Shown here: one piece after another, positions 1 through 64,000 of the stretch
Layout of the letters: each line of letters opens with the position of its first letter
Numbering within the stretch: position 1 is the stretch's first letter
Source of the DNA: a virus
IMG/VR virus record: IMGVR_UViG_3300025141_000016
Span: 124,001 to 188,000 of that record
Direction: 5' to 3' (one strand)
DNA: 64,000 bases
Program-made: the position numbers and the translations under genes
The notes under the pieces: model-generated
What the model was told of the DNA's origin: nothing
Databases searched by the model: none
The model's input: the letters and a program-made list of their open reading frames with translations, nothing else

Positions 1-474
1 AAGCCCCTGTTCGGGGGAGACATTCGCCACGGCGACGTGGCTCTGGTCCTCGATGCGGGTGGGATCAAAGGTCAACTGGTCAAGGTGGAGTACACCGAGC
101 GTTGGGCCGAAGCCAACCCCGAGCAGACTTCCTACATCGCAGGCGAGGGGTGGCGAGAGCAGTTCACTTACCCAGAGGACTGCGTTGACGAGGAAGGCTG
201 GGAAGACGACGAGTGCATGGAACGGGCGTACCACGAGGCCGAGGTTGACTCTTTCCTTTGGAAATCCGACGAAGCTGAATGGCTCACGAAGCGGGAGGGC
301 GCTCCTCTCTCTGTAGGCGGGGCAATCACGGGGCTTCTCGTCCCCGATGAGCGCAGCAAGGGACACGCGGAATCACTCATGGGGGGTCTTGGGCTGGACT
401 TGCCGGTATTCATAGGGAGAGGAGCGTCGGCTGTGCGTGTTGCAAAGCGGTTTCTTCTGGGAGATGCCGCATGA
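1..474 (+). CDS. C-terminal part of a protein ending in an ARVAxR-type motif (partial)
   Basis: The reading frame is open from base 1, so the 5' end lies outside the window; an internal GTG at 37 is a possible but unneeded start. About 157 residues are visible. The middle is acidic and rich in Trp and Glu. I recognise no domain. The last 15 residues contain SAVRVAKRFLL, the same basic amphipathic motif that links domains in the large proteins at 830-6137, so this is probably the tail end of another member of that group. It overlaps the next gene by 4 bases (ATGA), which implies co-transcription. Confidence 0.75.
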   Translation, partial: KPLFGGDIRHGDVALVLDAGGIKGQLVKVEYTERWAEANPEQTSYIAGEGWREQFTYPEDCVDEEGWEDDECMERAYHEAEVDSFLWKSDEAEWLTKREGAPLSVGGAITGLLVPDERSKGHAESLMGGLGLDLPVFIGRGASAVRVAKRFLLGDAA

Positions 475-767
475 CTGCTACTGAAATCCTGAACCAACTC
501 CAGCAACACAACCCCGAGGCGCTGCTCTTGGAGCCCCGCGAGGTCTACGACAAGGCTCTGGTTGGGGTCACGAACACCCCTGACGACCATTGGCCGCGCA
601 CTAACGGCATCTGGGTAGCGGTGTATGACGAGGAACTGTGCCTGGAAGCCATCATGGAATGGCATGAGTGTGGTTACAGCGATGCCGCTGACTGGTTCGG
701 CCACAACACTTCCGGGGCATGGGCTGGGGAGGGCACTCCGACGTTCCGCTCACACGGCGAGGAATGA
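471..767 (+). CDS. Small acidic hypothetical protein
   Basis: This is a 98-residue ORF whose ATG overlaps the upstream stop codon (ATGA). It is acidic and Trp-rich, with no signal peptide, membrane segment or recognisable motif. Its position between two proteins of the effector-like cluster suggests a related or accessory role, but nothing in the sequence defines it. A short GC-rich inverted repeat (CGCCCC/GGGGCG, 775-790) lies just after the stop. It has no clear T-tract, so it is at best a weak terminator. Confidence 0.65.
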   Translation: MTATEILNQLQQHNPEALLLEPREVYDKALVGVTNTPDDHWPRTNGIWVAVYDEELCLEAIMEWHECGYSDAADWFGHNTSGAWAGEGTPTFRSHGEE

Positions 768-808
768 CCCAGAGCGCCCCCCTCGGGGCGGTACTTCCTT
801 TATGGGAA

Positions 809-816
809 GGTAGGGT
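809..816 (+). promoter_or_regulatory. GGTAGNGT octamer upstream of the 1005-residue gene
   Basis: GGTAGGGT ends 13 bases before the ATG at 830. The same octamer pattern lies 13-25 bases before starts at 11230, 16558, 49813 and 50539. It contains a TANNNT core resembling a -10 box, with no conserved -35. It is a candidate phage late promoter, not proven. Confidence 0.35.
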
Positions 817-829
817 GGCAGGAGTGTGA

Positions 830-3800
830 ATGGAATCCCTACCCAAAATGCAGGCCGTTGTAGATCGGCTTCATATAGACGGGGTGTTGTGGCCTCACAT
901 GGATGTGTATTTCGACTACCAGCGGGTTCCCGCAAAGTTGAAGGATCATGCCGCATGGTGGGTGTATAGAGGCTCGCACAAAGATATGCTGTTCAAGGCT
1001 TGGCGTGCGCTCCCCCCAGAACAGAAGGAAGCCCTCGACATCGCCAACGAAGCCGCCCATCAAGGATCTACGCTGACCCTCTACCGAACCCCCACCGGAA
1101 CAGAGCACACCGATCATGCAGGGGCCTCCTTCACGACGGACAAGAGCTTGTGGGGCGACGAAGGCTACGCGGTGCGTGTGCCCGTGGGTGATGTGTTGAT
1201 CTCCTACAAGACTCCGGGCTTCGAGGACATCTTCAACAACCAACGATACGGGCACGAGAAGGAGGTCATCCTCAAACCGACCGCATCAGCCGCTCGGGTC
1301 GCTTCCCGGTACATTCGGGCAGGTGGGTCGTTTCCTGCTATGCAATCCGCTGTGGACCGGCTCTACAATGAGGGTGTCATCGACTACCCCATCGAGGTCC
1401 GGTACTTCGGCCCCAGTGGTAGTGGGAACGTCGAGATTCAACTCCTCAAAGACGGTCGCCCCGGTGACTACGCTGGTCACTTCTTCACGTCCAAGCACGC
1501 GGATGGGTGGGAATCTCCGAGCACCTTGCGGGGGATCTCCGATCCATGCTTGAAGGCATACCGTAAGGTGCGGCGCAAGAACAAAGGCGCAGGTCTATGG
1601 TCAGTCCAATGGGCTTTCCTGAAGGACAAGGCCCTGTGGGGTCACGGGCTTGGCAAGATGGCCTACGAACAGATCCTCAAAGACGCGGGCAAGTTTGGGG
1701 CTGTCGTGTTCCCTGCATGGTGCGCCACAGGAGGGTCCACTACTCCGATGGCACAGCGAGTGTGGGACTCCGTAGGGAAACGCCATAGCACCGAAGGGGT
1801 GGTTGTCATCCCCAAGAACCTCCGGGTCGCTTCGACGGTAGGCGTTGCGACTCGGTACGCGAACCGCACACTCACCCAACAGACCCAACGGCTGGAGAGT
1901 GCCGTCACAGCCTTCATGGACGCTCTGCGGGAAACGGGGCGAGCCATCGGAGGGTGGAGGCGCAAGCCAATGCCCCCAGGCACCCCGGCTGCTATGCGGG
2001 CTGCTGCATCCACCCTCTATGACCTGCTCGACATTCAGTTTGAGCGCGAGTACGACGCTGCCCGGTTGAAGAAGTACCTCCGCAGGGCCAAGAACCTGCG
2101 GAAACTGGTGGGGCAGTACCGTCAGGTGGCCGACGCAGAGGAGTTGGAGGAGGTCTACCGAGCACAGTCATCCAAGACCAAGGATGCCTGGGAGAAGATC
2201 AGGGACTACACCAGCGAGGTCATTTCTCTCCTCACCACTTTCGACTCGGAGCCAGCCGGAGGATTCCGCGTCGGGGGGATGAGGGTCGCCTTGATCCAGC
2301 AAGGGGGTGCGTCATGGAACGACGAGATGATCGAGAAGTTGAAGGCGGTCCTCGCAAAGACCGATGCTTTCCTCAAAGGACGAGGGCTCGGAGTGCTGAC
2401 CAAGGGTCTTCTCGTCTTTGCGTACCCCACCTCTGGGATCCCTGGCATCGGTTCGGCAAACGCCTTCTACAACCGGGCAAAAGATATTGCTGCCATCGCC
2501 GCAGGGTCCAACTGGTTCCGCAAATCTTCCGTGAACCGGATGGTTCAAACCATGGTTCACGAGTTGGGTCATCGAGCCTACTACCAGATCATCGGGAACA
2601 CAGGTCGCGGGGCCTGGGAAGGGTTCTTTGAAGCCATGCAGAGCCCTCCCGATGTGGATGGGATGATCCGACGGTGGAAGGCATGGGTGCAGCAAGCCAA
2701 TGACCCCAAGGAACAGCGCCGACGCAGCCATTTCGGCATGTGGTTCCCCGAGTTGTCAGGCCAGGACGCGGAAGCGGCTCAATGGTTGCTCATGGCAGTC
2801 CGATCACTGGGGATCCAGAAAGGGGAGAAGTTCGACTCGTACCGTGGGAACCCTACCCCCACCTCGGTAGCCGCTTTGGACGTGCTGGAAGACCGGAAGG
2901 ATGAGGTCAAGGTTTTCGCGGAGCCCGTTACCGCCTACTCCGCGACCAACCCATCGGAGTTGTTCGCGGAAGTGTTCGCCCACTACATCGCCCACGGTCC
3001 TCGCACCCTTTCACCACGAGTACGGGCCGAGTTCAAGCGGAGCATCCCCCAGATGAAGGTGGGCCGAGCCTCCATGACTCACCGCTTCGCCTATCAAGGG
3101 GGACACACGCCCCCCGACGACGGCGCACAGGCACACGATCTTGGTGCGGGCACCCATTTCCCAGCGGACATTCTGACCCACCCCGAGTGGTACACCGGAT
3201 TTCGGGGTCATTTACGGTCGTTCTGGGACTCCATTCTCAAAGCGCAAGGCAAGCCGGGGTCACGCATCTCGGTTTACCGAGCACTTCCCGGTCAGCACAC
3301 CACGTTTTCTTCGGGAGATTGGGTCACCCCCTCCCTCCGCTACGCACAGGATCACGCTGCGGGTGAGGAGGGATGGCACATCATCAAGGCCACTGTTCCA
3401 GCCCGAACCCTTCGATTTGCTGGAGATGACCTCGTGGAGTGGGGCTACTGGGGTCCGACCGTCGAAGGGAAGGTCGTTGGTCACGCACGAGCAGCGAACA
3501 GGAGTATCCCAATGAAGGTAGCCCTCACACGACGTATGGCAGCACGAGTCGTAGCCCGACACGTCCGAGACAAGATTGACTGGCACGGTCAGGTGGCAGA
3601 CCTGCGGTCACAGGTCGAGAACCTGCGGGTGCTCCGACAGGGCTACCGCAAGCAGATCGGAGACATTCGACGGGCGGTTGGTGCTCTGGATAAGTCACTG
3701 GCGGGTTCCTCGATGCACCGGGACATTCGGCAGGGGTTGTCCAGAGCGGTTCAGTCGCTCGATGGCCATGATCCCCGCACCACGTCGTTCCTGGGTCAAC

Positions 3801-3847
3801 TTGACTACCTCACAAGTCAGTACGACCAGATCGGGATGGGGCTGTGA
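830..3847 (+). CDS. Multidomain effector-like protein: ART, GNAT-like, HELGH metalloprotease and second ART domain
   Basis: This 1005-residue protein reads as a string of enzyme modules. Residues 1-30 and 167-193 are repeats of one another (both contain xPxMQxxVDRL followed by GV). Residues 80-150 resemble an ADP-ribosyltransferase (YRTP with R86, FTT near 101, ExE at 143-145). Residues 258-300 resemble a GNAT acetyltransferase (GHGLGKMAYEQIL). Residues 390-470 are helical and charged. A zincin motif HELGH lies at 577-581, with a possible third ligand in NPSELFAEVFAHY (707-719). Residues 811-875 look like a second ART (VYRALP with R817, SSGDWVTPS, E870). Basic linkers AARVASRYIRA (154-164), VGVATRY (337-343) and AARVVARHV (904-912) separate modules. 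By analogy with T4 Alt, such proteins may be packaged and injected; that is inference. Domain calls are by eye. Confidence 0.8.
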   Translation: MESLPKMQAVVDRLHIDGVLWPHMDVYFDYQRVPAKLKDHAAWWVYRGSHKDMLFKAWRALPPEQKEALDIANEAAHQGSTLTLYRTPTGTEHTDHAGASFTTDKSLWGDEGYAVRVPVGDVLISYKTPGFEDIFNNQRYGHEKEVILKPTASAARVASRYIRAGGSFPAMQSAVDRLYNEGVIDYPIEVRYFGPSGSGNVEIQLLKDGRPGDYAGHFFTSKHADGWESPSTLRGISDPCLKAYRKVRRKNKGAGLWSVQWAFLKDKALWGHGLGKMAYEQILKDAGKFGAVVFPAWCATGGSTTPMAQRVWDSVGKRHSTEGVVVIPKNLRVASTVGVATRYANRTLTQQTQRLESAVTAFMDALRETGRAIGGWRRKPMPPGTPAAMRAAASTLYDLLDIQFEREYDAARLKKYLRRAKNLRKLVGQYRQVADAEELEEVYRAQSSKTKDAWEKIRDYTSEVISLLTTFDSEPAGGFRVGGMRVALIQQGGASWNDEMIEKLKAVLAKTDAFLKGRGLGVLTKGLLVFAYPTSGIPGIGSANAFYNRAKDIAAIAAGSNWFRKSSVNRMVQTMVHELGHRAYYQIIGNTGRGAWEGFFEAMQSPPDVDGMIRRWKAWVQQANDPKEQRRRSHFGMWFPELSGQDAEAAQWLLMAVRSLGIQKGEKFDSYRGNPTPTSVAALDVLEDRKDEVKVFAEPVTAYSATNPSELFAEVFAHYIAHGPRTLSPRVRAEFKRSIPQMKVGRASMTHRFAYQGGHTPPDDGAQAHDLGAGTHFPADILTHPEWYTGFRGHLRSFWDSILKAQGKPGSRISVYRALPGQHTTFSSGDWVTPSLRYAQDHAAGEEGWHIIKATVPARTLRFAGDDLVEWGYWGPTVEGKVVGHARAANRSIPMKVALTRRMAARVVARHVRDKIDWHGQVADLRSQVENLRVLRQGYRKQIGDIRRAVGALDKSLAGSSMHRDIRQGLSRAVQSLDGHDPRTTSFLGQLDYLTSQYDQIGMGL

Positions 3848-4326
3848 TGAGCGGAGCCTCTGCCCGTCGAGTCGCGTCCCGCGCTGTCGGGAAACGTCTC
3901 CAGCAGTTTTTCCACTCCCCCGAGATTCGTGCTCTTGCACCACCCGCAACCCGGAGTGGAGGTTCCCCCTGGATGCTGGGTGGGTGTCTGATCGCCGCAG
4001 AGGCCATCCAGAACATCTATGGGGGGAAACTCATTGGCTTGGATGCAGATGGTGGGGAGAAGCCGGGTGATGATGTAGTCCATGTCGTTGTCACTCACGG
4101 GGGCGGCTACCTTGATGCCCTCGGCTTCCATCGGAGCCTTGACGACATTCAAACCATCTTGGATAACAAATACCATTTGGATCAGCCGGTCTACCCGGTG
4201 CCCGGACGCTACGCGCTGAAAAGTGGAATCAAGCAAGACAGAGGGCTCTCTGACACCCTCGCGGACCTTTTCACCACGCCCAAGACAGCCCGAATGACGA
4301 AACAGATCGGGAAGGTGTTGCGGTGA
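3847..4326 (+). CDS. Papain-fold-like cysteine peptidase-like protein
   Basis: I chose ATG 3847, which overlaps the upstream TGA as TGATG; GTG 3844 in the same frame would add one residue. The product is 159 residues. Its N-terminus carries the cluster motif (ASARRVASRAVGKRL). The pattern LGGCLIAAEAI, then VHVVVTHGG, then YLDALG resembles the Cys-His-Asp order of papain-like and transglutaminase-like folds, suggesting a small peptidase or amidase effector domain. The assignment rests on pattern only. It sits between two multidomain effector-like genes and overlaps the next by 4 bases (GTGA). Confidence 0.6.
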   Translation: MSGASARRVASRAVGKRLQQFFHSPEIRALAPPATRSGGSPWMLGGCLIAAEAIQNIYGGKLIGLDADGGEKPGDDVVHVVVTHGGGYLDALGFHRSLDDIQTILDNKYHLDQPVYPVPGRYALKSGIKQDRGLSDTLADLFTTPKTARMTKQIGKVLR

Positions 4327-6137
4327 TCCTCTACAGGGCCACGACCGACTCTATTGCCCGCCAAGGTGCTCATTTCACCGAGCACCTTGAGGATGCCGTC
4401 GCGTACACGGACAACCCCGGATTCGGGGGTTCCACCGTGTATTCGTATCGGGTGAGCCCCCGGAACGCTCTGGAAGTTGGCGATCGGGAAGACCTCGCAG
4501 AAGCCTACCTCGACCTGCTCGATGACGACCAGAAGTGGGAGTGGGACTACAAACTGGGTGAACCCCCGACCGCCCACCTTCTCGCACGCTTCTGGCAGGG
4601 TAGCGGCCTCATCTTTGTGTTCCATGTCCTTGAACACTTGGAGCGGGGTGTTCCAGATGTGGAGGAAGTCTTGGCAGACAAGTACGATTGGATCTCGTAC
4701 CCCGATGACTTCCCTGCGGGGTCTACGACATGGAAGTACCTTGGCACGGGGTCGTTGAAGCCGGACAGTAAAGACCCTCTCCACCGCAGAGCCTCTGCCT
4801 CCCGTGTTGCTCTCCGGTTCGCCACGGCCCGTGGCAAGACCTTGTGGCACATCACAAAGGATCGGAACTTCCGGCCTGACCCCGACTTCCGACCTGTCTC
4901 GGGAGGGGGTTGGGACACAGCCCGAAAGCCCATGATCTACGCGACGACCAGCCCACTCTACTGGCACAGAGTGAGTGGTGGGGGTGAGGGTCCGTGGACG
5001 AAGGGTCGTGCATGGGCAGCGGAACTGGAACTGTTGCCCGGTCACCCTCCGGTCAAGCGGGAAAACCCCTTGCGTCCACAGACGATCCTCGACCCGGAGT
5101 TCGTTCGGGTCAAGCGCGTGATCCCGGTGGAGCACGCCATCGCAGAGGAGACGGGGTATCTGGGCAACGAGTACGTCGGTGGCGATTACATCTACGGAAA
5201 GACCGCTGCCCCCTTCGTGGACGAAGGCATGGTCGGAGAGGATTGGGGGTCGTCCGCCTCCGGTCTGCTCGTCACGGACGGCGACCGGGTGCTCCTGCTC
5301 AAACGGTCGCCCTACGTTCAAGACCCCGGCTTGTGGGGAATCCCCGGTGGAGCCGTCCCGGTGGACTACGACACCGGGAAGCGGAAGGACGCCAAGAAGT
5401 CTGCACTGGACGAGGCCCGTGAGGAGATGCGGGGCATCCCGTCTGGCTCTGTGGTCGGCAAGCATGTGTTCCGCAAGCCTTCTGGTTTCTCCTTCACGAC
5501 CTTCGTGTGGGAGACGGACCCGGACTCTCTGGACCAGTTCACGCCCCGGCTCAACTGGGAGCACACCGACTGGAAGGTCGAGGACATTGGAGACGTGGGG
5601 TCAGGGACTCACCCAGGAGTGGTGTGGGTGTTGAAGAAGATGGGTCCGGGCCGAGTGGCGAGACGTGCCGGTCGCGAGCATTACCCCGGTCAGGTGGACA
5701 AGGGGAAACTCAACGCCTTCATGTCAGACTACAAGGGCATGACCTACCCGCCATTCATGCAGGACATGAGGATCTGGACAGACGACCCAAAAGACCCAGA
5801 CGCTCCTTTCGTGATGACAGAACTCAAACCCTTCGATGGCTACATCTCATTCCATGCCATCTACTCCCCGGACAAGCAGGGAGCGGGGCTCGCGAGCGGC
5901 GTTATCAAGAAACTGACGGCGATAGCAGACAAGCATGGTGTGTCCATGACGCTCGATGCCAAGCCCTTCAGCACCATCGACAACCAACTGAAAAAGTCTG
6001 ACCTCATTGGTTGGTACAAGAGGCACGGCTGGATTCGGCGGCCTGACTACGGCGACTCGTCGTCTATGATTCGCTACCCTGGCGGAAGTCGAACGCCACC
6101 CGCTCGTACAGCTTCCTTCACCCATGGGAGGGCGTAA
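4323..6137 (+). CDS. Multidomain effector-like protein: ART-like, Nudix and GNAT-like domains
   Basis: This is a 604-residue protein starting at a GTG that overlaps the upstream stop. Residues 1-60 begin with an ART-like pattern (MILYRATTD, then GAHFTEHLEDAVAYT). The linker RRASASRVALRFATAR spans 155-170. Residues 172-275 may be a second ART or RNA-phosphotransferase-like fold (LWHITKDRNF, MIYATTSPLYW). Residues 312-440 are a Nudix hydrolase with LLLLKR-type strands, GLWGIPGGAVP and ALDEAREEM; the Nudix box carries an insertion between the GG and REE parts. A second linker, GPGRVARRAG, is at 441-450. Residues 495-575 are GNAT-like (DKQGAGLASGVIKKL and WYKRHGW). The same linker and domain logic occurs in the gene at 830, so the two probably act together, perhaps as injected virion proteins. 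Confidence 0.8.
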   Translation: MILYRATTDSIARQGAHFTEHLEDAVAYTDNPGFGGSTVYSYRVSPRNALEVGDREDLAEAYLDLLDDDQKWEWDYKLGEPPTAHLLARFWQGSGLIFVFHVLEHLERGVPDVEEVLADKYDWISYPDDFPAGSTTWKYLGTGSLKPDSKDPLHRRASASRVALRFATARGKTLWHITKDRNFRPDPDFRPVSGGGWDTARKPMIYATTSPLYWHRVSGGGEGPWTKGRAWAAELELLPGHPPVKRENPLRPQTILDPEFVRVKRVIPVEHAIAEETGYLGNEYVGGDYIYGKTAAPFVDEGMVGEDWGSSASGLLVTDGDRVLLLKRSPYVQDPGLWGIPGGAVPVDYDTGKRKDAKKSALDEAREEMRGIPSGSVVGKHVFRKPSGFSFTTFVWETDPDSLDQFTPRLNWEHTDWKVEDIGDVGSGTHPGVVWVLKKMGPGRVARRAGREHYPGQVDKGKLNAFMSDYKGMTYPPFMQDMRIWTDDPKDPDAPFVMTELKPFDGYISFHAIYSPDKQGAGLASGVIKKLTAIADKHGVSMTLDAKPFSTIDNQLKKSDLIGWYKRHGWIRRPDYGDSSSMIRYPGGSRTPPARTASFTHGRA

Positions 6138-6139
6138 CC

Positions 6140-6448
6140 ATGGCACGATGCGGACGATGCGGGTTGTGGAACAAGTATCCAGACGACCACCACGAGCAGA
6201 AGCACGCGGGCGTGTGCATGTGGTATCAGATCCGACTCCAAGAGACGGACGTTTGGGAACCCCGTGAGTGCTCGGATTTCTTTGAACGCATCCCTGGCCT
6301 CCATGCGTTTGACCACTTCAAGTACAAGATTCAGCGGGACAACATCGGAGATGCCTACCGCACAGCGCGGTTCTCCAAACGTCTCGCCATCCTGGGGGCA
6401 ATCATCTCGGTGGTGAGCATCCTCCTTTCCTTGTGGGGTGCTTTATGA
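6140..6448 (+). CDS. Small zinc-knuckle protein with C-terminal membrane helix
   Basis: This is a 102-residue protein. The N-terminus has CGRCG with a later His and Cys pair (HEQKHAGVC), consistent with a small zinc-binding knuckle. The last 20 residues form a hydrophobic helix (AILGAIISVVSILLSLWG), so the protein is probably tail-anchored in a membrane. The function is unknown. Its stop overlaps the ATG of the next gene. Confidence 0.7.
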   Translation: MARCGRCGLWNKYPDDHHEQKHAGVCMWYQIRLQETDVWEPRECSDFFERIPGLHAFDHFKYKIQRDNIGDAYRTARFSKRLAILGAIISVVSILLSLWGAL

Positions 6449-7071
6449 CCAAGAAGATTAGCCGCCTCCGGGGCCTGTACGGAAAGCCCCTGTTAGCCCA
6501 AGGGACTACAGCCCAGGTCAGCCAAGACAATCTCAAAAAGGCTGCTGCCATCATCTTGAAGGCAATCAAGGCCGAGATTCGTCGTGACATAGCCAAATCC
6601 AGGGGGCTGCGCGGGGGCACCTATCCCCAACCCTACACGGATCGCGACCCTGTTCCTCTCCCCCAGACGGAACGCTTCGTCCGGTCTTTCTTCTGGAGGA
6701 TCAGCGGAGTCTCCACCGTCGAGTTCGCCTCGTCGTGGCCCACAGCCGTTGCTCATACGGAAAAGCCCACGACAACCGGCTTGGCAAAGCGAAACCCCCC
6801 AAGGACCACCCGCGCCCGTTTTGGCGCGGGCATCCCCATGAAGTGGCTCGTTCAACCCAAGGTCAAGATTGTCCCCATCATCACCCGTGATGGACAGGTC
6901 ATCTTTCGGACAGCCCCGCTTTCCTTGGACAAGGCTTGGATTCATCCGGGGTTTATGCGCTACACCTTCATCGAACGGGGCATCCGTAAGGGCAAGATCA
7001 AAGCCGTCCATGAACTCAAAGACGATCTTGTGCAGACGTTCCTCAACCAAGGAGCTTTGTTCCCACCATGA
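6445..7071 (+). CDS. Putative tail-completion or virion morphogenesis protein (HK97 gp10-like)
   Basis: The start is ATG 6445, which overlaps the upstream TGA; a GTG 12 bases earlier in frame is less likely. The product is 208 residues and strongly basic. The C-terminal pattern of a Trp-Ile-His-Pro-Gly segment followed by FIERGIRKGK and an amphipathic helix resembles phage neck/tail-completion proteins of the gp10 or virion-morphogenesis families. The position before the tail operon agrees. The similarity is judged by eye and is moderate. Confidence 0.5.
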   Translation: MTKKISRLRGLYGKPLLAQGTTAQVSQDNLKKAAAIILKAIKAEIRRDIAKSRGLRGGTYPQPYTDRDPVPLPQTERFVRSFFWRISGVSTVEFASSWPTAVAHTEKPTTTGLAKRNPPRTTRARFGAGIPMKWLVQPKVKIVPIITRDGQVIFRTAPLSLDKAWIHPGFMRYTFIERGIRKGKIKAVHELKDDLVQTFLNQGALFPP

Positions 7072-7811
7072 CCCAAGGATACCGATTGGATGCGCCAGAG
7101 CCCGTGCTGGTGAAGGATCTCAACCTTATGGTTGGGAAGGAACCTGTGTGGGTGAGCCGGGAAGACATGCAGGGTTCCGACTGCCTCCAGGCTCTCCTAC
7201 GCATGGGAAAAGTGAGGGTATGGTCAGGACAGAGGTGTAGAGTGGCCAAAGAACCGAAAAGACCAGTTGCTCGGGCCGTTCTCATGTCACGCCCCTCGCG
7301 GGTAGCGCGAACCACCCCCACAACATCCACCTCAATCCCCGCAGCAGCCGCGACCCCTCCCGCGACCCCTCCCGCGACCCCAGCCGCATCGCCCACAACA
7401 ACCATTGTCCACACTGGGATCACGCCAGAAGAAGCAGCCAAAATGGCGCAAACCGCAGCCGAGGAGGCCGCCAAACAAGCGATTGCTTCGATGACCCCGC
7501 TCATGCAGTCCATGTTGGACACGATGCAGAAGTCGCAGACTCCCTCTGCAACCCCCGAGGATTTTGAAGCCCGCATCGAGCAAGCCATGGCCCGAGCCTT
7601 GGGGTCAGTTCAGATCGGCCACATCGCGGGCACGGATGGAAAGGCAGCCCCAACGGACGGCCCTGACGAGCCCGTGTTCATCCCGACGGGTATCGTGAAA
7701 GCTGACGCGGAGAGTCTGGATGTGCAGTCCAAGTCATCGGAAGATGATGGGGGACTGGACGACGCGGCCTCGGCCCTGAAGGCCCTTCGCAATCGAAAAC
7801 GGAAGAAGTAG
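7068..7811 (+). CDS. Virion-associated hypothetical protein with Pro/Ala/Thr-rich linker
   Basis: This is a 247-residue protein that starts 4 bases inside the preceding gene. Residues 1-70 form a small globular region. Residues 72-84 contain MSRPSRVARTTPT, nearly matched in the gene at 10503 (MSRPSRVSRIRPT). A Pro/Ala/Thr linker follows, encoded by near-perfect tandem repeats around 7345-7385. After it come an Ala/Glu-rich helix (EEAAKMAQTAAEEAAKQA) and a charged tail. The layout of head, flexible linker and helix suggests a structural or scaffold-like protein, but no family is recognised. Confidence 0.6.
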   Translation: MTQGYRLDAPEPVLVKDLNLMVGKEPVWVSREDMQGSDCLQALLRMGKVRVWSGQRCRVAKEPKRPVARAVLMSRPSRVARTTPTTSTSIPAAAATPPATPPATPAASPTTTIVHTGITPEEAAKMAQTAAEEAAKQAIASMTPLMQSMLDTMQKSQTPSATPEDFEARIEQAMARALGSVQIGHIAGTDGKAAPTDGPDEPVFIPTGIVKADAESLDVQSKSSEDDGGLDDAASALKALRNRKRKK

Positions 7812-7821
7812 GAGATTTCCC

Positions 7822-8835
7822 ATGGCATCAAAGAAAGCAGCCCCATTGGGTGTCGGTTTAGACATCGGCACCATGAATCTTGTCTCGGCTCGTCGCACAG
7901 CGGACGGCTCGGTGGAGACGACCCGGATGCGGGATGCGTTCCTCGATCTGGATGCCAGCGCCAAGAAGATGTTGAAGCTCTCTGGGGTCAACTTCATCGA
8001 CCATGGGGAGGACGGGATCATCGTCGTTGGAGATGCAGCCATGGAGATGGCCAACGTGTTCGGACGCGAGGCCCGACGACCTTTGTCGCAGGGTTTGATC
8101 TCGGCAGGGGAGATGGATGCCCTTGATGTGTTGGGCGTTCTGGTCAAGAACGTCATCGGTGAGCCCGCCAAGGCAGATGAAGTCTGCTACTTCTCTGTCC
8201 CCGCAGCCCCCGTGGATGAGAGCCGTGATGTGGTGTACCACCGAGGCGTGTTTGAACGCATCGTGACCGAGTGCGGATACGAGCCCTACGCCTCCAACGA
8301 AGCGATGGCGATCATCTACGCCGAAACAGCCGCCGACGGGTTCTCGGGCCTTGGCATCTCTTTCGGGTCAGGGATGTGCAACCTCGCCCTCGCTGTATCT
8401 GGGGTCGAGGGGATGGTGTTCAGCGTGGCTCGGGGTGGTGACTGGATTGATGCTGGAGCCGCGAAGGCCACTGGGTCAACCCAAAGCCGGATGTGCGCCA
8501 TCAAAGAACGGGGGGTGGACCTCATGGACCCGAAGTCTCGGGAAGAGGAAGCCCTCATTCTCTACTACAAGAGTCTCATCGAGTACGCCCTGGACCAGAC
8601 GACCCGTGAGTTCATCAAGATCAAGGACCGCTTCTCTCTCCCCCGACCAATCCCCATCGTGGTGTCGGGTGGAACAAGCCTCGCAGGCAACTTCCTGCCG
8701 TTCTTTGAGCAGGTCTTTGAGAAGAAGCGTCGGAAGTTCCCCATCGAGATCAGCGAGATTCGGCACGCGAGCGATCCCATGAACGCCGTCGCCCGAGGTC
8801 TGCTCATCCAGGCTATGCAAGAGTATGAGGACTGA
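7822..8835 (+). CDS. Actin/Hsp70-fold ATPase (ParM/MreB-like)
   Basis: This 337-residue protein has the sequence signature of the actin/Hsp70/sugar-kinase superfamily. The phosphate-1 loop is LDIGTMN (13-19). A phosphate-2-like loop, GISFGSGMCNLAL, is at 178-190, followed by GGDWIDAGAAKATG near 205-218. The adenosine motif VSGGTSLAGN is at 281-290. In phosphate-2 the usual Asp is replaced by Ser (SFGSG). Phage actin-like proteins are known to segregate plasmid-prophages or to position replication and capsids. The location among virion genes leaves the role open. Its 3' end overlaps the convergent exonuclease gene by 23 bases. Confidence 0.85.
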   Translation: MASKKAAPLGVGLDIGTMNLVSARRTADGSVETTRMRDAFLDLDASAKKMLKLSGVNFIDHGEDGIIVVGDAAMEMANVFGREARRPLSQGLISAGEMDALDVLGVLVKNVIGEPAKADEVCYFSVPAAPVDESRDVVYHRGVFERIVTECGYEPYASNEAMAIIYAETAADGFSGLGISFGSGMCNLALAVSGVEGMVFSVARGGDWIDAGAAKATGSTQSRMCAIKERGVDLMDPKSREEEALILYYKSLIEYALDQTTREFIKIKDRFSLPRPIPIVVSGGTSLAGNFLPFFEQVFEKKRRKFPIEISEIRHASDPMNAVARGLLIQAMQEYED

Positions 8836-9412
8836 ACGGTAGAATCCTACGCTTCCACAGGTACAGGCGAAGACGGGTCTTTCCCTTCCAGCCCATACGA
8901 CAAGTGAGGTTGTAGAGCCGTTGGGTATCTCGGGCATCTTTGAGGGCGGTGTGTGCCCCTTCCTTTCCCCATCCGAGGAAGTCGCGGATCGGGTCTAACC
9001 CCAACCGAGGAAGCCCCAAGGGGGTCAGATGCTCATGGGCGAGAGTCACGGTATCTACCTTGTGGTAGGGAACACGCTTCTGGAATCCAGCCCGTTTCAG
9101 GTTGGAGTTGATCATCTCCTCGTCAAAGGAGACGTTGTGACCGCACAGCGCACTTCCTTTGAGGAAGGCCAAGAGGTCAACCCCCACTTCCTTCATGGTG
9201 GGGGCATCCTCCCATCGTTCGGGGGCAGCGGCGTACCCATTGATTTCCAGTGCTTTGGGATGGGCTGTGTGGATGTGCTCCGGGCGGATGAGAGTGTGGA
9301 AGACACGCTCGTTCCCCCCTTCCACCCGGATAGCAGCGACTTCGATGACCTCGGCTACGGAAGAATCGAGCCCGGTGGTTTCAGTGTCTATGAACGTAAT
9401 GGCCTTTATCAA
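8813..9412 (-). CDS. DEDDh 3'-5' exonuclease (DnaQ/RNase T-like)
   Basis: This is a 199-residue exonuclease. ExoI is FIDTETTG (D9, E11), ExoII is GHNVSFDEEMI (91-101, with D97) and ExoIII is HTALKDARDT (H154, D159), so the full DEDDh set is present. I chose the TTG at 9412 because AGGAGG lies 4 bases upstream and the exonuclease fold begins there; the longer frame would run back under the divergent gene at 9542. The enzyme probably trims DNA 3' ends in replication, repair or nucleotide recycling. It is the only - strand gene in the first 11.9 kb. Confidence 0.88.
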   Translation of the reverse strand: MIKAITFIDTETTGLDSSVAEVIEVAAIRVEGGNERVFHTLIRPEHIHTAHPKALEINGYAAAPERWEDAPTMKEVGVDLLAFLKGSALCGHNVSFDEEMINSNLKRAGFQKRVPYHKVDTVTLAHEHLTPLGLPRLGLDPIRDFLGWGKEGAHTALKDARDTQRLYNLTCRMGWKGKTRLRLYLWKRRILPFSPHTLA

Positions 9413-9541
9413 GAACCCTCCTGTGTTCCTTATTACACGAAAAGCCTCGCCCACGGACCCCCCCTTGCAAGGCTCCCTGTGGGGGTTGGGGGGTTGGAGT
9501 TGGCGCACAGCGGGTAAAGAGGGAGAGGGAGAGGAGTATCC

Positions 9542-10087
9542 TTGACTCGGAAAATGAAACCCATCGAGATCCCAGTACCAGGGACGATCAGGGAGGCTGT
9601 GTTCTCCGTGGCCGTTCCTATTGGCGATGGCACGTTCACGACCGTAGGCACCCTGATTGAAGAAGCGCAGCGTGCGTTGGGCAGAGCGAACGAAGTCCTC
9701 TCCACCAACGCCCTGGTTGCCCTTGCAGCCCAGGACATGGCCCGCCAGTATCGGCGCAGAGGACACTCTTCCATCTCCATCCGTGCTGACGGTGAAGTGG
9801 TGTTTCGGGTTCAGTACACGGACCCCCAGGATCCCCTTCCCCCCGAGCCTCCGAGTGCTCCTGGGGGTGCGGGCCTCCCTCTCCTCTCGGCCTTGCGTGA
9901 GAGGGCGGGCGAGTTGGGGGTAGACATTTCCGACCTGGGTCGCCAGAAGCGCAAGATCATGCGGAGGTTGGCGGAAGCCTCTCTCCCCCCAGACTCCCCA
10001 AAGACAATGGAAGAACCCCCCCCACGACTACGGGATGAGGTCACGACAAGCACTCCCCTCCACACGACGAAGTTGCCCGGTCGGTAG
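9542..10087 (+). CDS. Hypothetical protein with proline-rich tail
   Basis: The product is 181 residues from TTG 9542, which has GAGGAG about 5 bases upstream; ATG 9554 is the alternative. An N-terminal alpha/beta region of about 100 residues is followed by a Pro-rich segment (PLPPEPPSAPGG), a basic helix (GRQKRKIMRRLAEA) and another Pro-rich tail. No family is recognised. The 129 bases before it separate it from the divergent exonuclease and should hold promoters for both; GGGTAAAG at 9513 is the only visible candidate. Confidence 0.6.
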   Translation: MTRKMKPIEIPVPGTIREAVFSVAVPIGDGTFTTVGTLIEEAQRALGRANEVLSTNALVALAAQDMARQYRRRGHSSISIRADGEVVFRVQYTDPQDPLPPEPPSAPGGAGLPLLSALRERAGELGVDISDLGRQKRKIMRRLAEASLPPDSPKTMEEPPPRLRDEVTTSTPLHTTKLPGR

Positions 10088-10119
10088 TACGTCTATGGGA
10101 ATCAACAGGGGGAGTCACT

Positions 10120-10494
10120 ATGTCTGAATATGGCTATTGGAACTATGGGGGGAAGAACGGGCTGGAAGGCGCGGAGTCCACCATCGAAGAACTCCCCGAC
10201 GGGACCGAATGGTTGAAGAAAGACCCAGATCACCCGTGCGTATTGGAGGATGAGTTCATCTTGTTCGCCGTGCGAAACGACCATCAAGCCCTCACCCAGT
10301 TCCACCAACTGCTACCCACCATGGATGCTGTGAGCCAAGAGCGACTACAAGGTCTTCTGGCGAGGCACCCCGCTTCTTTTCAACCTCGTCCTGATGAGAC
10401 GACCACTTCCGACAACATCCAGCGTAAGGAAGCCCAAGCGGGCCTCCATGTGGATCTCAAACGCCTACAAAGTGGTGTCAACCGACACCGATAG
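10120..10494 (+). CDS. Hypothetical protein
   Basis: This is a 124-residue ORF with a clear ribosome binding site (GGGGGAG) before ATG 10120. The N-terminus is rich in Tyr, Gly and Trp, the middle is acidic and the C-terminus is polar and basic. There is no membrane segment or recognisable motif. It lies in a run of small + strand genes between neck-like and tail genes. Confidence 0.6.
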   Translation: MSEYGYWNYGGKNGLEGAESTIEELPDGTEWLKKDPDHPCVLEDEFILFAVRNDHQALTQFHQLLPTMDAVSQERLQGLLARHPASFQPRPDETTTSDNIQRKEAQAGLHVDLKRLQSGVNRHR

Positions 10495-10502
10495 GAGCAA
10501 TC

Positions 10503-10775
10503 ATGGCCCGTATCCCGTCAGTCACAATGTCCCGGCCCAGCCGGGTTTCCCGTATCCGCCCAACGGCAGCACCGGCTCCCGCAGCAGCACCGGCTCCCGC
10601 TCCGGCAGCAGCAGCACCGGCTCCCGCTCCCGCTCCGGCAGCACCGGCAGCCGAGCAGTTGACCATGGCCAACACCAAGGCCGAACTGACCGCCGCAGCC
10701 GAAGCCGCTGGGATCGATGTGGGTTCTTCGGACACCAAGGCCCAGATCCTTGCAGCCCTCTACCCGGACTCCTAA
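10503..10775 (+). CDS. Ala-Pro-linked HeH/LEM-like domain protein
   Basis: This 90-residue protein has three parts. A basic N-terminus contains MSRPSRVSR, matching the gene at 7068. An Ala-Pro repeat (about residues 23-51) is encoded by tandem repeats of GCACCGGCTCCCGC-like units at 10565-10650. The C-terminus (TKAELTAAAEAAGIDV then TKAQILAAL) resembles HeH/LEM or SAP-like helix-extended-helix domains often attached to small phage head or neck proteins. The repeat tract could slip and vary in length. The DNA- or partner-binding role is inferred. Confidence 0.65.
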   Translation: MARIPSVTMSRPSRVSRIRPTAAPAPAAAPAPAPAAAAPAPAPAPAAPAAEQLTMANTKAELTAAAEAAGIDVGSSDTKAQILAALYPDS

Positions 10776-10787
10776 TCGGAGGAGTCC

Positions 10788-11207
10788 GTGCCCTTGATGC
10801 GGATAGACCTATACTCCGTGGACCAGGGTTATGGCTTCTGCCTCCCACTCCAGGGGGACAGCCCCCGTGTGTTCTTCCGGGTCGAGGACTTCACGCGGTT
10901 GAAGGCGGGTGGCCCACTCCCTATCAGTGGGGAAGAGGTAGAAGTTCCCGAAGTGATCGAGGGTAGCCCGTCTCCACGAGCCAGGACAGTTCTGCGGGTC
11001 ACGGAGCCCCTACTTCTACGCGGACGGGTAAGGTCTTTCGACTCCAATAAGGGATGGGGGTTTGTTGAGGTTGGCTCGGAGGTCTACTTCCTCCATCGGA
11101 GTGACCTTCAAGAGCCTTTCCTCCCGGTGATCGGAACCACTATCTCATTCTACGCTGGCTCACGGCGGCAACGACCTCGCGCCTGCTACGTCCATCGAGA
11201 CGGGTAG
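10788..11207 (+). CDS. Tandem cold-shock domain protein
   Basis: The product is 139 residues from GTG 10788, with GGAGGAG just upstream. Residues 77-135 match a cold-shock domain with RNP1 KGWGFVEV (88-95) and RNP2 VYFLH (99-103), the usual single-strand RNA/DNA-binding face. Residues 5-40 look like a second, more diverged copy (QGYGF at 13-17, VFFRVEDF at 28-35). A nucleic-acid-binding role such as RNA chaperone or translation control is likely. Two domains in one short protein is unusual against the common 65-75 residue single-domain Csp. Confidence 0.8.
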   Translation: MPLMRIDLYSVDQGYGFCLPLQGDSPRVFFRVEDFTRLKAGGPLPISGEEVEVPEVIEGSPSPRARTVLRVTEPLLLRGRVRSFDSNKGWGFVEVGSEVYFLHRSDLQEPFLPVIGTTISFYAGSRRQRPRACYVHRDG

Positions 11208-11210
11208 GGT
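11203..11210 (+). promoter_or_regulatory. GGTAGNGT octamer upstream of the gene at 11230
   Basis: GGTAGGGT overlaps the preceding stop codon and ends 19 bases before ATG 11230. It belongs to the octamer family described at 809. The TAG here is also a stop codon, so chance is possible. Confidence 0.3.
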
Positions 11211-11229
11211 GTACAAAGAGGGAGATCCC

Positions 11230-11907
11230 ATGAAAGAACAAAACCCATTCGGCGGCTTGGCAACCAGCCTCTACACCCCCATGTCCGAAGACGAGCAGGA
11301 AGTCCTGTCCCGGTTGAAAGCCGCCAACGACTTTCGGATCATCGTGAAGGGGTGGGCTACGATTGACCAGCCCCGAGTGATTGTGGGCGATCTGCGCCTT
11401 GCACTCCACTTCCGGCTGAACATTACGAAGCCGGAAATCCCTGTGCCTGTCCATTTCTTCGACCTTGAACTCCGCACGGGGGCCGGGATCCTCTTGTTCA
11501 AGGAACGGCAATCAGTCGTTTACGACGGGAAGCCCATCATGGTGGGGGACGGGTTGTTCTTCGACATGGCCTGGGACATAGCCATCACAGCCATGGACCC
11601 GAAGCTGGTGAAGATGCTCAAACCCGGAGCCACCGGATTGACCTCTCGTTGGACAGACCGGGACACCGGGGACCTGACTGTGCTCGGCAACACTCGCATG
11701 ACCTCCGAGCAACGCCAGTTGGTCCACAAACTACGGAGCGGCGAAGCGGGAAGTCGCCAAGACACCCAACGACAAGTAGCAAAGGCGACTGCCCAGGCAA
11801 AGGGGCCAAAGGCCACGGAAGGGGTAGTAACGCTTGGGCAGGGGAACGCAGAGGCGGAATCCGTGGCGGGCACGACGGTAGAGGTTCACCGACACACTGA
11901 CAAGTAG
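11230..11907 (+). CDS. Hypothetical protein with beta-rich core
   Basis: The product is 225 residues from ATG 11230, which has GAGGGAGA upstream; a GTG at 11209 would start inside that signal. Residues 25-150 look beta-rich and globular, and the C-terminal third is polar, Ala/Gln/Lys-rich and probably disordered. No family is recognised. It is the last gene of this + strand run and ends one base before the stop of a convergent small gene. Confidence 0.6.
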   Translation: MKEQNPFGGLATSLYTPMSEDEQEVLSRLKAANDFRIIVKGWATIDQPRVIVGDLRLALHFRLNITKPEIPVPVHFFDLELRTGAGILLFKERQSVVYDGKPIMVGDGLFFDMAWDIAITAMDPKLVKMLKPGATGLTSRWTDRDTGDLTVLGNTRMTSEQRQLVHKLRSGEAGSRQDTQRQVAKATAQAKGPKATEGVVTLGQGNAEAESVAGTTVEVHRHTDK

Positions 11908-11908
11908 G

Positions 11909-12082
11909 TCAGTGCCAGACAGACCCCACACAGGGGTTGCCTCCCCAACAGCGCAAAAGCAACTCCCATGCCTCTACGGGCAGCGATTTTGCATGGCGTT
12001 GGGCCAGGATCATCAGGTAGATGGTGATTTCTCGTGAGCCCAACCCTACAAGGTTACGGCTGGCGGTCCATTCTGAAAGCAT
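11909..12082 (-). CDS. Small hypothetical protein
   Basis: This is a 57-residue ORF. ATG 12082 is chosen because GGAGGT sits 4 bases upstream, an ideal ribosome binding site; the longer GTG start would lie before it. The protein is Leu- and Trp-rich with one mildly hydrophobic helix. Its function is unknown. It is the most downstream gene of a - strand group running from 13207. Confidence 0.6.
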   Translation of the reverse strand: MLSEWTASRNLVGLGSREITIYLMILAQRHAKSLPVEAWELLLRCWGGNPCVGSVWH

Positions 12083-12120
12083 GGTTACCTCCACGTCGAG
12101 GATACCTCTAAACCCCCCCA

Positions 12121-12149
12121 GCCCGAAAGTAAATCCTTCACTTTCGGGC
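12121..12149. terminator. Perfect 10-bp hairpin between - strand genes
   Basis: GCCCGAAAGT and its exact complement flank a 9-base loop. No T-tract follows on either strand, so it may be a weak terminator, an RNA-processing or stability element, or an operator, rather than a classical intrinsic terminator. Confidence 0.5.
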
Positions 12150-12192
12150 CAAAGGGTTCAACTTTCACTTCTCATAGGACCATTACCGAGGT

Positions 12193-12606
12193 TCAGCCCT
12201 TACGAGCCTCCAGAACGGCTTTGCGAAGTTCGGACAAGTCCTTCCCCGCTCGTGTGGCGACTTTACGGAGCCGGGTGCCGGGACTTCCGGCCTTTCCGCT
12301 GTCTACCTTTTCAGCGTCCTCGACGGCGGCCTGGAGGTGGTGGATGATCTCGTTCAACTTATCGGTGATGCTCATGGGGCACTCTCTCTGGTAATAGGGC
12401 GAAAGCCCCGGTTTTGGGATCGGGTTGGTCCGAATGACCTCGGTGCGGTAATCGCGTGCCGTGGCATACGGTTCCTCGTTGCTGCCGATCATACCCTCCA
12501 ACCACTCGGAAGCAGCGGTGAGAGCCGCTTCCAAGCCGATGTAGGTGCAGGGGAGTTCCCCTGACGTGCTCTCGGTGCTCCACACGATCTTGTAGGTAGG
12601 GGTCAC
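12193..12606 (-). CDS. Protein with C-terminal histone H1-like (Hc1-type) domain
   Basis: The product is 137 residues from GTG 12606, overlapping the upstream stop as GTGA. Residues 1-76 are an unknown alpha/beta region. Residues 79-137 (ITDKLNEIIHHLQAAVEDAEK, then GSPGTRLRKVATRAGKDLSELRK) resemble the bacterial histone H1-like family, including the GTRxRK core followed by a Leu/Arg helix. An internal ATG at 12375 could give a stand-alone 60-residue form. DNA compaction or chromatin interference is a plausible role. The call rests on pattern recognition. Confidence 0.6.
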   Translation of the reverse strand: MTPTYKIVWSTESTSGELPCTYIGLEAALTAASEWLEGMIGSNEEPYATARDYRTEVIRTNPIPKPGLSPYYQRECPMSITDKLNEIIHHLQAAVEDAEKVDSGKAGSPGTRLRKVATRAGKDLSELRKAVLEARKG

Positions 12607-12917
12607 TCCTCCCCCCTGATCAGGTGCTCCAATCCGAACTGGCGAGCAAGGTCGTTTGCGAGCCCCCGTACATGGGTGACAAGAAGTTCAGCCTCGTACT
12701 GTGTCTCGGGAGGTCGGAGGGGAAGGCTCTCTCCCCCTCGACGGCGAGCCTCCAGATCAACGACCAAGGCGTTCCACCCGTACACCTCTGGACCCCAGAT
12801 GACTTCAACATAAGCCAGGGGTTCGGTGTCGAGGTCCGGGGCTCCCGGCTTCCCTTCCAGGGCGAGTCGGATGCGGTGTTGGTCGAGATCAACTACTTTG
12901 GGGGGATCGTCGCTCAT
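12603..12917 (-). CDS. Hypothetical protein
   Basis: This is a 104-residue acidic protein with a central alpha/beta region (YVEVIWGPEVYGW) and a C-terminal helix. No motif is recognised. It overlaps the downstream gene by 4 bases and lies 8 bases after the upstream one, so it is part of a small - strand operon. Confidence 0.6.
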   Translation of the reverse strand: MSDDPPKVVDLDQHRIRLALEGKPGAPDLDTEPLAYVEVIWGPEVYGWNALVVDLEARRRGGESLPLRPPETQYEAELLVTHVRGLANDLARQFGLEHLIRGEE

Positions 12918-12925
12918 GGGGAAGT

Positions 12926-13207
12926 CTACCCGCGTGGGGCAGCGAGCCCGAGTCTGCGGTGGAGAGATTGGAGTTCACGGAGGCCATTCCCATCCGCGAT
13001 AAGGCCACCCAAACGCTTCAACAACGCGAGGGCCTTGTCGGCATCGAGGGGCTTGCTCTCCTTTTCCAGCAAGCCATCCCGCTGGTAAAGAGTGGTGCCG
13101 GGAGAGTAGCCGTCCCCGTCACAGGGATGGACACAGAAGGCCACGCGCCCTTCCGGGCCTTCGACCTCAAATCCCACGCAGTCACAATCGTAGACGCGAA
13201 ACTCCAT
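12926..13207 (-). CDS. Small Cys-containing hypothetical protein
   Basis: The product is 93 residues from ATG 13207, with GGGAGG 6 bases upstream; the longer GTG start at 13234 lacks this support. Four Cys lie in the first half (YDCDCVGF, FCVHPCDGD) and could bind metal. A C-terminal helix is Leu/Arg-rich. It is the first gene of the - strand group, divergent from the DUF3846-like gene, so the 163-base gap should carry its promoter too, although only the + strand element is obvious. Confidence 0.6.
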   Translation of the reverse strand: MEFRVYDCDCVGFEVEGPEGRVAFCVHPCDGDGYSPGTTLYQRDGLLEKESKPLDADKALALLKRLGGLIADGNGLRELQSLHRRLGLAAPRG

Positions 13208-13287
13208 GTGTGGCCTCCCTATGTGTGGCACCAAGGTTTACCCGAAAGGACACGGAACCGACCCCCCCTCCCAAAAAAATCTCCCGA

Positions 13288-13322
13288 GGGGGGTTCAACT
13301 CCCCCTGGTATCTCCGTATGTG
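13288..13322 (+). promoter_or_regulatory. Class I promoter-like repeat, copy A
   Basis: TTCAAC (13294-13299), a 17-base spacer ending in TATCTCCG, then TATGTG (13317-13322), about 48 bases before ATG 13371. The same element, including flanking G and C runs that can form a stem around TTCAACT, occurs four more times on the - strand between 53.6 and 55.6 kb, always pointing at the next gene. Confidence 0.6.
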
Positions 13323-13370
13323 CGTGTACCCCCAATCCTGCGCCCCACCGAGGGGCCAACCGGAGAAGCC

Positions 13371-13637
13371 ATGTCACCCTCTTTCACTGTTGCCCCTGAC
13401 GGCACCGTCACCCCGTACCCACCCGCGAACGGCACCCACTTCACCCTTGAAGAGATGCAAACAGCGGTGGGCGGCTACGTTCAAACCGTCGGGATGGCTG
13501 ATGGTCGCTTGATGATCGTCCACGAGGACGGTCTTCTCATTGGACTCCCGCGCAACGCGATGGCATCGGCTCACTACGGCGAAGGCGCGAACATCGTTGG
13601 CACCATCCTCGTATGCCCGAGTTCGATGCTTCGGTAG
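13371..13637 (+). CDS. DUF3846-like protein
   Basis: The product is 88 residues from ATG 13371, with GGAGAAG upstream. The order DGTVTPYPP, LEEMQTAVGGYVQTV, LMIVHEDGLLIGLPRN and GANIVGTILV matches the usual layout of DUF3846, a small domain common in actinophage and plasmid genomes whose function is unknown. It follows promoter copy A and precedes a terminator-like hairpin, so it probably forms its own transcription unit. Confidence 0.75.
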   Translation: MSPSFTVAPDGTVTPYPPANGTHFTLEEMQTAVGGYVQTVGMADGRLMIVHEDGLLIGLPRNAMASAHYGEGANIVGTILVCPSSMLR

Positions 13638-13652
13638 GTGCGTCAGGTCACT

Positions 13653-13671
13653 GACCCCGAGGGGGGTCTTT
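13653..13671 (+). terminator. Terminator-like hairpin after the DUF3846-like gene
   Basis: GACCCC and GGGGTC form a short stem (13653-13668) followed by TTTC. It lies 16 bases after the stop codon. The stem is short but GC-rich. Confidence 0.55.
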
Positions 13672-13807
13672 CATCGTGCAGCACCGGTATAGGGCACACC
13701 CCGGACTGCTGTGCTGATCGCCAACTGTCAGAAATATGAGTTTTTCGTGTCCGATTTCCACCCATCACGTCGTTCACACAAGTAGCAACCCCCAGGAGTC
13801 TTCTCTC

Positions 13808-14731
13808 ATGCACGTTCTTCACGCACCCACAGCCGACCTCGCCCGTTCCATCGTACTGCCTGTCCTCACCGTCGAGGCCGAGTACGGTTCCTACGTCTGC
13901 GAAGGTCGCTTCTACACGGCAGCGCACCACCAAGGGGAAGGCCCCTTTGCGGGTCGCCACCTCCCCGGCCACGAGGGTACGGGTCGTCCCGCGCCCTGTA
14001 ACGACGACGGAATCACCATGATTGGTGAGGAAGACGTGGTTGTGGTTTCCCACATCGACCTCGACACCCTGGGCGGCTGTCTCCGTGCCACGGGTCGCCA
14101 CAACTCCCTCTTTGCAGGTGAGTTCGGCTCCTTTTGGGAGTTGGCCGAGTTCGTGGACGTGACCGGTCCTCACCACATGGCTCCTGATCACCCCGAGGCC
14201 CCACGCCTCCGAGCAGTCTGGGCGTGGCTCCAAGAGCACCGTCCCCGCTACCCTCGCGACGAGATCGTGGAAGTCACGGACCTCGTGTTGGCATTCGGTG
14301 ACGTTCTCCAGGCCATCCTCGCCGGGAACGAGGACTTCCTCGCCGCAGGTCAGGCGATGGCGGATGCGGAAGATACTCTCAACGAGGCTTCCTTCCGTTC
14401 CACCACGGATCCCGTGTGCGATGCGTACATCGTGGCGCGTGAGGCAGGTCAGTTCGTCAACCACCTCTACCGCACCCCCACAGGCATCGTCGGCTCCGCT
14501 GTCGTCGCTCTCAACACCACGATGAACAGCGTCACGGTTTCCCTGGCGAACCCCATCGAGGGTGTGAACTGTTGCGATCTGGTCCAGTCCCTCTGGGGTC
14601 CAGAAGCGGGGGGCCACGCAGGTATCGCTGGGTCGCCCCGTGGTCAGGTCATGGGATGGACTGACGTGGAAGAACTGTGTGGTGCCGTCCACGGCGCTCT
14701 CCGCGCAACCCTCAACCCCCGAGAGGCATGA
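13808..14731 (+). CDS. DHH-like phosphoesterase-like protein
   Basis: The product is 307 residues from ATG 13808, with AGGAG upstream. SHIDLDTLGG (81-90) resembles the first metal motif of DHH phosphoesterases. VDVTGPHHM (116-124) may supply the DHH-like residues, and GGHAGIAGSPRG near the C-terminus resembles the DHHA1 glycine motif (GGGHxxAAG). The protein also has several Cys. A nucleotide or short-oligonucleotide phosphodiesterase role would fit next to a thermonuclease gene. Motif spacing departs from RecJ/NrnA, so confidence is moderate. It overlaps the next gene by 4 bases. Confidence 0.55.
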   Translation: MHVLHAPTADLARSIVLPVLTVEAEYGSYVCEGRFYTAAHHQGEGPFAGRHLPGHEGTGRPAPCNDDGITMIGEEDVVVVSHIDLDTLGGCLRATGRHNSLFAGEFGSFWELAEFVDVTGPHHMAPDHPEAPRLRAVWAWLQEHRPRYPRDEIVEVTDLVLAFGDVLQAILAGNEDFLAAGQAMADAEDTLNEASFRSTTDPVCDAYIVAREAGQFVNHLYRTPTGIVGSAVVALNTTMNSVTVSLANPIEGVNCCDLVQSLWGPEAGGHAGIAGSPRGQVMGWTDVEELCGAVHGALRATLNPREA

Positions 14732-15219
14732 TGAAAACTATCCTCAAACGCTGCACTATGACCGACGATGGGGACTTCCACGGGCACTCTTGCGAGAAGT
14801 GCGACCACGAAGTGGGGGGGAACGGTCCTGACCCTTACGTCCTCACGGACGATGAGTCCATCGTATGTGTGGTCTGCGCGTTGGGGGCACCGGAAAAACC
14901 CGTCTTCATCCTCGACCCAGCGACAACCCACGAAGAGGACACCGTAGATAAAGTCCTCACGGCTGGGTTGTGGGAACACTCCTACCTCACAGGACTCCGT
15001 GCGGCCCAGGCAGACCCCGAGTACCAAGAAGCCCAGCGCCGATGGTTCAACCTGGGCCGCGCCAGGAATGGGGAGCCCCTGGAAGGGGAGGGTGTCTGGG
15101 ACGAGGACACCGAAGGGCCGTTCTGGAGATGGTGTGACCGGCACCATCGTCCTTTCCTGATGGCTGCGTTCAAGTCCCTGTGTGACCAACTCATGGCCCC
15201 GGAGACTGCCGAGCCCTGA
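14728..15219 (+). CDS. Zinc-ribbon hypothetical protein
   Basis: The product is 163 residues from the ATGATG at 14728, overlapping the upstream stop. CEKC (near 22-25) and CVVC (near 47-50) form a probable zinc ribbon. The rest is acidic and Trp-rich with no known domain. A strong intrinsic terminator follows, so this closes the transcription unit that began upstream. Confidence 0.65.
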   Translation: MMKTILKRCTMTDDGDFHGHSCEKCDHEVGGNGPDPYVLTDDESIVCVVCALGAPEKPVFILDPATTHEEDTVDKVLTAGLWEHSYLTGLRAAQADPEYQEAQRRWFNLGRARNGEPLEGEGVWDEDTEGPFWRWCDRHHRPFLMAAFKSLCDQLMAPETAEP

Positions 15220-15251
15220 TTCACCACCCCAGCCCCTTCACTGATCCCGTT

Positions 15252-15291
15252 AGCCCTCCTATCCCCTCTCTGGGGGTAGGAGGGCTTTTCT
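15252..15291 (+). terminator. Strong intrinsic terminator
   Basis: A 15-bp stem (15252-15266 with 15272-15286, one mismatch) encloses the loop TCTCT and is followed by TTTCTT. It is the clearest intrinsic terminator in the window and lies between the zinc-ribbon gene and the thermonuclease gene. Confidence 0.85.
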
Positions 15292-15294
15292 TGT

Positions 15295-15669
15295 ATGGCC
15301 GAGACACCTACCCCATACGTCTACCGAGCCCAGGTCTTGTCGGTCTACGACGGGGACACCATCACGGTGATGATCGACCTGGGGTTGAGCATCAAGGTCA
15401 AAGCCTCTTGTCGGTTACTGGGGATAGACACCCCGGAGATCCGCACCAAGTCCGCTTCCGAGAAGAAACTTGCCTATGAGGCACGAGATCGGTTGCGGGG
15501 GATGGTCCTCGACAAAGAGGTGACCCTGCACTCCGTCGTCAAGCCCGACAAGTATGGCCGACTGACCGTGAAGGTCTGGAGCGACGAGCACGGGTACGTC
15601 AATGGGGTGTTGTTGGACGAGGGGTTAGCCCGCGTCTATGATGGGGGCACCCGCCAACCCTGGGGCTGA
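15295..15669 (+). CDS. Thermonuclease (staphylococcal nuclease-like)
   Basis: This 124-residue SNase-family protein has DGDT at 19-22, an Arg at 40 followed by LLGIDTPE (41-48), PDKYGR at 84-89 and LLDEGLARVY at 107-115. The usual catalytic Arg, Glu and Arg correspond to R40, E48 and R89, so it should be an active calcium-dependent DNA/RNA nuclease. There is no signal peptide, which points to an intracellular role such as degrading host DNA or mRNA. Its ATG follows the terminator by a few bases, so it may rely on read-through or on a promoter overlapping the hairpin. Confidence 0.88.
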   Translation: MAETPTPYVYRAQVLSVYDGDTITVMIDLGLSIKVKASCRLLGIDTPEIRTKSASEKKLAYEARDRLRGMVLDKEVTLHSVVKPDKYGRLTVKVWSDEHGYVNGVLLDEGLARVYDGGTRQPWG

Positions 15670-15682
15670 TTCCCCGTTTTCG

Positions 15683-15695
15683 ATAGTCCGACTAT
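15683..15695. promoter_or_regulatory. Perfect palindrome before the tail operon
   Basis: ATAGTC-C-GACTAT lies 37 bases before the tube-like gene. Its symmetry and position suggest an operator or promoter-associated site. No partner protein is identified. Confidence 0.4.
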
Positions 15696-15731
15696 ACCCA
15701 ACTGTAAGTAGCACCCGACGGAGATTTCATC

Positions 15732-16487
15732 ATGGCCAACACCGACCATTCACCGGGCCTTGGAGTTCAAGGATCCTCACAGATTTACAAGTTCGGAACC
15801 TCACCCAATACCCGGAGTGTGGTGACTCAAAAGGTGCGTGTACTTGCTCCTGCCTACGGCGCTACCAATCCGACACTGTTTCAGATTGGGGTCTTGTCCA
15901 ACTTTGGACCGACCGAGAGCCGTACTATCGAGAACGTGCGCGGAATCGGCTTTGGTGACATCATCGCGGAACTGGTGCCGGGAAATACGGAGCCCATGAC
16001 GGCTTCTATTGAACGCACCATGCTCTACCTATCAAACCTCTGGCAAGCGACGGGCTACGCTTCGGGTGTTAGCGGTCCTGTCCGATCTCTTCGGCATCAC
16101 CGTTGGCCCTTCGACATTGAGCAACAGATTGTGTTCAGTGTCATCGCAGACACAGAGATGGGTGGAGGAACGACCTCCTCAACGGACTTCGGTTCGTATG
16201 GCACCTTGGAATACTCCGGTGCCATCGGAGGTGGCGGCCCCCTTGGAAACGGAAGCGACCCAGGCTCCCACAACATCCTCATCACCTATTACGAAGGTTG
16301 CTGGTGGGGAGACTGGAGCACCGCTTACCAAAAGGACTCCGCTATGGTCATGGAGTCGGGCACGGTGACTATCACCGACGTTCACGACTTCTCCAGCGTC
16401 ACCTACGGTGAGTTCCTGGCAACAGGTAACGACCCGAGCATCGGTGAGTTCTCGTCCAATATCTTTGGGACGACTTTCAGTTCATAG
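15732..16487 (+). CDS. Putative tail tube protein
   Basis: This is a 251-residue protein with GGAG before ATG 15732. It is beta-rich and contains IGFGDIIAELVPGNTEP followed by MTASIERTMLYL, the sort of strand-helix pattern seen in tail tube proteins of contractile and long non-contractile tails. Its place just before two chaperone-like genes and the tape measure fits the usual tube, chaperone, tape-measure order. No sheath gene is seen upstream, so contractile versus non-contractile cannot be settled here. Confidence 0.65.
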   Translation: MANTDHSPGLGVQGSSQIYKFGTSPNTRSVVTQKVRVLAPAYGATNPTLFQIGVLSNFGPTESRTIENVRGIGFGDIIAELVPGNTEPMTASIERTMLYLSNLWQATGYASGVSGPVRSLRHHRWPFDIEQQIVFSVIADTEMGGGTTSSTDFGSYGTLEYSGAIGGGGPLGNGSDPGSHNILITYYEGCWWGDWSTAYQKDSAMVMESGTVTITDVHDFSSVTYGEFLATGNDPSIGEFSSNIFGTTFSS

Positions 16488-16515
16488 TTCAACGCCCTCT
16501 ACCTCTTGGTAGTCG

Positions 16516-16540
16516 GGTAGAGTCTTCCGTCGGGTAGTGT
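16516..16540 (+). promoter_or_regulatory. Double GGTAGNGT octamer before the chaperone-like gene
   Basis: GGTAGAGT (16516-16523) and GGTAGTGT (16533-16540) occur 17 bases apart. The second ends 17 bases before ATG 16558. This is the only site where the octamer is doubled. Confidence 0.4.
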
Positions 16541-16557
16541 ACTTTGACGGAGGACTC

Positions 16558-17676
16558 ATGTTGGATCTCAATGCCCTAAAAGAAGCTCTCGCACCGCTCG
16601 CCAAGATCGGTCGGGACGAACTGACTTTTGAATCGGGCGGGATGCAGTTGACCCTGCGCCCACTCCTTCCCATGGAAGAGGTTGCGGTTCAACGCTATGC
16701 GGCCTCCGTCTTGGACAAGATCCAGACGGACGAGGGGTTGAACCCAACCGACCAGATGAGCCGAGCCGCTGCTCTCGACTACTTTGACCGTTTCCGCATC
16801 GAGATCATCGCCTACGCCCTGGTCCAGATTGACGACTTGAACCTCCGCGACGTGGATAAGATCCCCACGGGGGAGACGTTGGAGAATGGCACCCCCATCC
16901 AGATGAGCCGCATGAGGGCGATGAGGGAAGTGGTCTACGACTGGTCCCGCGCCATGCTCACTGTCTGTTTCGCGAAGTACGGTGACCTCGTACAGAAGAT
17001 CGCGACCGAAGCTGACAAGATCGCCAGTTCCTCTATCTCTGACATTGATGCAGAAATCGAGCGCGTTGAGGAACGTCTGCAAATGCTGAAGGAAGACCGG
17101 GAAACCCGAGCCAAGGGTGATCCCACTGTCACCGCAAAGCAGATCACGGATCTGATTCGTGCCGGGGACGAGATGAAGCAGCAGGCTTCCCGATCCGCTT
17201 CATTGGCCCGTGCTCAACATTTAGCCGCCCAAGCAGACGCGCCCGCGCCTCCCACACAAGAGCCCGCGCCTCCACCAGAAACCGCGCCCCGAAAGTCGGT
17301 CATCCCTCCCTCCTCCCCTCCACCCTCTACATCAGGGTGGGCACCACCACAGGCAACAGCAGTCCCCGGTGAAGTCCGTTCATCCTTTGAGGATGGGGAA
17401 GACCCCGAAATAGTGGCCGCCGAGGAAGCCCGAATCATGGCAGCCCGTAAACAAGCCATGAAGGCTCGCCAGGAAGAAGAATCCCGTGACCCCCTCTCCC
17501 GCGCAACTCCAGTAGGCACCGTGGATGGGGTGGAGGCATACCGCCTTCCCTCTGAAGAAGTTTCCCCCCGAGGGAAAACCAAGCCCAAAGGCGGGAGCAA
17601 GGGCAGGGAGTCCAAAACCCAGGTTGACCAAGAATCACAAGGGACAGCGAATCCTCACTACAAGCCACGACAATGA
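16558..17676 (+). CDS. Tail assembly chaperone-like protein 1
   Basis: The product is 372 residues from ATG 16558 with GGAGG upstream; the GTG at 16537 is less likely. Residues 20-150 are mostly helical and begin with LTLRPLLPMEEVAV. A coiled-coil-like stretch (IDAEIERVEERLQMLKEDRE) follows, then a long Pro-rich and charged tail. Placement between tube and tape measure suggests a tail assembly chaperone. The next gene has a similar N-terminal pattern but in a separate ORF. Confidence 0.6.
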   Translation: MLDLNALKEALAPLAKIGRDELTFESGGMQLTLRPLLPMEEVAVQRYAASVLDKIQTDEGLNPTDQMSRAAALDYFDRFRIEIIAYALVQIDDLNLRDVDKIPTGETLENGTPIQMSRMRAMREVVYDWSRAMLTVCFAKYGDLVQKIATEADKIASSSISDIDAEIERVEERLQMLKEDRETRAKGDPTVTAKQITDLIRAGDEMKQQASRSASLARAQHLAAQADAPAPPTQEPAPPPETAPRKSVIPPSSPPPSTSGWAPPQATAVPGEVRSSFEDGEDPEIVAAEEARIMAARKQAMKARQEEESRDPLSRATPVGTVDGVEAYRLPSEEVSPRGKTKPKGGSKGRESKTQVDQESQGTANPHYKPRQ

Positions 17677-17685
17677 GGGGGGACC

Positions 17686-18897
17686 ATGGATCGGAAGGCC
17701 ATTCTACGGGAGGCCGCCGAGGAGTCCCTACTTCGTGAGGCAGACAGACGGCGTTTCCTCTACGTTGATGTAGAGACTTTATTGGACCCAGGGTTCCTCT
17801 CCCACACCGTAGAGGTAGAGGAGACTAACTTCACCCTACGGACGATGCTGCCCTCGGACTTGCACAATCTCCTACCGCGCACCCAAAACTCCAGAGGATA
17901 TGACTGGAAGAGATGGTATCTCTGCCACTCCGTCAGGATGATAGGCGGGTACATCATCGAAGACCGGGTAAACGGGCCATACCATCTTTTCCAGACGGTG
18001 AGGGATCTCCGATTGGAGTATGTGGAAATCCTCTTTACATGCGCGATGGGGTTGAGAAAACGCGAGGACAGGGCCTCCAAAATCACCCGAGCCTATTGCC
18101 ACGAGAACTACTCCAGGGGACGTTGGCGGTTGAGGGGAGCCCCCGAGGGTGAGCGCAACTTTATCCAAGACCTATGGGTTGCCCACAATGAGGCCCAAGA
18201 TGAGTTCGATGCAGACCAGCGGAAGTGGGCACACACGCGAGCCATCGCGGGGTCAATGTCCCACAAGGCTGCCAAGGCACTTCGTAAATCCCAAGACGAT
18301 TGGGTCAAAAGGAACGAGGATCTTGGACAGCGCGTCATCGAGGAGGCGGTCAACTGGGTCATCCAGGGGGACAAGAACGAACAGAAGCCGTTGACTGTCA
18401 CCCTTGGCGGGAAGACTTACGATGTTCCCACCGTCCATTCAGCCCAGACGGTCGAGGACTTGCAAGCCGAGATGGACCGGGCGATGCGCGGCGAAAAGGA
18501 CTACCACGATGTGATGGTGGACCAGTACAAGGCGTTCCACCGTGCTCGTCTCGTGGAAGCCAGGAAAGCACGCGAGGAAGCATGGACCAAGGCCACCGAG
18601 GGTGGGGGCGAAGTTGGGGTCACGGGTACGAGCGAGATGGTGGGCTACACCCCGGATCAGTTGGCAGAACTCAACCCAGACCTGCTCAAACACAAGCCCA
18701 CCACACGTCGCGATAGCACCCACCCCAGCCGTGAGGTGTTCGACCGCTACCTCACAAGTGATGAACAGGTGGGATGGATCGGGACTGGGGGGATGCCGGA
18801 ATCAGCCAAGGCTGCCCCTGCCCCCAAGAAACCATCCGATGATGGGGGTTCCCTCCAAGAGCGTGTTGCTCGTCGTAAACCACGCCTGAAATCATAG
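17686..18897 (+). CDS. Tail assembly chaperone-like protein 2
   Basis: This is a 403-residue protein 9 bases after the previous gene. FTLRTMLPSDLHNL (near 45-58) parallels LTLRPLLPMEEVAV in the upstream protein. Both then have a helical region with aromatic and acidic residues and end in a polar Pro/Lys-rich tail. Most long-tailed phages make two chaperone forms by ribosomal frameshift; here two full, diverged genes stand in their place. The chaperone role is inferred from position and this pattern. Confidence 0.55.
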   Translation: MDRKAILREAAEESLLREADRRRFLYVDVETLLDPGFLSHTVEVEETNFTLRTMLPSDLHNLLPRTQNSRGYDWKRWYLCHSVRMIGGYIIEDRVNGPYHLFQTVRDLRLEYVEILFTCAMGLRKREDRASKITRAYCHENYSRGRWRLRGAPEGERNFIQDLWVAHNEAQDEFDADQRKWAHTRAIAGSMSHKAAKALRKSQDDWVKRNEDLGQRVIEEAVNWVIQGDKNEQKPLTVTLGGKTYDVPTVHSAQTVEDLQAEMDRAMRGEKDYHDVMVDQYKAFHRARLVEARKAREEAWTKATEGGGEVGVTGTSEMVGYTPDQLAELNPDLLKHKPTTRRDSTHPSREVFDRYLTSDEQVGWIGTGGMPESAKAAPAPKKPSDDGGSLQERVARRKPRLKS

Positions 18898-18930
18898 TCT
18901 CTCTATGACCCGTCCCCGGTAGGAGATCAC

Positions 18931-21900
18931 ATGTCAGTTACCACTACCGTCGGCCTGGACTTCATGCTTGGGAGCATCACTGGCCAAGCCCGCTTGGAGA
19001 ACATGATCGAGTCGGCCACGGGGGGTGGTGCGTCCAAGGGACTGACGGGTGCGGTCAAAAGCACCGCAAAGAAGTTGGAATCGGCTTTCGGGGATGCCTA
19101 CATCAACTCTATCCGCTTGGGGGCCAAGGAAGAAGCCAAGCAGTTGCAAGCCTCTTTCAAGGAGCGCGAAAAGAGAATCAAGCGTGCCGCTGGCCTCCAA
19201 CAGAAGATGGAAGAAAAGCTGGAGCGGATCAAAGACCAAGCGGGGCAAGGCAGGCGAGCCCACAATCTACGGGAGCGCATAGCGGCTACGAAAAAAATCA
19301 TTCGGGCTCAACAAGATGGACAAGACAAGCTCATTTCGGACATGGCTGCGGCTCAAAAGGACCAGTTGGCGTTGCTGGATGAGGGGATGAAGCAATCTGC
19401 TAAATCCTTCGGGGACAAGCTGGAAAGTGGAGCAGATAACTTCTCCAGCATTATGAGCCAAGCCCTGTCTGCGGAGAACCTGAACGTCGGGGATCTCGTC
19501 AAGAACATCGGCGGGGCACTCAAAGACGCTGCCCCCAGCATGGTGAAGTTCGGCGCGAAACAAGGCGGAAAGAGCGGCATGATGGGTGGGCTCGGGAAGG
19601 TGATCGGCAAGCTGGGAGCGGCTGCCGGGGTCATCGCGGGAGTCGCTGCCGCTGTGGGAGCAGTCATCGCCCTCTTTATGGCTGCCTATGGGCAGACCAA
19701 AGAGTTCAACAAGGCCATTCTGGAAGGAGCTTCCGCAGTAGACCTGCTCTCGGGCAACGCTCTCTCAAATACGGCAGCGTTCGCAAACGAGTTGGGGGAT
19801 CTCCGCACGGCAGCTATCGACGTAGCCTTGGAGTTCCGGTACTCCGCAGAGCAGGCGCTCGGGCTCGCCAACGAGATGAACAGAGCAGGGCTTACCTACA
19901 AGGAACAAAGGAGCCTGTTTGGGAACTACACGGAATCAATCGAGTTGGCGCTGAAGGCCACCCAATCCTTTGGGGTAGGCGGGGGTGAAGTGGCTGGGAT
20001 GCTGGAAACCATGACCAAGAACATGGGCTTGCAGTTGCAAGGCATCGAGGATGGCTTCAGTAAGATTTTCGCTGGAGCCCAAATGTCAGGTATGGGCGTT
20101 GCATCGTTCTTCACTTCTATCAGTGAGGCCACTTCCGGCATGGCGCTGATGAACTTCCGCCTGGAAGACACCGTTGAACTCCTCTTGGGGATGGAGAAGA
20201 TCCTCGGGGAAGACTTGGCGAAGGAACAGTTGGGGGGCCTGCGCGGGAAGTATGCCGACATGGGCTTCCAAGAGCGGTACAAGACCACCATGCTGGCTGG
20301 AGCCTCGGGGGGGAGAATCATCGGGGCCGCTGCCACGCGCCAGGGGGCCGGGTACATGGACAAGTTGAACGAAGCCCTGGACAACATGAAAGTAGGTGAC
20401 CGGAAGAAGGCACGCGAACAACTCTCACAAGTCCGAAATGCCGACGGCACCATAAACATGGCTGGTTTGGGAGCCCTCAAAGGCCAAGATTTGGGGGTGT
20501 TGCAGAACACGATGGCGGCGTTGGGGCCGGAGTTTGAGCAACTTGCCCGTCAACTCGGAGACATGTCCCAGCTTGCCCGTGGGGTGGACACCACATCCAC
20601 TGGACGGCGAGCAGCAGCCTTGGGGAGCCTTGACGAATCATCCACCCTCGCTTTCAGCATGGTGTCTGCTCTGGGGGACCGCGCTATCGGGGACATGGAA
20701 GGCGTTGACCGGATGGCCTTTGAGGAGCAAACGGGCATTTCCGGCCAGCAGTTTGAACAGTACCAAGAAATCTTCAACCGCTTGGCAGGTCGAATGACAG
20801 CGGGGGAGGAAGGCTTTGAGAAGTTCAAAGGAAAGGAGATCACGACCTCGATGGTTGCCGAGGTCATCGCGGCGGGGGACATGTTGTCTCCCGAGGACAA
20901 GGCGGCCTTGGGGGCAGCCCAAGAGGCGGGCATGTCGGAGATGGAAACTCTCGCCCAGATGCAGTTGAAGGAGACGACCAGCATCCTCCAAACCCTCAAA
21001 AACGAGGTGGTGTCGATACTCAACTCCATCAATGGATGGGTCGAATCGGTATCCTCGTTGTTCGGGGTGGACAGCAAACAGACGCGGAAGCAGGATGCCG
21101 CCGAGATGGCTCAACAGTTTGGCGACAGACAAGCCGCCTTGGACAGAGAACGGGAGGCGGCAGAGGAGAAGGGAGACTTCTCTAAAGCAGCGGAGTTCGA
21201 CTTACGGCAAGAGAAGATCACCGAAGGGTCAGCGTTGGCTCGGGAGGTAAGTCGTTCGGGCGATGTGGAAGGTATGCAGGAACTCCGCACAATGATGTTG
21301 GAGGCGGCTGGGGTCACCCTGGGACCGGATGGGGTCATGTCCGGTCTTGGGATTGTGACGGGACAAAACCCCGTCACCTTCACCGACTTTGAAGGCAACG
21401 CGGTCGATGACCCCTTGACTGTTGGCGGCTGGTCGCAGCAGTACGGCTACGAGGGGGTCTTGACAAGCGGTGTTCCCATCTACGCGGGAACGCGGGAGCG
21501 GTCAACGCACTATCCCAAGATCGATGGGGTGCCGACCGGGATCGGATATGGCGGCAGGATGGTTACTTCGTCGGACTTGGACCCCAGCCAGATTACTAAA
21601 ATCGCAGACTGGCACGAAAACCGACAGGTTTCGACATACTGGGATGACCCTGGCGCTGGTGCCACTGGGAATACCCTTGGTGGGATACCGCTTCTCGACT
21701 TGGACGCGCTCGGGATGGACCTGAGCGGAGGTGAGGCCGATGTAATCACCGCGTGGCTCGACAAAGAACTACCCGAACAGTCTCAATCCCTGGAAGGCAT
21801 TGAGAGTGAGGGCAAGAAGACGGTCACTGGTTTAGCTGGTGTGGAGTCAGCGGTAAACGACCCGGACTGGGCGGGTCAGTTGTTTCTTGCAGAGGCAGGA

Positions 21901-22233
21901 GTCGTTGGAGACGACGAGGTGGCGGCAAGGGCGCGGATGAAGGAGATGGCAGCCGACCCGGCCTACGCTTCTTACATGGGGGCGTACAAAGAATACTTTG
22001 AGGCCCAGTACGGGAAATCCTACGACGACTTCATCTACCGTGGGTCCGGTGGTCCTGGCGGCACCATCCACCCCATCAATGGGCGTGATGTTGTGGGGGC
22101 ACTCCCAGAAAGCTGGAGCGCCATGGGGGGTGGGGGCAACGTGACCATCACCAACCTCACCATCCATGAGTCGGGTGATGCCAACAAGACCTTCGCGATG
22201 GTGAAAGCAGCCATCAAGGCAGCGAAAGTATGA
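18931..22233 (+). CDS. Tape measure protein
   Basis: This 1100-residue protein is helical and Ala/Gly/Lys/Gln-rich. It has long coiled-coil-like segments at about 45-170 and a hydrophobic stretch at about 222-255 (AAAGVIAGVAAAVGAVIALFM), as in tape measure proteins that help DNA cross the host membrane. At about 0.15 nm per residue the tail would be roughly 165 nm, if all of it is used. It lies after the chaperone-like pair and before the baseplate genes, the standard position. The C-terminal 350 residues are less helical and may interact with the baseplate. Confidence 0.88.
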   Translation: MSVTTTVGLDFMLGSITGQARLENMIESATGGGASKGLTGAVKSTAKKLESAFGDAYINSIRLGAKEEAKQLQASFKEREKRIKRAAGLQQKMEEKLERIKDQAGQGRRAHNLRERIAATKKIIRAQQDGQDKLISDMAAAQKDQLALLDEGMKQSAKSFGDKLESGADNFSSIMSQALSAENLNVGDLVKNIGGALKDAAPSMVKFGAKQGGKSGMMGGLGKVIGKLGAAAGVIAGVAAAVGAVIALFMAAYGQTKEFNKAILEGASAVDLLSGNALSNTAAFANELGDLRTAAIDVALEFRYSAEQALGLANEMNRAGLTYKEQRSLFGNYTESIELALKATQSFGVGGGEVAGMLETMTKNMGLQLQGIEDGFSKIFAGAQMSGMGVASFFTSISEATSGMALMNFRLEDTVELLLGMEKILGEDLAKEQLGGLRGKYADMGFQERYKTTMLAGASGGRIIGAAATRQGAGYMDKLNEALDNMKVGDRKKAREQLSQVRNADGTINMAGLGALKGQDLGVLQNTMAALGPEFEQLARQLGDMSQLARGVDTTSTGRRAAALGSLDESSTLAFSMVSALGDRAIGDMEGVDRMAFEEQTGISGQQFEQYQEIFNRLAGRMTAGEEGFEKFKGKEITTSMVAEVIAAGDMLSPEDKAALGAAQEAGMSEMETLAQMQLKETTSILQTLKNEVVSILNSINGWVESVSSLFGVDSKQTRKQDAAEMAQQFGDRQAALDREREAAEEKGDFSKAAEFDLRQEKITEGSALAREVSRSGDVEGMQELRTMMLEAAGVTLGPDGVMSGLGIVTGQNPVTFTDFEGNAVDDPLTVGGWSQQYGYEGVLTSGVPIYAGTRERSTHYPKIDGVPTGIGYGGRMVTSSDLDPSQITKIADWHENRQVSTYWDDPGAGATGNTLGGIPLLDLDALGMDLSGGEADVITAWLDKELPEQSQSLEGIESEGKKTVTGLAGVESAVNDPDWAGQLFLAEAGVVGDDEVAARARMKEMAADPAYASYMGAYKEYFEAQYGKSYDDFIYRGSGGPGGTIHPINGRDVVGALPESWSAMGGGGNVTITNLTIHESGDANKTFAMVKAAIKAAKV

Positions 22234-22248
22234 CCCCAGAGGTGAATC

Positions 22249-22869
22249 ATGGCTGAACAGCCTCCCATCTTTACAGGCGCGTTCCCCTCGGGGGTCGATG
22301 ACGAGTTCTCTGGGCGTGGGGTCAGGCCGGTCGTGTTCGACATTATCGCCCCGGATGGGGTCACTTCCATCCTCCCCGAAGACCTGAAACTGGTCCTCCA
22401 TGTGAACCCCACAAGCATGAAACTCTCCTATCAACGGGTGGTGGAGCGGATGCAGACGAAACGCGGGTTCGTAGAACAGCATTGGGGGGACGGCACCCAG
22501 ACCATTGACTTTGAGGCGGCCACGGGCGGCTTCATGCGGCTGTATGCAGGACTCGCCAACAACACCTCTCCCGACATGACGGAAGGCACGCGACGGGAGA
22601 CACTCGCCTACGATTCCTATCTCGATCTGCTCGCCCTGTTCCACAACAACGGCAGCGTCTACGACATAAACGGGCAGGTTGCCCTCCAAGGGATGATCAA
22701 GGTGTCCTTCGATGGGGGCGTGTACTACGGCTGGTTCACCAACTTCACGGTGACCGAGAGTTCAAGCAAGCCTTTCCAGTTCACCATGTCGGCCAACTTT
22801 GAGGTGAGCAGCGAAGTCCAAGTGTGGAGGACCGCCATCTCCGTCACCACCAACCCTTTCAGCCTATAA
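22249..22869 (+). CDS. Tail/baseplate protein, paralogue of the next gene (short form)
   Basis: This is a 206-residue beta-rich protein. LVLHVNPTSMKLSYQR, then RGFVEQHWGDGTQTIDFEAATGGFM and LLALFHNNGSVYD, match the next gene in order and spacing. Such proteins lie after the tape measure in many long-tailed phages and resemble LysM-like hub-connecting proteins. A role linking tube or tape measure to the hub is likely. The assignment is by synteny and shared pattern. Confidence 0.65.
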   Translation: MAEQPPIFTGAFPSGVDDEFSGRGVRPVVFDIIAPDGVTSILPEDLKLVLHVNPTSMKLSYQRVVERMQTKRGFVEQHWGDGTQTIDFEAATGGFMRLYAGLANNTSPDMTEGTRRETLAYDSYLDLLALFHNNGSVYDINGQVALQGMIKVSFDGGVYYGWFTNFTVTESSSKPFQFTMSANFEVSSEVQVWRTAISVTTNPFSL

Positions 22870-22879
22870 GGAGCCCCCT

Positions 22880-24085
22880 ATGTCTTCTGATACCGAAAGC
22901 AGCGACGAGTCCCAGTACATCGCAAGTCGATATGAAGCGGTCACGTCGGGGCCGGGACTCTCCTCCACTTTTGAGGTGCAGGAAGGGGTGCCTTACGACG
23001 GCACGAACAAACTCGCCCGCCAACTCTCTCCCTTCACCATCCGCATCGTCATCCCCGACCCCATCGCGGACATTGTGGGCACCGATGTAGACGTGAACCT
23101 CCTGGGCCGAGCGGGGCAGGAGTCCAGTGAAAAAACTAACCAAGCGAACGCGATCAGGGATGCGTTGGGCATCCCCCAGGTAACGGGGGCGGCTTCGGGG
23201 GAATCCAATCTCGTTACACTGCTCTCCACCATCTCCGCTGGGCAGCAACTCCAGGGCACCCTGGGAACGGATGCGAGGGCGATGATGGCTGACCTCACGA
23301 CGGTCGCTGACATCAAGTACCAAGTGGAGGTGGCCCTTCAGGTGCCACCACTGACCCTGTTCGTGAACCCCAGCGAAATGTCGATCTCGTACCAGACCGT
23401 CCAGCAGTTCTCGGCCCGGTCACGTCATGGGTTCATCTTTGAGCGGTGGGGTGAGGTGCAGCCGACGATTTCTTTCTCTGGGAGCACGGGAGCGTTCTGC
23501 GCTGGGGTCAACCCCTCCACCGTCACTGGGGTCGTTGCCAACGACGGCACAACGAACACGCCCTCGGGGGTGCAGTTCGCATCGAAGCGAGACTCCGCAG
23601 CCTTCCAGAACTTCGTGGCGCTCTACCAGTTCTACCGGAACAACGGCTACATCTACGACACCGTGAACGGCACCGAGGCCCACCTGATGATTGGGGCGCT
23701 CGCTATCGACTACGACCAGATGACCTACGTCGGCCACATCGACTCATTTGAATACTCCTACACCGAGGAGATGCAGCATCGCATCGAGTGGTCCATGACC
23801 TTCACGGTAGATCGCATGTATGACCATGCCGAGGCACCTGTCGTGGTGCTGCCGGAGTCCTCCCCCACCCCCGCACCAGGGTCACTGTCCACCGAGCAGT
23901 TGAACCGTATCGCGGCGGCCACCCCGAGCCGGACAGACATTGACGGGGCTGGGTGGGGCGCTGGGTTCGCAGGGATCTCGGGGACTACCCAGTTTCAGAG
24001 GGAGACGGATGAGGATGGCCAGCCTGTCTCTACTGCCCCCAACCCCGTCCTCGACTATTTCACCCCCACAGGGCTGCTTGGGTAA
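22880..24085 (+). CDS. Tail/baseplate protein, paralogue of the previous gene (long form)
   Basis: This is a 401-residue protein. Residues from about 155 contain LTLFVNPSEMSISYQT, then HGFIFERWGEVQPTISFSG, FVALYQFYRNNGYIYD and a beta-rich end, clearly parallel to the 206-residue protein upstream. The extra N-terminal 150 residues and a Pro/Ser-rich C-terminal tail are unique to this copy. Tandem duplication followed by divergence is the simplest explanation; the two copies may form successive rings near the hub. Confidence 0.65.
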   Translation: MSSDTESSDESQYIASRYEAVTSGPGLSSTFEVQEGVPYDGTNKLARQLSPFTIRIVIPDPIADIVGTDVDVNLLGRAGQESSEKTNQANAIRDALGIPQVTGAASGESNLVTLLSTISAGQQLQGTLGTDARAMMADLTTVADIKYQVEVALQVPPLTLFVNPSEMSISYQTVQQFSARSRHGFIFERWGEVQPTISFSGSTGAFCAGVNPSTVTGVVANDGTTNTPSGVQFASKRDSAAFQNFVALYQFYRNNGYIYDTVNGTEAHLMIGALAIDYDQMTYVGHIDSFEYSYTEEMQHRIEWSMTFTVDRMYDHAEAPVVVLPESSPTPAPGSLSTEQLNRIAAATPSRTDIDGAGWGAGFAGISGTTQFQRETDEDGQPVSTAPNPVLDYFTPTGLLG

Positions 24086-24093
24086 GGTGCTGC

Positions 24094-27000
24094 ATGAGTA
24101 TCAAAGACCGGCCATACGTCGGAACATGGCAGATGAACCGCACGGTTGTCCGCTACACCCCCGACGCAAAAGTGCTCATCAATGGGCACGCCGAGTTCGC
24201 GTCCTGTATGACGTGCAACAAGAAGCTGGACTTCAACAAGTACATCACCTCCATCTCCTGTGACCCCACGACGGACCCCATCACCGGGGCAAACTTCTCC
24301 CTGACCGTTCCCGCCGCTGCCTCCGATGTGTTCCGGCATGACGGCAACTATGTACTGGAGCCTGGGCTTGAAGTCGTCATCCTCATGCGGGGCTACTTCC
24401 CCATCACCGGATACGCGGCCAAGGGGCAAGATCCCCCAAAGGGGGGCGGGGCCACCGACGACAGTGTGCCTGTCTACCCCTACTATCAAGTCTTCCGGGG
24501 GGTGGTCACCGAGGTCAGCCACGAGTTCTCTGGGGGCTTCTACACCGCCAGCGTGACCTGCGCGAACATCCTCCACTTCTGGCAGTACCACTACGTCTCC
24601 ACCAACGGGTCTGTGTTCGGAGAAAAGCTGCCGGGTAGCGGGACAGGGATCAACCTGACGGGCCACAAGTTCACTGGGATGAGCCCTTACAGCATCATCT
24701 ACACCCTCATGCGGATCGGGTTTGGTGCAGCCTTCGGCCAGAACTGGACCATCGCCCAGGAGTCCAACCTCGCAGCAGTCGATGAGGGCTCTGGCCAGAG
24801 CCTCTACAAGCACGCAGCCTTGTGGTGGCAGAAGCGGTGGGAGGAGTCCTCCATGCGTCTCCGCATGTACGGCATGGACGGCTCCATCTTCAACGCCTTT
24901 GAGCAGGCATACCTCGGTATGTTCGACAACACCGGAGGCACCTCGGCCCAAGACTTCATCAACTCCTTCAACATCGAACTCCCCGACGAGTACAACCTTG
25001 ACGCGGTGAGCGACTTCAAGGAAGCAGCCCGTAGCGTTGGCTACCGGGGGATGGCCACGCAAGGCGCGGTGATGAACAAGGATGGCACCAAACTCGACGC
25101 GCTGAAGATGCAGGCGTACACCCTGGACCTCGGCTCACTGGGGTCAGTGAATATGTTTGAGGGCGAGTACATGTCCAAGTTGGAGATCGCCAACACTACG
25201 CTGGAGGTCTGTGGCTTTGAGTTCTACCAAGACGTAGACGGAGACATTGTTTTCAAGCCACCCATGTACAACCTCGACACTTCCGGGGACGAGGTGTACT
25301 GCATCAGGGATCGGGATCTCGTTTCCATCTCGGAGTCCGAGTCCGAGCCCGAGGCCACCTATGTCAAGGGGTCAGGAAGCCTCTTCCAGAACTTCAAGGG
25401 AGTCCTGTCGGGTGAGTTCGGGACACGCCAGGGCAAGTTCGTTGACTGGCGGCTCGTAGCGAAGTTCGGTTGGAGAGAGACGACCTTTGAGTCGAACTAC
25501 CTCTCCTCCAGCAAGGCCATGTATATCAGTGGGATCATGCGGATGGATCTGGCAAACGCAGAGATGCGAACAGCCAGCATCACCATCCCTCTCCGGCCAG
25601 AGATGCGACCGGGCTACCCCGTGTGGGTCGAGTGCCTGGATTGCTTCTTCTACGTCAAGGGGATCTCCCACTCCTTCGCAGTGGGGTCAGCGTGCCAGTC
25701 AACACTTACCTGCGTGGCCAAGCGTCCGAAGTTCCTTCCCCCTGGGAACCCTGACCGATCCGAGGGGGACGGCTCCCAGAGGCTCCCCACTCTCGATGAT
25801 GTGAAGCTATCGGCTCCTGGGGAATACCCGCCTATGCCCCTGTACGTTTTTCCAGAAGACATTGAAGGGGCCGAGGGCGGGTCATCCGGGCCACCACGCA
25901 TCCAGGGCTACCCGAACGTCGTTCTGGCCCTTGACCCAGACCGACTCAACATGCGGTCGGTGCCTGGGGGGCTGTCATTCTCATCAGCAGACACGCTGAT
26001 GGATTTTGCCCTCACCATGGGCATCCTGCGCCGTGACCCCGATTCAGTCGAAAGCAGTCCCACCTATCTGTTGAGTGAGGGCAACGACCCCTCCCAGGCC
26101 ATCAAAATCTCCCGAGATGAGATCGTTACCTCTTACGACTCGTACTCGGAAGTCATCTCCAACACCGTTTTCTCGGGCACGAACACACAGGGCACCCTTG
26201 AAGCGGTCAAAGACGAATCCCCGAACTTCGGGGCGCTTCTGGTGGCTGTGCAGCAAAAGAGTGCCAACAACATCGAGGACAGCGCGAACCTCGGCAACTA
26301 CCTTGCTCTCCAAACCGGCCTCAAACAGATGTTCGGTGAGTCCGGTATCACCGGGCAATACCGGTACTTCTCATCCTCTGCCCCTGATGAGTCTGATCAG
26401 TCCCCCTCGGAAGTCATCATAGATGAGGAAGCCTCAACTAAATCCGTGACGCGGATTGGGGAGGCCAAAGACAGCCACAGCGATGGGATCACCGTGCTCC
26501 GTCAGGATGGGGACCGAATCAGGATAGAGTCGGACATGCCGAAGCGCGGGTTCCGCATCTACGGGATCGATGCGGATGACGCGGATGACCAGACAGGCAA
26601 AATCTCCGGCACCAACGCCTACTCCGACGTGACCACAAAGGACATTCGCTTCTTTACCTTCCAGAAGATTCTGGTGCGGAAAGGAGTCAACAACATCACC
26701 CAGGGAGCATCGGAGTTTGCGAGGTTCCCCCTCATCAAAGAGAAGATGGCCGAGGTGTTTGCCTCCCATCTCCGAGTCTATGCCCAGACAGTAGACGCGG
26801 ATGAAGCCGCCACTGTTCGTTTCGGGGAGACGGAGACGGAAGCCGGATATGGGGCTATCAAGGCTTGGATTGACACGTACATCACAGGTTGTGAGATTAG
26901 CACCTCTGGGAGCAGCGAGGACTCCAACGTGCAGGCATTGATCACCTCTCTCGCTACGATAACGGAGCAGGTAAGCACCTTTGGTGGATCCCTCCACCCA

Positions 27001-28125
27001 CAGCAACGACTCCGCGTCGAAGCGGATTCCGAAATCAAGACCGGACGGCTGTGGAGGGAGGGCGATGCCAAGGCAATCGAAAACATCTCGGCCCAGAGCG
27101 GGGAAAAACTCGCAGCTTACCTCGACGCAGCCCAACAACTGTATCTCGCGACCGTCGCGTTGGATGACCCCGACGGGGTGTGGGGGGTGATCAGTGACAA
27201 AGCTGGGGCAGCCCGAGCGGAGTTGCTTACCCACTTCGACTCCTACGAGGAGGACGGGACTGGTGCAATCCGCATCGTCTCCCGAGAATACGAGGAGGGC
27301 GGCAAGGGTTCCTTCACCCCGGTCCTGCCTGTCTCGGACAATGGTGGCTACGAGGTCTACGGCACCCTCCCCTATGGGCGCGGGCTCGACATCACGAGGT
27401 ACAAGAGCCTTTTGAGCACCGCAGGGTCACCCACCACCAACTCTTCCATGCTTGCCGTGGAGACGTTCTTTGCCTCCCTCTCTGGTGGGGCCTCCGTGTC
27501 AAAGGTGTTGGGGGAGATGAGTAACGAGGCAAAGGCCAAGCTGGCAGAATCCGTGGATGTGGCAGTCGGTGATCTGGAGAACGCCCTCGCTGCAATCGCC
27601 ACAGAAGACGACTCCCCCTCGGTATTTATACGGAATACCCCCGTGACCTCACGCAGCAGAGGCATGTCCGTCACAGGTGACGTAGCCGCATCCGCCTTGG
27701 CCTCCCTCCAGGGGGAAGGGAATGAGGTGTGCCTGTGCAAAGGAACAGACGGGTCTTTCTGGCTCCAAGCCTTCACGGGTGAGTTCGTGGAACTGGCTGG
27801 GGACGAGAGCGTCAACGACTTCCTGTCGAGTGAGGCCGAGCATGTAGGTGCTGGTTGGTCCCTCACCAAGCAAGCCCTTGCGGGCCAGATGCTTGATACT
27901 CGTGCCACCAATAAACTGGCGGAAGTGATCCAGAGCACGCAGGACACGGGTTTGTTCGGACAAACGGCAGTGGGTGGAGCGATCACTGAAGCCCAAAAGG
28001 AGAGTGGCGCGGATTGGGAAGAAGCCAAGCAGGCAGCCCGGAAAGCCGCCAGAGGGATCTCAAAAGCGTCCGATCAGATAGAGCAAGACCGCATTGATGC
28101 CAGCGAGGCCGAGGAGGAAGGATGA
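24094..28125 (+). CDS. Baseplate hub-like protein (gp27/gpD-like N-terminus), very long
   Basis: This is a 1343-residue protein. Residues 40-170 (CDPTTDPITGANFSLTVP, then YYQVFRGVVTEVSHEF and YTASVTCANILHFW) resemble the first domain of tail hub proteins of the gp27/late-control gpD type. Residues 340-560 look like the second hub domain region. The C-terminal half, from about 600, is a long polar extension with no recognised fold and is far larger than a normal hub of 350-400 residues. The gene overlaps the spike gene by 4 bases, as expected for hub and spike. Confidence 0.7.
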   Translation: MSIKDRPYVGTWQMNRTVVRYTPDAKVLINGHAEFASCMTCNKKLDFNKYITSISCDPTTDPITGANFSLTVPAAASDVFRHDGNYVLEPGLEVVILMRGYFPITGYAAKGQDPPKGGGATDDSVPVYPYYQVFRGVVTEVSHEFSGGFYTASVTCANILHFWQYHYVSTNGSVFGEKLPGSGTGINLTGHKFTGMSPYSIIYTLMRIGFGAAFGQNWTIAQESNLAAVDEGSGQSLYKHAALWWQKRWEESSMRLRMYGMDGSIFNAFEQAYLGMFDNTGGTSAQDFINSFNIELPDEYNLDAVSDFKEAARSVGYRGMATQGAVMNKDGTKLDALKMQAYTLDLGSLGSVNMFEGEYMSKLEIANTTLEVCGFEFYQDVDGDIVFKPPMYNLDTSGDEVYCIRDRDLVSISESESEPEATYVKGSGSLFQNFKGVLSGEFGTRQGKFVDWRLVAKFGWRETTFESNYLSSSKAMYISGIMRMDLANAEMRTASITIPLRPEMRPGYPVWVECLDCFFYVKGISHSFAVGSACQSTLTCVAKRPKFLPPGNPDRSEGDGSQRLPTLDDVKLSAPGEYPPMPLYVFPEDIEGAEGGSSGPPRIQGYPNVVLALDPDRLNMRSVPGGLSFSSADTLMDFALTMGILRRDPDSVESSPTYLLSEGNDPSQAIKISRDEIVTSYDSYSEVISNTVFSGTNTQGTLEAVKDESPNFGALLVAVQQKSANNIEDSANLGNYLALQTGLKQMFGESGITGQYRYFSSSAPDESDQSPSEVIIDEEASTKSVTRIGEAKDSHSDGITVLRQDGDRIRIESDMPKRGFRIYGIDADDADDQTGKISGTNAYSDVTTKDIRFFTFQKILVRKGVNNITQGASEFARFPLIKEKMAEVFASHLRVYAQTVDADEAATVRFGETETEAGYGAIKAWIDTYITGCEISTSGSSEDSNVQALITSLATITEQVSTFGGSLHPQQRLRVEADSEIKTGRLWREGDAKAIENISAQSGEKLAAYLDAAQQLYLATVALDDPDGVWGVISDKAGAARAELLTHFDSYEEDGTGAIRIVSREYEEGGKGSFTPVLPVSDNGGYEVYGTLPYGRGLDITRYKSLLSTAGSPTTNSSMLAVETFFASLSGGASVSKVLGEMSNEAKAKLAESVDVAVGDLENALAAIATEDDSPSVFIRNTPVTSRSRGMSVTGDVAASALASLQGEGNEVCLCKGTDGSFWLQAFTGEFVELAGDESVNDFLSSEAEHVGAGWSLTKQALAGQMLDTRATNKLAEVIQSTQDTGLFGQTAVGGAITEAQKESGADWEEAKQAARKAARGISKASDQIEQDRIDASEAEEEG

Positions 28126-30575
28126 GCAACGGAAACGGACCCCCGGTCACAACGGGGCGCATCAATCTTGAAGTCGCACCCACAGGATTGGCGAAGGCCA
28201 ACATTAGCCGCGACCAACGGTCTTTCCCTATCCGCTTCGCCGTGGTGACACGGGTGGACCCGAAGAAGATGGTGGTGGACCTGAAGCCCCTTTCAGGCGG
28301 TGGTTCCCCTTCATCCAACATCCCCATCACCTTCCCTGCGGCGGGAGCCCGTCACTTCATCGGTGCGATGCCCGAAGTGGGGGACATGTGCGTCGTTGGA
28401 TACGCCCCCACCGAGTCAGGAGCAGGTCAAAGGCCAGTGGTCTTGGGGTGGTATGTGCCCAGCACCCAGTCTGGATATGATTGGCTCAACGTCCGCTCCC
28501 ACTCCCCGGCAGAACTCGGCCTCACCGCCAAAGAGAAGATTGCCCTGGAAGGCGTGGCAAGCGAACGCCGACACAAGTTGCGCCAGATGGAAAAAGGGAA
28601 CGTGGTTGCGTCTTCCTCCCAAGGGGCAGACCTCCTGTTGACCGAGAGTGCCACCCTCGCCAACAGACGTGGCAACGAGGTCATCCTACGGGACCAAGAC
28701 CAAGCCCTCATCGTCAGAAGCCTGCAACAGTTCCACGCGGGGGCTGGGTTCCGCACCTACAGCGGCATGATCCAAAGGGATGCCAACCTCCTCCCCACGC
28801 AACTGGTGGAAACCGCCATCGACTACTGTTCTACACGACAGGTAGATGAAGCAGGGGTGCCTCTCCCCATCCTCGGGCTCGATGCGACCGAGAACGCAGG
28901 ATCAATACGAGCAAACACGGTCTATGACGGCACCGATTTCGCCGCCGATGTGAACTTTGACCCGGCCCAGATCCTCCGGCGAGGTCTATTCGTTGACGGG
29001 GATGGGGTGATGACTCTGGGGGGTGCCTCGGGGACCACCTACGGTGGGAAGCCCATGTACCGCGTATCCGTGGACAAAATGTCCAACTCCGCGAAGCACA
29101 TGAACGGGATCACCAACACAGGAGCAGGGGTCTTCACCGAGTACCGGATCGAGGTGGCCCACACCTCGGATGGTACGTTGCCCGTCACGGAGCAGACCGA
29201 CGGCATCGACATTGATCGTTTCCTTCCCAACGTCCCCAACCAAGACCCAGAGGGATCAGGAGGACCGGCAGGGGGAACCCTTGACCCCCTCAACATGTCC
29301 CCTGCCTCGCCGTTGGTGGAGTTCGTCTTGGGAACAGCCGTGGGGAACGACCCTTTCAACTACCCCGACCAGTACGGCGTGCCCCTTGTGGCCAAGATCA
29401 CCACCGAGTCAGGAAAAAGGCAAACCTCTTTGCGGGCCGCCACACCCGACGACCCCCTGTCGTCTCAACTGGCGTTCCTCATCCGGTCCCGTGACCCGTC
29501 TGATCCCACGAAGGAATCGTTCATCGCGCTTTCCAAGGGCGGGGCATGGCTGACCAACTTTCAAGGGTCGGGGTCGATGACGACCCAGGAAGACCTGCGA
29601 ACCGGAAAGATCAGCTTCTACGGACTCGGGCCTGATGGCGAGAGCAGGCGCATGGAAGCAACAGGCTCCGTCACCATCGCCAACACTGGGGTCGGGCGGT
29701 CAAAAGATAATGTTGGCATCGACATTCGATCTGCTGGAGGGGCCGTCGAAATCTTCGGGGGAGGTGCCACCACAGCCGGGGCAGCGAGCGCGGATAAGGA
29801 CAATCCCAATGCCACCCCTGCGGGCTCCAAGACCGCCTTGTCCCTCATCAGTGCCCAGAGCGCCATCCTGTCAGCAAAGGATAGGGTCAAGGTAACGGCG
29901 AAAGAGGTGGCTATCGAGGACGCCAGCGTCGTCGGGATCCGCGCTTCCTCGACCCTGGAAATGAGTATCGGGGACAGCATCACAATGGCTGCCAAGAAGA
30001 TCGGGGTGACCATCGCCGGGAAGGCCGAGTACACCTATGGCGGTCCCCTCGACTCCGACTCCACCAACGGAGAATCCCGGTCCACGAGTTTCACCGCTAC
30101 TCCCGCATCTGGGGGCATCGGAGGGACCGTTGATAAGTATGAGATCACCTATGGCGACCTGAAAGAGACGTTTACCTCGGGGCGGCGTACTACCGTGTGT
30201 ACTGTAGGCCACTTTGGGGTCTTCACTATGGGGACAGCCCCGACCTCCACTGGCCCTGGTTCGGGCTTTACTGTCAGTACAGGGGCGACAGGGGCAGATA
30301 ACAAGATCGATGCGGGGCTCACGGCCATCGACGTGATTGCAAACGCGGGAAGCGCCTCCCTCAAAGCGACGAAGGGGGCTACCACAGTGTCGGGCACCAC
30401 GGGAGCCACACTGAAATCCCAGGCCAAGGTGACCCTTCAAGCCACCTATGTGTCCGTAACCCAAGCCCCCGGCCCAAAGGGGGGAGTCCTTACTGATGGG
30501 TGTACCGATCCCCTCACAGGCGGGACTTTCCTCGCAGCAGGATCGGTCGGGTGTTCCGGTTTCAGGGTAGCGTAA
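28122..30575 (+). CDS. Baseplate central spike protein (gp5/VgrG-like)
   Basis: This is an 817-residue protein. Residues 40-120 form an OB-fold-like domain (FAVVTRVDPKKMVVDLKP, then FIGAMPEVGDMCVVGY and RPVVLGWYVP), typical of spike and VgrG proteins. Residues 160-200 include RRGNEVILRDQDQALIVRS. The later region is Gly/Ser/Thr/Ala-rich and probably a beta-helix spike stem. Overlaps with the hub gene before and the Gly/Ala-rich gene after indicate one translational unit. Confidence 0.72.
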   Translation: MSNGNGPPVTTGRINLEVAPTGLAKANISRDQRSFPIRFAVVTRVDPKKMVVDLKPLSGGGSPSSNIPITFPAAGARHFIGAMPEVGDMCVVGYAPTESGAGQRPVVLGWYVPSTQSGYDWLNVRSHSPAELGLTAKEKIALEGVASERRHKLRQMEKGNVVASSSQGADLLLTESATLANRRGNEVILRDQDQALIVRSLQQFHAGAGFRTYSGMIQRDANLLPTQLVETAIDYCSTRQVDEAGVPLPILGLDATENAGSIRANTVYDGTDFAADVNFDPAQILRRGLFVDGDGVMTLGGASGTTYGGKPMYRVSVDKMSNSAKHMNGITNTGAGVFTEYRIEVAHTSDGTLPVTEQTDGIDIDRFLPNVPNQDPEGSGGPAGGTLDPLNMSPASPLVEFVLGTAVGNDPFNYPDQYGVPLVAKITTESGKRQTSLRAATPDDPLSSQLAFLIRSRDPSDPTKESFIALSKGGAWLTNFQGSGSMTTQEDLRTGKISFYGLGPDGESRRMEATGSVTIANTGVGRSKDNVGIDIRSAGGAVEIFGGGATTAGAASADKDNPNATPAGSKTALSLISAQSAILSAKDRVKVTAKEVAIEDASVVGIRASSTLEMSIGDSITMAAKKIGVTIAGKAEYTYGGPLDSDSTNGESRSTSFTATPASGGIGGTVDKYEITYGDLKETFTSGRRTTVCTVGHFGVFTMGTAPTSTGPGSGFTVSTGATGADNKIDAGLTAIDVIANAGSASLKATKGATTVSGTTGATLKSQAKVTLQATYVSVTQAPGPKGGVLTDGCTDPLTGGTFLAAGSVGCSGFRVA

Positions 30576-31153
30576 TGCCAATCACAGCCACAGCAGTCAC
30601 GAACGCCATCAGGGCAGCAGGCCCGACCCTCACAGGCCCGACATGGATGAAGTTGTCGTCGGCTATCGGGATTGCGGTCGTCAAGTGGTCTACCAACAGG
30701 GCCAATGTGGCACTCACGGGGAGTGGGGGTGGCGTGATGGGTGCGGGTACGGTCAATGGCACCCTCACCATCGTACCTAACGCTGTCCCTGTCACTGGGT
30801 CGCTCGCATCAGCAGGATTCAAGGGGCTCTCGGCCCCGAAAATCGGCGCAGCCGTGGGAATCGGGATTGGGAACTCCTACTCTGCATCAGCGACGTACAA
30901 GGGCCAAAGCGCCGGATGGGGGGTTGGGGCTGACGTTTCCAAGGTTTCAACAGCGATTTCCGCTTCTCTGACCCCGTTGCTGGTGTCGGCCATGGCAGGC
31001 CAGGGCCTCACTGGAACCCAAGCATCCTTACTGGCGGCAGGGCTCTCTCCCGGCATAGCTACTCTATTCCTTACAGGAGTCGGATCTGGTGCCGCAACGG
31101 GCGGTGGTGGGCCGATGGCGGGTACTGGTACAAGCACCAGTGGTGTGGTCTAA
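30575..31153 (+). CDS. Gly/Ala-rich baseplate-associated protein
   Basis: The product is 192 residues from ATG 30575, which overlaps the upstream TAA (TAATG). It is very rich in Gly, Ala, Ser and Thr, with repeats of the type AAVGIGIGNSYSASATYKG. It has no Cys or His cluster, so a PAAR tip is not supported. Its place directly after the spike suggests a spike-associated or baseplate component. No family is recognised with confidence. Confidence 0.55.
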   Translation: MPITATAVTNAIRAAGPTLTGPTWMKLSSAIGIAVVKWSTNRANVALTGSGGGVMGAGTVNGTLTIVPNAVPVTGSLASAGFKGLSAPKIGAAVGIGIGNSYSASATYKGQSAGWGVGADVSKVSTAISASLTPLLVSAMAGQGLTGTQASLLAAGLSPGIATLFLTGVGSGAATGGGGPMAGTGTSTSGVV

Positions 31154-31168
31154 AAGGAGTACAAATAA

Positions 31169-34100
31169 GTGGGCTTCAATCTCGATGGCTATGTCCTACG
31201 TCCGGCTCGCGTGGCTTCAGGGAACTCCCCTGACACGAACGAGGCGACTACGGGCGTGGATCGCAGTCAAATGGACGGGGCGGAAATGGCGACCCTCGGC
31301 TACACCGTGGCACCCACGGGTGGTCGTTTTACGACAGCCGTAGAACCCTACGGCGATATGTACCGGGCAGCCGTCCTCCAGAAGCCCGAGAGCCGCGAAG
31401 CAGAGGAGACGTACTGTGTGTTCGCGGCCACCACTGGTTCGTTGAGCACAGTGGAAAGCGAGTTCCTGGCGCAGTCTGCATCGAGTGATGCGGTTACCGT
31501 CGTCCCTGGAACCCTCGCCGTAGAGGGTGGCGTTTGGAACGATGGGACCGACACCTTCCTCGTCTTGGACCCTGGGGGGCGAGACATTAGTTCCGTGTCC
31601 TCCCTGGTCATCATCAAGGGACCGATTGTTCCGGGGGCTCCTCCCACCTACGTCACGATCACAGATGGGGGGAGTCCGGGCTTTTTGAGCCAAGACCCCT
31701 CGATTGGGAAGGTCGTCCTTGACTCCACCGCCTTGGACCCCGCCTACCTCAATGGCGGATTCTCCAAGGAACGTGGGGACCAAATCCTCCTCGTCACCTA
31801 CATCCTGGGAGGGCCAACCTTTTGGTGGACGCGGAATGACCAAGACGTGACCCGTTTCGGGTGGGACGGCAAGAACCAACGATGGAGCCCTCTCCAGGGC
31901 AGCCTCCCCCGTGACCTGGGGGCCGTCAATGGTGAGGATGAGTTCAAGTTGACCCCACCCCTCACCCGCTTCGCTGTGGGGGACATGCTCCCTTATGACG
32001 ACACCACTACGGATTCTTATGCGTTGGTTCGGTCTGGGCTCTACCCCGACTCCATCTCGACCCCACTGACCATCCTCGTGGTGACAGACGAGGAAGCCGC
32101 AAGCGGCACATGGAGCGGGTCATGGATAGACCCCGCGACCGGCACCGCTGCGGATGCTGTGGTGGGGGTCTACAGCGGGGATCTTCTCCTGAACCCCACT
32201 TACATCGAGGCCAATGCTGGACGCACCCTCTGGTACAACCCGGAAACCTTCGTCGTTGACGCGGATGGGGATCTGGGGGAAGTGGCCGACTTCTACCCTC
32301 TCGCGTTGGTCCCCACTTCCATCGGCTTTCCAGCCCTGTCTCCAGTTCCCGGTCCAACTGACCGTCCCTTCCTGCGGATCGGGTCGCGCCGTTACTTGAC
32401 CCCATACGCCGTGGACACGGATGCTGATCTCCCCACTCCTGCGGACTTCCCGGCGGGGAACTTCTACTGGTCCCGTATGACAGGCCGCATCGTGTTGTCC
32501 AAACACGACATTGACCGTTGCACGCCTGGGGCATCCACCACGAACCCCACCCCTGACTTTTCTGACTACGACATTTTCTACCTGGGGGCTCGGCTCTACT
32601 ACGACGGGGTGTCTCTCAACACGCAGCCCCTCCCGGTAAAGGCACCCACCCCGGTCTTCGATGAAGCGGGGCTCCCGTTGGACGGCGACCCCGAGACGGT
32701 CCCTATCTTTGGGAAACTCTACATCCCGCGTGCGGTTCCCCTTCCCCCTCCTGGGATCAGTGGGGTGCTGTGGGTGCCGGACGGCTCGGGGGACACACCT
32801 TCCATTGATGAAAAAACCATCCCTCTTACGCGCCCCAACGGGTGCGGAATGATGCGTGAGATCGAGGGTATCGGGGACACGTTCTTCTTCGGTGAATCCT
32901 ATGCCTACGAGAAAACCGATGTAGAGGAGTACGACGAAGACCTCCCCGTTCTGAAGTTCAAGGTGCCCAAGAACACAGTCGCCGTATCCCGGCTGCAAGA
33001 CCCGGATATGACAGGCTCCCCGTTGGAAGAATACTCCCGCCTCCAGATGCGCCGGAGGCTCGTCAAGGGGGAAGCCCTCTACTTCCTACAGGCCCAGATT
33101 ACTCCCTCGGTCTATGCCGACGAGGCCCGCATCTTCTCCCGCTTCGGGGAGCCCTTCACCCTCCTGGGAACGGAAACGCTCACCTTCAATGTGGATGACT
33201 TCGCGGGGGGCTACAAGTGGGTGGCCACCACATTGGGTGCGGGAGAGTTCTCTGCTGCCGAGGTAGCGGCTGACATACAGGCCACCTCCGGTGTCCCCGC
33301 AGGGTCCGTCGGGTCGCTACGAGGTCGTATCTTTATCCGTGACGCTGACCTCAAAATAGGGAAGGTGGAGATTGGATGGGATCAGTCAGACGCGACCGAC
33401 CTGTCTGGACCTGCTGCCCTCGGTTTCTTGCCCGGATGGCGCGTATCCCTCCCCCTTCCCGCAGCCCCAGCACCTAACTTCTGTTGGCTCCCAGACAACG
33501 GGGCCGCGATGGGAGTGTTCCGCAGCCCGGTCAACATGGACCGGAGAGATGACACCCCGGACATTCGTGCCAAGAGCCAGTTCGATGACCTGCTCCTCAC
33601 GGACAACATCACAGGGATGCCTTTCTTCAGCATCAACCAGCCGCCGTTGGAGGACATGCCAGGGTACGACGAGGGAGTTCACTTCCGTATGGCTATCGGG
33701 CTCCTCACGGTGGACTTGAAGAACTACCACACCACTCTCGGGGTTGGGATCAAGTACGACTGGGTGTTTGACCGGCTGGTCTGGACCGAGGAAGGAGAAA
33801 CCTCTGCAACCCAGGTGGCGTTCCCCACCTCAACCCTTCAGTTGGACCACCCTGCCATCCTTCCCGAGACAGTCTCGGCCCTCGCCATGGACGACACCGC
33901 TTTCGGCCTTCGGGTGAAGGGACCGCTGGATGACTCCTATGCCACCAAGATCCGGGGTGAGGATTTCCTCATGCCTGGAGGGGGTCAACCGGGTCAGGCA
34001 CTCTTGGTGTCTGTCGAAGGTGGGGTCAAGGCAAGCGGGGGGTGCGGCCAGTTCACCGCAGGCACCACCACGTTTGAAGACCCCAATGTCCCAGACCAAG

Positions 34101-37100
34101 ACGATCTGGCTGCCGAGGTGTTGGTTGGCTATCTCCTCCACGTCCTCACCGGGGAAGCCGAAGGGGTCTACCAGATCACAAAGGTCACAAGCGGACCCCC
34201 GACCGTACTCAACGTGTTTCCGGCTTTCCCGAGCAGCCAGACGACTGCCCAATGGCGCGTATACGAAGCCAAGCCTCGGGACGAGATCGACAACACTCTC
34301 GTAGCTGATGTGCAACAGCAGGTGATGAACCACCTGCCCTCCGAGCCTTTCAAGATCCGGCTGCTCACCTCCACCGGCACCGTGGGGGGATCCCTTGTGG
34401 CCGAGGTGGCCGATGCCATCTCCTCCAACCGCGTGATCTCGTTGCGTTTCGGGTTGGGGGAGGGTGGAAACGCCAATGAGGCCACCCCTGCCTATCTGGT
34501 GCGCGGGGTAAAGATGGGCACCGTGGTCGCCACCGGCCTGGAAATCCCCGACACTTCAGACCTTCACTTTCAAACCTCCCTTGCGGGTGGGACGGCGTAC
34601 TTCAGTTTCCGGGTGGGCGCTGCGGAGTTCACGAGCGGGGTCAACCTCGTCATGGTGGCCGTAGCAGGGACACCGGCTGCGGGAACCGTAGAGATCGTCG
34701 CGGGCAGCGGAGAAGTCGTCTTTGCCGACGATGTGGTTTCGGACCTCTCTGGGAGCACCGTCTTCTACGACCAACAGTTCCTCAACCCAGACGATCTCAC
34801 CGCAGGTGAGTGTGAGATCAACGCCTCCGACGGAAGCATCAACATCTCGACTTCCGATGCAGGCACCTATGCCGGTGAGACGGCGTACTTCGTGGAGGAG
34901 ATGGTCACGGTCAACGATCTCGACGTGAAGACCTCTCCCGTCAGCGGGAGCATCCTCTTCAAGAAGCCCTTGCGGGCCATGCAGATCGTTGAAACCAACT
35001 ACTTCCAGGCTGACACGAACGGGGACAAGGCCACCGACACCGACGGCAACTACATCGAGGTCACCGAGTTCCTTCCCCTCATCGTGAAGCTGGAGGTGGC
35101 GACTCGGATTGATGACTACACGTTCTCCTTCAACCCGACCGGGAGAACGTACTCCGAGGTAGTCGATCCCTTCATGTGGGTCGGCGTGGAACTCCAGAAC
35201 TTCGCAGGCATAGAGACAGCCTTCATCGAGGTAGACGAAGACCTCGGCATCTACCTCATCAAGTTGACGAGTGCCGTGGAATCCACGGACGAGGTGAAGA
35301 TCAACTACGGCGTGCTGGAAGCCTTTGGAGGCGAGTCAGCGTACACCGTCTCCACACCTCCGGTGTACCGGAAGCCGTTTTTTCTGTTGGAGGGTCAAAC
35401 GTCCTTCGACTTGGAGACTGACCGGTCAGCGGATTTCCCGGTGGGGCATCTCCTCATGCTGGGACCGCAGCCCCTCTACATCAAGACGGTGGCCTACGAC
35501 ATCACCACTGACCTCACGACAGTCACCATCACCCCGGATCCCTTGGGGGAACTCGGGAGCCGTGCGGTGGGACGGGATTCAGGGCTTACCGTCTCCGATT
35601 TCCCGGTGTCTGTGACCCTCTCTCCAACAGACACAGAGGGCTTCATGCCCACGCTGGACACCTCTACTGCAACAGGGACTCCCTTGCTTGCCGTGGATCG
35701 GGGTCAGTTGGAGGTGGTCTTCTACGGGGATGTGCGGCAGTACACCAAGCCCAATCACCTGCTGGAGATTGAGGAGTGCCCCTACATCATCATCAACTCC
35801 TCCATGTCTGATGATGGTCGCAACACCATCGTTGAGATCGCCACCCCAGCCTACAAAGCCCACGACAACAGCAACACGGTGCGGATCAGTATGCGCCCCG
35901 TTTACCAGCCCAGCCCCATGGAGTTTGCTGGGATTGCCCCTTTCGTGACCAGCGAGGAATACAACCTCTTCCTCATGGGGGCGACAGAGAGCGGGGTCGG
36001 CGTACCGGGCAAGGAGTTGATCGAGGGAACCCACTACACGACGGACGCAGCTACGGGGGAGATCATCTTCCAGACCCCCACACAGCCCCCGTTGAACCCC
36101 GGAGAATGGCTCCACTTCCGCTACACACGGCAGGTAGTGGTGAACCCCTTGGTGAAGGATGACGCGCTCCTATACCCGCTCTACAAGGGCAGCTACCTCT
36201 ATATGACGGTCCCCTCGGTCCCCAACAGGCTCCTCGGGAGCGTGTTGCGGGCCAAGTACACCTACCGGAACCCCGATTCTTTCTACTTCTCCACCCTTCC
36301 TATGAGGAACTACCTGGGAGACGTGGCCAAGGTATCCGCCGCCAAGGGCGGGTCAGCACCCTCGGGAGGCCCTGTCCTGGCGTTCCCCGGCGAGTCCAAC
36401 ATGGGAAGCCAGGGAGCCATGGGGTTGCGGGGGGAAGCACAGGACTACCGTGACCAAGACCGGGGAGGACGTGTCTACGTCGAGTTCTTCAACGGGGTCA
36501 TTGTGGCCTTTGAGCAAGTGCTTGAAGCCATGGATGGTCGCATCATCGGGGACAGAGACGGGAAGTTCCTTTTCTTCCTCGGGCGTGACAAGCGGTATCC
36601 ACCTCCCGGCTACGAGGACTCCATCAGCGGGGAGTTGAACCCTCGCCTCATCTGGCGCGAGGTCATCGAGAACTGGTCCCCCTCCGACTACACCGACAAC
36701 GATGGGTGGTACATGGAGGCGGATCCGGTATTTGACCCCACGACAGCGGAGATCCCCGACACGGGGGAACGCCCTGGCGCTCCCGATGGAATAACCCCGG
36801 ACCCCCACTCCCTCTCTTTCTACACGGGTCGGCAGCGCCATCGGGTGAAGAACGACATGGACGACCGCCTGTTGATCGGGTTCGGTCGGCCTCGTGGGCT
36901 CGCTTTCCTGTTCCCAAAGTTCGACGTGCCTGGGAAGTTCAAGGACATGTGGCAGGACCACGAGTACAGCCGCCTGTTCCCAGAGAAGACCACCCACTTC
37001 ACGCGGTTGTTCCCCGGCCTGGAAGCGGTCATGGGGGCAACGGGCTTCACAGATCCGGGCTACTACTCCTCTGGTCGTAAGATCGAGGTGCCTGGACCGG

Positions 37101-40100
37101 AGCCCGGAGAAACCACCGAGCAAAAGGTCAAGACACGCAAGACCGTCAATGGGGTCATCTGCAACCCAGCCCTGGGCGACATTCAGAACATCTCGGATGT
37201 GACTGCCGAGGACCGGCATCCCCGCGCTCGCGTGTGGGCTTACTATCCGTTGGGTAGTGCGGAGTTGGACGCGGCTTTGGGAACCACCACTGCAAGCCCT
37301 CCATCTGCGACATTCGTAGCCACGCCGGTTCCGTTGAGCGAGTTCCCGATCAACCCGGACACGGGGTTCCCTGACATTACGCAGTTGCTTTCGCAAGGTG
37401 GGGGCATTTCTGACTTGGAGTCAGGAGATGCAGCCCTGTCCACGCCAGCCTTTGTGGGGTCAACCACCGCTGGGGAGGCACCCCGAATCAACTTCGGAAA
37501 GCCGGACGGCACCATCTATTCCCTGACAGCGGACTCGGACCTCAACGGGGTCTATATCGGAGAGGTCCAGGCCGGTTGTGTTTTGGTGCTCGTTGATGTG
37601 ACGGGGGCACCGTTGGCTGGGTCCAGCGTCTTCGTCAATGAAACTATCCCCCTGGAAGACGTGATTTCCGCCGATGGTGGGTACGGAGACACGGTGTTCT
37701 GTGGTCCTACCAGCGGAACCCTGGACCCCACTTCCGTCCCGACACAGCCCACCCTGGATGAAACTGCTGAAGCTACCCAGGGGCTTCCCGACTACCGCAT
37801 CCAGTTCGACCTCAAAGTGGGCCGTCGGTCAGGCACCTTCATCGACGCATCGCTTCCCACCGCTGACGATGCGTTCCCGTTCCCTCTGCAAAAGTGGTTC
37901 GGCCAGAACCCTCCCTCTCCGCTGTCCTGCGTCGAGGGAGTGGTCGAGTTCGTCAACACGTCAACGCAGCCGCTCCAACTCCCGTGCCTGTTGGGCGAGG
38001 ACAAGGACGACAGCGGTGACTACCAGATCCCCTACATGCGGACCACGAACACCGAACTCGTGGTGCTCGGGGAAGTAGCTGCCTCACTGGTCCTGTTGTT
38101 CATCGACACGTCAGCAGCCCTGCCCCTCCCGGCAGGTGTTCCTGCCATCGAGCAGCAAGACCTTTCACTGGCGGTCTACCCCAACGAGATCGTCGTCAAC
38201 AACGGCACCATCGTCCAGGCCACCGACTATCCTGGCTATGCCCTCAACCCTGCCACTCTCTATGTGGGGGCTGCCGCCGCTGACGGTGACCTTCGCCCTG
38301 TGGAGACAGCGGGGGCCTACACCGCGAACTCGGGCATCGGAGACGTGCGGCGTTTCGACCTCATCTTGTCGCAAGCTGACCAAGCCCTCGTAGGGGCAGG
38401 AAGCATCCCGGCTGGAATGACCGGCATCTTGACCGTGGGCGACGTGGAGCAAACCGCTCCTTCAACTGACCCCAACCGTCCTTCGACGCTGGAAACCCCA
38501 CGGTTCGTGACCCCAACTGCCACAGGGATGGAACATAAGTACACCATCCGTGGGTTCGCAGCGAATGTGGCTGACGACACAGGGGACAACGGGTTCCACA
38601 TCACCGAAGTCTCGGGCGGTGGACAGCGGGATACCGTTTTCCACTTCGGGACGGTTCCCCTCATCCGACTCACAGAACTCGCAGCCCTCATCCCCGGCAC
38701 GCCTCCCGCCGCAGGTGTGGGAAACGCCCTGGTGATCCGCATCTATGACGCGGACCCCTCACTGGCTCCTGCGACGGACCCCTTCATCGGAGCCCTTGTC
38801 ATCCCCTGGGACGATCCGGGCGAGGTCATGTACGCCTGGAATGAGGCCGCAGCAGCGACAACAGCCATCACCACGGACCCTGCCGGGGTCGGGGTTGTAT
38901 TCACCGCCGACACTGTTTCTATCCAGTGTGTAGTGGCACAGCCGTCAATCATGGTTGCCTTGGGGCTCGTGGTTTCCACCCACTACGACTTCACGTTGGA
39001 CTTCGACACCTACTTCGACCCTGATACAGTGGCCTTCACGTCCGGGGTACTTGTCGGAGGTGCTGGTCTGGGCTCCTTGACCTGTGAGGTCGGGCGAGAT
39101 CGTCTGACCTTCAAAGAGGCGCTGGCCTTCAACCTCGCCAAGCCTCGGGGATACAGCCCCGCCAACGACCCAGGGAATACCAACCACGGACACGAACTCG
39201 GTGTCCAGATTGCCGTGCATGAGGTCACCTGCCAGGGTGTCCAGGGCTTCACGGTGAACTCCCCCGCTGCGATCAACGGAGCCCCGGCTCCGGGGGCGGC
39301 TGGGTTCGGAACCCACTACCTCACCTTGTTGGAGCGCATGGGTCCGAGTCCCGATGCAAGTGTCAGCGCCTTGGTGGAGTACACGGGCACCTGGGACGGC
39401 TCTGACGGCTCCCTCCGACTCATGGCATGGGAAGGGTACGAGAACACCCCCCTCGCCGCCGACGTGTCCACCATCAAGTTCGCCGGAGTCCCTTCATCCA
39501 ACGCCAATGAAACCGCCGAGATTGCGGCTGGGTTTGGAGTCATGGCAGACAAGGGCTTCATCGACACCACCATGGGGCTGGACCTCGATGGCAACCGCGA
39601 CTACATCTACGGGGCGGCTTTGTTCTTCCCCCTCGTACCGGACGTGGAGGCGGGAGACATTGTGGTGGTGGATGCCGGAACCACATCATCCGAAGCCGTC
39701 AAAGCTGGGACGTACCTTGTTCGTCATGCCGTGTCCTATGATGCAGGGGACGCATACGCGACCCCTGCTGCGAGCATCCCCTTCGTTCAGGCCCCGCTCC
39801 GTCCCGCTCGTCAATGGGACGATGCGACCGCTCCGGTCCCCAAGGCTGAAGCAAAGTTGGCGGGCACCCCTTCCGGGTCCGGGGGCTTTGACTGTGTGAA
39901 CGTGGACTTCCCCACCATCTTGGAAGTGGACTCCGTAACCAATGAGGTGACCCTACAGGGCGTAGTCCCCGTGCCTGGAACCCCGAACGGCCACGGATGG
40001 GCAGATCCGGCAACGGTGCCCAACAACCGCCATGTTCACTTGATTTTGGGGGATAAATACGCGGAATACGACAGTGCAACCTCCGCATGGCACATCAAGC

Positions 40101-42625
40101 AAGTCACTGTCCGTTTGGAGTACGACAGTCTGGGGGCCTACGACCCGGATGCTGGGACGTTGGTCCTCAACATGTCACCGGGAGCCACCCCATACTGGAC
40201 AGACAACCTCAACACCAAGGAAGGGCAGCCCACCACCGATGTTGACTGGTACACCTTGGCGGTTAGTGGCACTCGTGTCAGCGGGATCAACTACCTTCCC
40301 ATGCAACAGATGGGGACGCATCTCCCAGCCAATAATGTGGTTGGACCCAATGAGGTCGATGATGGATTCGGGCTCGGAATAAGCCTCATCGCAGGTTTCC
40401 GAAACGTGCTTGTGGGGAACCGGAACCCCGACATTATCGACGCATACATCAGTGATGTAGGCGATGATGTGTTCAAGGACTTCAACACCCCCATCACAGG
40501 CAATCTTCAGAACACCGTATTGGGGGCTGTTGACCCCAACAGTCTTGGGGTGGGGATCCCACTTCCCAAAGACAATACCGACTTCTACCCAGTACGCGGG
40601 GAGGCGGTGTACGGCAGGATCTACGACAACACGGGGGCGGGGACTCAACAGACTGAAATGTCCGGGGTAGCGACCTACTTGGACCTGTCCCAATGGGCCT
40701 CGCTGCTCGTGGACGATGCCTGGAGCCTCATTCACTTTGGCGACACAGACACTCACGGCATCGTATTCTACGACTCCACAAACACCCTCATGGGTACGAT
40801 CCCCCTCCCCCAGCCTCCCATCGTTCCGTGCCTGTTGCCGGGGGACCGGATCGTGTTCGGGGACGACATAGACCCGGCAACAGCGGCTCCTGGCTTCTTT
40901 GCCCTGGCAGGGATCTTCTTGGAGCCATCCTTCCCCCTTCCCACCGCGAACCTTCATTTGACGGCCCCTCGGGTGGTGGCGGCTTCTTACGGGGCACTCA
41001 CCACAGCCGACGTTGGAACACGAAACGTCCACGACTACACCCCCACTGGCTCCCCCAACTTGGACAATGAGGGGGTCCACTACTTCGTGCGGCGTGTCCG
41101 ACGATGGCACGATGCCCAGAATGAGATCATCTCGGGGTTGGATCCTTTGCGGTTCGCCTATGAGATCCGCCGTGGGGTCACCGCTTCCTACTCGACAGCA
41201 TCAACCTCACGGACCTTCGTGGCCGATCTGGCGACGTATGGAGCCGCCACCAACCTGGGAGCCTTCACCAACGAGGACGTGAACATCCACGCCGGGGACA
41301 TGCTTCGGGTCTTTGACTCCACCACGGGGCTTCTTCTCGACACGGCTGAAATCGAGTCCGTTGAGGGCACCGCCACTCTACGGTTGAAGCGTCCTGGCCT
41401 GACCGAAACCATCGTGGGCGGTGAGCCCTTTGAGATTTACCTGAACCAGCCCATCATCCCCCATGAGCAATCCAATGAGCAGTTGATGGACCTCGTGACG
41501 GACTCTGTTGTGTTCCGCCGCACCGTGGACTACGCCGCAGCGGAGACAGAGGGCGGCAAGGTCGTCGCCACGGGTGAACTGTCCGACACCACGACGGGAC
41601 CGGGTGCGATTACCACCTGGGCAGAGGAGGGGGTCGAGGAAGGTGACTATGTGATCATCGACCCAGCCGGTGTCCTCTACGAAGACACCGAGAGGGGAGG
41701 CAGACCTCTTGGCGATCAGAGCGTCACCGGACGCGCAATCCACATCGCAGGTGGCCCCACCAAGCTGGATGATAACCGAGGCTTCTACAAGGTCACGGCA
41801 GTCGATAAAGACTCGTCAGGGGCCAGCTTACCGGGAACTCTTGCCGTGGACGGCGAGTCTCGCTTCTCGGACGGGAGCATTTTCGGGGAAGACCCCACTA
41901 CGGAAGGGTACGTCGTGCTGCCCCTCATCACGCAATCTGACCTAACAGGCGGGGCCGAGGGCCAGCAAGACCTCCGACCCACCGCAGAGCCCGTCCCTGT
42001 AGGCGGCTCTTACTTGGACCGGGTTACCCCCGATGACTTCAAGAGCATCGAGCCTTTCGGGTACGAGATCATCCGGCCCAACAACATTTTCTCCGAGGAC
42101 GCACTGGAACTGGTGTTGTTCATGCGGGAGAGGATGTTCTCATGGATGGAGGAGATCGTGATTTCCCGCTCCCAGAGCGGCGACTACTTCGTCTTCCAGC
42201 GGGACGACCACATCATCGACGTGGGCTCCGCGACGGACCCCCTTGCGGGACTCGGGTTGATCTCCAACATCGTGGCAGAGAGCCTTGCGGGGCTCACCGC
42301 GACGACCCCGTTCGCCAACGTATCCGACTGTTTGAGTGTGCTTGACCGACGCTTCTGGATCCTCGACTTCCGTTTGGATGCCCTGGGCTACACCCAGTTC
42401 GTAGATGATACGTGGGGGCAACGTCCTGTCCTCCCCGACCTCATCGACGGGGTGTTGAACCTTGACGACCGCTTCCGCGACCAGCGGTACTCGTGGGTGT
42501 CCTTCCGTGCCAACCGAGAGGATGGCTCCATTCAAACCGCCCGCCGAGCCGAGAACCGCCTTCCTGGCCGCCTCCAGAAGCAGCGAGAAGCGTTGCTTCG
42601 GAAGAAAGCCTTGGATGAGTCGTAG
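31169..42625 (+). CDS. Giant virion structural protein, 3818 residues
   Basis: This gene spans 11.5 kb from GTG 31169, with AAAAGGAG upstream. The protein is acidic, Gly/Thr/Pro/Asp-rich and beta-rich throughout, with few Cys and no enzyme motif visible. Many short segments look like small beta-sandwich or fibre domains (for example FFLLEGQTSFDLETD and VYNGVI-type strands). The last 200 residues are different, helical and basic. Position after hub and spike suggests a baseplate wedge, tail needle or fibre. Its size is extreme for one phage structural chain. Function is inferred from context only. Confidence 0.75.
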   Translation: MGFNLDGYVLRPARVASGNSPDTNEATTGVDRSQMDGAEMATLGYTVAPTGGRFTTAVEPYGDMYRAAVLQKPESREAEETYCVFAATTGSLSTVESEFLAQSASSDAVTVVPGTLAVEGGVWNDGTDTFLVLDPGGRDISSVSSLVIIKGPIVPGAPPTYVTITDGGSPGFLSQDPSIGKVVLDSTALDPAYLNGGFSKERGDQILLVTYILGGPTFWWTRNDQDVTRFGWDGKNQRWSPLQGSLPRDLGAVNGEDEFKLTPPLTRFAVGDMLPYDDTTTDSYALVRSGLYPDSISTPLTILVVTDEEAASGTWSGSWIDPATGTAADAVVGVYSGDLLLNPTYIEANAGRTLWYNPETFVVDADGDLGEVADFYPLALVPTSIGFPALSPVPGPTDRPFLRIGSRRYLTPYAVDTDADLPTPADFPAGNFYWSRMTGRIVLSKHDIDRCTPGASTTNPTPDFSDYDIFYLGARLYYDGVSLNTQPLPVKAPTPVFDEAGLPLDGDPETVPIFGKLYIPRAVPLPPPGISGVLWVPDGSGDTPSIDEKTIPLTRPNGCGMMREIEGIGDTFFFGESYAYEKTDVEEYDEDLPVLKFKVPKNTVAVSRLQDPDMTGSPLEEYSRLQMRRRLVKGEALYFLQAQITPSVYADEARIFSRFGEPFTLLGTETLTFNVDDFAGGYKWVATTLGAGEFSAAEVAADIQATSGVPAGSVGSLRGRIFIRDADLKIGKVEIGWDQSDATDLSGPAALGFLPGWRVSLPLPAAPAPNFCWLPDNGAAMGVFRSPVNMDRRDDTPDIRAKSQFDDLLLTDNITGMPFFSINQPPLEDMPGYDEGVHFRMAIGLLTVDLKNYHTTLGVGIKYDWVFDRLVWTEEGETSATQVAFPTSTLQLDHPAILPETVSALAMDDTAFGLRVKGPLDDSYATKIRGEDFLMPGGGQPGQALLVSVEGGVKASGGCGQFTAGTTTFEDPNVPDQDDLAAEVLVGYLLHVLTGEAEGVYQITKVTSGPPTVLNVFPAFPSSQTTAQWRVYEAKPRDEIDNTLVADVQQQVMNHLPSEPFKIRLLTSTGTVGGSLVAEVADAISSNRVISLRFGLGEGGNANEATPAYLVRGVKMGTVVATGLEIPDTSDLHFQTSLAGGTAYFSFRVGAAEFTSGVNLVMVAVAGTPAAGTVEIVAGSGEVVFADDVVSDLSGSTVFYDQQFLNPDDLTAGECEINASDGSINISTSDAGTYAGETAYFVEEMVTVNDLDVKTSPVSGSILFKKPLRAMQIVETNYFQADTNGDKATDTDGNYIEVTEFLPLIVKLEVATRIDDYTFSFNPTGRTYSEVVDPFMWVGVELQNFAGIETAFIEVDEDLGIYLIKLTSAVESTDEVKINYGVLEAFGGESAYTVSTPPVYRKPFFLLEGQTSFDLETDRSADFPVGHLLMLGPQPLYIKTVAYDITTDLTTVTITPDPLGELGSRAVGRDSGLTVSDFPVSVTLSPTDTEGFMPTLDTSTATGTPLLAVDRGQLEVVFYGDVRQYTKPNHLLEIEECPYIIINSSMSDDGRNTIVEIATPAYKAHDNSNTVRISMRPVYQPSPMEFAGIAPFVTSEEYNLFLMGATESGVGVPGKELIEGTHYTTDAATGEIIFQTPTQPPLNPGEWLHFRYTRQVVVNPLVKDDALLYPLYKGSYLYMTVPSVPNRLLGSVLRAKYTYRNPDSFYFSTLPMRNYLGDVAKVSAAKGGSAPSGGPVLAFPGESNMGSQGAMGLRGEAQDYRDQDRGGRVYVEFFNGVIVAFEQVLEAMDGRIIGDRDGKFLFFLGRDKRYPPPGYEDSISGELNPRLIWREVIENWSPSDYTDNDGWYMEADPVFDPTTAEIPDTGERPGAPDGITPDPHSLSFYTGRQRHRVKNDMDDRLLIGFGRPRGLAFLFPKFDVPGKFKDMWQDHEYSRLFPEKTTHFTRLFPGLEAVMGATGFTDPGYYSSGRKIEVPGPEPGETTEQKVKTRKTVNGVICNPALGDIQNISDVTAEDRHPRARVWAYYPLGSAELDAALGTTTASPPSATFVATPVPLSEFPINPDTGFPDITQLLSQGGGISDLESGDAALSTPAFVGSTTAGEAPRINFGKPDGTIYSLTADSDLNGVYIGEVQAGCVLVLVDVTGAPLAGSSVFVNETIPLEDVISADGGYGDTVFCGPTSGTLDPTSVPTQPTLDETAEATQGLPDYRIQFDLKVGRRSGTFIDASLPTADDAFPFPLQKWFGQNPPSPLSCVEGVVEFVNTSTQPLQLPCLLGEDKDDSGDYQIPYMRTTNTELVVLGEVAASLVLLFIDTSAALPLPAGVPAIEQQDLSLAVYPNEIVVNNGTIVQATDYPGYALNPATLYVGAAAADGDLRPVETAGAYTANSGIGDVRRFDLILSQADQALVGAGSIPAGMTGILTVGDVEQTAPSTDPNRPSTLETPRFVTPTATGMEHKYTIRGFAANVADDTGDNGFHITEVSGGGQRDTVFHFGTVPLIRLTELAALIPGTPPAAGVGNALVIRIYDADPSLAPATDPFIGALVIPWDDPGEVMYAWNEAAAATTAITTDPAGVGVVFTADTVSIQCVVAQPSIMVALGLVVSTHYDFTLDFDTYFDPDTVAFTSGVLVGGAGLGSLTCEVGRDRLTFKEALAFNLAKPRGYSPANDPGNTNHGHELGVQIAVHEVTCQGVQGFTVNSPAAINGAPAPGAAGFGTHYLTLLERMGPSPDASVSALVEYTGTWDGSDGSLRLMAWEGYENTPLAADVSTIKFAGVPSSNANETAEIAAGFGVMADKGFIDTTMGLDLDGNRDYIYGAALFFPLVPDVEAGDIVVVDAGTTSSEAVKAGTYLVRHAVSYDAGDAYATPAASIPFVQAPLRPARQWDDATAPVPKAEAKLAGTPSGSGGFDCVNVDFPTILEVDSVTNEVTLQGVVPVPGTPNGHGWADPATVPNNRHVHLILGDKYAEYDSATSAWHIKQVTVRLEYDSLGAYDPDAGTLVLNMSPGATPYWTDNLNTKEGQPTTDVDWYTLAVSGTRVSGINYLPMQQMGTHLPANNVVGPNEVDDGFGLGISLIAGFRNVLVGNRNPDIIDAYISDVGDDVFKDFNTPITGNLQNTVLGAVDPNSLGVGIPLPKDNTDFYPVRGEAVYGRIYDNTGAGTQQTEMSGVATYLDLSQWASLLVDDAWSLIHFGDTDTHGIVFYDSTNTLMGTIPLPQPPIVPCLLPGDRIVFGDDIDPATAAPGFFALAGIFLEPSFPLPTANLHLTAPRVVAASYGALTTADVGTRNVHDYTPTGSPNLDNEGVHYFVRRVRRWHDAQNEIISGLDPLRFAYEIRRGVTASYSTASTSRTFVADLATYGAATNLGAFTNEDVNIHAGDMLRVFDSTTGLLLDTAEIESVEGTATLRLKRPGLTETIVGGEPFEIYLNQPIIPHEQSNEQLMDLVTDSVVFRRTVDYAAAETEGGKVVATGELSDTTTGPGAITTWAEEGVEEGDYVIIDPAGVLYEDTERGGRPLGDQSVTGRAIHIAGGPTKLDDNRGFYKVTAVDKDSSGASLPGTLAVDGESRFSDGSIFGEDPTTEGYVVLPLITQSDLTGGAEGQQDLRPTAEPVPVGGSYLDRVTPDDFKSIEPFGYEIIRPNNIFSEDALELVLFMRERMFSWMEEIVISRSQSGDYFVFQRDDHIIDVGSATDPLAGLGLISNIVAESLAGLTATTPFANVSDCLSVLDRRFWILDFRLDALGYTQFVDDTWGQRPVLPDLIDGVLNLDDRFRDQRYSWVSFRANREDGSIQTARRAENRLPGRLQKQREALLRKKALDES

Positions 42626-42666
42626 CCGGTAATGTGGCTGTATCGGAGCAACAGGGAGAGAGCACC

Positions 42667-42894
42667 ATGAACGCAGACGAAATCAAGAAGAGGTTGAAGG
42701 ACATGGGCATCCCTGTGGGTGAGTTCGGTCAAACGACCGCGAGGGACAATCTGGAATCTCCCGTCTTGAAGCGTCAAAAGGAAGCCCTCTCCAAAATCGA
42801 AGTGCTCCTTGATGCCGAGTTGAGGCAAGAGCAAGAGAAGATGGCGACCGCCCATGCGGCCCTCCAGCGATTGAAGCACGGCGGGGGAGGGTGA
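42667..42894 (+). CDS. Small coiled-coil structural protein
   Basis: The product is 75 residues from ATG 42667, with GGGAGAG upstream; the in-frame GTG at 42634 is less likely. The C-terminal 45 residues form a charged helix (KEALSKIEVLLDAELRQEQEK) suited to a coiled coil, ending in Gly. It sits between the giant protein and another virion protein, so it may be a small connector or chaperone. No family is recognised. Confidence 0.6.
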   Translation: MNADEIKKRLKDMGIPVGEFGQTTARDNLESPVLKRQKEALSKIEVLLDAELRQEQEKMATAHAALQRLKHGGGG

Positions 42895-42897
42895 TTT

Positions 42898-45426
42898 ATG
42901 GCTGAAAAGGAATGGATCACTATCCAGCCCAGCCTGGAGCCCATCATGGGGCCAGTCATCGCAGTCATCGAAACGATTGACTCGGTGCTCTCGGCCCTCA
43001 TTGTCATCCTGAACATCGTCCAGACCATCCTGAACATCGTCAAGGTGTTCCTCGTTGGGTTGCTTGACCCCATCCGCGCCATCGTAGAAGCCATCATCGA
43101 GGAGATCAGGAACATCATCCATGACCTCCGGCAGATGGGGTTCTACCTCCACGGGGATTGGGATCTGACAAAGAAGCCCTTTGATGAGTTGCGCGGAGGG
43201 TTCCAGGCATACGAGCGGCGGATGCTCAAACGCTTGCTGGACCGACGTGACCCCAACCGCCCGGACTTCTCCAGTTCCTCGGCAGCCTTGGCCATCTTCG
43301 CGTACCTCTCGCTGGAAGATGTGACCCTGATGGTCGAGTTCATCATGCGGCTGAAGGCGTTTTTCGGAGCCAAGGCCCCGACGAGTGGCCAACTCTTCCC
43401 AGCACCCACAACCCCGGAGATCAAGTTTGGCTCCTATTCGGCTGGGCTCGCGTCCTTCAAGAACCTGGGAGCATCGTTCGGAAACGCTCCTGACTCGATG
43501 ACAATAGAATGGACGATGCCGAGCACGGGAGCCCTCTTTTCCCCAGGCCCCACCGGTTTCCTTATCCATGTCTCCACGGAACCAGATGGATTCGGCGTGC
43601 AGGGACTCAAAGTCAAAGCCGACACGACGGACAAGATCGAGAATCTACCGGCACTGTTCCCCGTGGGGATCAACCCAAACACCGGCACCCCCCTACGCCT
43701 GTACGGTGGGGTGTGTGATTTGGAGTGTGACATCCCAGATTCGGTCTACGAGGCCGAACAAGGGAACAAACTCTACCTCACGTTGGGGTCCAACTCTCCG
43801 CTCATCTGGCCCTCCCAACTGGAAGGGGACATTCCCCTTGGGGCAGCGACCTACTTTATGAAGCCTCCGGGGGGTCTGGCGAAACTTGGCCCTGGCCAGA
43901 CCCTCTCAACCACTCTCCAGTGGGATCAACTCCCCAAGAAGATCACCGTGACCAACAACGGTGGGGCCAAGCCCGACATTGAAGAGGAGGATGCCTACAC
44001 TTTCTACGTCCGGGTCCGCGCCTTGACCAAGACCTATGTAGACGGGGGGTCATCCCTGACGGGCGGTCCTTTCGCCCCTTCCATTATCGGGAGCAGTGAG
44101 ATCAAGCCCTACCGCATCCTGGGCAGCACCCTCACAGAAACCACGGGGATGATCCTCAAACCCATCAACCCAAAGACTGCTGTGTCAGCCAGCAACTTCG
44201 GGGAAGCGTCCGAAGCGGGAATAGCCTCTTTCCCCACCGACTCGATGCTCGACTTCATAGAGGCGACCAAGGCGGCTCTGGCTCTCCTCTACCTCACCCG
44301 ATCCGACTTCACAGAGGTCATCGAGGAAGAAGGGGACCAGAAAGCAGCCGTGAACACCTATGTAGCGGGAGCCGAGACAGGTCTGGAAGGGTTCACCGAC
44401 ATGCTCGCCAAGTACGGTGACCCCATGAGCACCCTGTACAAGAACAGGGATGCTCCTTCCTTCCGACGGAAGATCCGCAAGCGCATCGCGGGACACACGA
44501 TGCGCTTCCTTTCCCAGCCTCCCCCCGAATCAGTCTGCGCCCATGTTGCAGAGGTTGGAGCCGACCTCCTCACCTTCAAGTGGTCGGACATAAACAGCGG
44601 GTGGCCTGACATGACCATCATGGAGACGATGCGCTCCAACCAAACGATGTTCGGGATCGCAGCAAACCCTCTTGGGATCGGGGGGCGCTCCCCCGCCCGG
44701 TTGCGTCAGGGTCGGCTCACCACTTCGGAAGCCCTGTGGATTAGCCGCACAAATGTATTCCCACTGACCCCACGGGGAGAATCCCTGGCAGCAAAGTCCG
44801 GCGGGTTCTTCAACGACATGGGGTATTCCGATTGGGCTCCGGTCCTCTACGAATGGACGGAGCCCTTCGACAGTTGGGGGGTGGTTGATAGTCCCCTCAA
44901 CATCGCGTACATCCGCAAGCTGCTGCTCGACTACGAGGATGGGAAAATCCTCCAGCAAGCCCAGGCAGTCTTGCAGGTGGCAGGAGCCACCGGATCCCGC
45001 TCTCCCTCCGAGGGGGAGTGGATTACCGTGCGCTTCTTTGACGCAGCCCTTGAACCTCTGGACGGCATACTGACAGACATTGAGAAGTTCCTCTTGGGGA
45101 TTCTCGACGGCCTCCAAGGGATGATCGACAAGATCGTTGCCTACATTGACGCTATCCAGGCCCGCATCTACCAGATCCAGGCCCTCATCGAGTTGATCCG
45201 GTCGATCCTCAACTCCCTCAAAGTGTTTGACCTGCCCTCCTTCAACGCCCTGGTGCTGGTAGAGAACGGGACAGACGGGCTCATCACAGGGCTCATCACA
45301 GCAGAGAACAAGCCTGATGACGGGGCCGCCGCATACGGCGGCGGGGTGGTCGCCATCGCAGGCGGGTTGCCCACCGTCATCTTGGAGATCCTGGCTCTAC
45401 TCTTTCCCCCCAGCGGAGGTGACTAA
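42898..45426 (+). CDS. Virion structural protein with amphipathic helical ends
   Basis: This is an 842-residue protein. Residues 15-80 are long hydrophobic or amphipathic helices (SVLSALIVILNIVQTILNIVK), and residues 725-790 form a similar set (LLGILDGLQGMIDKIVAYID). Between them is a beta-rich region with a fibronectin-like look (SMTIEWTMPSTGALFSPGP). The symmetric layout suggests assembly as a bundle or membrane contact in the baseplate. It overlaps the next gene by one base pair of stop and start (TAATG). Confidence 0.65.
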   Translation: MAEKEWITIQPSLEPIMGPVIAVIETIDSVLSALIVILNIVQTILNIVKVFLVGLLDPIRAIVEAIIEEIRNIIHDLRQMGFYLHGDWDLTKKPFDELRGGFQAYERRMLKRLLDRRDPNRPDFSSSSAALAIFAYLSLEDVTLMVEFIMRLKAFFGAKAPTSGQLFPAPTTPEIKFGSYSAGLASFKNLGASFGNAPDSMTIEWTMPSTGALFSPGPTGFLIHVSTEPDGFGVQGLKVKADTTDKIENLPALFPVGINPNTGTPLRLYGGVCDLECDIPDSVYEAEQGNKLYLTLGSNSPLIWPSQLEGDIPLGAATYFMKPPGGLAKLGPGQTLSTTLQWDQLPKKITVTNNGGAKPDIEEEDAYTFYVRVRALTKTYVDGGSSLTGGPFAPSIIGSSEIKPYRILGSTLTETTGMILKPINPKTAVSASNFGEASEAGIASFPTDSMLDFIEATKAALALLYLTRSDFTEVIEEEGDQKAAVNTYVAGAETGLEGFTDMLAKYGDPMSTLYKNRDAPSFRRKIRKRIAGHTMRFLSQPPPESVCAHVAEVGADLLTFKWSDINSGWPDMTIMETMRSNQTMFGIAANPLGIGGRSPARLRQGRLTTSEALWISRTNVFPLTPRGESLAAKSGGFFNDMGYSDWAPVLYEWTEPFDSWGVVDSPLNIAYIRKLLLDYEDGKILQQAQAVLQVAGATGSRSPSEGEWITVRFFDAALEPLDGILTDIEKFLLGILDGLQGMIDKIVAYIDAIQARIYQIQALIELIRSILNSLKVFDLPSFNALVLVENGTDGLITGLITAENKPDDGAAAYGGGVVAIAGGLPTVILEILALLFPPSGGD

Positions 45427-46223
45427 TGCCGTCCTTCACCTATATGGACACCTTCCGCGAAGGCCAATGGAGGGCCTTGCGGCGTTTCGTGCTGGATGAG
45501 CGTCGTGACGCTGGGAGCCGCGAAGCCGCTATCGCTGCCGAGTTGGACCGCATCGGGAAGATTCGACTCCTCTACGCCACGGACTCGGAGACAGGAGTGG
45601 TCAGCCAGACCCGTTTTGGTATTGCAGTTGAAGGAAACCCCAACGCTTCTCTGGTCAAACTCATGCAGGCGTATGTGTCGTTTGGGGGCAACCCCCTCGA
45701 CATTAGCCTTTTCCTCTACTCCAACGATGCCGAGTGCCCTGGAGGGGGCTTTGCCTATCCAACGGGGTACACCTACTCGATGCAGGGTGCGGAAACCGAC
45801 TCTGATTCCAACATCGACAAGTACAAGCCGAGCGTGGTGGGGGGGACCATCGAAACAGGCTCCGAACTTCTGACGACGAACATGCAACTCATCCGCTCTT
45901 GGGTCACCAAGGAGATGTACTACAAGCGTATTCTCATCGAGGAACGCATCATCAAACTGTCTGACCTCTATGAGCAGTTGCAGCAAGAACTCATTGATCT
46001 CACCCGTGCCGTCCGGGGGGAAGGGATGAAAGAGCCCTACACCACTGACGAGTATCAGGAGAGCCACAGTATCCCGTCGTTGGTTTTCCTCTTTGACAAG
46101 ACATGGCGTGTGGCCGAGGAAGACGGTCGTGTCCCCGAGGATGCGGAGCCGAACACGGCTGCTCTGGGATCATTCCCCTTCCTGATAGACGACGGGGATG
46201 GCGACACGAACAATGCGCTCTGA
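45426..46223 (+). CDS. Virion-associated hypothetical protein
   Basis: This is a 265-residue protein whose ATG overlaps the upstream TAA. An N-terminal helical part (EGQWRALRRFVLDERRDAG) is followed by a beta region and a helix-rich segment (LIEERIIKLSDLYEQLQQEL), then an acidic tail. It ends the tail/baseplate run. No motif is recognised. Confidence 0.6.
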   Translation: MPSFTYMDTFREGQWRALRRFVLDERRDAGSREAAIAAELDRIGKIRLLYATDSETGVVSQTRFGIAVEGNPNASLVKLMQAYVSFGGNPLDISLFLYSNDAECPGGGFAYPTGYTYSMQGAETDSDSNIDKYKPSVVGGTIETGSELLTTNMQLIRSWVTKEMYYKRILIEERIIKLSDLYEQLQQELIDLTRAVRGEGMKEPYTTDEYQESHSIPSLVFLFDKTWRVAEEDGRVPEDAEPNTAALGSFPFLIDDGDGDTNNAL

Positions 46224-46286
46224 CCCCCCTGACGGTAGGTAGTCGATAACCCTCCAAGGACACAAACCTCCTGTGAGGAAGCCACG

Positions 46287-48839
46287 GTGTCTGGGAAACG
46301 TCGCCAACCATCGCCCTCGCGGGTAGCCAAGAAGTGGAAGAAACTCCCGAAGGGGTGGACAGAGGAGTCCGTCGAGAAGTTCTGGGACACGCTGACGGGG
46401 GGCACCCCGGAGCACAAGGTCTGGGACTGCATCGACAAGATGACCAAGCCCTTCGGAGATGGTGCGGGTGCTTTCTGTGGTGGGCTGGCCGACTGGCAGA
46501 TGCCTGGATGGAGACAGAAGAACAAGAAAGAGTCTCCTGACGCTCGCTCCGATGCCAAGTCCTACTGGAAGGGCAAGATCAAAAAAAGGGCCAGCGCAGA
46601 GCGCGTGGCCGAGGAATGGTTTTCTGGAGCCCGAATGGCAAGCGCATCCGCACCCGTATTGAAGTTCCTCCAACGACTTCGGGGGAAGGGCAAGGGGGCT
46701 CTGAACATCAATGTGTTGGAAGAAGCCCTCCCGCTTCTGGGCTGGTCAATCACCAAGACCACAGCACCCCTCCGCATCGCTGATCCTGACTCGGTGAAGC
46801 CCCTACTGGAAGCCATGCTGAACCCCTCTTTCATCTGGGGGTACAGTGGGACCAAAGAGCCCAAGCGCGTTGACTTTGATAGCGTGGAGGAGGCCGAAGC
46901 AGGGCTGCGGAAATGGCAGAGGGAAGCCCAGAAAGGGAAGCCTCCCCGTCACCCCACCTTCAAGAAGTTCTACTACACCCAGGCTCTCTACCCGGTGGAG
47001 GAGAGAGCGGGCGGCTCCCGATTCAAGACGGGCTACTTCTTCGACATTATGGGCCTGTGGCTCGGGGTGGAAGCCTATGAGGTCACGAACCCCTCGGGAG
47101 CCTCGGTCCTCTTGCCCCTCAAACCTGACTACCGGGGTCGGTTCAAGGTCGATCTCCTACGCTGGAAGATGGCCACGTTCTGGACCTGGGCCTACAAGAA
47201 CGGCATCCAAGACGACGCAGCCGCATACCTCGATACCATCGGGGCCGAGGAAGTGGCGCGGGTCACAGCACCCGCCAGCGCCCGGTCCCTCGACGGCACT
47301 GGGACGTGCCCCGCGTGCTTCAATAATGTGAAGCTGCGGCGGGGCGAGAGAATCATGCGGCATGGCTGGCAGGTACAGGGTCAACGCCAATGGGGTTCCT
47401 ACGGGAACACATGGCACACCGGTCCCTGTTTCGGCACGGGCTACGTTGCTTTTGAGTTGAGCCCCGACGGGACCAAGGACTACCGGGACCAAGTTGTGAT
47501 CCCCTACAAGGGCAGCGTGGAGAACGAACTGGCCCGCGTGAAGCGGGGGGCCGACCCCATCACAGTGGATAAGGGTCGTCGTTGGGAGAGGACACTCCAA
47601 CCCGGCGACCCCGAGTATTCCCGGTATCAAGACATATCTATCAAGCAGGGGACCAAAGCTGTCTCCGACCTTGAGCAAGACATTCGGACCCTGGACTCTC
47701 GGATCACGGGCTGGAAGGAAGCACCTCTGCCTGGAGCGCGGATGGCGAGTTCCGTCCGGGTGGCTCTCCGGTTCGCCGTGAGGAAGGCACCTCCCATGCA
47801 GATGGGGTCAGCCACCATGCTCAAAAAGCAGGGGCTTACCCCTGTGGATGTGTTTTTCGGTGAGGCACGACCCCACAACAGGCCGACCCTGCAACTACTG
47901 GATTCTGTGCAAGACCGGAAGGGGGACGTGTACTTCTTTGTGGGGGTGGCCCCAGACGGGAGTGCCATCCTCGCTGAAACCGAAGGTGAGGCGAAGCGCA
48001 AGCACCGCAAGATCATCGAGGATCGGAAACACTACGAGTCGCGGATGGCTGACGGAAGTCCGCTCATGCTCCAACCCGACTACGGCACATCGAACGCTGC
48101 CCTCCCCCGTGAAGGAGCACGAACCAAGGGAAAGAGTCTGCCCGAGACGGGGTACACCCTCTCCGTAGCTTCCATCTATCGTGCCGTTCCCGCTGGGGTC
48201 ACCACCATCGAGCCGATGGACTATGTGACCCGCACCAAGAAATGGGCGCAGGGCCATGCTGACCATGTGGCTGCGGTGGAGGAAGACGAAGCAGTCGTCC
48301 TCAAAGCCATGGTCAAGGCAGCAGACGTGTATGAAGCCTCCAACCCCGGTGAATACTTCTACGATGGGCCTGCCGTGCGGGGCCGCGTTGTCTACCGGCA
48401 ACGGTATGCGTCGGTCCACAAGACCGCTCGGGACTTCCAGTTGACCGAGTTGGAGATCACCCCTGGCCAGGAACCCGCCTCCCCCGACATTGACTTCGCG
48501 ACGGTGATCACCGCCGAGTTCCTGTTGGACGGGAAGCCTCTGGCAAAGGTGCTCGGGGTCCAGCAACGGACCCTGGAACGGCACCTCGCCAAGCACTCGT
48601 CACGGAAGCTGCTTCACGCCCTTTTCGATTCCAAGGAAGGCGAGCGCATCCTGACGGCTCTCCAGCCCAAGATCAAAGCCATCCTGGCTGACCACGGCGC
48701 GGAACAGGGGCAAGGTCATCCCCACCATCTCTCTATCGAGTGGGACGCAGGGAGCAGCATCAACTCGGCTGCGGCTCGTCCGGGCCGTGGGGTCCACTAC
48801 ACGGTGGAGATCGACGCGCATGGAGAGTGGTCAGAATAA
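46287..48839 (+). CDS. Multidomain effector-like protein with ART-like domain and RVA linkers
   Basis: This is an 850-residue protein from GTG 46287, with GAGGAAG upstream. Residues 8-78 contain SPSRVAKKWKKLPKGW, then SVEKFWDTLTGG and GAFCGGLADW, a module I have the impression recurs in large phage proteins. Linkers are RASAERVAEEWFSGARMASA (101-120) and GARMASSVRVALRF (483-496). C341, C344, H377 and C381 could bind zinc. Residues 626-700 resemble an ART (IYRAVP with R632, then DYVTRT and GEYFYDG with E689). The same linkers and domain types occur at 830-6137 on the other side of the tail operon. The protein is probably packaged or injected, which is inference. Confidence 0.72.
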   Translation: MSGKRRQPSPSRVAKKWKKLPKGWTEESVEKFWDTLTGGTPEHKVWDCIDKMTKPFGDGAGAFCGGLADWQMPGWRQKNKKESPDARSDAKSYWKGKIKKRASAERVAEEWFSGARMASASAPVLKFLQRLRGKGKGALNINVLEEALPLLGWSITKTTAPLRIADPDSVKPLLEAMLNPSFIWGYSGTKEPKRVDFDSVEEAEAGLRKWQREAQKGKPPRHPTFKKFYYTQALYPVEERAGGSRFKTGYFFDIMGLWLGVEAYEVTNPSGASVLLPLKPDYRGRFKVDLLRWKMATFWTWAYKNGIQDDAAAYLDTIGAEEVARVTAPASARSLDGTGTCPACFNNVKLRRGERIMRHGWQVQGQRQWGSYGNTWHTGPCFGTGYVAFELSPDGTKDYRDQVVIPYKGSVENELARVKRGADPITVDKGRRWERTLQPGDPEYSRYQDISIKQGTKAVSDLEQDIRTLDSRITGWKEAPLPGARMASSVRVALRFAVRKAPPMQMGSATMLKKQGLTPVDVFFGEARPHNRPTLQLLDSVQDRKGDVYFFVGVAPDGSAILAETEGEAKRKHRKIIEDRKHYESRMADGSPLMLQPDYGTSNAALPREGARTKGKSLPETGYTLSVASIYRAVPAGVTTIEPMDYVTRTKKWAQGHADHVAAVEEDEAVVLKAMVKAADVYEASNPGEYFYDGPAVRGRVVYRQRYASVHKTARDFQLTELEITPGQEPASPDIDFATVITAEFLLDGKPLAKVLGVQQRTLERHLAKHSSRKLLHALFDSKEGERILTALQPKIKAILADHGAEQGQGHPHHLSIEWDAGSSINSAAARPGRGVHYTVEIDAHGEWSE

Positions 48840-48853
48840 ACATCTGACCTGTG

Positions 48854-49714
48854 TTACTCGGTCACCAGTGAGGTGAGCACCGTCCTTCGGGATTGGCTGC
48901 CTTTGGGGAGAGCAGAAGCCAGTCGAATGAGGGCTTGGCGGGCTTGGCGGGAAGCGCGACGATGCTTGGCGGCTTCTCTTTCAGGCATATCGACCACGCC
49001 CTGCGCCCACACCTCTCCGACCTTTCCGGTGGGTGTGAGATAGACGCGCTTGGCGCTCTCCACAGGGATGTTCCAGTCCCCGGTTTCGGGATCCTGGCGC
49101 ATGAACCAAGTCATCCCTTCATGGGGGTTGTACCGAAGTTGAGTGTCGGTCTTACGACCCCCGCCCATACCGCCGTACTTCCCAATGATTCCCGCGTGAA
49201 CGGTCTTGTTCCCATCGTCCTCTGCCATCTTTTGACCTCCGGCTCGGACGATGAAGGTCGCATCACTGATGACGGTGGAAGGGACGTGGGCAACGGTGCG
49301 GCCCGAGAGGTTGGGGTTCTCTTTGACGGAAAAGGATTTGAGGTTGTAGTGCTTCTTCTTGTAGCCGAGGTTGAGATGGACAGCGACTCGGGAACCGCGC
49401 TTGGCAACATCGAAGTAGTAAGGGCTCGTGAGGAGAGCCTTGCGTTCTGCCTCGGACACATCTCCTTTGAGGGCTCGCTTGATGAGATCAGCATCCTTCG
49501 ATGCGTCCCACCTACGGTTGGCGGAATCTTCGATCTCCTGGCGTTGCTGTTCGGTGAGCCCATCGACGTTGAACCCTTCAGCGAGGGCATCACTGTGGAG
49601 GTCGGGGTGGCGCAAGGTGGCGAGAATGACCCGGCGCTCGGCATCACCGGGCGGGAGGGCAAGAGCCACCCGCACGAGAGTCTTTCGGGTAGATGCTGTG
49701 AGAGAGCGTGGCAT
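48854..49714 (-). CDS. Hypothetical protein with matching motifs at both ends
   Basis: This is a 286-residue protein with AGGAG before ATG 49714. The N-terminal segment (RKTLVRVALALPPGDAERR, near 10-28) and the C-terminal segment (RQALIRLASALPKGSQSRR, near 259-277) share the pattern L(I/V)RxAxxLPxG followed by RR and a Leu-rich helix. The central region contains HVPSTVISDATFIV, KTVHAGIIGKY and QLRYNPHEGMTWF, a beta-rich fold I do not recognise. The end motifs resemble the RVA linkers of the effector-like proteins, so they may be processing or packaging signals. Confidence 0.6.
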   Translation of the reverse strand: MPRSLTASTRKTLVRVALALPPGDAERRVILATLRHPDLHSDALAEGFNVDGLTEQQRQEIEDSANRRWDASKDADLIKRALKGDVSEAERKALLTSPYYFDVAKRGSRVAVHLNLGYKKKHYNLKSFSVKENPNLSGRTVAHVPSTVISDATFIVRAGGQKMAEDDGNKTVHAGIIGKYGGMGGGRKTDTQLRYNPHEGMTWFMRQDPETGDWNIPVESAKRVYLTPTGKVGEVWAQGVVDMPEREAAKHRRASRQARQALIRLASALPKGSQSRRTVLTSLVTE

Positions 49715-49779
49715 AGAGGGAACTCCTGTTGATCTACCTCACCGATAGGGAGGATACCGCTTTACCGAGTCGTCTCACG

Positions 49780-49787
49780 GGTAGAGT
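49780..49787 (+). promoter_or_regulatory. GGTAGNGT octamer before the zinc-ribbon gene
   Basis: GGTAGAGT lies in the 98-base gap between the divergent genes starting at 49714 and 49813, and ends 25 bases before the GTG. Here the TAG is not a stop codon of a neighbour, so it is one of the better examples. Confidence 0.4.
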
Positions 49788-49812
49788 AGAGGCCCACCCA
49801 GGAGGAAGCCCA

Positions 49813-50070
49813 GTGTATGAGAGTCGGGATCAACGAGCGCAAGTAGAAGCGTGGATCAACGCACAACCTACCTGCCCCACACGGAAGCAAACCCAACGGC
49901 AGTTCCCCGACGTGCTCCAAAAGCACGTTAGGGCAGCCCTCCAGTCCCGAAAAGATCGGGACAAGAAAGCTGCCCAAGGTGTGTGTACGCGATGTGGGGG
50001 TGAGGTGCCTGCGGGTAACGACTACGCCGTGTGCCCTGCGTCGAACTTCACCCTCCCGTGTGTGGCATGA
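49813..50070 (+). CDS. Small zinc-ribbon protein
   Basis: I chose GTG 49813, giving 85 residues, because AGGAGG sits 7 bases upstream; longer in-frame starts lack a ribosome binding site. The N-terminal half is helical and basic (VEAWINAQPTCP, LQKHVRAALQSRKDR). The C-terminal half has CTRCGG and two later Cys, a likely zinc ribbon. A nucleic-acid-binding role is possible. It overlaps the next gene by 4 bases. Confidence 0.65.
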   Translation: MYESRDQRAQVEAWINAQPTCPTRKQTQRQFPDVLQKHVRAALQSRKDRDKKAAQGVCTRCGGEVPAGNDYAVCPASNFTLPCVA

Positions 50071-50183
50071 AGTTCTACGGCCCGCGTGGAGAAGGGGTCA
50101 TCCGACCCGACTGGAAGGTCATCCTCCCCACCATCATCATCCTCTTGCTGTTTACTGGTGCCCTCACCTACTGGTTTCAATAG
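50067..50183 (+). CDS. 38-residue single-helix membrane protein
   Basis: The ATG at 50067 overlaps the upstream TGA. The peptide has a polar N-terminus (MKFYGPRGEG) and one strong transmembrane helix (VILPTIIILLLFTGALTYW). Translational coupling supports it as a real gene. The function is unknown; it is too short for a canonical holin, but a membrane role is clear. Confidence 0.6.
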   Translation: MKFYGPRGEGVIRPDWKVILPTIIILLLFTGALTYWFQ

Positions 50184-50244
50184 AAAGTGTATGTCTGCAA
50201 GGAAGTGTCGCGAGGATACGCGGCTGTCCTGAAGAGAGTTCCCG

Positions 50245-50436
50245 ATGCCCCTGTTTGAATACCGTTGCGAGAACAAGGCTTGCGACCACAGATTTGAGCG
50301 CCTTGTTGGCCACACCGAGCGTGACAAGCCCCAAGAGTGCCCCAAGTGCAAGGCAAAGCACACCCAGAAACTCATCTCGCAGACCTCGTTCGCTCTCAAA
50401 GGAGGGGGTTGGGCAGCGGATGGATATGCCAGTTGA
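50245..50436 (+). CDS. FmdB-type zinc-ribbon protein
   Basis: This is a 63-residue protein. MPLFEYRCENKACDHRFE followed by CPKCKAKHTQKLIS is the usual layout of the FmdB/CxxC putative regulatory family: an N-terminal Tyr/Cys strand, a second CxxC pair and a short basic tail. Here the first Cys pair is C8 and C13 (CENKAC), a wider spacing than CxxC. Members are thought to bind zinc and have been tied to gene regulation, but the phage role is unknown. Confidence 0.75.
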   Translation: MPLFEYRCENKACDHRFERLVGHTERDKPQECPKCKAKHTQKLISQTSFALKGGGWAADGYAS

Positions 50437-50509
50437 CCTGTGCGTAGAGGTGGAGGCAGCCCTATTCGCCTTGTGTGGGTGTGTTTCATCCTTGGGGGAG
50501 ATAGCCAAG

Positions 50510-50517
50510 GGTAGTGT
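50510..50517 (+). promoter_or_regulatory. GGTAGNGT octamer before the glutamine synthetase gene
   Basis: GGTAGTGT ends 21 bases before ATG 50539, in a 102-base non-coding gap that also holds the AGGAGG ribosome binding site. It is a candidate promoter core. Confidence 0.4.
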
Positions 50518-50538
50518 GCCTGGGGCACAGGAGGTTCA

Positions 50539-51615
50539 ATGACTGTTTACGCCGAGTACATCTGGATCGATGGGGTCCAGCCCACACAAACGGTACGGTC
50601 GAAAACCAAGGTGCTCTGGGGGCACAACGACGGGGAAGTCTTTTGCGACAACCCCCTCGATCCTGACTGCTACCCCCATTGGGGGCATGACGGCTCCAGT
50701 ACCGGACAGGCCGAGGGCGGTGACTCCGATTGCGGGTTGGTCCCCGTCCGGGTCTTCAAGGATCCCATCCGAGGGGGCAACCATGTCCTCATCATGTGCG
50801 AGGTCACTGATGCAGACGGCACCCCTCACGAGTCCAACTCCCGAGCCCTGCTGCGTGAGGTCATTGACTGCGTTGGGGTGGAAGCCCAAAAGTGCTGGTT
50901 CGGCATGGAGCAGGAGCACACCCTGTTCCGAGGTTCACGCCCTCTGGGTTTCGGGGATGACCGCCGTTTCCCCCCATCGCAAGGCCCCTACTACTGTGGG
51001 GTCGGAGCCGATGAGGTCTATGGGCGCGATCTCATTGAGGAACACATGCGGGCATGTGTCGAGGCGGGCATCAGAATCAGTGGCATAAACGCCGAGGTGA
51101 TGCCCGGACAGTGGGAGTTCCAAGTGGGGCCGTTGCCCCCGCTGGAGGCAGGGGATCATCTCTGGGTGGCCCGCTGGCTCCTCTACCGACTCGGTGAGAA
51201 GCACGGAATCCACGCCACACTTGACCCCAAGCCTGTAGCTGGAGACTGGAACGGTGCCGGGATGCACACCAACTTTTCTACGGCGGCGATGCGAGAGGCA
51301 GGCGGCATCCAACACATCGAAGATTGGTGCCTCCGGGCGCGGGATCACGTCGAGGGACACCTCGCGGCCTACGGAGACGGCATCGAAGCCCGTCTCACCG
51401 GGAAGCACGAAACGTGTTCCTACCACCAGTTCAAGTGGGGGGTGAGTGACCGCACCGCCAGCATCCGAATCCCGATGGGAACAGCCAAGGATGGTTACGG
51501 GTACTTGGAAGACCGTAGGCCCAACGCAAACGCTTGCCCCTACGAAGTGGCATCCGTCATGCTCCGCACAGCCTTCAGTCAATGGCCCCAGAACGTAGTC
51601 CGACCTGCGTGTTGA
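50539..51615 (+). CDS. Glutamine synthetase, type II (GSII)
   Basis: This 358-residue enzyme should join ammonia to glutamate using ATP. The GSII signature is continuous: YAEYIWIDG (4-12), HDGSSTGQAEGGDSD (50-64), WFGMEQEHTLF with E124 and E126 as metal ligands (120-130), NAEVMPGQWEFQVGP (184-198), DWNGAGMHTNFST (236-248), GKHET (288-292), DRTASIRIP (304-312) and GYLEDRRPNANACPY (321-335). The length is normal for the eukaryote-like GSII found in plants, Rhizobium and actinobacteria, not the 450-470 residue bacterial GSI. AGGAGG precedes the ATG. It is probably an auxiliary metabolic gene that supports nitrogen supply during infection. Confidence 0.95.
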   Translation: MTVYAEYIWIDGVQPTQTVRSKTKVLWGHNDGEVFCDNPLDPDCYPHWGHDGSSTGQAEGGDSDCGLVPVRVFKDPIRGGNHVLIMCEVTDADGTPHESNSRALLREVIDCVGVEAQKCWFGMEQEHTLFRGSRPLGFGDDRRFPPSQGPYYCGVGADEVYGRDLIEEHMRACVEAGIRISGINAEVMPGQWEFQVGPLPPLEAGDHLWVARWLLYRLGEKHGIHATLDPKPVAGDWNGAGMHTNFSTAAMREAGGIQHIEDWCLRARDHVEGHLAAYGDGIEARLTGKHETCSYHQFKWGVSDRTASIRIPMGTAKDGYGYLEDRRPNANACPYEVASVMLRTAFSQWPQNVVRPAC

Positions 51616-51624
51616 GGGGGGTGC

Positions 51625-51825
51625 ATGACCAAGAGCCAGATGTGGGCACCATCCGTAGGGAACCCTCTCTTTGCACGGCTCCCAAAGAGGTTTCAGTGGG
51701 CTTTCCACAACCTCATCGCTCATCCCTTGTCCGAGATCCTGTTCCAGTTCGGGTGTGAGGAAGCGGGCAACCGGCTCCACGACTGGTCGGTCCCTCTCCA
51801 TGAGAGAGGGACAGGCAGGGGGTGA
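51625..51825 (+). CDS. Small phage protein with HNLIAHPL motif
   Basis: This is a 66-residue protein 9 bases after the glutamine synthetase gene, with GAGGGGGG before ATG 51625. RFQWAFHNLIAHPLSEILFQFG, then AGNRLHDWS, is a pattern of small phage and plasmid proteins of unknown function, with a moderately hydrophobic helix containing two His. Close spacing suggests co-expression with glutamine synthetase. An inverted repeat (GTCCCTCTC/GAGAGGGAC) overlaps its 3' end. Confidence 0.65.
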   Translation: MTKSQMWAPSVGNPLFARLPKRFQWAFHNLIAHPLSEILFQFGCEEAGNRLHDWSVPLHERGTGRG

Positions 51826-51908
51826 GAAAAGATCCAGTCCCTCTCCCGCTTCCCGTTTGTTCCGAACGCCTGGGGTGTCAGGAAGTGGTGAGGGGGGCTC
51901 TGCTCCCG

Positions 51909-52202
51909 TCAGATGAACAGGGGAGGTTGGTCGTCCAGGGGCCTCACCACAGCCTGGGCGTATTCAGCAGGTGACAGTTCGACCTCGTTGCCATTAGGGT
52001 CTGTCGCTGCCATGACCCAATAGGGGGCCGTCTTCCACTCCAGGGAGTCCAGAGGCACCCCATCAGAGGTGTGGGTGCCATCGGGGGGTCCAAGGACCAC
52101 ACGCCCGTTGCAGACGGCCCAGGGGAACTGGTCACCGACGGCAAGGTGAACGGTCAGACGTTGGTCCCCCCGTCGGAGGGTGATGGTCTTATCCGGCATC
52201 AT
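51909..52202 (-). CDS. Small beta-rich hypothetical protein
   Basis: The product is 97 residues from the ATGATG at 52202, with GAGGAG 7 bases upstream; it overlaps the 3' end of the upstream gene by 14 bases. Alternating strands (TITLRRGDQRLTVHLAVGD, then YWVMAATDPNGNEVELSP) suggest a small beta-barrel. The function is unknown. The 83 bases between it and the convergent gene at 51825 hold nothing recognisable. Confidence 0.6.
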   Translation of the reverse strand: MMPDKTITLRRGDQRLTVHLAVGDQFPWAVCNGRVVLGPPDGTHTSDGVPLDSLEWKTAPYWVMAATDPNGNEVELSPAEYAQAVVRPLDDQPPLFI

Positions 52203-53610
52203 TCGCTGTCTCCTCGCCCAACATGTAGGTGTGGGACTCAACGGCTCCGGCTTCTGTGCGGGAACCTTTCTGATAAGGCATTACCCACCGACGCTTGGCT
52301 GCGAGTTTTTCCCGCTGCTCATTGGCGCTCTTTTGGGCCTGTTCATGGGCCTTCCGCAACGCCGTCAGGTGAGGGAGATGGACCGCAAGGTCTTCGGGCT
52401 CTGACAGCCCCTCGGTACTCTGCACCATCTCGTCGTATGCTTCGGAAGCTGCCTGGACCTGGGCTTCTGCTGCCGCGATGCGACGGCGGATGGTATCCCG
52501 ACGAGGCCACCAGTGACCACGGACCCAATGCCTACGCTGGGGTGACCCAGAGGCGTTCTTGGAGCCTGTCGTCCCCCCAAAGGCCACAGAGCGACCTATC
52601 CAGACCACGTTGTCCACGGGCAGGGCAGCGAGACGCTTACGGAGATGCCGTCCCTTACGCTTCCGCTGATTCTTCATGCGGTCCAGGGCGGCTTGAATCT
52701 TTGAGCGTTCCTGGGTTGCTTCGACACATTCCGGGTCCACCTGTTGATCGGCACCCTCGGAGTCGAGGTAGAGCAGCGCGTTGAGGATGATACGGACCAC
52801 CGTGAACACACTGTCCGCGATCTTCTGGTCGTGGTCAGTTCCGCGACCCCAGGTAGCCGCGAGTCCCGGTGCATCCACAGGGCCGAGAGCCATGGGGTCG
52901 AGAGTCATAGGGGCAGTTCCCCCCAAGGCGACCGTGGGCTCACCCTGTTCGTTGCGGTACAGCCCCCGGAGCGCATCAGTCTGGTCCCTGCCGCCCTTCG
53001 CCAAGACGGAGAGGAGATAGGTTTCCACGTCCATCTTTCCCATCTCGTTGAGGTCCAGGGCCAACCAGATCGACGCATCATCCCCTGGCATCATGGATGC
53101 GTCATTTTCCATGCCCCAAAGGTAGAAGTGAATCACTCCCTTGTCTTGGTCGGGGGAGGGGGGAATCACGAGTGCAGACTTCCCGTCTGCACCCATCTTG
53201 TACCCTTCCTCGCCATGGCTGTGGCGAAGGAAGACTCCCCCCACCTTATGCCAACGGGTGTCTTCGCCGCCCCATATCTCGTGCTCACATCCCGGCAGCG
53301 CGATGTACTGGCTCGTGTAGGGGATCCGAATGTCCTCCACCCCCACCTCTTCCAGTGAGGTACGCGCCAGTGCTTCCTGCATAGGGGCCGGGATCACGAA
53401 CGACTGATTCCCTGACAGCCGGTAGTGGGCGAGGTGCAGCGTCAGGCAGTAGAGGGATCGGTGAAAGCCCACTCCTGGCACGTTGAAAAGGGCCTGGAGA
53501 GAACGAGGGTCAACCTCCCCTCTGACCAAACCGTCGATGATCCGCTCGTGAAACTCATCCCGAGGTACTTCGCGGGGCATCATTCGGATTTCGTTGAGTG
53601 CAGTGCTCAT
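52189..53610 (-). CDS. Hypothetical protein with RRHWVRGHWW-type C-terminus
   Basis: The product is 473 residues from ATG 53610, about 44 bases after promoter copy B; the longer frame would include the promoter. Residues 1-270 form an alpha/beta region. Residues 300-350 are basic (KNQRKRKGRHLRKRL). The region VWIGRSVAFGGTTGS, then RRHWVRGHWWPRRD and, after a coiled-coil insert (RRRIAAAEAQVQAASEAYDE), RRWVMPYQKGS and HTYML resembles a C-terminal block of unknown function in some actinobacterial and phage proteins. It is probably an early gene given its own promoter. Confidence 0.7.
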   Translation of the reverse strand: MSTALNEIRMMPREVPRDEFHERIIDGLVRGEVDPRSLQALFNVPGVGFHRSLYCLTLHLAHYRLSGNQSFVIPAPMQEALARTSLEEVGVEDIRIPYTSQYIALPGCEHEIWGGEDTRWHKVGGVFLRHSHGEEGYKMGADGKSALVIPPSPDQDKGVIHFYLWGMENDASMMPGDDASIWLALDLNEMGKMDVETYLLSVLAKGGRDQTDALRGLYRNEQGEPTVALGGTAPMTLDPMALGPVDAPGLAATWGRGTDHDQKIADSVFTVVRIILNALLYLDSEGADQQVDPECVEATQERSKIQAALDRMKNQRKRKGRHLRKRLAALPVDNVVWIGRSVAFGGTTGSKNASGSPQRRHWVRGHWWPRRDTIRRRIAAAEAQVQAASEAYDEMVQSTEGLSEPEDLAVHLPHLTALRKAHEQAQKSANEQREKLAAKRRWVMPYQKGSRTEAGAVESHTYMLGEETANDAG

Positions 53611-53653
53611 AGTGTTCCTTGACCGCTCAATGCGGAACTGGATGGGGGTTTCT

Positions 53654-53690
53654 CCTATACGGAGAAGCACGGGGGAGTTGAACCCCCCCA
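53654..53690 (-). promoter_or_regulatory. Class I promoter-like repeat, copy B
   Basis: On the - strand: a G run, TTCAAC (53677-53682), a 17-base spacer ending CTTCTCCG, then TATAGG (53654-53659). It lies 44 bases before the ATG of the 473-residue gene. See copy A for the family. Confidence 0.6.
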
Positions 53691-53697
53691 AACGAAG

Positions 53698-53737
53698 AAA
53701 ACCCACCCCTCCCCAAAATGGGGGTGGGGTGGGTTCC
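53698..53737 (-). terminator. Terminator hairpin on the - strand
   Basis: AACCCACCCC and GGGGTGGGTT with an inner CCCC/GGGG pair form a long GC-rich stem with loop ATTTT, followed on the - strand by TTCTTC. It lies just upstream of promoter copy B and would isolate it from transcription of the 53884-54252 gene. Confidence 0.7.
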
Positions 53738-53883
53738 CTCGCGAGGTGGTCTACTGGTCACTGGGACGGAGGACAGTCCCCTCCCAGATCGTGGACCCGC
53801 AAGCGCGGGAGATAACAGGCGAAGGGGGCTGGGCTTACACGGCTCAACTACCGAGGCTCAACGGCCCCCTTCGCGATAAGGGT
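53738..53883 (-). other. Non-coding, structured intergenic region
   Basis: No ORF with a ribosome binding site covers these bases. An 11-bp perfect inverted repeat (GCGAAGGGGGC 53819-53829, GCCCCCTTCGC 53864-53874) encloses two direct copies of GGCTCAAC. A smaller hairpin (CCCG/CGGG near 53796-53810) lies beside it. It follows the gene ending at 53884 on the - strand, so it could be part of its 3' untranslated region or a small RNA. Confidence 0.45.
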
Positions 53884-54252
53884 TCAGATGGTACAGGCTT
53901 CGGCCAGTGCGACCATCTCGGCTCGGGCGGCTCGCCAGTTACGGCCAGCCACTCGTCCCTCCCAAGACCGGCCCTCGCTGCCGAGGCCGAGGCCGACGAA
54001 CACGTCAGGGTAGGAGTCGTAGTGCGCGGAGTTGCACAGGGTCGTGAGCCGACCCTCGACGGCTTCGTCTCCGGTCAAGAGACGGGCCAGTTCGTAGCGC
54101 ACCGGGAAGTCCGGTCGGCCCTTGTCGTAGTGCTTACGACGCGGCCAGGACACCACGAGCACACCGTTGGCGGCTTCGTGGAGGATAGTGAGGTCACCAC
54201 CAACGCAGTTGACGGTGAGCCGGTCGCCTTCACGGCGGGCGATGATTCCCAT
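53884..54252 (-). CDS. Hypothetical protein
   Basis: The product is 122 residues from ATG 54252, with GGAG 7 bases upstream. An N-terminal beta region (IIARREGDRLTVNCVGGDLTI) is followed by a polar region and an Ala/Arg helix (NWRAARAEMVALAEA). No family is recognised. It has an unusually long leader of about 213 bases from promoter copy C. Confidence 0.65.
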   Translation of the reverse strand: MGIIARREGDRLTVNCVGGDLTILHEAANGVLVVSWPRRKHYDKGRPDFPVRYELARLLTGDEAVEGRLTTLCNSAHYDSYPDVFVGLGLGSEGRSWEGRVAGRNWRAARAEMVALAEACTI

Positions 54253-54464
54253 GTCAGTCTCCAAAGCAGGGGGTCAAAGAAAGCGCAGATGCCGCCACCC
54301 AGCCCGATGCCTCGGGCATCTTGGGTGTCGTCGTGTGCATCCCGCATAAATGTCGCTTCAAGGTATCAACCCGCTTGAGGCACCGGGCGTTGCTCTACCG
54401 TCATCCCTGCTCTGGCAACCGTCAAGCAGGGGGCTTTGGCTGGTCGTTGAATCCCCCGTCCACT
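54253..54464 (-). promoter_or_regulatory. Long 5' leader with hairpin
   Basis: This 212-base stretch between promoter copy C and ATG 54252 holds no convincing ORF. It contains a two-part hairpin at 54296-54327: CACCCA pairs with TGGGTG, and GCCCGA pairs with TCGGGC around a four-base loop, with an ATCT bulge. The other class I leaders are only 40-53 bases, so this one may carry a regulatory RNA element. No known riboswitch class is recognised. Confidence 0.4.
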
Positions 54465-54500
54465 CTTATAGGGAGATAGGGGGGGTGAGTTGAACCCCCC
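54465..54500 (-). promoter_or_regulatory. Class I promoter-like repeat, copy C
   Basis: On the - strand: a G run, TTCAAC (54489-54494), an 18-base spacer ending TATCTCCC, then TATAAG (54465-54470). It is the copy with one extra spacer base and the farthest from its gene. Confidence 0.6.
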
Positions 54501-54522
54501 TACAGCGTTTTTTTCGCGAAAA

Positions 54523-54903
54523 TCAGAGGGTCATCATCATTTCGCTGTTTCGCCGTGCCGTATCCTCGGCATCAAAGTTCCAGTTTCTCCAGTTGAAGGT
54601 GTGGAATGTGAGCCGTCTCGTCCGACCACCCCGTCCAGGGTCAACAGTGACAGTCTTCTTGCCGACGCTCACGATGGTTCCCGTGTACGACAGGTTGTAG
54701 CTGTCGTACTCGACCGTATCCCCGACCCGGAACGTGCGCGTGTAGGGGTGGGTCACCATCTCACCGATTTCGGCCATCCATCGGGGCTTGGTACCGTGGA
54801 GAGTGATTTCGGCTCCGGTCCCTCGACCGGGGGTGACAGTCGCATATCCGGTGGCTTCGTCGCCCCGGTATTCGACCGCAACCGTTAGGGTTTTGGTCGT
54901 CAT
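54523..54903 (-). CDS. Hypothetical beta-rich protein (KOW/SH3-like pattern)
   Basis: The product is 126 residues from ATG 54903, with GGAGG upstream; the longer frame would read into the promoter. RVGDTVEYDSYNLSYTGTIVSVGKKTVTVD has the look of a small KOW/SH3-like barrel, followed by RGGRTRRLTFHTFNWRNW, a basic aromatic stretch that could contact nucleic acid. The C-terminus is Met-rich. TTTTCGCGAAAA follows the stop and may form a weak terminator. Confidence 0.6.
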   Translation of the reverse strand: MTTKTLTVAVEYRGDEATGYATVTPGRGTGAEITLHGTKPRWMAEIGEMVTHPYTRTFRVGDTVEYDSYNLSYTGTIVSVGKKTVTVDPGRGGRTRRLTFHTFNWRNWNFDAEDTARRNSEMMMTL

Positions 54904-54955
54904 TGGTAACCTCCAGTGGGCAGAAAGAGTAGAGGGGAAGGGAGCCCCCTCCACT

Positions 54956-54990
54956 TATATACGGAGATAGGGGGGCGAGTTGAACCCCCT
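54956..54990 (-). promoter_or_regulatory. Class I promoter-like repeat, copy D
   Basis: On the - strand: TTCAAC (54979-54984), a 17-base spacer ending TATCTCCG, then TATATA (54956-54961), 53 bases before ATG 54903. It is nearly identical to copy E over more than 30 bases. Confidence 0.65.
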
Positions 54991-55004
54991 TCGGGGAAGA
55001 AATG

Positions 55005-55538
55005 TCAGACAGGGCAGGTCGTGTCGGCAGGGGCATAGGTGAGCCAGATCGCACGGGCATCGCGGGGGGACAGTTCATCCAGCGCAGCCCGGAGTTCGCG
55101 CATCTCACGCTCGCCCGCTGCCCAACACCTATGGTCATCAGACATGTGCGAGTACCAGTCCATGCCTTCCAGCAACCGTCGGGCACGGTAGGCCGGTTCA
55201 GCGGCTCGCCGCGCCGACTCGGCATCAGCATCGGCCAGGAGTGAGAGAACCGCAGCGGCAGCGTCGGCAGCAGTCGCTCCCGTCGAGTAAACGAGGTGAC
55301 GGGTGACGGGGTTCATTGCCGTCCCTCCCCATTCACCCGTAGCCGGAGCGAGGGTGACATGGGCGATAGCCCCATGGTCAGTGGCGAGCAGCCGCAGGAT
55401 GCCAGTCACATCAGAGTAGTCCATCGGGATCAAGGTGCCATCGGCCAGGACCAACGCCCCCCGTGTGGGACCACAGTAGGGTCGCGAGGAGAGGGAGCCG
55501 GAGCGGAGCCAGCATCGAATGTTGCGTGCGTAGAGCAT
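55005..55538 (-). CDS. Hypothetical protein
   Basis: The product is 177 residues from ATG 55538, about 40 bases after the -10-like box of promoter copy E. The N-terminal half has strand-like segments (GALVLADGTLIPMDYS); the C-terminal half is helical and rich in Ala, Asp and Arg (AEPAYRARRLLEGMDWYSHM, ERELRAALDEL-like helix). No motif is recognised. It is flanked by promoter copies on both sides, so it is probably transcribed alone. Confidence 0.65.
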   Translation of the reverse strand: MLYARNIRCWLRSGSLSSRPYCGPTRGALVLADGTLIPMDYSDVTGILRLLATDHGAIAHVTLAPATGEWGGTAMNPVTRHLVYSTGATAADAAAAVLSLLADADAESARRAAEPAYRARRLLEGMDWYSHMSDDHRCWAAGEREMRELRAALDELSPRDARAIWLTYAPADTTCPV

Positions 55539-55577
55539 GGGGAATCTCCAAAAAGGCGAAGGGAGAACCCCTCCACT

Positions 55578-55612
55578 TATATACGGAGATAGGGGGGCGA
55601 GTTGAACCCCCC
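55578..55612 (-). promoter_or_regulatory. Class I promoter-like repeat, copy E
   Basis: On the - strand: TTCAAC (55601-55606), a 17-base spacer ending TATCTCCG, then TATATA (55578-55583), 40 bases before ATG 55538. The flanking GGGGGG and CCCCCC can pair around the TTCAACTCG segment. Confidence 0.65.
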
Positions 55613-55667
55613 GCAGCGAGAAATCTTGAAAGAAATCATGGTCTTATGGCTCGGTCAACCGCAGCCA

Positions 55668-56033
55668 CTAACCCCCAGACGAGGGGGACTGAATCTGACG
55701 GACAAACCACCGTAGGTTCTGGACCAGACCCTCAAAACTCCCGTCCTCTTTCGTGCCCTCATCGTCGTGTTCCCCATCCCATGTCTCATCGTCGTATTCC
55801 TCATCCTCCTCGGCCTCCTCAACAGGGGGAGGGATGATGGTTTCATCCCTGCGGAGGTCTTGGGCCTGCCTCATCAAGAGCAACGAGGCTGAACCCCCCT
55901 CGGGCCTTTCCTCCTCCACCACATAGGAGAGGGCTTCCAACACCGAGGCAATACGGTCAGGGTTGTTGGGGTAAAATCGGAGGTCTGAACACGCATCCAA
56001 GAGGTACTTCCAGTGGTCCATCACGCAGTCCAT
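55668..56033 (-). CDS. Acidic hypothetical protein
   Basis: The product is 121 residues from ATG 56033, which overlaps the upstream gene by 13 bases; a second ATG lies four codons in. The N-terminus is helical (DHWKYLLDACSDLRFYPN). The C-terminal half is extremely acidic (EEAEEDEEYDDETWDGEHDDE). Acidic phage proteins of this size sometimes mimic DNA, but there is no specific evidence here. It is the last gene of the long - strand operon. Confidence 0.6.
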   Translation of the reverse strand: MDCVMDHWKYLLDACSDLRFYPNNPDRIASVLEALSYVVEEERPEGGSASLLLMRQAQDLRRDETIIPPPVEEAEEDEEYDDETWDGEHDDEGTKEDGSFEGLVQNLRWFVRQIQSPSSGG

Positions 56034-56467
56034 AGGTGGGGGACAGGACACGCCTCCGCGTCCTGTCGGGGTTTGGGTGTCTCCAGTAGGACAGTGATGG
56101 CTTCGGGGATCCAACCAACACGTCCACATGGCGTACCGGCCAATAGGGGATCAAACCACGCACATTCAGGACACGCGGTACTGGGCCACACAACGTCTTC
56201 CCTGCCGACCCCGAGAAGTGCCAGTCGTTCGGCCTCTTGCTCCGGGGTCTGCCTCTCCGCAGGGATGAGGTCTACCTCACACCCAAAGGATCGGATGGTG
56301 TCGAGGAGCCGAGAAACGTGGGCGGTCCCCAAGACTAAAGGAACTACCGTACTCCCCCCGCCATGTTCGATGGGAGGGTTATACGGGACTTGGATTTGGA
56401 AAGGGCTGCCCTTTCGGACCCACAAACGAAAGAGGTTGGGTGGCGGCTTTTCTCCATCGTTTGACAT
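56021..56467 (-). CDS. Hypothetical protein
   Basis: This is a 148-residue protein with GAGGAG before ATG 56467. It has a beta-rich N-terminal half and a CPEC motif near residue 105 (STACPECAWF). No family is recognised. Its first 89 bases overlap the preceding gene in another frame, an unusually long overlap for this genome. Confidence 0.6.
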   Translation of the reverse strand: MSNDGEKPPPNLFRLWVRKGSPFQIQVPYNPPIEHGGGSTVVPLVLGTAHVSRLLDTIRSFGCEVDLIPAERQTPEQEAERLALLGVGREDVVWPSTACPECAWFDPLLAGTPCGRVGWIPEAITVLLETPKPRQDAEACPVPHLWTA

Positions 56468-56762
56468 GATCCGTCTCCTCTGTCGTCAGTACCCTACCCC
56501 CGTTGCACACCACCACACCCACGGAACCCCGATACGCGGGCACCGGGTCTTCGTACCGCTTGACGGAAAAGGTGCGGCCATCAGGTGTGCGCCACACAGA
56601 ACCCGTACAGGAAGACCCGTCAGGGAGCACCGAGCCCAGAACCTTACGGACCTCCGTCACGTCTTCCGAGGACGTAAGGAGAACGAGTTGACGGACGCTC
56701 TTACGGAGCGCGTTCCGAGCAATACGGCACGCGCAACTGGTCGCATGGTGATGGTCATTCAT
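56379..56762 (-). CDS. Hypothetical basic protein
   Basis: The product is 127 residues from ATG 56762, overlapping the upstream stop by 4 bases. The N-terminus is His- and Arg-rich (MNDHHHATSCACRIARNALRK), with a central beta region. Its last 89 bases overlap the next gene. The start coupling supports it, while the long 3' overlap lowers certainty about where it really ends in expression terms. Confidence 0.55.
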   Translation of the reverse strand: MNDHHHATSCACRIARNALRKSVRQLVLLTSSEDVTEVRKVLGSVLPDGSSCTGSVWRTPDGRTFSVKRYEDPVPAYRGSVGVVVCNGGRVLTTEETDHVKRWRKAATQPLSFVGPKGQPFPNPSPV

Positions 56763-57811
56763 GGCTTACTCCTCGGACCCGCTACGAGGGTCCAACCGAA
56801 TCGTCTGTCAGCGATTCCATTGTAGGGACCAACTCGGATGCAAACCTCCGAGTGGTCTTGGATGAACTTGTACACGTCGTCGCACAGGGAGCCAATGGCC
56901 AGCGAGATTGGGTTGAAGTCCCCGCTCAAATCCTCGGCTCCCCACACCTCCATGGCCCACTGGGTCGAGACAGCGGTGTCTACATGGGGCTCTCCAGCCA
57001 CGGCATTGACTCCCCGTGCTCGGAGTTGGTCGATCACCCCTTTCTGCACCACAGGGGAAATAGACACACGCCCTTGCGTAGTCCCCAGGGACATGTAGAC
57101 GTACCGCGCCCGTTGTTCCTTGTTCAAGGCGAGGGCGGAAGCTGGATTGAGGACCACCTTTCGGAGCGCAGGCTTCTGGCCCGCCATGTATTTGGGAACG
57201 CCGACCGGGACGGGTGGGAGGTTCTTCTTGGCAACCTCCAACGCCGTCTTCCGGTAGTCTTGGTCCTTCCCATCAATCTCTTTCTCGACCCTGCCCATGA
57301 TCCGCAAGCACACGTCAGAGTGGTCCTCAATGGCTTGCTTGATCTCCCCCTCCACTTCTTTGGAGGCTCGTTCCAACTGCATCCCTACGACCACCGGGTC
57401 ATGGGAATCGGTAAGGACAGGCACAGCCGGGTAACCCCCCTCGGGGATCGCTCCTACTCGTGCCTCGGGTACATCGCCATCAAGGGTGGACCGCTCTGCC
57501 AGAGCAGCCTCCAGCAACGGGTTGAGCATGTCCATCCCGTTGTCGTGCTTCATCAGGACAGGGATGCCATCAGGGTTGTCGGCCCCCTTCACCGTGATGT
57601 TGAAGGTATCGGTCAGCTTGCTCGATGCTCGGACCAGAGCCTCCCCATGACCTGCTTCCAAAGCCAGTTCGGACAGCTTGGTCATCGCCTCCATCGGGTC
57701 AATCGTGCCGGTGCGAAGCGCATCCAACACAGGAACGGCACCGGGGGTGCCTTCCAGCAAGCGGGTCACTTCAGCCATCACCTTCAAGGCTTCGCGGGTC
57801 TTATTGTCCAT
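56759..57811 (-). CDS. Hypothetical protein, 350 residues
   Basis: The product is 350 residues from ATG 57811, with AAGGAG upstream. It is a mixed alpha/beta protein without Cys clusters or membrane segments. Segments include FNITVKGADNPDGIPVLM, ERASKEVEGEIKQAIEDHSD and, near the end, CDDVYKFIQDHSEVCIRVGP, so the phrase (I/Q)xDHS(D/E)VC occurs twice, which may reflect an internal repeat. No family is recognised. Confidence 0.65.
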   Translation of the reverse strand: MDNKTREALKVMAEVTRLLEGTPGAVPVLDALRTGTIDPMEAMTKLSELALEAGHGEALVRASSKLTDTFNITVKGADNPDGIPVLMKHDNGMDMLNPLLEAALAERSTLDGDVPEARVGAIPEGGYPAVPVLTDSHDPVVVGMQLERASKEVEGEIKQAIEDHSDVCLRIMGRVEKEIDGKDQDYRKTALEVAKKNLPPVPVGVPKYMAGQKPALRKVVLNPASALALNKEQRARYVYMSLGTTQGRVSISPVVQKGVIDQLRARGVNAVAGEPHVDTAVSTQWAMEVWGAEDLSGDFNPISLAIGSLCDDVYKFIQDHSEVCIRVGPYNGIADRRFGWTLVAGPRSKP

Positions 57812-58013
57812 CTCTCTGCTCCTTGTCTTTCCCACGGCCCCAGGGGAAAGGCGCGACTGTGTGGCCGCGTGTCACGAATACGGCGCGAAGGGTGCCTCGT
57901 TTGTTATTCCGTCGGATACGGATTTCGCTCTCGGGGGGGAAAGCCATCCCTCGGGCCTCCAATGCTTCCCGCAAGAGGGCTTCAATCTCATCATGTTCCA
58001 GCACGAGTTCCAT
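57801..58013 (-). CDS. Small hypothetical protein
   Basis: The product is 70 residues from ATG 58013, overlapping the upstream stop as TGATG. It has an N-terminal acidic helix (LEHDEIEALLREALEARG) followed by strand-like basic segments (SEIRIRRNNKRGTLRAVFV). It overlaps the start of the next gene by 11 bases. The function is unknown. Confidence 0.6.
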   Translation of the reverse strand: MELVLEHDEIEALLREALEARGMAFPPESEIRIRRNNKRGTLRAVFVTRGHTVAPFPWGRGKDKEQRDGQ

Positions 58014-58408
58014 CACATTTCCTGCCCTGGACCGAACAGGTCCAACAAAAGGGTGCCTTCCAATGGAGATCCTTCCCCATCCATAGGGTGCTCTTGGAAG
58101 TCGTTGGCGACCGACCTGCGACTGGCGATCACCTTCACCATCAGACTGATCTCCTCGACCCATGACGGGGGGTAGACCGCTTTGAGATGGGTGCCGTTGC
58201 CAAACCGCTTCTGGATGAGGGCGAAAGGAGGGTGCGACAGCCCTGTGCGTTCTTTCCACCGCGAGGCCATACGGCTTCCGACCTCCCATGCCTCACGCTT
58301 GGTCAGGTCACGTCCGAGCACCGTTTCTCCAACGATGCACACGTCCACCCATCCGGGGAGCACAGAGAGAGCCTTGATGACTTCTTTCTCGCTGACGCTT
58401 TGACCCAT
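58013..58408 (-). CDS. Hypothetical protein
   Basis: The product is 131 residues from ATG 58408, with AGGAGG upstream. The region GWVDVCIVGETVLGRDLTKREAWEVG resembles no family I can name. The C-terminus is acidic. Tight coupling to both neighbours places it in the modification operon. Confidence 0.6.
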   Translation of the reverse strand: MGQSVSEKEVIKALSVLPGWVDVCIVGETVLGRDLTKREAWEVGSRMASRWKERTGLSHPPFALIQKRFGNGTHLKAVYPPSWVEEISLMVKVIASRRSVANDFQEHPMDGEGSPLEGTLLLDLFGPGQEM

Positions 58409-58419
58409 GTGTGCCCTCC

Positions 58420-59412
58420 TTATTTCTTCTTCTTACCGGAGCCGAAGGTCACGCGACCCCCCACTTCAATGACGCGATCCTTTGGCTTGGCCGGAGCCCA
58501 TGGGTCAGTCTCCTCGGCAACAGGGGGAGGGGCCTCCCCTCCGACCATGATCCCCCCTTGGGGAACAGAGGTGTTCATCCTCGTGGGGACGGGTTGAACC
58601 GGGGCAGCCACAGGGGGCGGGGAAGGATCATTGGCGGGCTCCACTACCTCGCGGGGTGCGTTCGCGATCCGAAAGGCGAGATCGCGAGCGTGCTTGCATG
58701 GGTTCTCCCGTGACGGGCACCCACATTCCCACCGCTCATCGGCATGGAGCACCACCTCGTAGATGGGGTGCTTGCCATCCTTCCCCACGGAGTCTCCCCG
58801 AACCTTCCATTTCCCCTCGATCTGGGGCTGTGTCGATTCCGACACTTCCGATTCTCGGCGTTCAACCTCCGCTTTCGGGGAGGGATAAGATTTCTTATCC
58901 TCGGGTAAGATTTCTTGTGCTGCCGAAGAGTCGGACTTGTCCGACTGTGGGGTCACTGTTGTAGGGGGCGTGGGGTCATTAGTGGGGTCAGCCTGGGGCT
59001 CGGGATCAGGCTCGTCAACTGGAGGGGATTCCGCCTGAAATGCAGCGGGGGGAGTCACCACTCCCATCATCTCCGCAGCCGCTCGGCCTACCTCGGCATC
59101 GGTGACGGGTTCCCAGTCTCCCTTCCTGTCTGAAATCTCCAACGCGATAGCGTGGCGCATCATGTCTCGGAAGTCGGGAAGGCCCATGTCCTCGGCAGTC
59201 CCCGGAGGGGCGAACTGCGGATTGTGGAGTAGGCGGTCTTCCTGGGTCAGCATCCGTTGGCTCCACTTCGATCCCCCTCCCCGACTGTTGCTACAGCCTG
59301 GGTTCAGACAGACGTTGCAGAACATCTGCTTGAACTGCTCGGGGGCCAACAGCTTCCGGTGCTCACCGTCGTAGCAACCGTCCCATAGGTCGGGGAGGGT
59401 CTTCTTGGCCAT
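58420..59412 (-). CDS. SWIM zinc-finger protein with Pro-rich linkers
   Basis: The product is 330 residues from ATG 59412, overlapping the thymidine kinase stop (TGATG). An N-terminal Cys cluster is at 32-40 (CNVCLNPGC). Residues 128-200 are a Pro/Asp/Ser-rich disordered linker. CGCPSRENPCKH at 230-241 matches the SWIM zinc-finger form CxC...CxH, preceded by a strand region (YEVVLHADERWE). SWIM domains bind DNA or proteins, and occur with SWI2/SNF2 proteins and MuDR transposases. A long Pro-rich tail ends in basic residues. The role may be DNA targeting of the modification enzymes encoded nearby; that is inference. Confidence 0.7.
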   Translation of the reverse strand: MAKKTLPDLWDGCYDGEHRKLLAPEQFKQMFCNVCLNPGCSNSRGGGSKWSQRMLTQEDRLLHNPQFAPPGTAEDMGLPDFRDMMRHAIALEISDRKGDWEPVTDAEVGRAAAEMMGVVTPPAAFQAESPPVDEPDPEPQADPTNDPTPPTTVTPQSDKSDSSAAQEILPEDKKSYPSPKAEVERRESEVSESTQPQIEGKWKVRGDSVGKDGKHPIYEVVLHADERWECGCPSRENPCKHARDLAFRIANAPREVVEPANDPSPPPVAAPVQPVPTRMNTSVPQGGIMVGGEAPPPVAEETDPWAPAKPKDRVIEVGGRVTFGSGKKKK

Positions 59413-60026
59413 CAGCCTCTCCTCCCCCTCGCCCAACAGAGACGGCAACGGGCCTCATAGACTCCCGCTGCCCCAACCTGTACCAGTTCCCCCGTCGAGC
59501 GTTCGGGGATCCTGTACGAGCGCGTGGCTGGGTTCCCGCACACGGGACGGTCATACTTATCGACCACAGCCACGCACACGGCGGTCAGTTTGGTCACCTT
59601 GTCAGCACGAGCGAGGAGTTCGGCCATCGGCCCAAAGGGCTCGCCATTGGAATCGAGATCGAGCCCCGCCACAATGACCCTACGCCCTCGGTTGGCTTGG
59701 TCCTCCAACACCTCTACGACCTCGGGGTCCATGAACTGCACCTCGTCTACGCCCACTACCTCACCCGTGAGCGAGAAAGGATGGATAGCCAACGCCGCTT
59801 TGAGTTCAGCCACGGTAGAGACAGGGATCGCCCGAAAGGACTCGGAAGGTGTTTCCACACCGCTCACCACGACAGGGTGCGTGGCGATGCCCTCGGTCAC
59901 ATAGCGGTCATCCAGCGAAGGCTTGAACGCTTGGACATGCTGACCCGCGATCACACATCGTCGGAGCCGACGGATCAGTTCCTCGGACTTCCCCGAATAC
60001 ATGCAACCAGCAATCACTTCCAACAT
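59412..60026 (-). CDS. tdk: Thymidine kinase, type II
   Basis: The product is 204 residues from ATG 60026; the GTG at 60029 in frame adds one residue. The P-loop GCMYSGKS is at 7-14 and the DEVQF motif at 94-98. A CGN segment and CRLC form the usual structural zinc site near the C-terminus. It phosphorylates thymidine (or deoxyuridine) to supply dTMP. Many large phages carry this enzyme for nucleotide salvage. It is translationally coupled to the genes on both sides. Confidence 0.93.
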   Translation of the reverse strand: MLEVIAGCMYSGKSEELIRRLRRCVIAGQHVQAFKPSLDDRYVTEGIATHPVVVSGVETPSESFRAIPVSTVAELKAALAIHPFSLTGEVVGVDEVQFMDPEVVEVLEDQANRGRRVIVAGLDLDSNGEPFGPMAELLARADKVTKLTAVCVAVVDKYDRPVCGNPATRSYRIPERSTGELVQVGAAGVYEARCRLCWARGRRG

Positions 60027-60388
60027 CACCCACCCACCTGCTTGTAGAAACGACTCGTGCCGCTCTGTTCATCCAACACACCCACAGGACAACGGGGGAC
60101 GCACCCCCGTCGGCACCCTGGAAGGTGCTGGAGGATGAGATTCCCCGGCCACCTGCCTTGCTTCTGGCCTTTGGTCTGGTGGGTGGTGAACCCACCCTCA
60201 TACTTGCCGTACACCTTGTCATCGGCGGTGGCGGCTCCGGCTCCCTGTGTATGGGTCGTCAGCACTTCACCTGTCCGACAGGCGATCCGAGAAGCATCAA
60301 TGTTCAGCCCCCCACACCCATGCCGGAGGGTGTTGGCCGCGACAGTGCCCTCGGACAAGGGCTTCCGTAGGACGTGGACAACCCTCAT
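60026..60388 (-). CDS. Stand-alone methyltransferase middle (RKPLSE) module, copy 2
   Basis: This 120-residue protein begins VVHVLRKPLSEGTVAAN and HGCGGLNI, contains GRWPGNLILQHLPGC and ends with CPVGVLDEQSG and SRFYKQV. These are the middle-region motifs of phage beta-class DNA methyltransferases, normally found between the DPPY motif and the HPTVKP/motif I end. It has neither catalytic motif. It is closely similar to the gene at 61480, so it may be an alternative target-recognition subunit for the split methyltransferase upstream. Confidence 0.7.
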   Translation of the reverse strand: MRVVHVLRKPLSEGTVAANTLRHGCGGLNIDASRIACRTGEVLTTHTQGAGAATADDKVYGKYEGGFTTHQTKGQKQGRWPGNLILQHLPGCRRGCVPRCPVGVLDEQSGTSRFYKQVGG

Positions 60389-60981
60389 TGGCCGAGTCCT
60401 GGCTTCTCCAGAAACCAGAGACGGTCAGGGTTCGTGTAGGTGTGGGTGAGTTCCTCCCCAGCATCAATGTTCCGCTTGGCATAGAAGTCCACAAACCGAC
60501 GATTGGTGTCAGGGTCAATGTAGGGTTCGTGCCGGAGGTTGGAGTGCATGGACCGTTCGTGGTTGTAGAGCATCCCGTAGCCCAGCAGGAGAACCCGATA
60601 CTTCTTCGTTGTGTCCTCTGCTTCGTCCACGATCCAAGGGAACAACATGTGCCCAAGCCTGATGTTGTCTTTTGAATCCGAATACGGAGCCATCGCCAGA
60701 GCGAGTAAGTGGGGGTTGACTTCCACGACGAACGCGGGGCAGCGTTCTACGAGTGACTTCTCGGGGATAAGGAGCGAAGTTACCACCCCCATCCCGCGAC
60801 CAGAAATATGTCGCAGTTGAAGGTGGCTGTTCTGCCCCAGCGGGATGAAGTCTCGTCTCTGACGATCACCCATGTCCTTCCCGCAGAAGCGACAGTTAGG
60901 AAGCGCATCCGAAAAAGAACTGATCTGACGGTATTCGTTGAGCATCCCACAGTGGGGGCATACAGCTTGCTTTATGTCCAT
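60385..60981 (-). CDS. SET-domain protein (putative protein lysine methyltransferase)
   Basis: The product is 198 residues from ATG 60981; a GTG at 61020 would extend it into the upstream gene. An N-terminal zinc ribbon (C8, C11, C30, C33) is followed by SET signatures: SGRGMGVV (60-67) for AdoMet binding, LLGYGMLYNH (132-141) as the usual NH motif, and AKRNIDAGEELTHTY (168-182) with the catalytic Tyr region. The fold is short but complete in order. It should methylate protein lysine; the substrate is unknown and may be a host or virion protein. SET genes are common in eukaryotes and some bacteria but rare in tailed phages. Confidence 0.8.
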   Translation of the reverse strand: MDIKQAVCPHCGMLNEYRQISSFSDALPNCRFCGKDMGDRQRRDFIPLGQNSHLQLRHISGRGMGVVTSLLIPEKSLVERCPAFVVEVNPHLLALAMAPYSDSKDNIRLGHMLFPWIVDEAEDTTKKYRVLLLGYGMLYNHERSMHSNLRHEPYIDPDTNRRFVDFYAKRNIDAGEELTHTYTNPDRLWFLEKPGLGQ

Positions 60982-60988
60982 TTCTGCA

Positions 60989-61483
60989 TCACCCCAAGTT
61001 GAATCCGTCGCCACGCACAACGATCACATGGCGGCCTTCCCGCCATGCTGACAATACCCGCAGGAAAGTCTCGGCTACCCCTCTCGGGGTGCCCTCCGAG
61101 AGAGGGGGTTCGTAACATTCGGGGGGGCCTTCCTTCCGCCGATACCCCCTCCCGCTGAATCCCCCCGGTCGGCAGAGGGGGGCCTTCCACCCAATGCAGT
61201 TGCCTTTGAGAGCACACTCCCCTTCCTCGGCACTGACCCGACGCGCACTCGCTCGGGGATCACGCCCGAGTTCCTGTACCAACGGATGAAGCCGCCCATG
61301 TAGGGCATGAGACAACGCCTCGGCGGGGATCTCCTTGATCCCGCCTTCCCATGACGTGCCCCGCACCGACTCCAGCGCCCCCCAGTGGTCCGACTCCTCG
61401 GGGACGAACTCGATGAGCAGCAGCACCTTTTCGGCCTTGTGGTCCGGCAACGGGTCCGGGTCGGTGAGGTCAATGAACCTCAC
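60989..61483 (-). CDS. Hypothetical Cys-containing protein
   Basis: The product is 164 residues from GTG 61483, overlapping the upstream stop (GTGA). The N-terminus is alpha/beta (AEKVLLLIEFVPEESDHWGA). The middle has spaced Cys (ECALKGNCIGW, PLC and PECYEPP) that may bind metal. No family is recognised. It lies between a methyltransferase module and the SET gene. Confidence 0.6.
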   Translation of the reverse strand: MRFIDLTDPDPLPDHKAEKVLLLIEFVPEESDHWGALESVRGTSWEGGIKEIPAEALSHALHGRLHPLVQELGRDPRASARRVSAEEGECALKGNCIGWKAPLCRPGGFSGRGYRRKEGPPECYEPPLSEGTPRGVAETFLRVLSAWREGRHVIVVRGDGFNLG

Positions 61484-61836
61484 TTGCCACCCCCAACCTG
61501 CTTGAAGAACCGCGATTCACCCAGTGCAGCAACAGGGCACCCTCCAGCGCAAACACCCTCACAGCCATCGAGGTGTTGAAGGATGAGGTTCCCCGGCCAC
61601 CGCCCTGTGGGTTGCTGGAAACTCCCAGCGTTGCCTTGCTCCCCCCGCTTGTACCGCCAGTTCTCGGCACCATCCCAACGCTCCGTGGGGTTCTCCGCGT
61701 AGGCCCCCCCGTTGAGGTTGTCATCGGTCGAGATACGAGAAACGCCAATGTTCAAGCCTCCCGTACCGTGCTTCACGGTGTTGGCGGCAACCGTCTTCTC
61801 GGACAGGGGTTTCCGTAGGACGTGGATTACCTTCAT
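61480..61836 (-). CDS. Stand-alone methyltransferase middle (RKPLSE) module, copy 1
   Basis: The product is 118 residues from ATG 61836, overlapping the DPPY gene's stop by 4 bases. It starts KVIHVLRKPLSEKTVAAN, continues with HGTGGLNI and GRWPGNLILQHLDGC, and ends CPVAALGESRFFKQV. In undivided phage methyltransferases this segment follows directly after a phrase like WEPVVVxRKP, which is exactly how the upstream gene ends. It therefore looks like the continuation of one enzyme, cut into two coupled genes. It lacks DPPY and motif I. Confidence 0.72.
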   Translation of the reverse strand: MKVIHVLRKPLSEKTVAANTVKHGTGGLNIGVSRISTDDNLNGGAYAENPTERWDGAENWRYKRGEQGNAGSFQQPTGRWPGNLILQHLDGCEGVCAGGCPVAALGESRFFKQVGGGK

Positions 61837-62696
61837 GCGGGCTTCCGGCCAACGACAACAGGCTCCCAACTCGGTTTCAAGGCGGTTCCCCACGAAGTCC
61901 ACTGACGGGCTTCGGGTGTATGAGGCAGCGTCACCGGCATCTCGCTCGGCCCATCACTGCTGAAGGCCACACCGGGGACGACTTTCTTGAAACCGATGAC
62001 CTCGCGCTCGGCTTCGGCAAAGAACCCGTCGAGTTCTGCCTCCCTGTCGGTGCCTTCAACCCCCAACACCTGCTTCATCACCTGCCACTTGGCTTGTGAG
62101 GGCAGCACGTTGAACCACGGATCGGGCTGCTTTCCCGGCTCCGGGTACGACAGGTAGTTGCAGGCACGGAACCCACACTCCCGATCAATGGCCTTGCGGC
62201 TCTTGCCCGAAGCATCGAACAGGGCGCGTAGTTCCTTTTTCAAGACCACGATAGAGACATGGATCCGGCCCTGGTGCTTATCGAGAGCCTTTCCTATGGA
62301 CATGGATTTCGGGAACCCGCTTCCGTAGGTCCATGCTTCCAGGCGCAGGTCCACGAGGCCAACCTCGGCCATCGCCGCTGTCATACGGTGAAACGTGCGA
62401 GTCCCACTGAACGCCTTGACCACCCCTCCGGGGCGAAGGACACGGTAAATCTCATCCCACAGCGTCAGGGAAAACGCGATGCCAGTACCATCCCAAGTCT
62501 TGCCCATGAACCCCCGACGATCCGTGCCCACACGAGCGCGTCCATACGGGTTGTCCACGAACTGACGGGAAGACCCCCCACGGCTCACCGAGGTCAGGTC
62601 ATAGGGGGGGTCGCAGACCACAGCCCCAACTGACCCTTCCTCATATTCTCGGAGCACCTTCACGCAATCTCCGTATCGTAAAGTCAACGTCTGCAT
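61833..62696 (-). CDS. DNA methyltransferase catalytic part (DPPY motif, no motif I)
   Basis: The product is 287 residues from ATG 62696, with a G-rich ribosome binding site. SVGAVVCDPPYDL (22-34) is motif IV of amino-methyltransferases (N6-adenine or N4-cytosine). EIYRVLRPGGVVKAFSG follows, and then a region ending GTALKPSWEPVVVGRKPA. The AdoMet-binding FxGxG motif I, which should come near the C-terminus in beta-class enzymes, is absent. The protein stops where such enzymes go on to the RKPLSE module, now encoded by the next gene. It probably needs partners to be active. Confidence 0.8.
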   Translation of the reverse strand: MQTLTLRYGDCVKVLREYEEGSVGAVVCDPPYDLTSVSRGGSSRQFVDNPYGRARVGTDRRGFMGKTWDGTGIAFSLTLWDEIYRVLRPGGVVKAFSGTRTFHRMTAAMAEVGLVDLRLEAWTYGSGFPKSMSIGKALDKHQGRIHVSIVVLKKELRALFDASGKSRKAIDRECGFRACNYLSYPEPGKQPDPWFNVLPSQAKWQVMKQVLGVEGTDREAELDGFFAEAEREVIGFKKVVPGVAFSSDGPSEMPVTLPHTPEARQWTSWGTALKPSWEPVVVGRKPA

Positions 62697-62706
62697 CCCA
62701 CCCCCC

Positions 62707-63522
62707 TCAAAAGCCAAACAGATCGTCAAGAGTCAACGTCACGGGTTTCCCCTCCTGGGCTTTCTTGATGGTGTCCAGATCCGACGTGACCTTCGCAGCG
62801 TTCCACCCAGCTTCACGGGTGTTCCAATGACGAACGCGGCCTTCCGCGATGGTGAGGTATTCCTCCCCCATCTCGATACCGATGAACTCATGCCCCGTTC
62901 GGAGACAAGCGATACCTGTCGTCCCTGACCCCATGAAGGGGTCGGCCACCACAGCATCCTGGGGCACGTCTGCCAACAGCCTCTCCATGATCCCGATGGG
63001 CTTCACGGTCGGGTGGATGTTCCGGCGTTTCTGGACTCGGTTCAGGCCGATGCCTTGGGCCGCTTCGTAGTCCTCACCATCAGAGATGGCCCCTTGTGCT
63101 CCCCCTGACATGCCGAACACCTGCTCGGGGAGATGGTCGAGCCCTTCCTCTCGCTCGGAACGGCTGGCCTTGGCGACGTAATGAAGGTGGTCCCCATCAC
63201 CGGGCTGGTCGGGGACCATGATGCAATCACGGACCTCAAAGCCTCCGTCCTCGGCGTAGCAAGCCCCCGTGTGTCCCGTGGGCTCGTCGTCGGGTGCCGC
63301 CAACATCAGGTGACCCCCTGGTTTCAGGACGCGGTGCGCTTCCTTGATCGCCTGGAGGTCATCGAGAGGGCTCTCCAACACGATGCCGTGGACGCTCTCA
63401 TCCTCATGCCCGGACCAGTCATAGCCAGGAGTTGCATGGATGAAGACCCCATCGATCCCCTCTGGGTCGCCAGGGGTGATCATCGTCCGCAAGTAGTCCA
63501 CCAGTTCAAAGTGCAGGCTCAT
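62707..63522 (-). CDS. DNA methyltransferase AdoMet-binding part (motif I present, motif IV degenerate)
   Basis: The product is 271 residues from ATG 63522, overlapping the upstream stop by 4 bases. HYVAKASRSERE (114-125), NIHPTVKP (168-175) and DPFMGSGTTG (194-203) are the C-terminal motifs of beta-class DNA methyltransferases. EAHRVLKPGG is at 61-70. Where DPPY is expected there is only TPGY (31-34) or ESPL (50-53, aligning with the neighbour as SVHGIVLESPLDD), so catalysis by this chain alone is doubtful. It complements the neighbouring gene, which has DPPY but no motif I. Confidence 0.78.
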   Translation of the reverse strand: MSLHFELVDYLRTMITPGDPEGIDGVFIHATPGYDWSGHEDESVHGIVLESPLDDLQAIKEAHRVLKPGGHLMLAAPDDEPTGHTGACYAEDGGFEVRDCIMVPDQPGDGDHLHYVAKASRSEREEGLDHLPEQVFGMSGGAQGAISDGEDYEAAQGIGLNRVQKRRNIHPTVKPIGIMERLLADVPQDAVVADPFMGSGTTGIACLRTGHEFIGIEMGEEYLTIAEGRVRHWNTREAGWNAAKVTSDLDTIKKAQEGKPVTLTLDDLFGF

Positions 63523-63845
63523 GCGCCCCCCTTGGGCTTCAAGAGTTCTTTCAGCACATCCATGACGGGTTCTCCCCACGCTTCTTCCGTCATCACCGCT
63601 CGGGTCACCGAGGGCGAAGCGTAGGGGCACGCGGGGCACCCCAAGTAGGTACAGATGCCCTTGCCTCCACGGAGTTGGGGCATCTCGGCATCCACAACCA
63701 CGGAACACAAGTGGCCCCCACAGTTGGGACACGGAGGGGTGTCTGCTGGAGCACGCTCCCAAGTAGGGGTGCCTGTGGGTTCGGGGTCAGGGAGTCCGTA
63801 ATCGCGCAGGCTCATGGCTTGTTCCGAGGTCAGAGGGTGTGCCAT
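63519..63845 (-). CDS. Zinc-ribbon hypothetical protein
   Basis: The product is 108 residues from ATG 63845; a TTG at 63872 in the same frame is possible because no strong ribosome binding site decides. CPNCGGHLC and later CTYLGCPAC make a six-Cys zinc-ribbon region of the kind seen in topoisomerase-like fingers. It is coupled to the methyltransferase gene downstream and may bind DNA. Its exact role is unknown. Confidence 0.65.
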   Translation of the reverse strand: MAHPLTSEQAMSLRDYGLPDPEPTGTPTWERAPADTPPCPNCGGHLCSVVVDAEMPQLRGGKGICTYLGCPACPYASPSVTRAVMTEEAWGEPVMDVLKELLKPKGGA

Positions 63846-63879
63846 CTGTACCCGAGAGGGAGGGAGCCACAACCCCCCA

Positions 63880-64000
63880 CTACCAGATGGAGTCAGTGCG
63901 AGGCACCGGCTGGCCGTGCTGGCGCACCATCACGATCCCAACGACAATGAGAACCCCCACGCACAACCCCAGATGGACCGGAATGTAGAGGATCTTCTTC
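63880..64000 (-). CDS. C-terminal end of a small membrane protein (partial)
   Basis: On the - strand a frame is open from the right edge to a TAG at 63880-63882. The visible 39 residues include one transmembrane helix (PVHLGLCVGVLIVVGIVMV) and a polar tail (RQHGQPVPRTDSIW). The start lies outside the window. Its function is unknown. Confidence 0.5.
   Translation of the reverse strand, partial: KKILYIPVHLGLCVGVLIVVGIVMVRQHGQPVPRTDSIW

Follow-up and report, generated by a model that had tools for sequence, protein, structure and literature searches.

Does the frame at 50539-51615 encode a type II glutamine synthetase (GSII) that truly belongs to a phage, and what would the phage gain from it? 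The gene lies in a stretch of 64,000 nucleotides (the window), positions 124001-188000 of a virus record 297,104 bases long, where a first-pass annotation had read it as a phage-borne GSII that supplies glutamine for nucleotide synthesis or escapes host control during infection. Taken as a whole, that interpretation was partly supported. The frame runs through 358 codons with zero internal stops, and its product matched both Gln-synt_N (PF03951, 1.6e-9) and Gln-synt_C (PF00120, 1.7e-22) in Pfam. The best NCBIfam model was GlnII (7e-142, 472 bits, nearly the whole model covered) vs. 65 bits for type I GlnA and 51 bits for type III. At 472.4 bits, the protein falls short of the curated 500-bit cut-off of the GlnII model NF041605, which is a naming threshold and no biochemical criterion; a viral relative, L053, clears it with 534 bits.

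We then compared the product with known structures. A phmmer search of the PDB gave GSII of Streptomyces coelicolor (PDB ID code 4BAX) as the top match (E = 9.4e-123), followed by animal, plant, and yeast GSII, while the best non-GSII glutamine synthetase reached 4e-15 vs. 9e-123. An AF2 model of the phage protein (pLDDT 84, pTM 0.88) likewise had 4BAX as its best PDB match (TM 0.85/0.89); it aligned with GSII structures at TM 0.80-0.89, and its best 50 PDB matches were all GSII. The chain combines a beta-grasp N-domain with a catalytic domain, and its length lies within the ∼330-370 aa of the class. The product was thus confirmed as a type II glutamine synthetase. It shares both domains, the active-site residues, and 55% identity (structural alignment) with the S. 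coelicolor enzyme (GlnII), from which it differs in being phage-borne, in a 9-residue insert after residue 27, in a short C-terminal extension, and in its sub-cut-off GlnII score.

The active site is intact. All 12 catalytic positions of maize GSII (D56, E129, E131, E192, E199, H249, R291, E297, R311, R316, E330, and R332) are identical in the aligned phage protein (D51, E124, E126, E186, E193, H243, R285, E291, R305, R310, E324, and R326, respectively), so that the metal-, glutamate-, phosphate-, and ammonium-site residues are present. The same positions are invariant across the 82 viral and 80 cellular copies that we aligned and identical in fly and Streptomyces GSII. The full motif set claimed for the intact frame was therefore borne out, and the active-site mutations that might have spoken against the claim were absent. 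Judged by these residues, the phage enzyme is most likely catalytically competent.

We found the gene to be phage cargo rather than host flank because the record carries a terminase and because a second assembly reproduces the locus. The terminase is a match to phrog_2 in PHROGs (506-1873 of the 297-kb record, E = 1e-24), a family that we take to be the terminase large subunit; the Pfam terminase model gave zero matches. The second assembly is an independent IMG/VR contig of 150 kb, with one mismatch over 21,074 bp around GSII. In a codon-usage model trained on the large genes of this phage, GSII comes out as a lone plus-strand gene between flanks on the opposite strand (Table 1), with the right-hand block starting at 51909, and the codon usage of GSII agrees with that of those large genes. 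Homologues of the 505-aa right neighbor lie 2-10 kb from GSII in four related virus contigs (L003, L005, L006, and L007), and those of the 842- and 265-aa genes lie 1-7 kb from it in L006 and L007; from the homologues around GSII in these last two, we conclude that GSII has settled in this phage group. The 842-aa protein bears a weak likeness to tape measure proteins, and none of the neighbors of GSII has a metabolic annotation. The carrier is a very large (jumbo-class) uncultured tailed phage. The claim of phage residence thereby held, with no sign of a prophage boundary with host genes.

Table 1. Features at and around the GSII gene (positions in the window)
Feature	Position	Strand	Basis or remark
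Two phage genes, 842 and 265 aa	42898..46223	+	Homologues near GSII in L006, L007
Left neighbor, L5 gp82-like	48854..49714	-	Codon-usage model; Phage_L5_gp82 domain match (4e-15)
Leader without convincing gene, ∼820 nt	49715..50538	+	No Rfam match, no sigma-70 site
Shine-Dalgarno AGGAGG	50529..50534	+	4 nt before ATG; strong
GSII, eukaryote-type	50539..51615	+	358 aa; active-site residues intact
Right neighbor, unknown phage gene, 505 aa	52189..53706	-	Homologues in L003, L005, L006, L007

The signals before the gene were a mixed case. The good ribosome binding site read at first pass is there, whereas the candidate promoter was not recovered: a sigma-70 scan of 48500-54500 gave 0 sites, and shuffles yield 1.0. 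GSII presumably has its own promoter in the leader, which may be phage-specific. A search of the leader against Rfam for riboswitches or other known RNAs gave zero matches. We also considered an operon or a translational coupling with the open reading frame at 49979-50542, whose stop codon overlaps the start of GSII, and rejected it because the codon usage of that frame is noncoding (-0.45 bits per codon).

Elsewhere in the window and record, we noted several further genes. Volactin, an actin-like family known from Haloferax volcanii, is represented by two genes (E ∼1e-77), one at 7822-8835 (plus strand) and one beyond the window (293993-294952 of the record); three further virus records with GSII (L025, L048, and L037) also contain genes of this family. 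A single frame of 3818 aa (31169-42625, plus strand) has no Pfam match, and a relative 42% identical to it is encoded near GSII of L007. Two long proteins (830-3847 and 46287-48839) share a ParB C-terminal-like domain (phrog_2579), and 86-aa stretches of the second show 57-71% identity to proteins near GSII in L003, L005, and L006. A SET-domain protein (60385-61020, minus strand; 5e-5), with the fold of eukaryote-type lysine methyltransferases, is encoded in this phage near a thymidine kinase gene (59412-60029).

How unusual such a gene is depends on where one looks. The statement that phages rarely carry glutamine synthetase holds for GenBank phage records, where GSII occurs in 4 megaphage records among 50,697, two of which (LR756501 and LR756503) are apparently one genome, with weak 24-28% matches in 11 further unannotated records. 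Among uncultured viruses it does not hold: GSII relatives are encoded by at least 106 IMG/VR contigs, several of them >200 kb, and this is a lower bound because the search used exact peptide patterns from our single query. Counts from uncultured viruses thus correct the impression of rarity left by catalogued phages. The megaphages LR745206, LR756502, and LR756501 (= LR756503), of 634-735 kb, resemble our phage in carrying GSII with an intact active site; their enzymes differ from ours in sequence (∼46% identity) and have a deep branch of their own in the tree. In a library of predicted viral structures, only distant matches were found, the top named ones being amidoligases; these phage COOH-NH2 ligases have a distant GS-like fold (TM 0.2-0.4, 8-15% identity) and are not GSII.

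Published work already names glutamine synthetase among the auxiliary metabolic genes of jumbo phages (PMC13037316), nine moraphages (PMC12619734), ocean viromes (PMC9083009), and eukaryote-infecting giant viruses (PMC9270025). Like our phage, the moraphages, mostly assigned to Bacteroidota, and the jumbo phages are described there as large tailed phages with a glutamine synthetase gene, for which a role in nitrogen metabolism is proposed. The passages found in openly licensed papers do not state the class of the viral enzyme, repeated origins, or a pairing with glutamine sinks. The presence of glutamine synthetase in jumbo phages was thus already known; the findings here point to a broader pattern.

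To place the viral copies, we built a tree of 96 viral and cellular rows. The viral copies form at least four groups, and several viral clades are well supported: clade A contains our phage, clade B stands beside a Myxococcota copy, clade C beside actinobacterial GSII, and clade D comprises the megaphages. A single viral origin was rejected (AU p = 0.0008 with all rows), and again (AU p = 0.0001) when insecure MAG rows and long branches were removed. Since the viral copies are not one clade, GSII must have passed from cells to viruses or back at least two to three times on the restricted row set, an unrooted count. The tree suggests that phages acquired bacterial GSII more than once, a direction that the unrooted count by itself leaves unproven. 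The phylogeny proposed at first pass to find the donor thus returned several viral groups and no donor for ours, as the branch linking clade A to cellular rows is weak (83/57). Its nearest "bacterial" rows, L082 and L083, are MAG contigs labelled Myxococcales and proteobacterium; both contigs carry phage-type genes, so that we rejected them as bacterial donors and take them as probably viral contigs binned into MAGs. Purifying selection on viral GSII is strong (median dN/dS 0.07 over 55 measurable pairs, which are partly nonindependent).

We next examined the genes that accompany GSII in related phages. In clade B, the gene order is 5′-3′ exonuclease, DnaB helicase, ribonucleotide reductase (RNR), ClpP, GSII, ThyX; this linkage counts once because clade B is one phage lineage. 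In clade C, IMP dehydrogenase (IMPDH) lies within 3 kb of GSII in five lineages. At L061, glycosyltransferases come after GSII, together with a full GlmS, the enzyme that uses glutamine to form glucosamine-6-phosphate, and the records of L059 and L067 show GATase_6 matches in frames of equal size. Within clade A, the phage of L006 (G003) encodes a full glutamine-hydrolysing GMP synthase (GuaA) and IMPDH. Across 34 GSII virus records, 17 carry RNR, 12 carry IMPDH, and none carries PII, counts that come from GSII-bearing records alone and hence are no measure of enrichment. In 10 loci of clade B and 6 of clade C, GSII has a ClpP-like protease upstream of it (L026 5382-6146 and relatives), and in many of these the two genes adjoin directly.

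The 297 kb of our own phage, a possibly incomplete record, held none of RNR, IMPDH, class-I GATase, GATase_6, or PII. The first-pass idea that the glutamine feeds nucleotide synthesis therefore stands on other phages, where RNR, ThyX, IMPDH, and GuaA occur beside or with GSII; with no searched sink here, it is for this phage something that we infer, and the glutamine would have to be consumed by an enzyme of the host.

Nucleotide and amino sugar synthesis both rely on glutamine as the common nitrogen donor. The first-pass idea of an escape from the adenylylation that controls GSI would fit GSII biochemistry. We consider it likely that the gene is catalytically competent cargo that tops up glutamine during infection, outside the control of host type I enzymes. 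The enzyme would make glutamine from glutamate, ammonium, and ATP; the extra glutamine would donate amide nitrogen to nucleotides, amino sugars, and protein while the host supply is limiting; and the phage enzyme would be free of the adenylylation and feedback by which many host type I enzymes are controlled. This proposal builds on demonstrated features, namely the fold, the active site, phage residence, repeated transfer, selection, and linkage in relatives. Catalysis in vivo, its timing, the escape from host control, and the sink that matters in this phage are what we infer from them.

A different possibility is that GSII acts mainly on host nitrogen signalling, high glutamine reporting sufficiency and holding off the nitrogen-starvation response. 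Our phage, with none of the searched sinks, would suit such a role, and viral PII, a regulator of the same pathway, has been reported in other ocean viruses (PMC8115048). We nevertheless regard it as unlikely: in relatives, GSII keeps company with sinks and nucleotide genes, not regulators, and the presence of RNR and IMPDH together with the lack of PII in the 34 records favors glutamine supply to biosynthesis over a regulatory role.

It is more doubtful still that the enzyme couples glutamate to a different amine, such as a polyamine, ethanolamine, or methylamine. Some GS-like enzymes do use other substrates (GlnA3, PMC5403932; GlnA4, PMC6529630), and our protein scores just under the GlnII cut-off. 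The known cases, however, are type I-like, the gamma-glutamylputrescine synthetase model matches far worse than GlnII (51 vs. 472 bits), and the ammonium-site D51 and E291 are kept in 82/82 viral copies. That we are looking at a host gene (a prophage flank, mis-assembly, or contamination) is highly improbable and already contradicted: most other window genes lack annotation, and because of this viral identity was judged on few markers, but those markers, the identical 21 kb, the flanking homologues in L006 and L007, the phage-like codon usage, and the occurrence of GSII on more than 100 further virus contigs all oppose it. A noncatalytic role, as a virion part or binding partner, might be read from structural genes near GSII in clade A (tape-measure-like in the window, tail-sheath-like in L012), yet it is just as hard to credit, given full conservation of catalytic residues across deep divergence, unexpected for a structural role, and GSII's place among metabolic genes in clades B and C.

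The preferred reading, glutamine supply by phage cargo, extends tentatively to the family. It is possible, if slightly short of an even call, that viral GSII is a long-resident family in which several deep lineages of large phages independently took the gene from bacteria, kept it under strong selection, and each coupled it to its own sink or pathway (dNTP/ThyX; GMP via IMPDH and GuaA; amino sugars via GlmS), so that the virus owns both supply and consumer. If the repeated independent uptake is real, glutamine supply would be a genuine bottleneck of infection, the gene pairings would tell which product the glutamine serves, and the acquired enzyme would be one that escapes the usual form of nitrogen regulation by the host.
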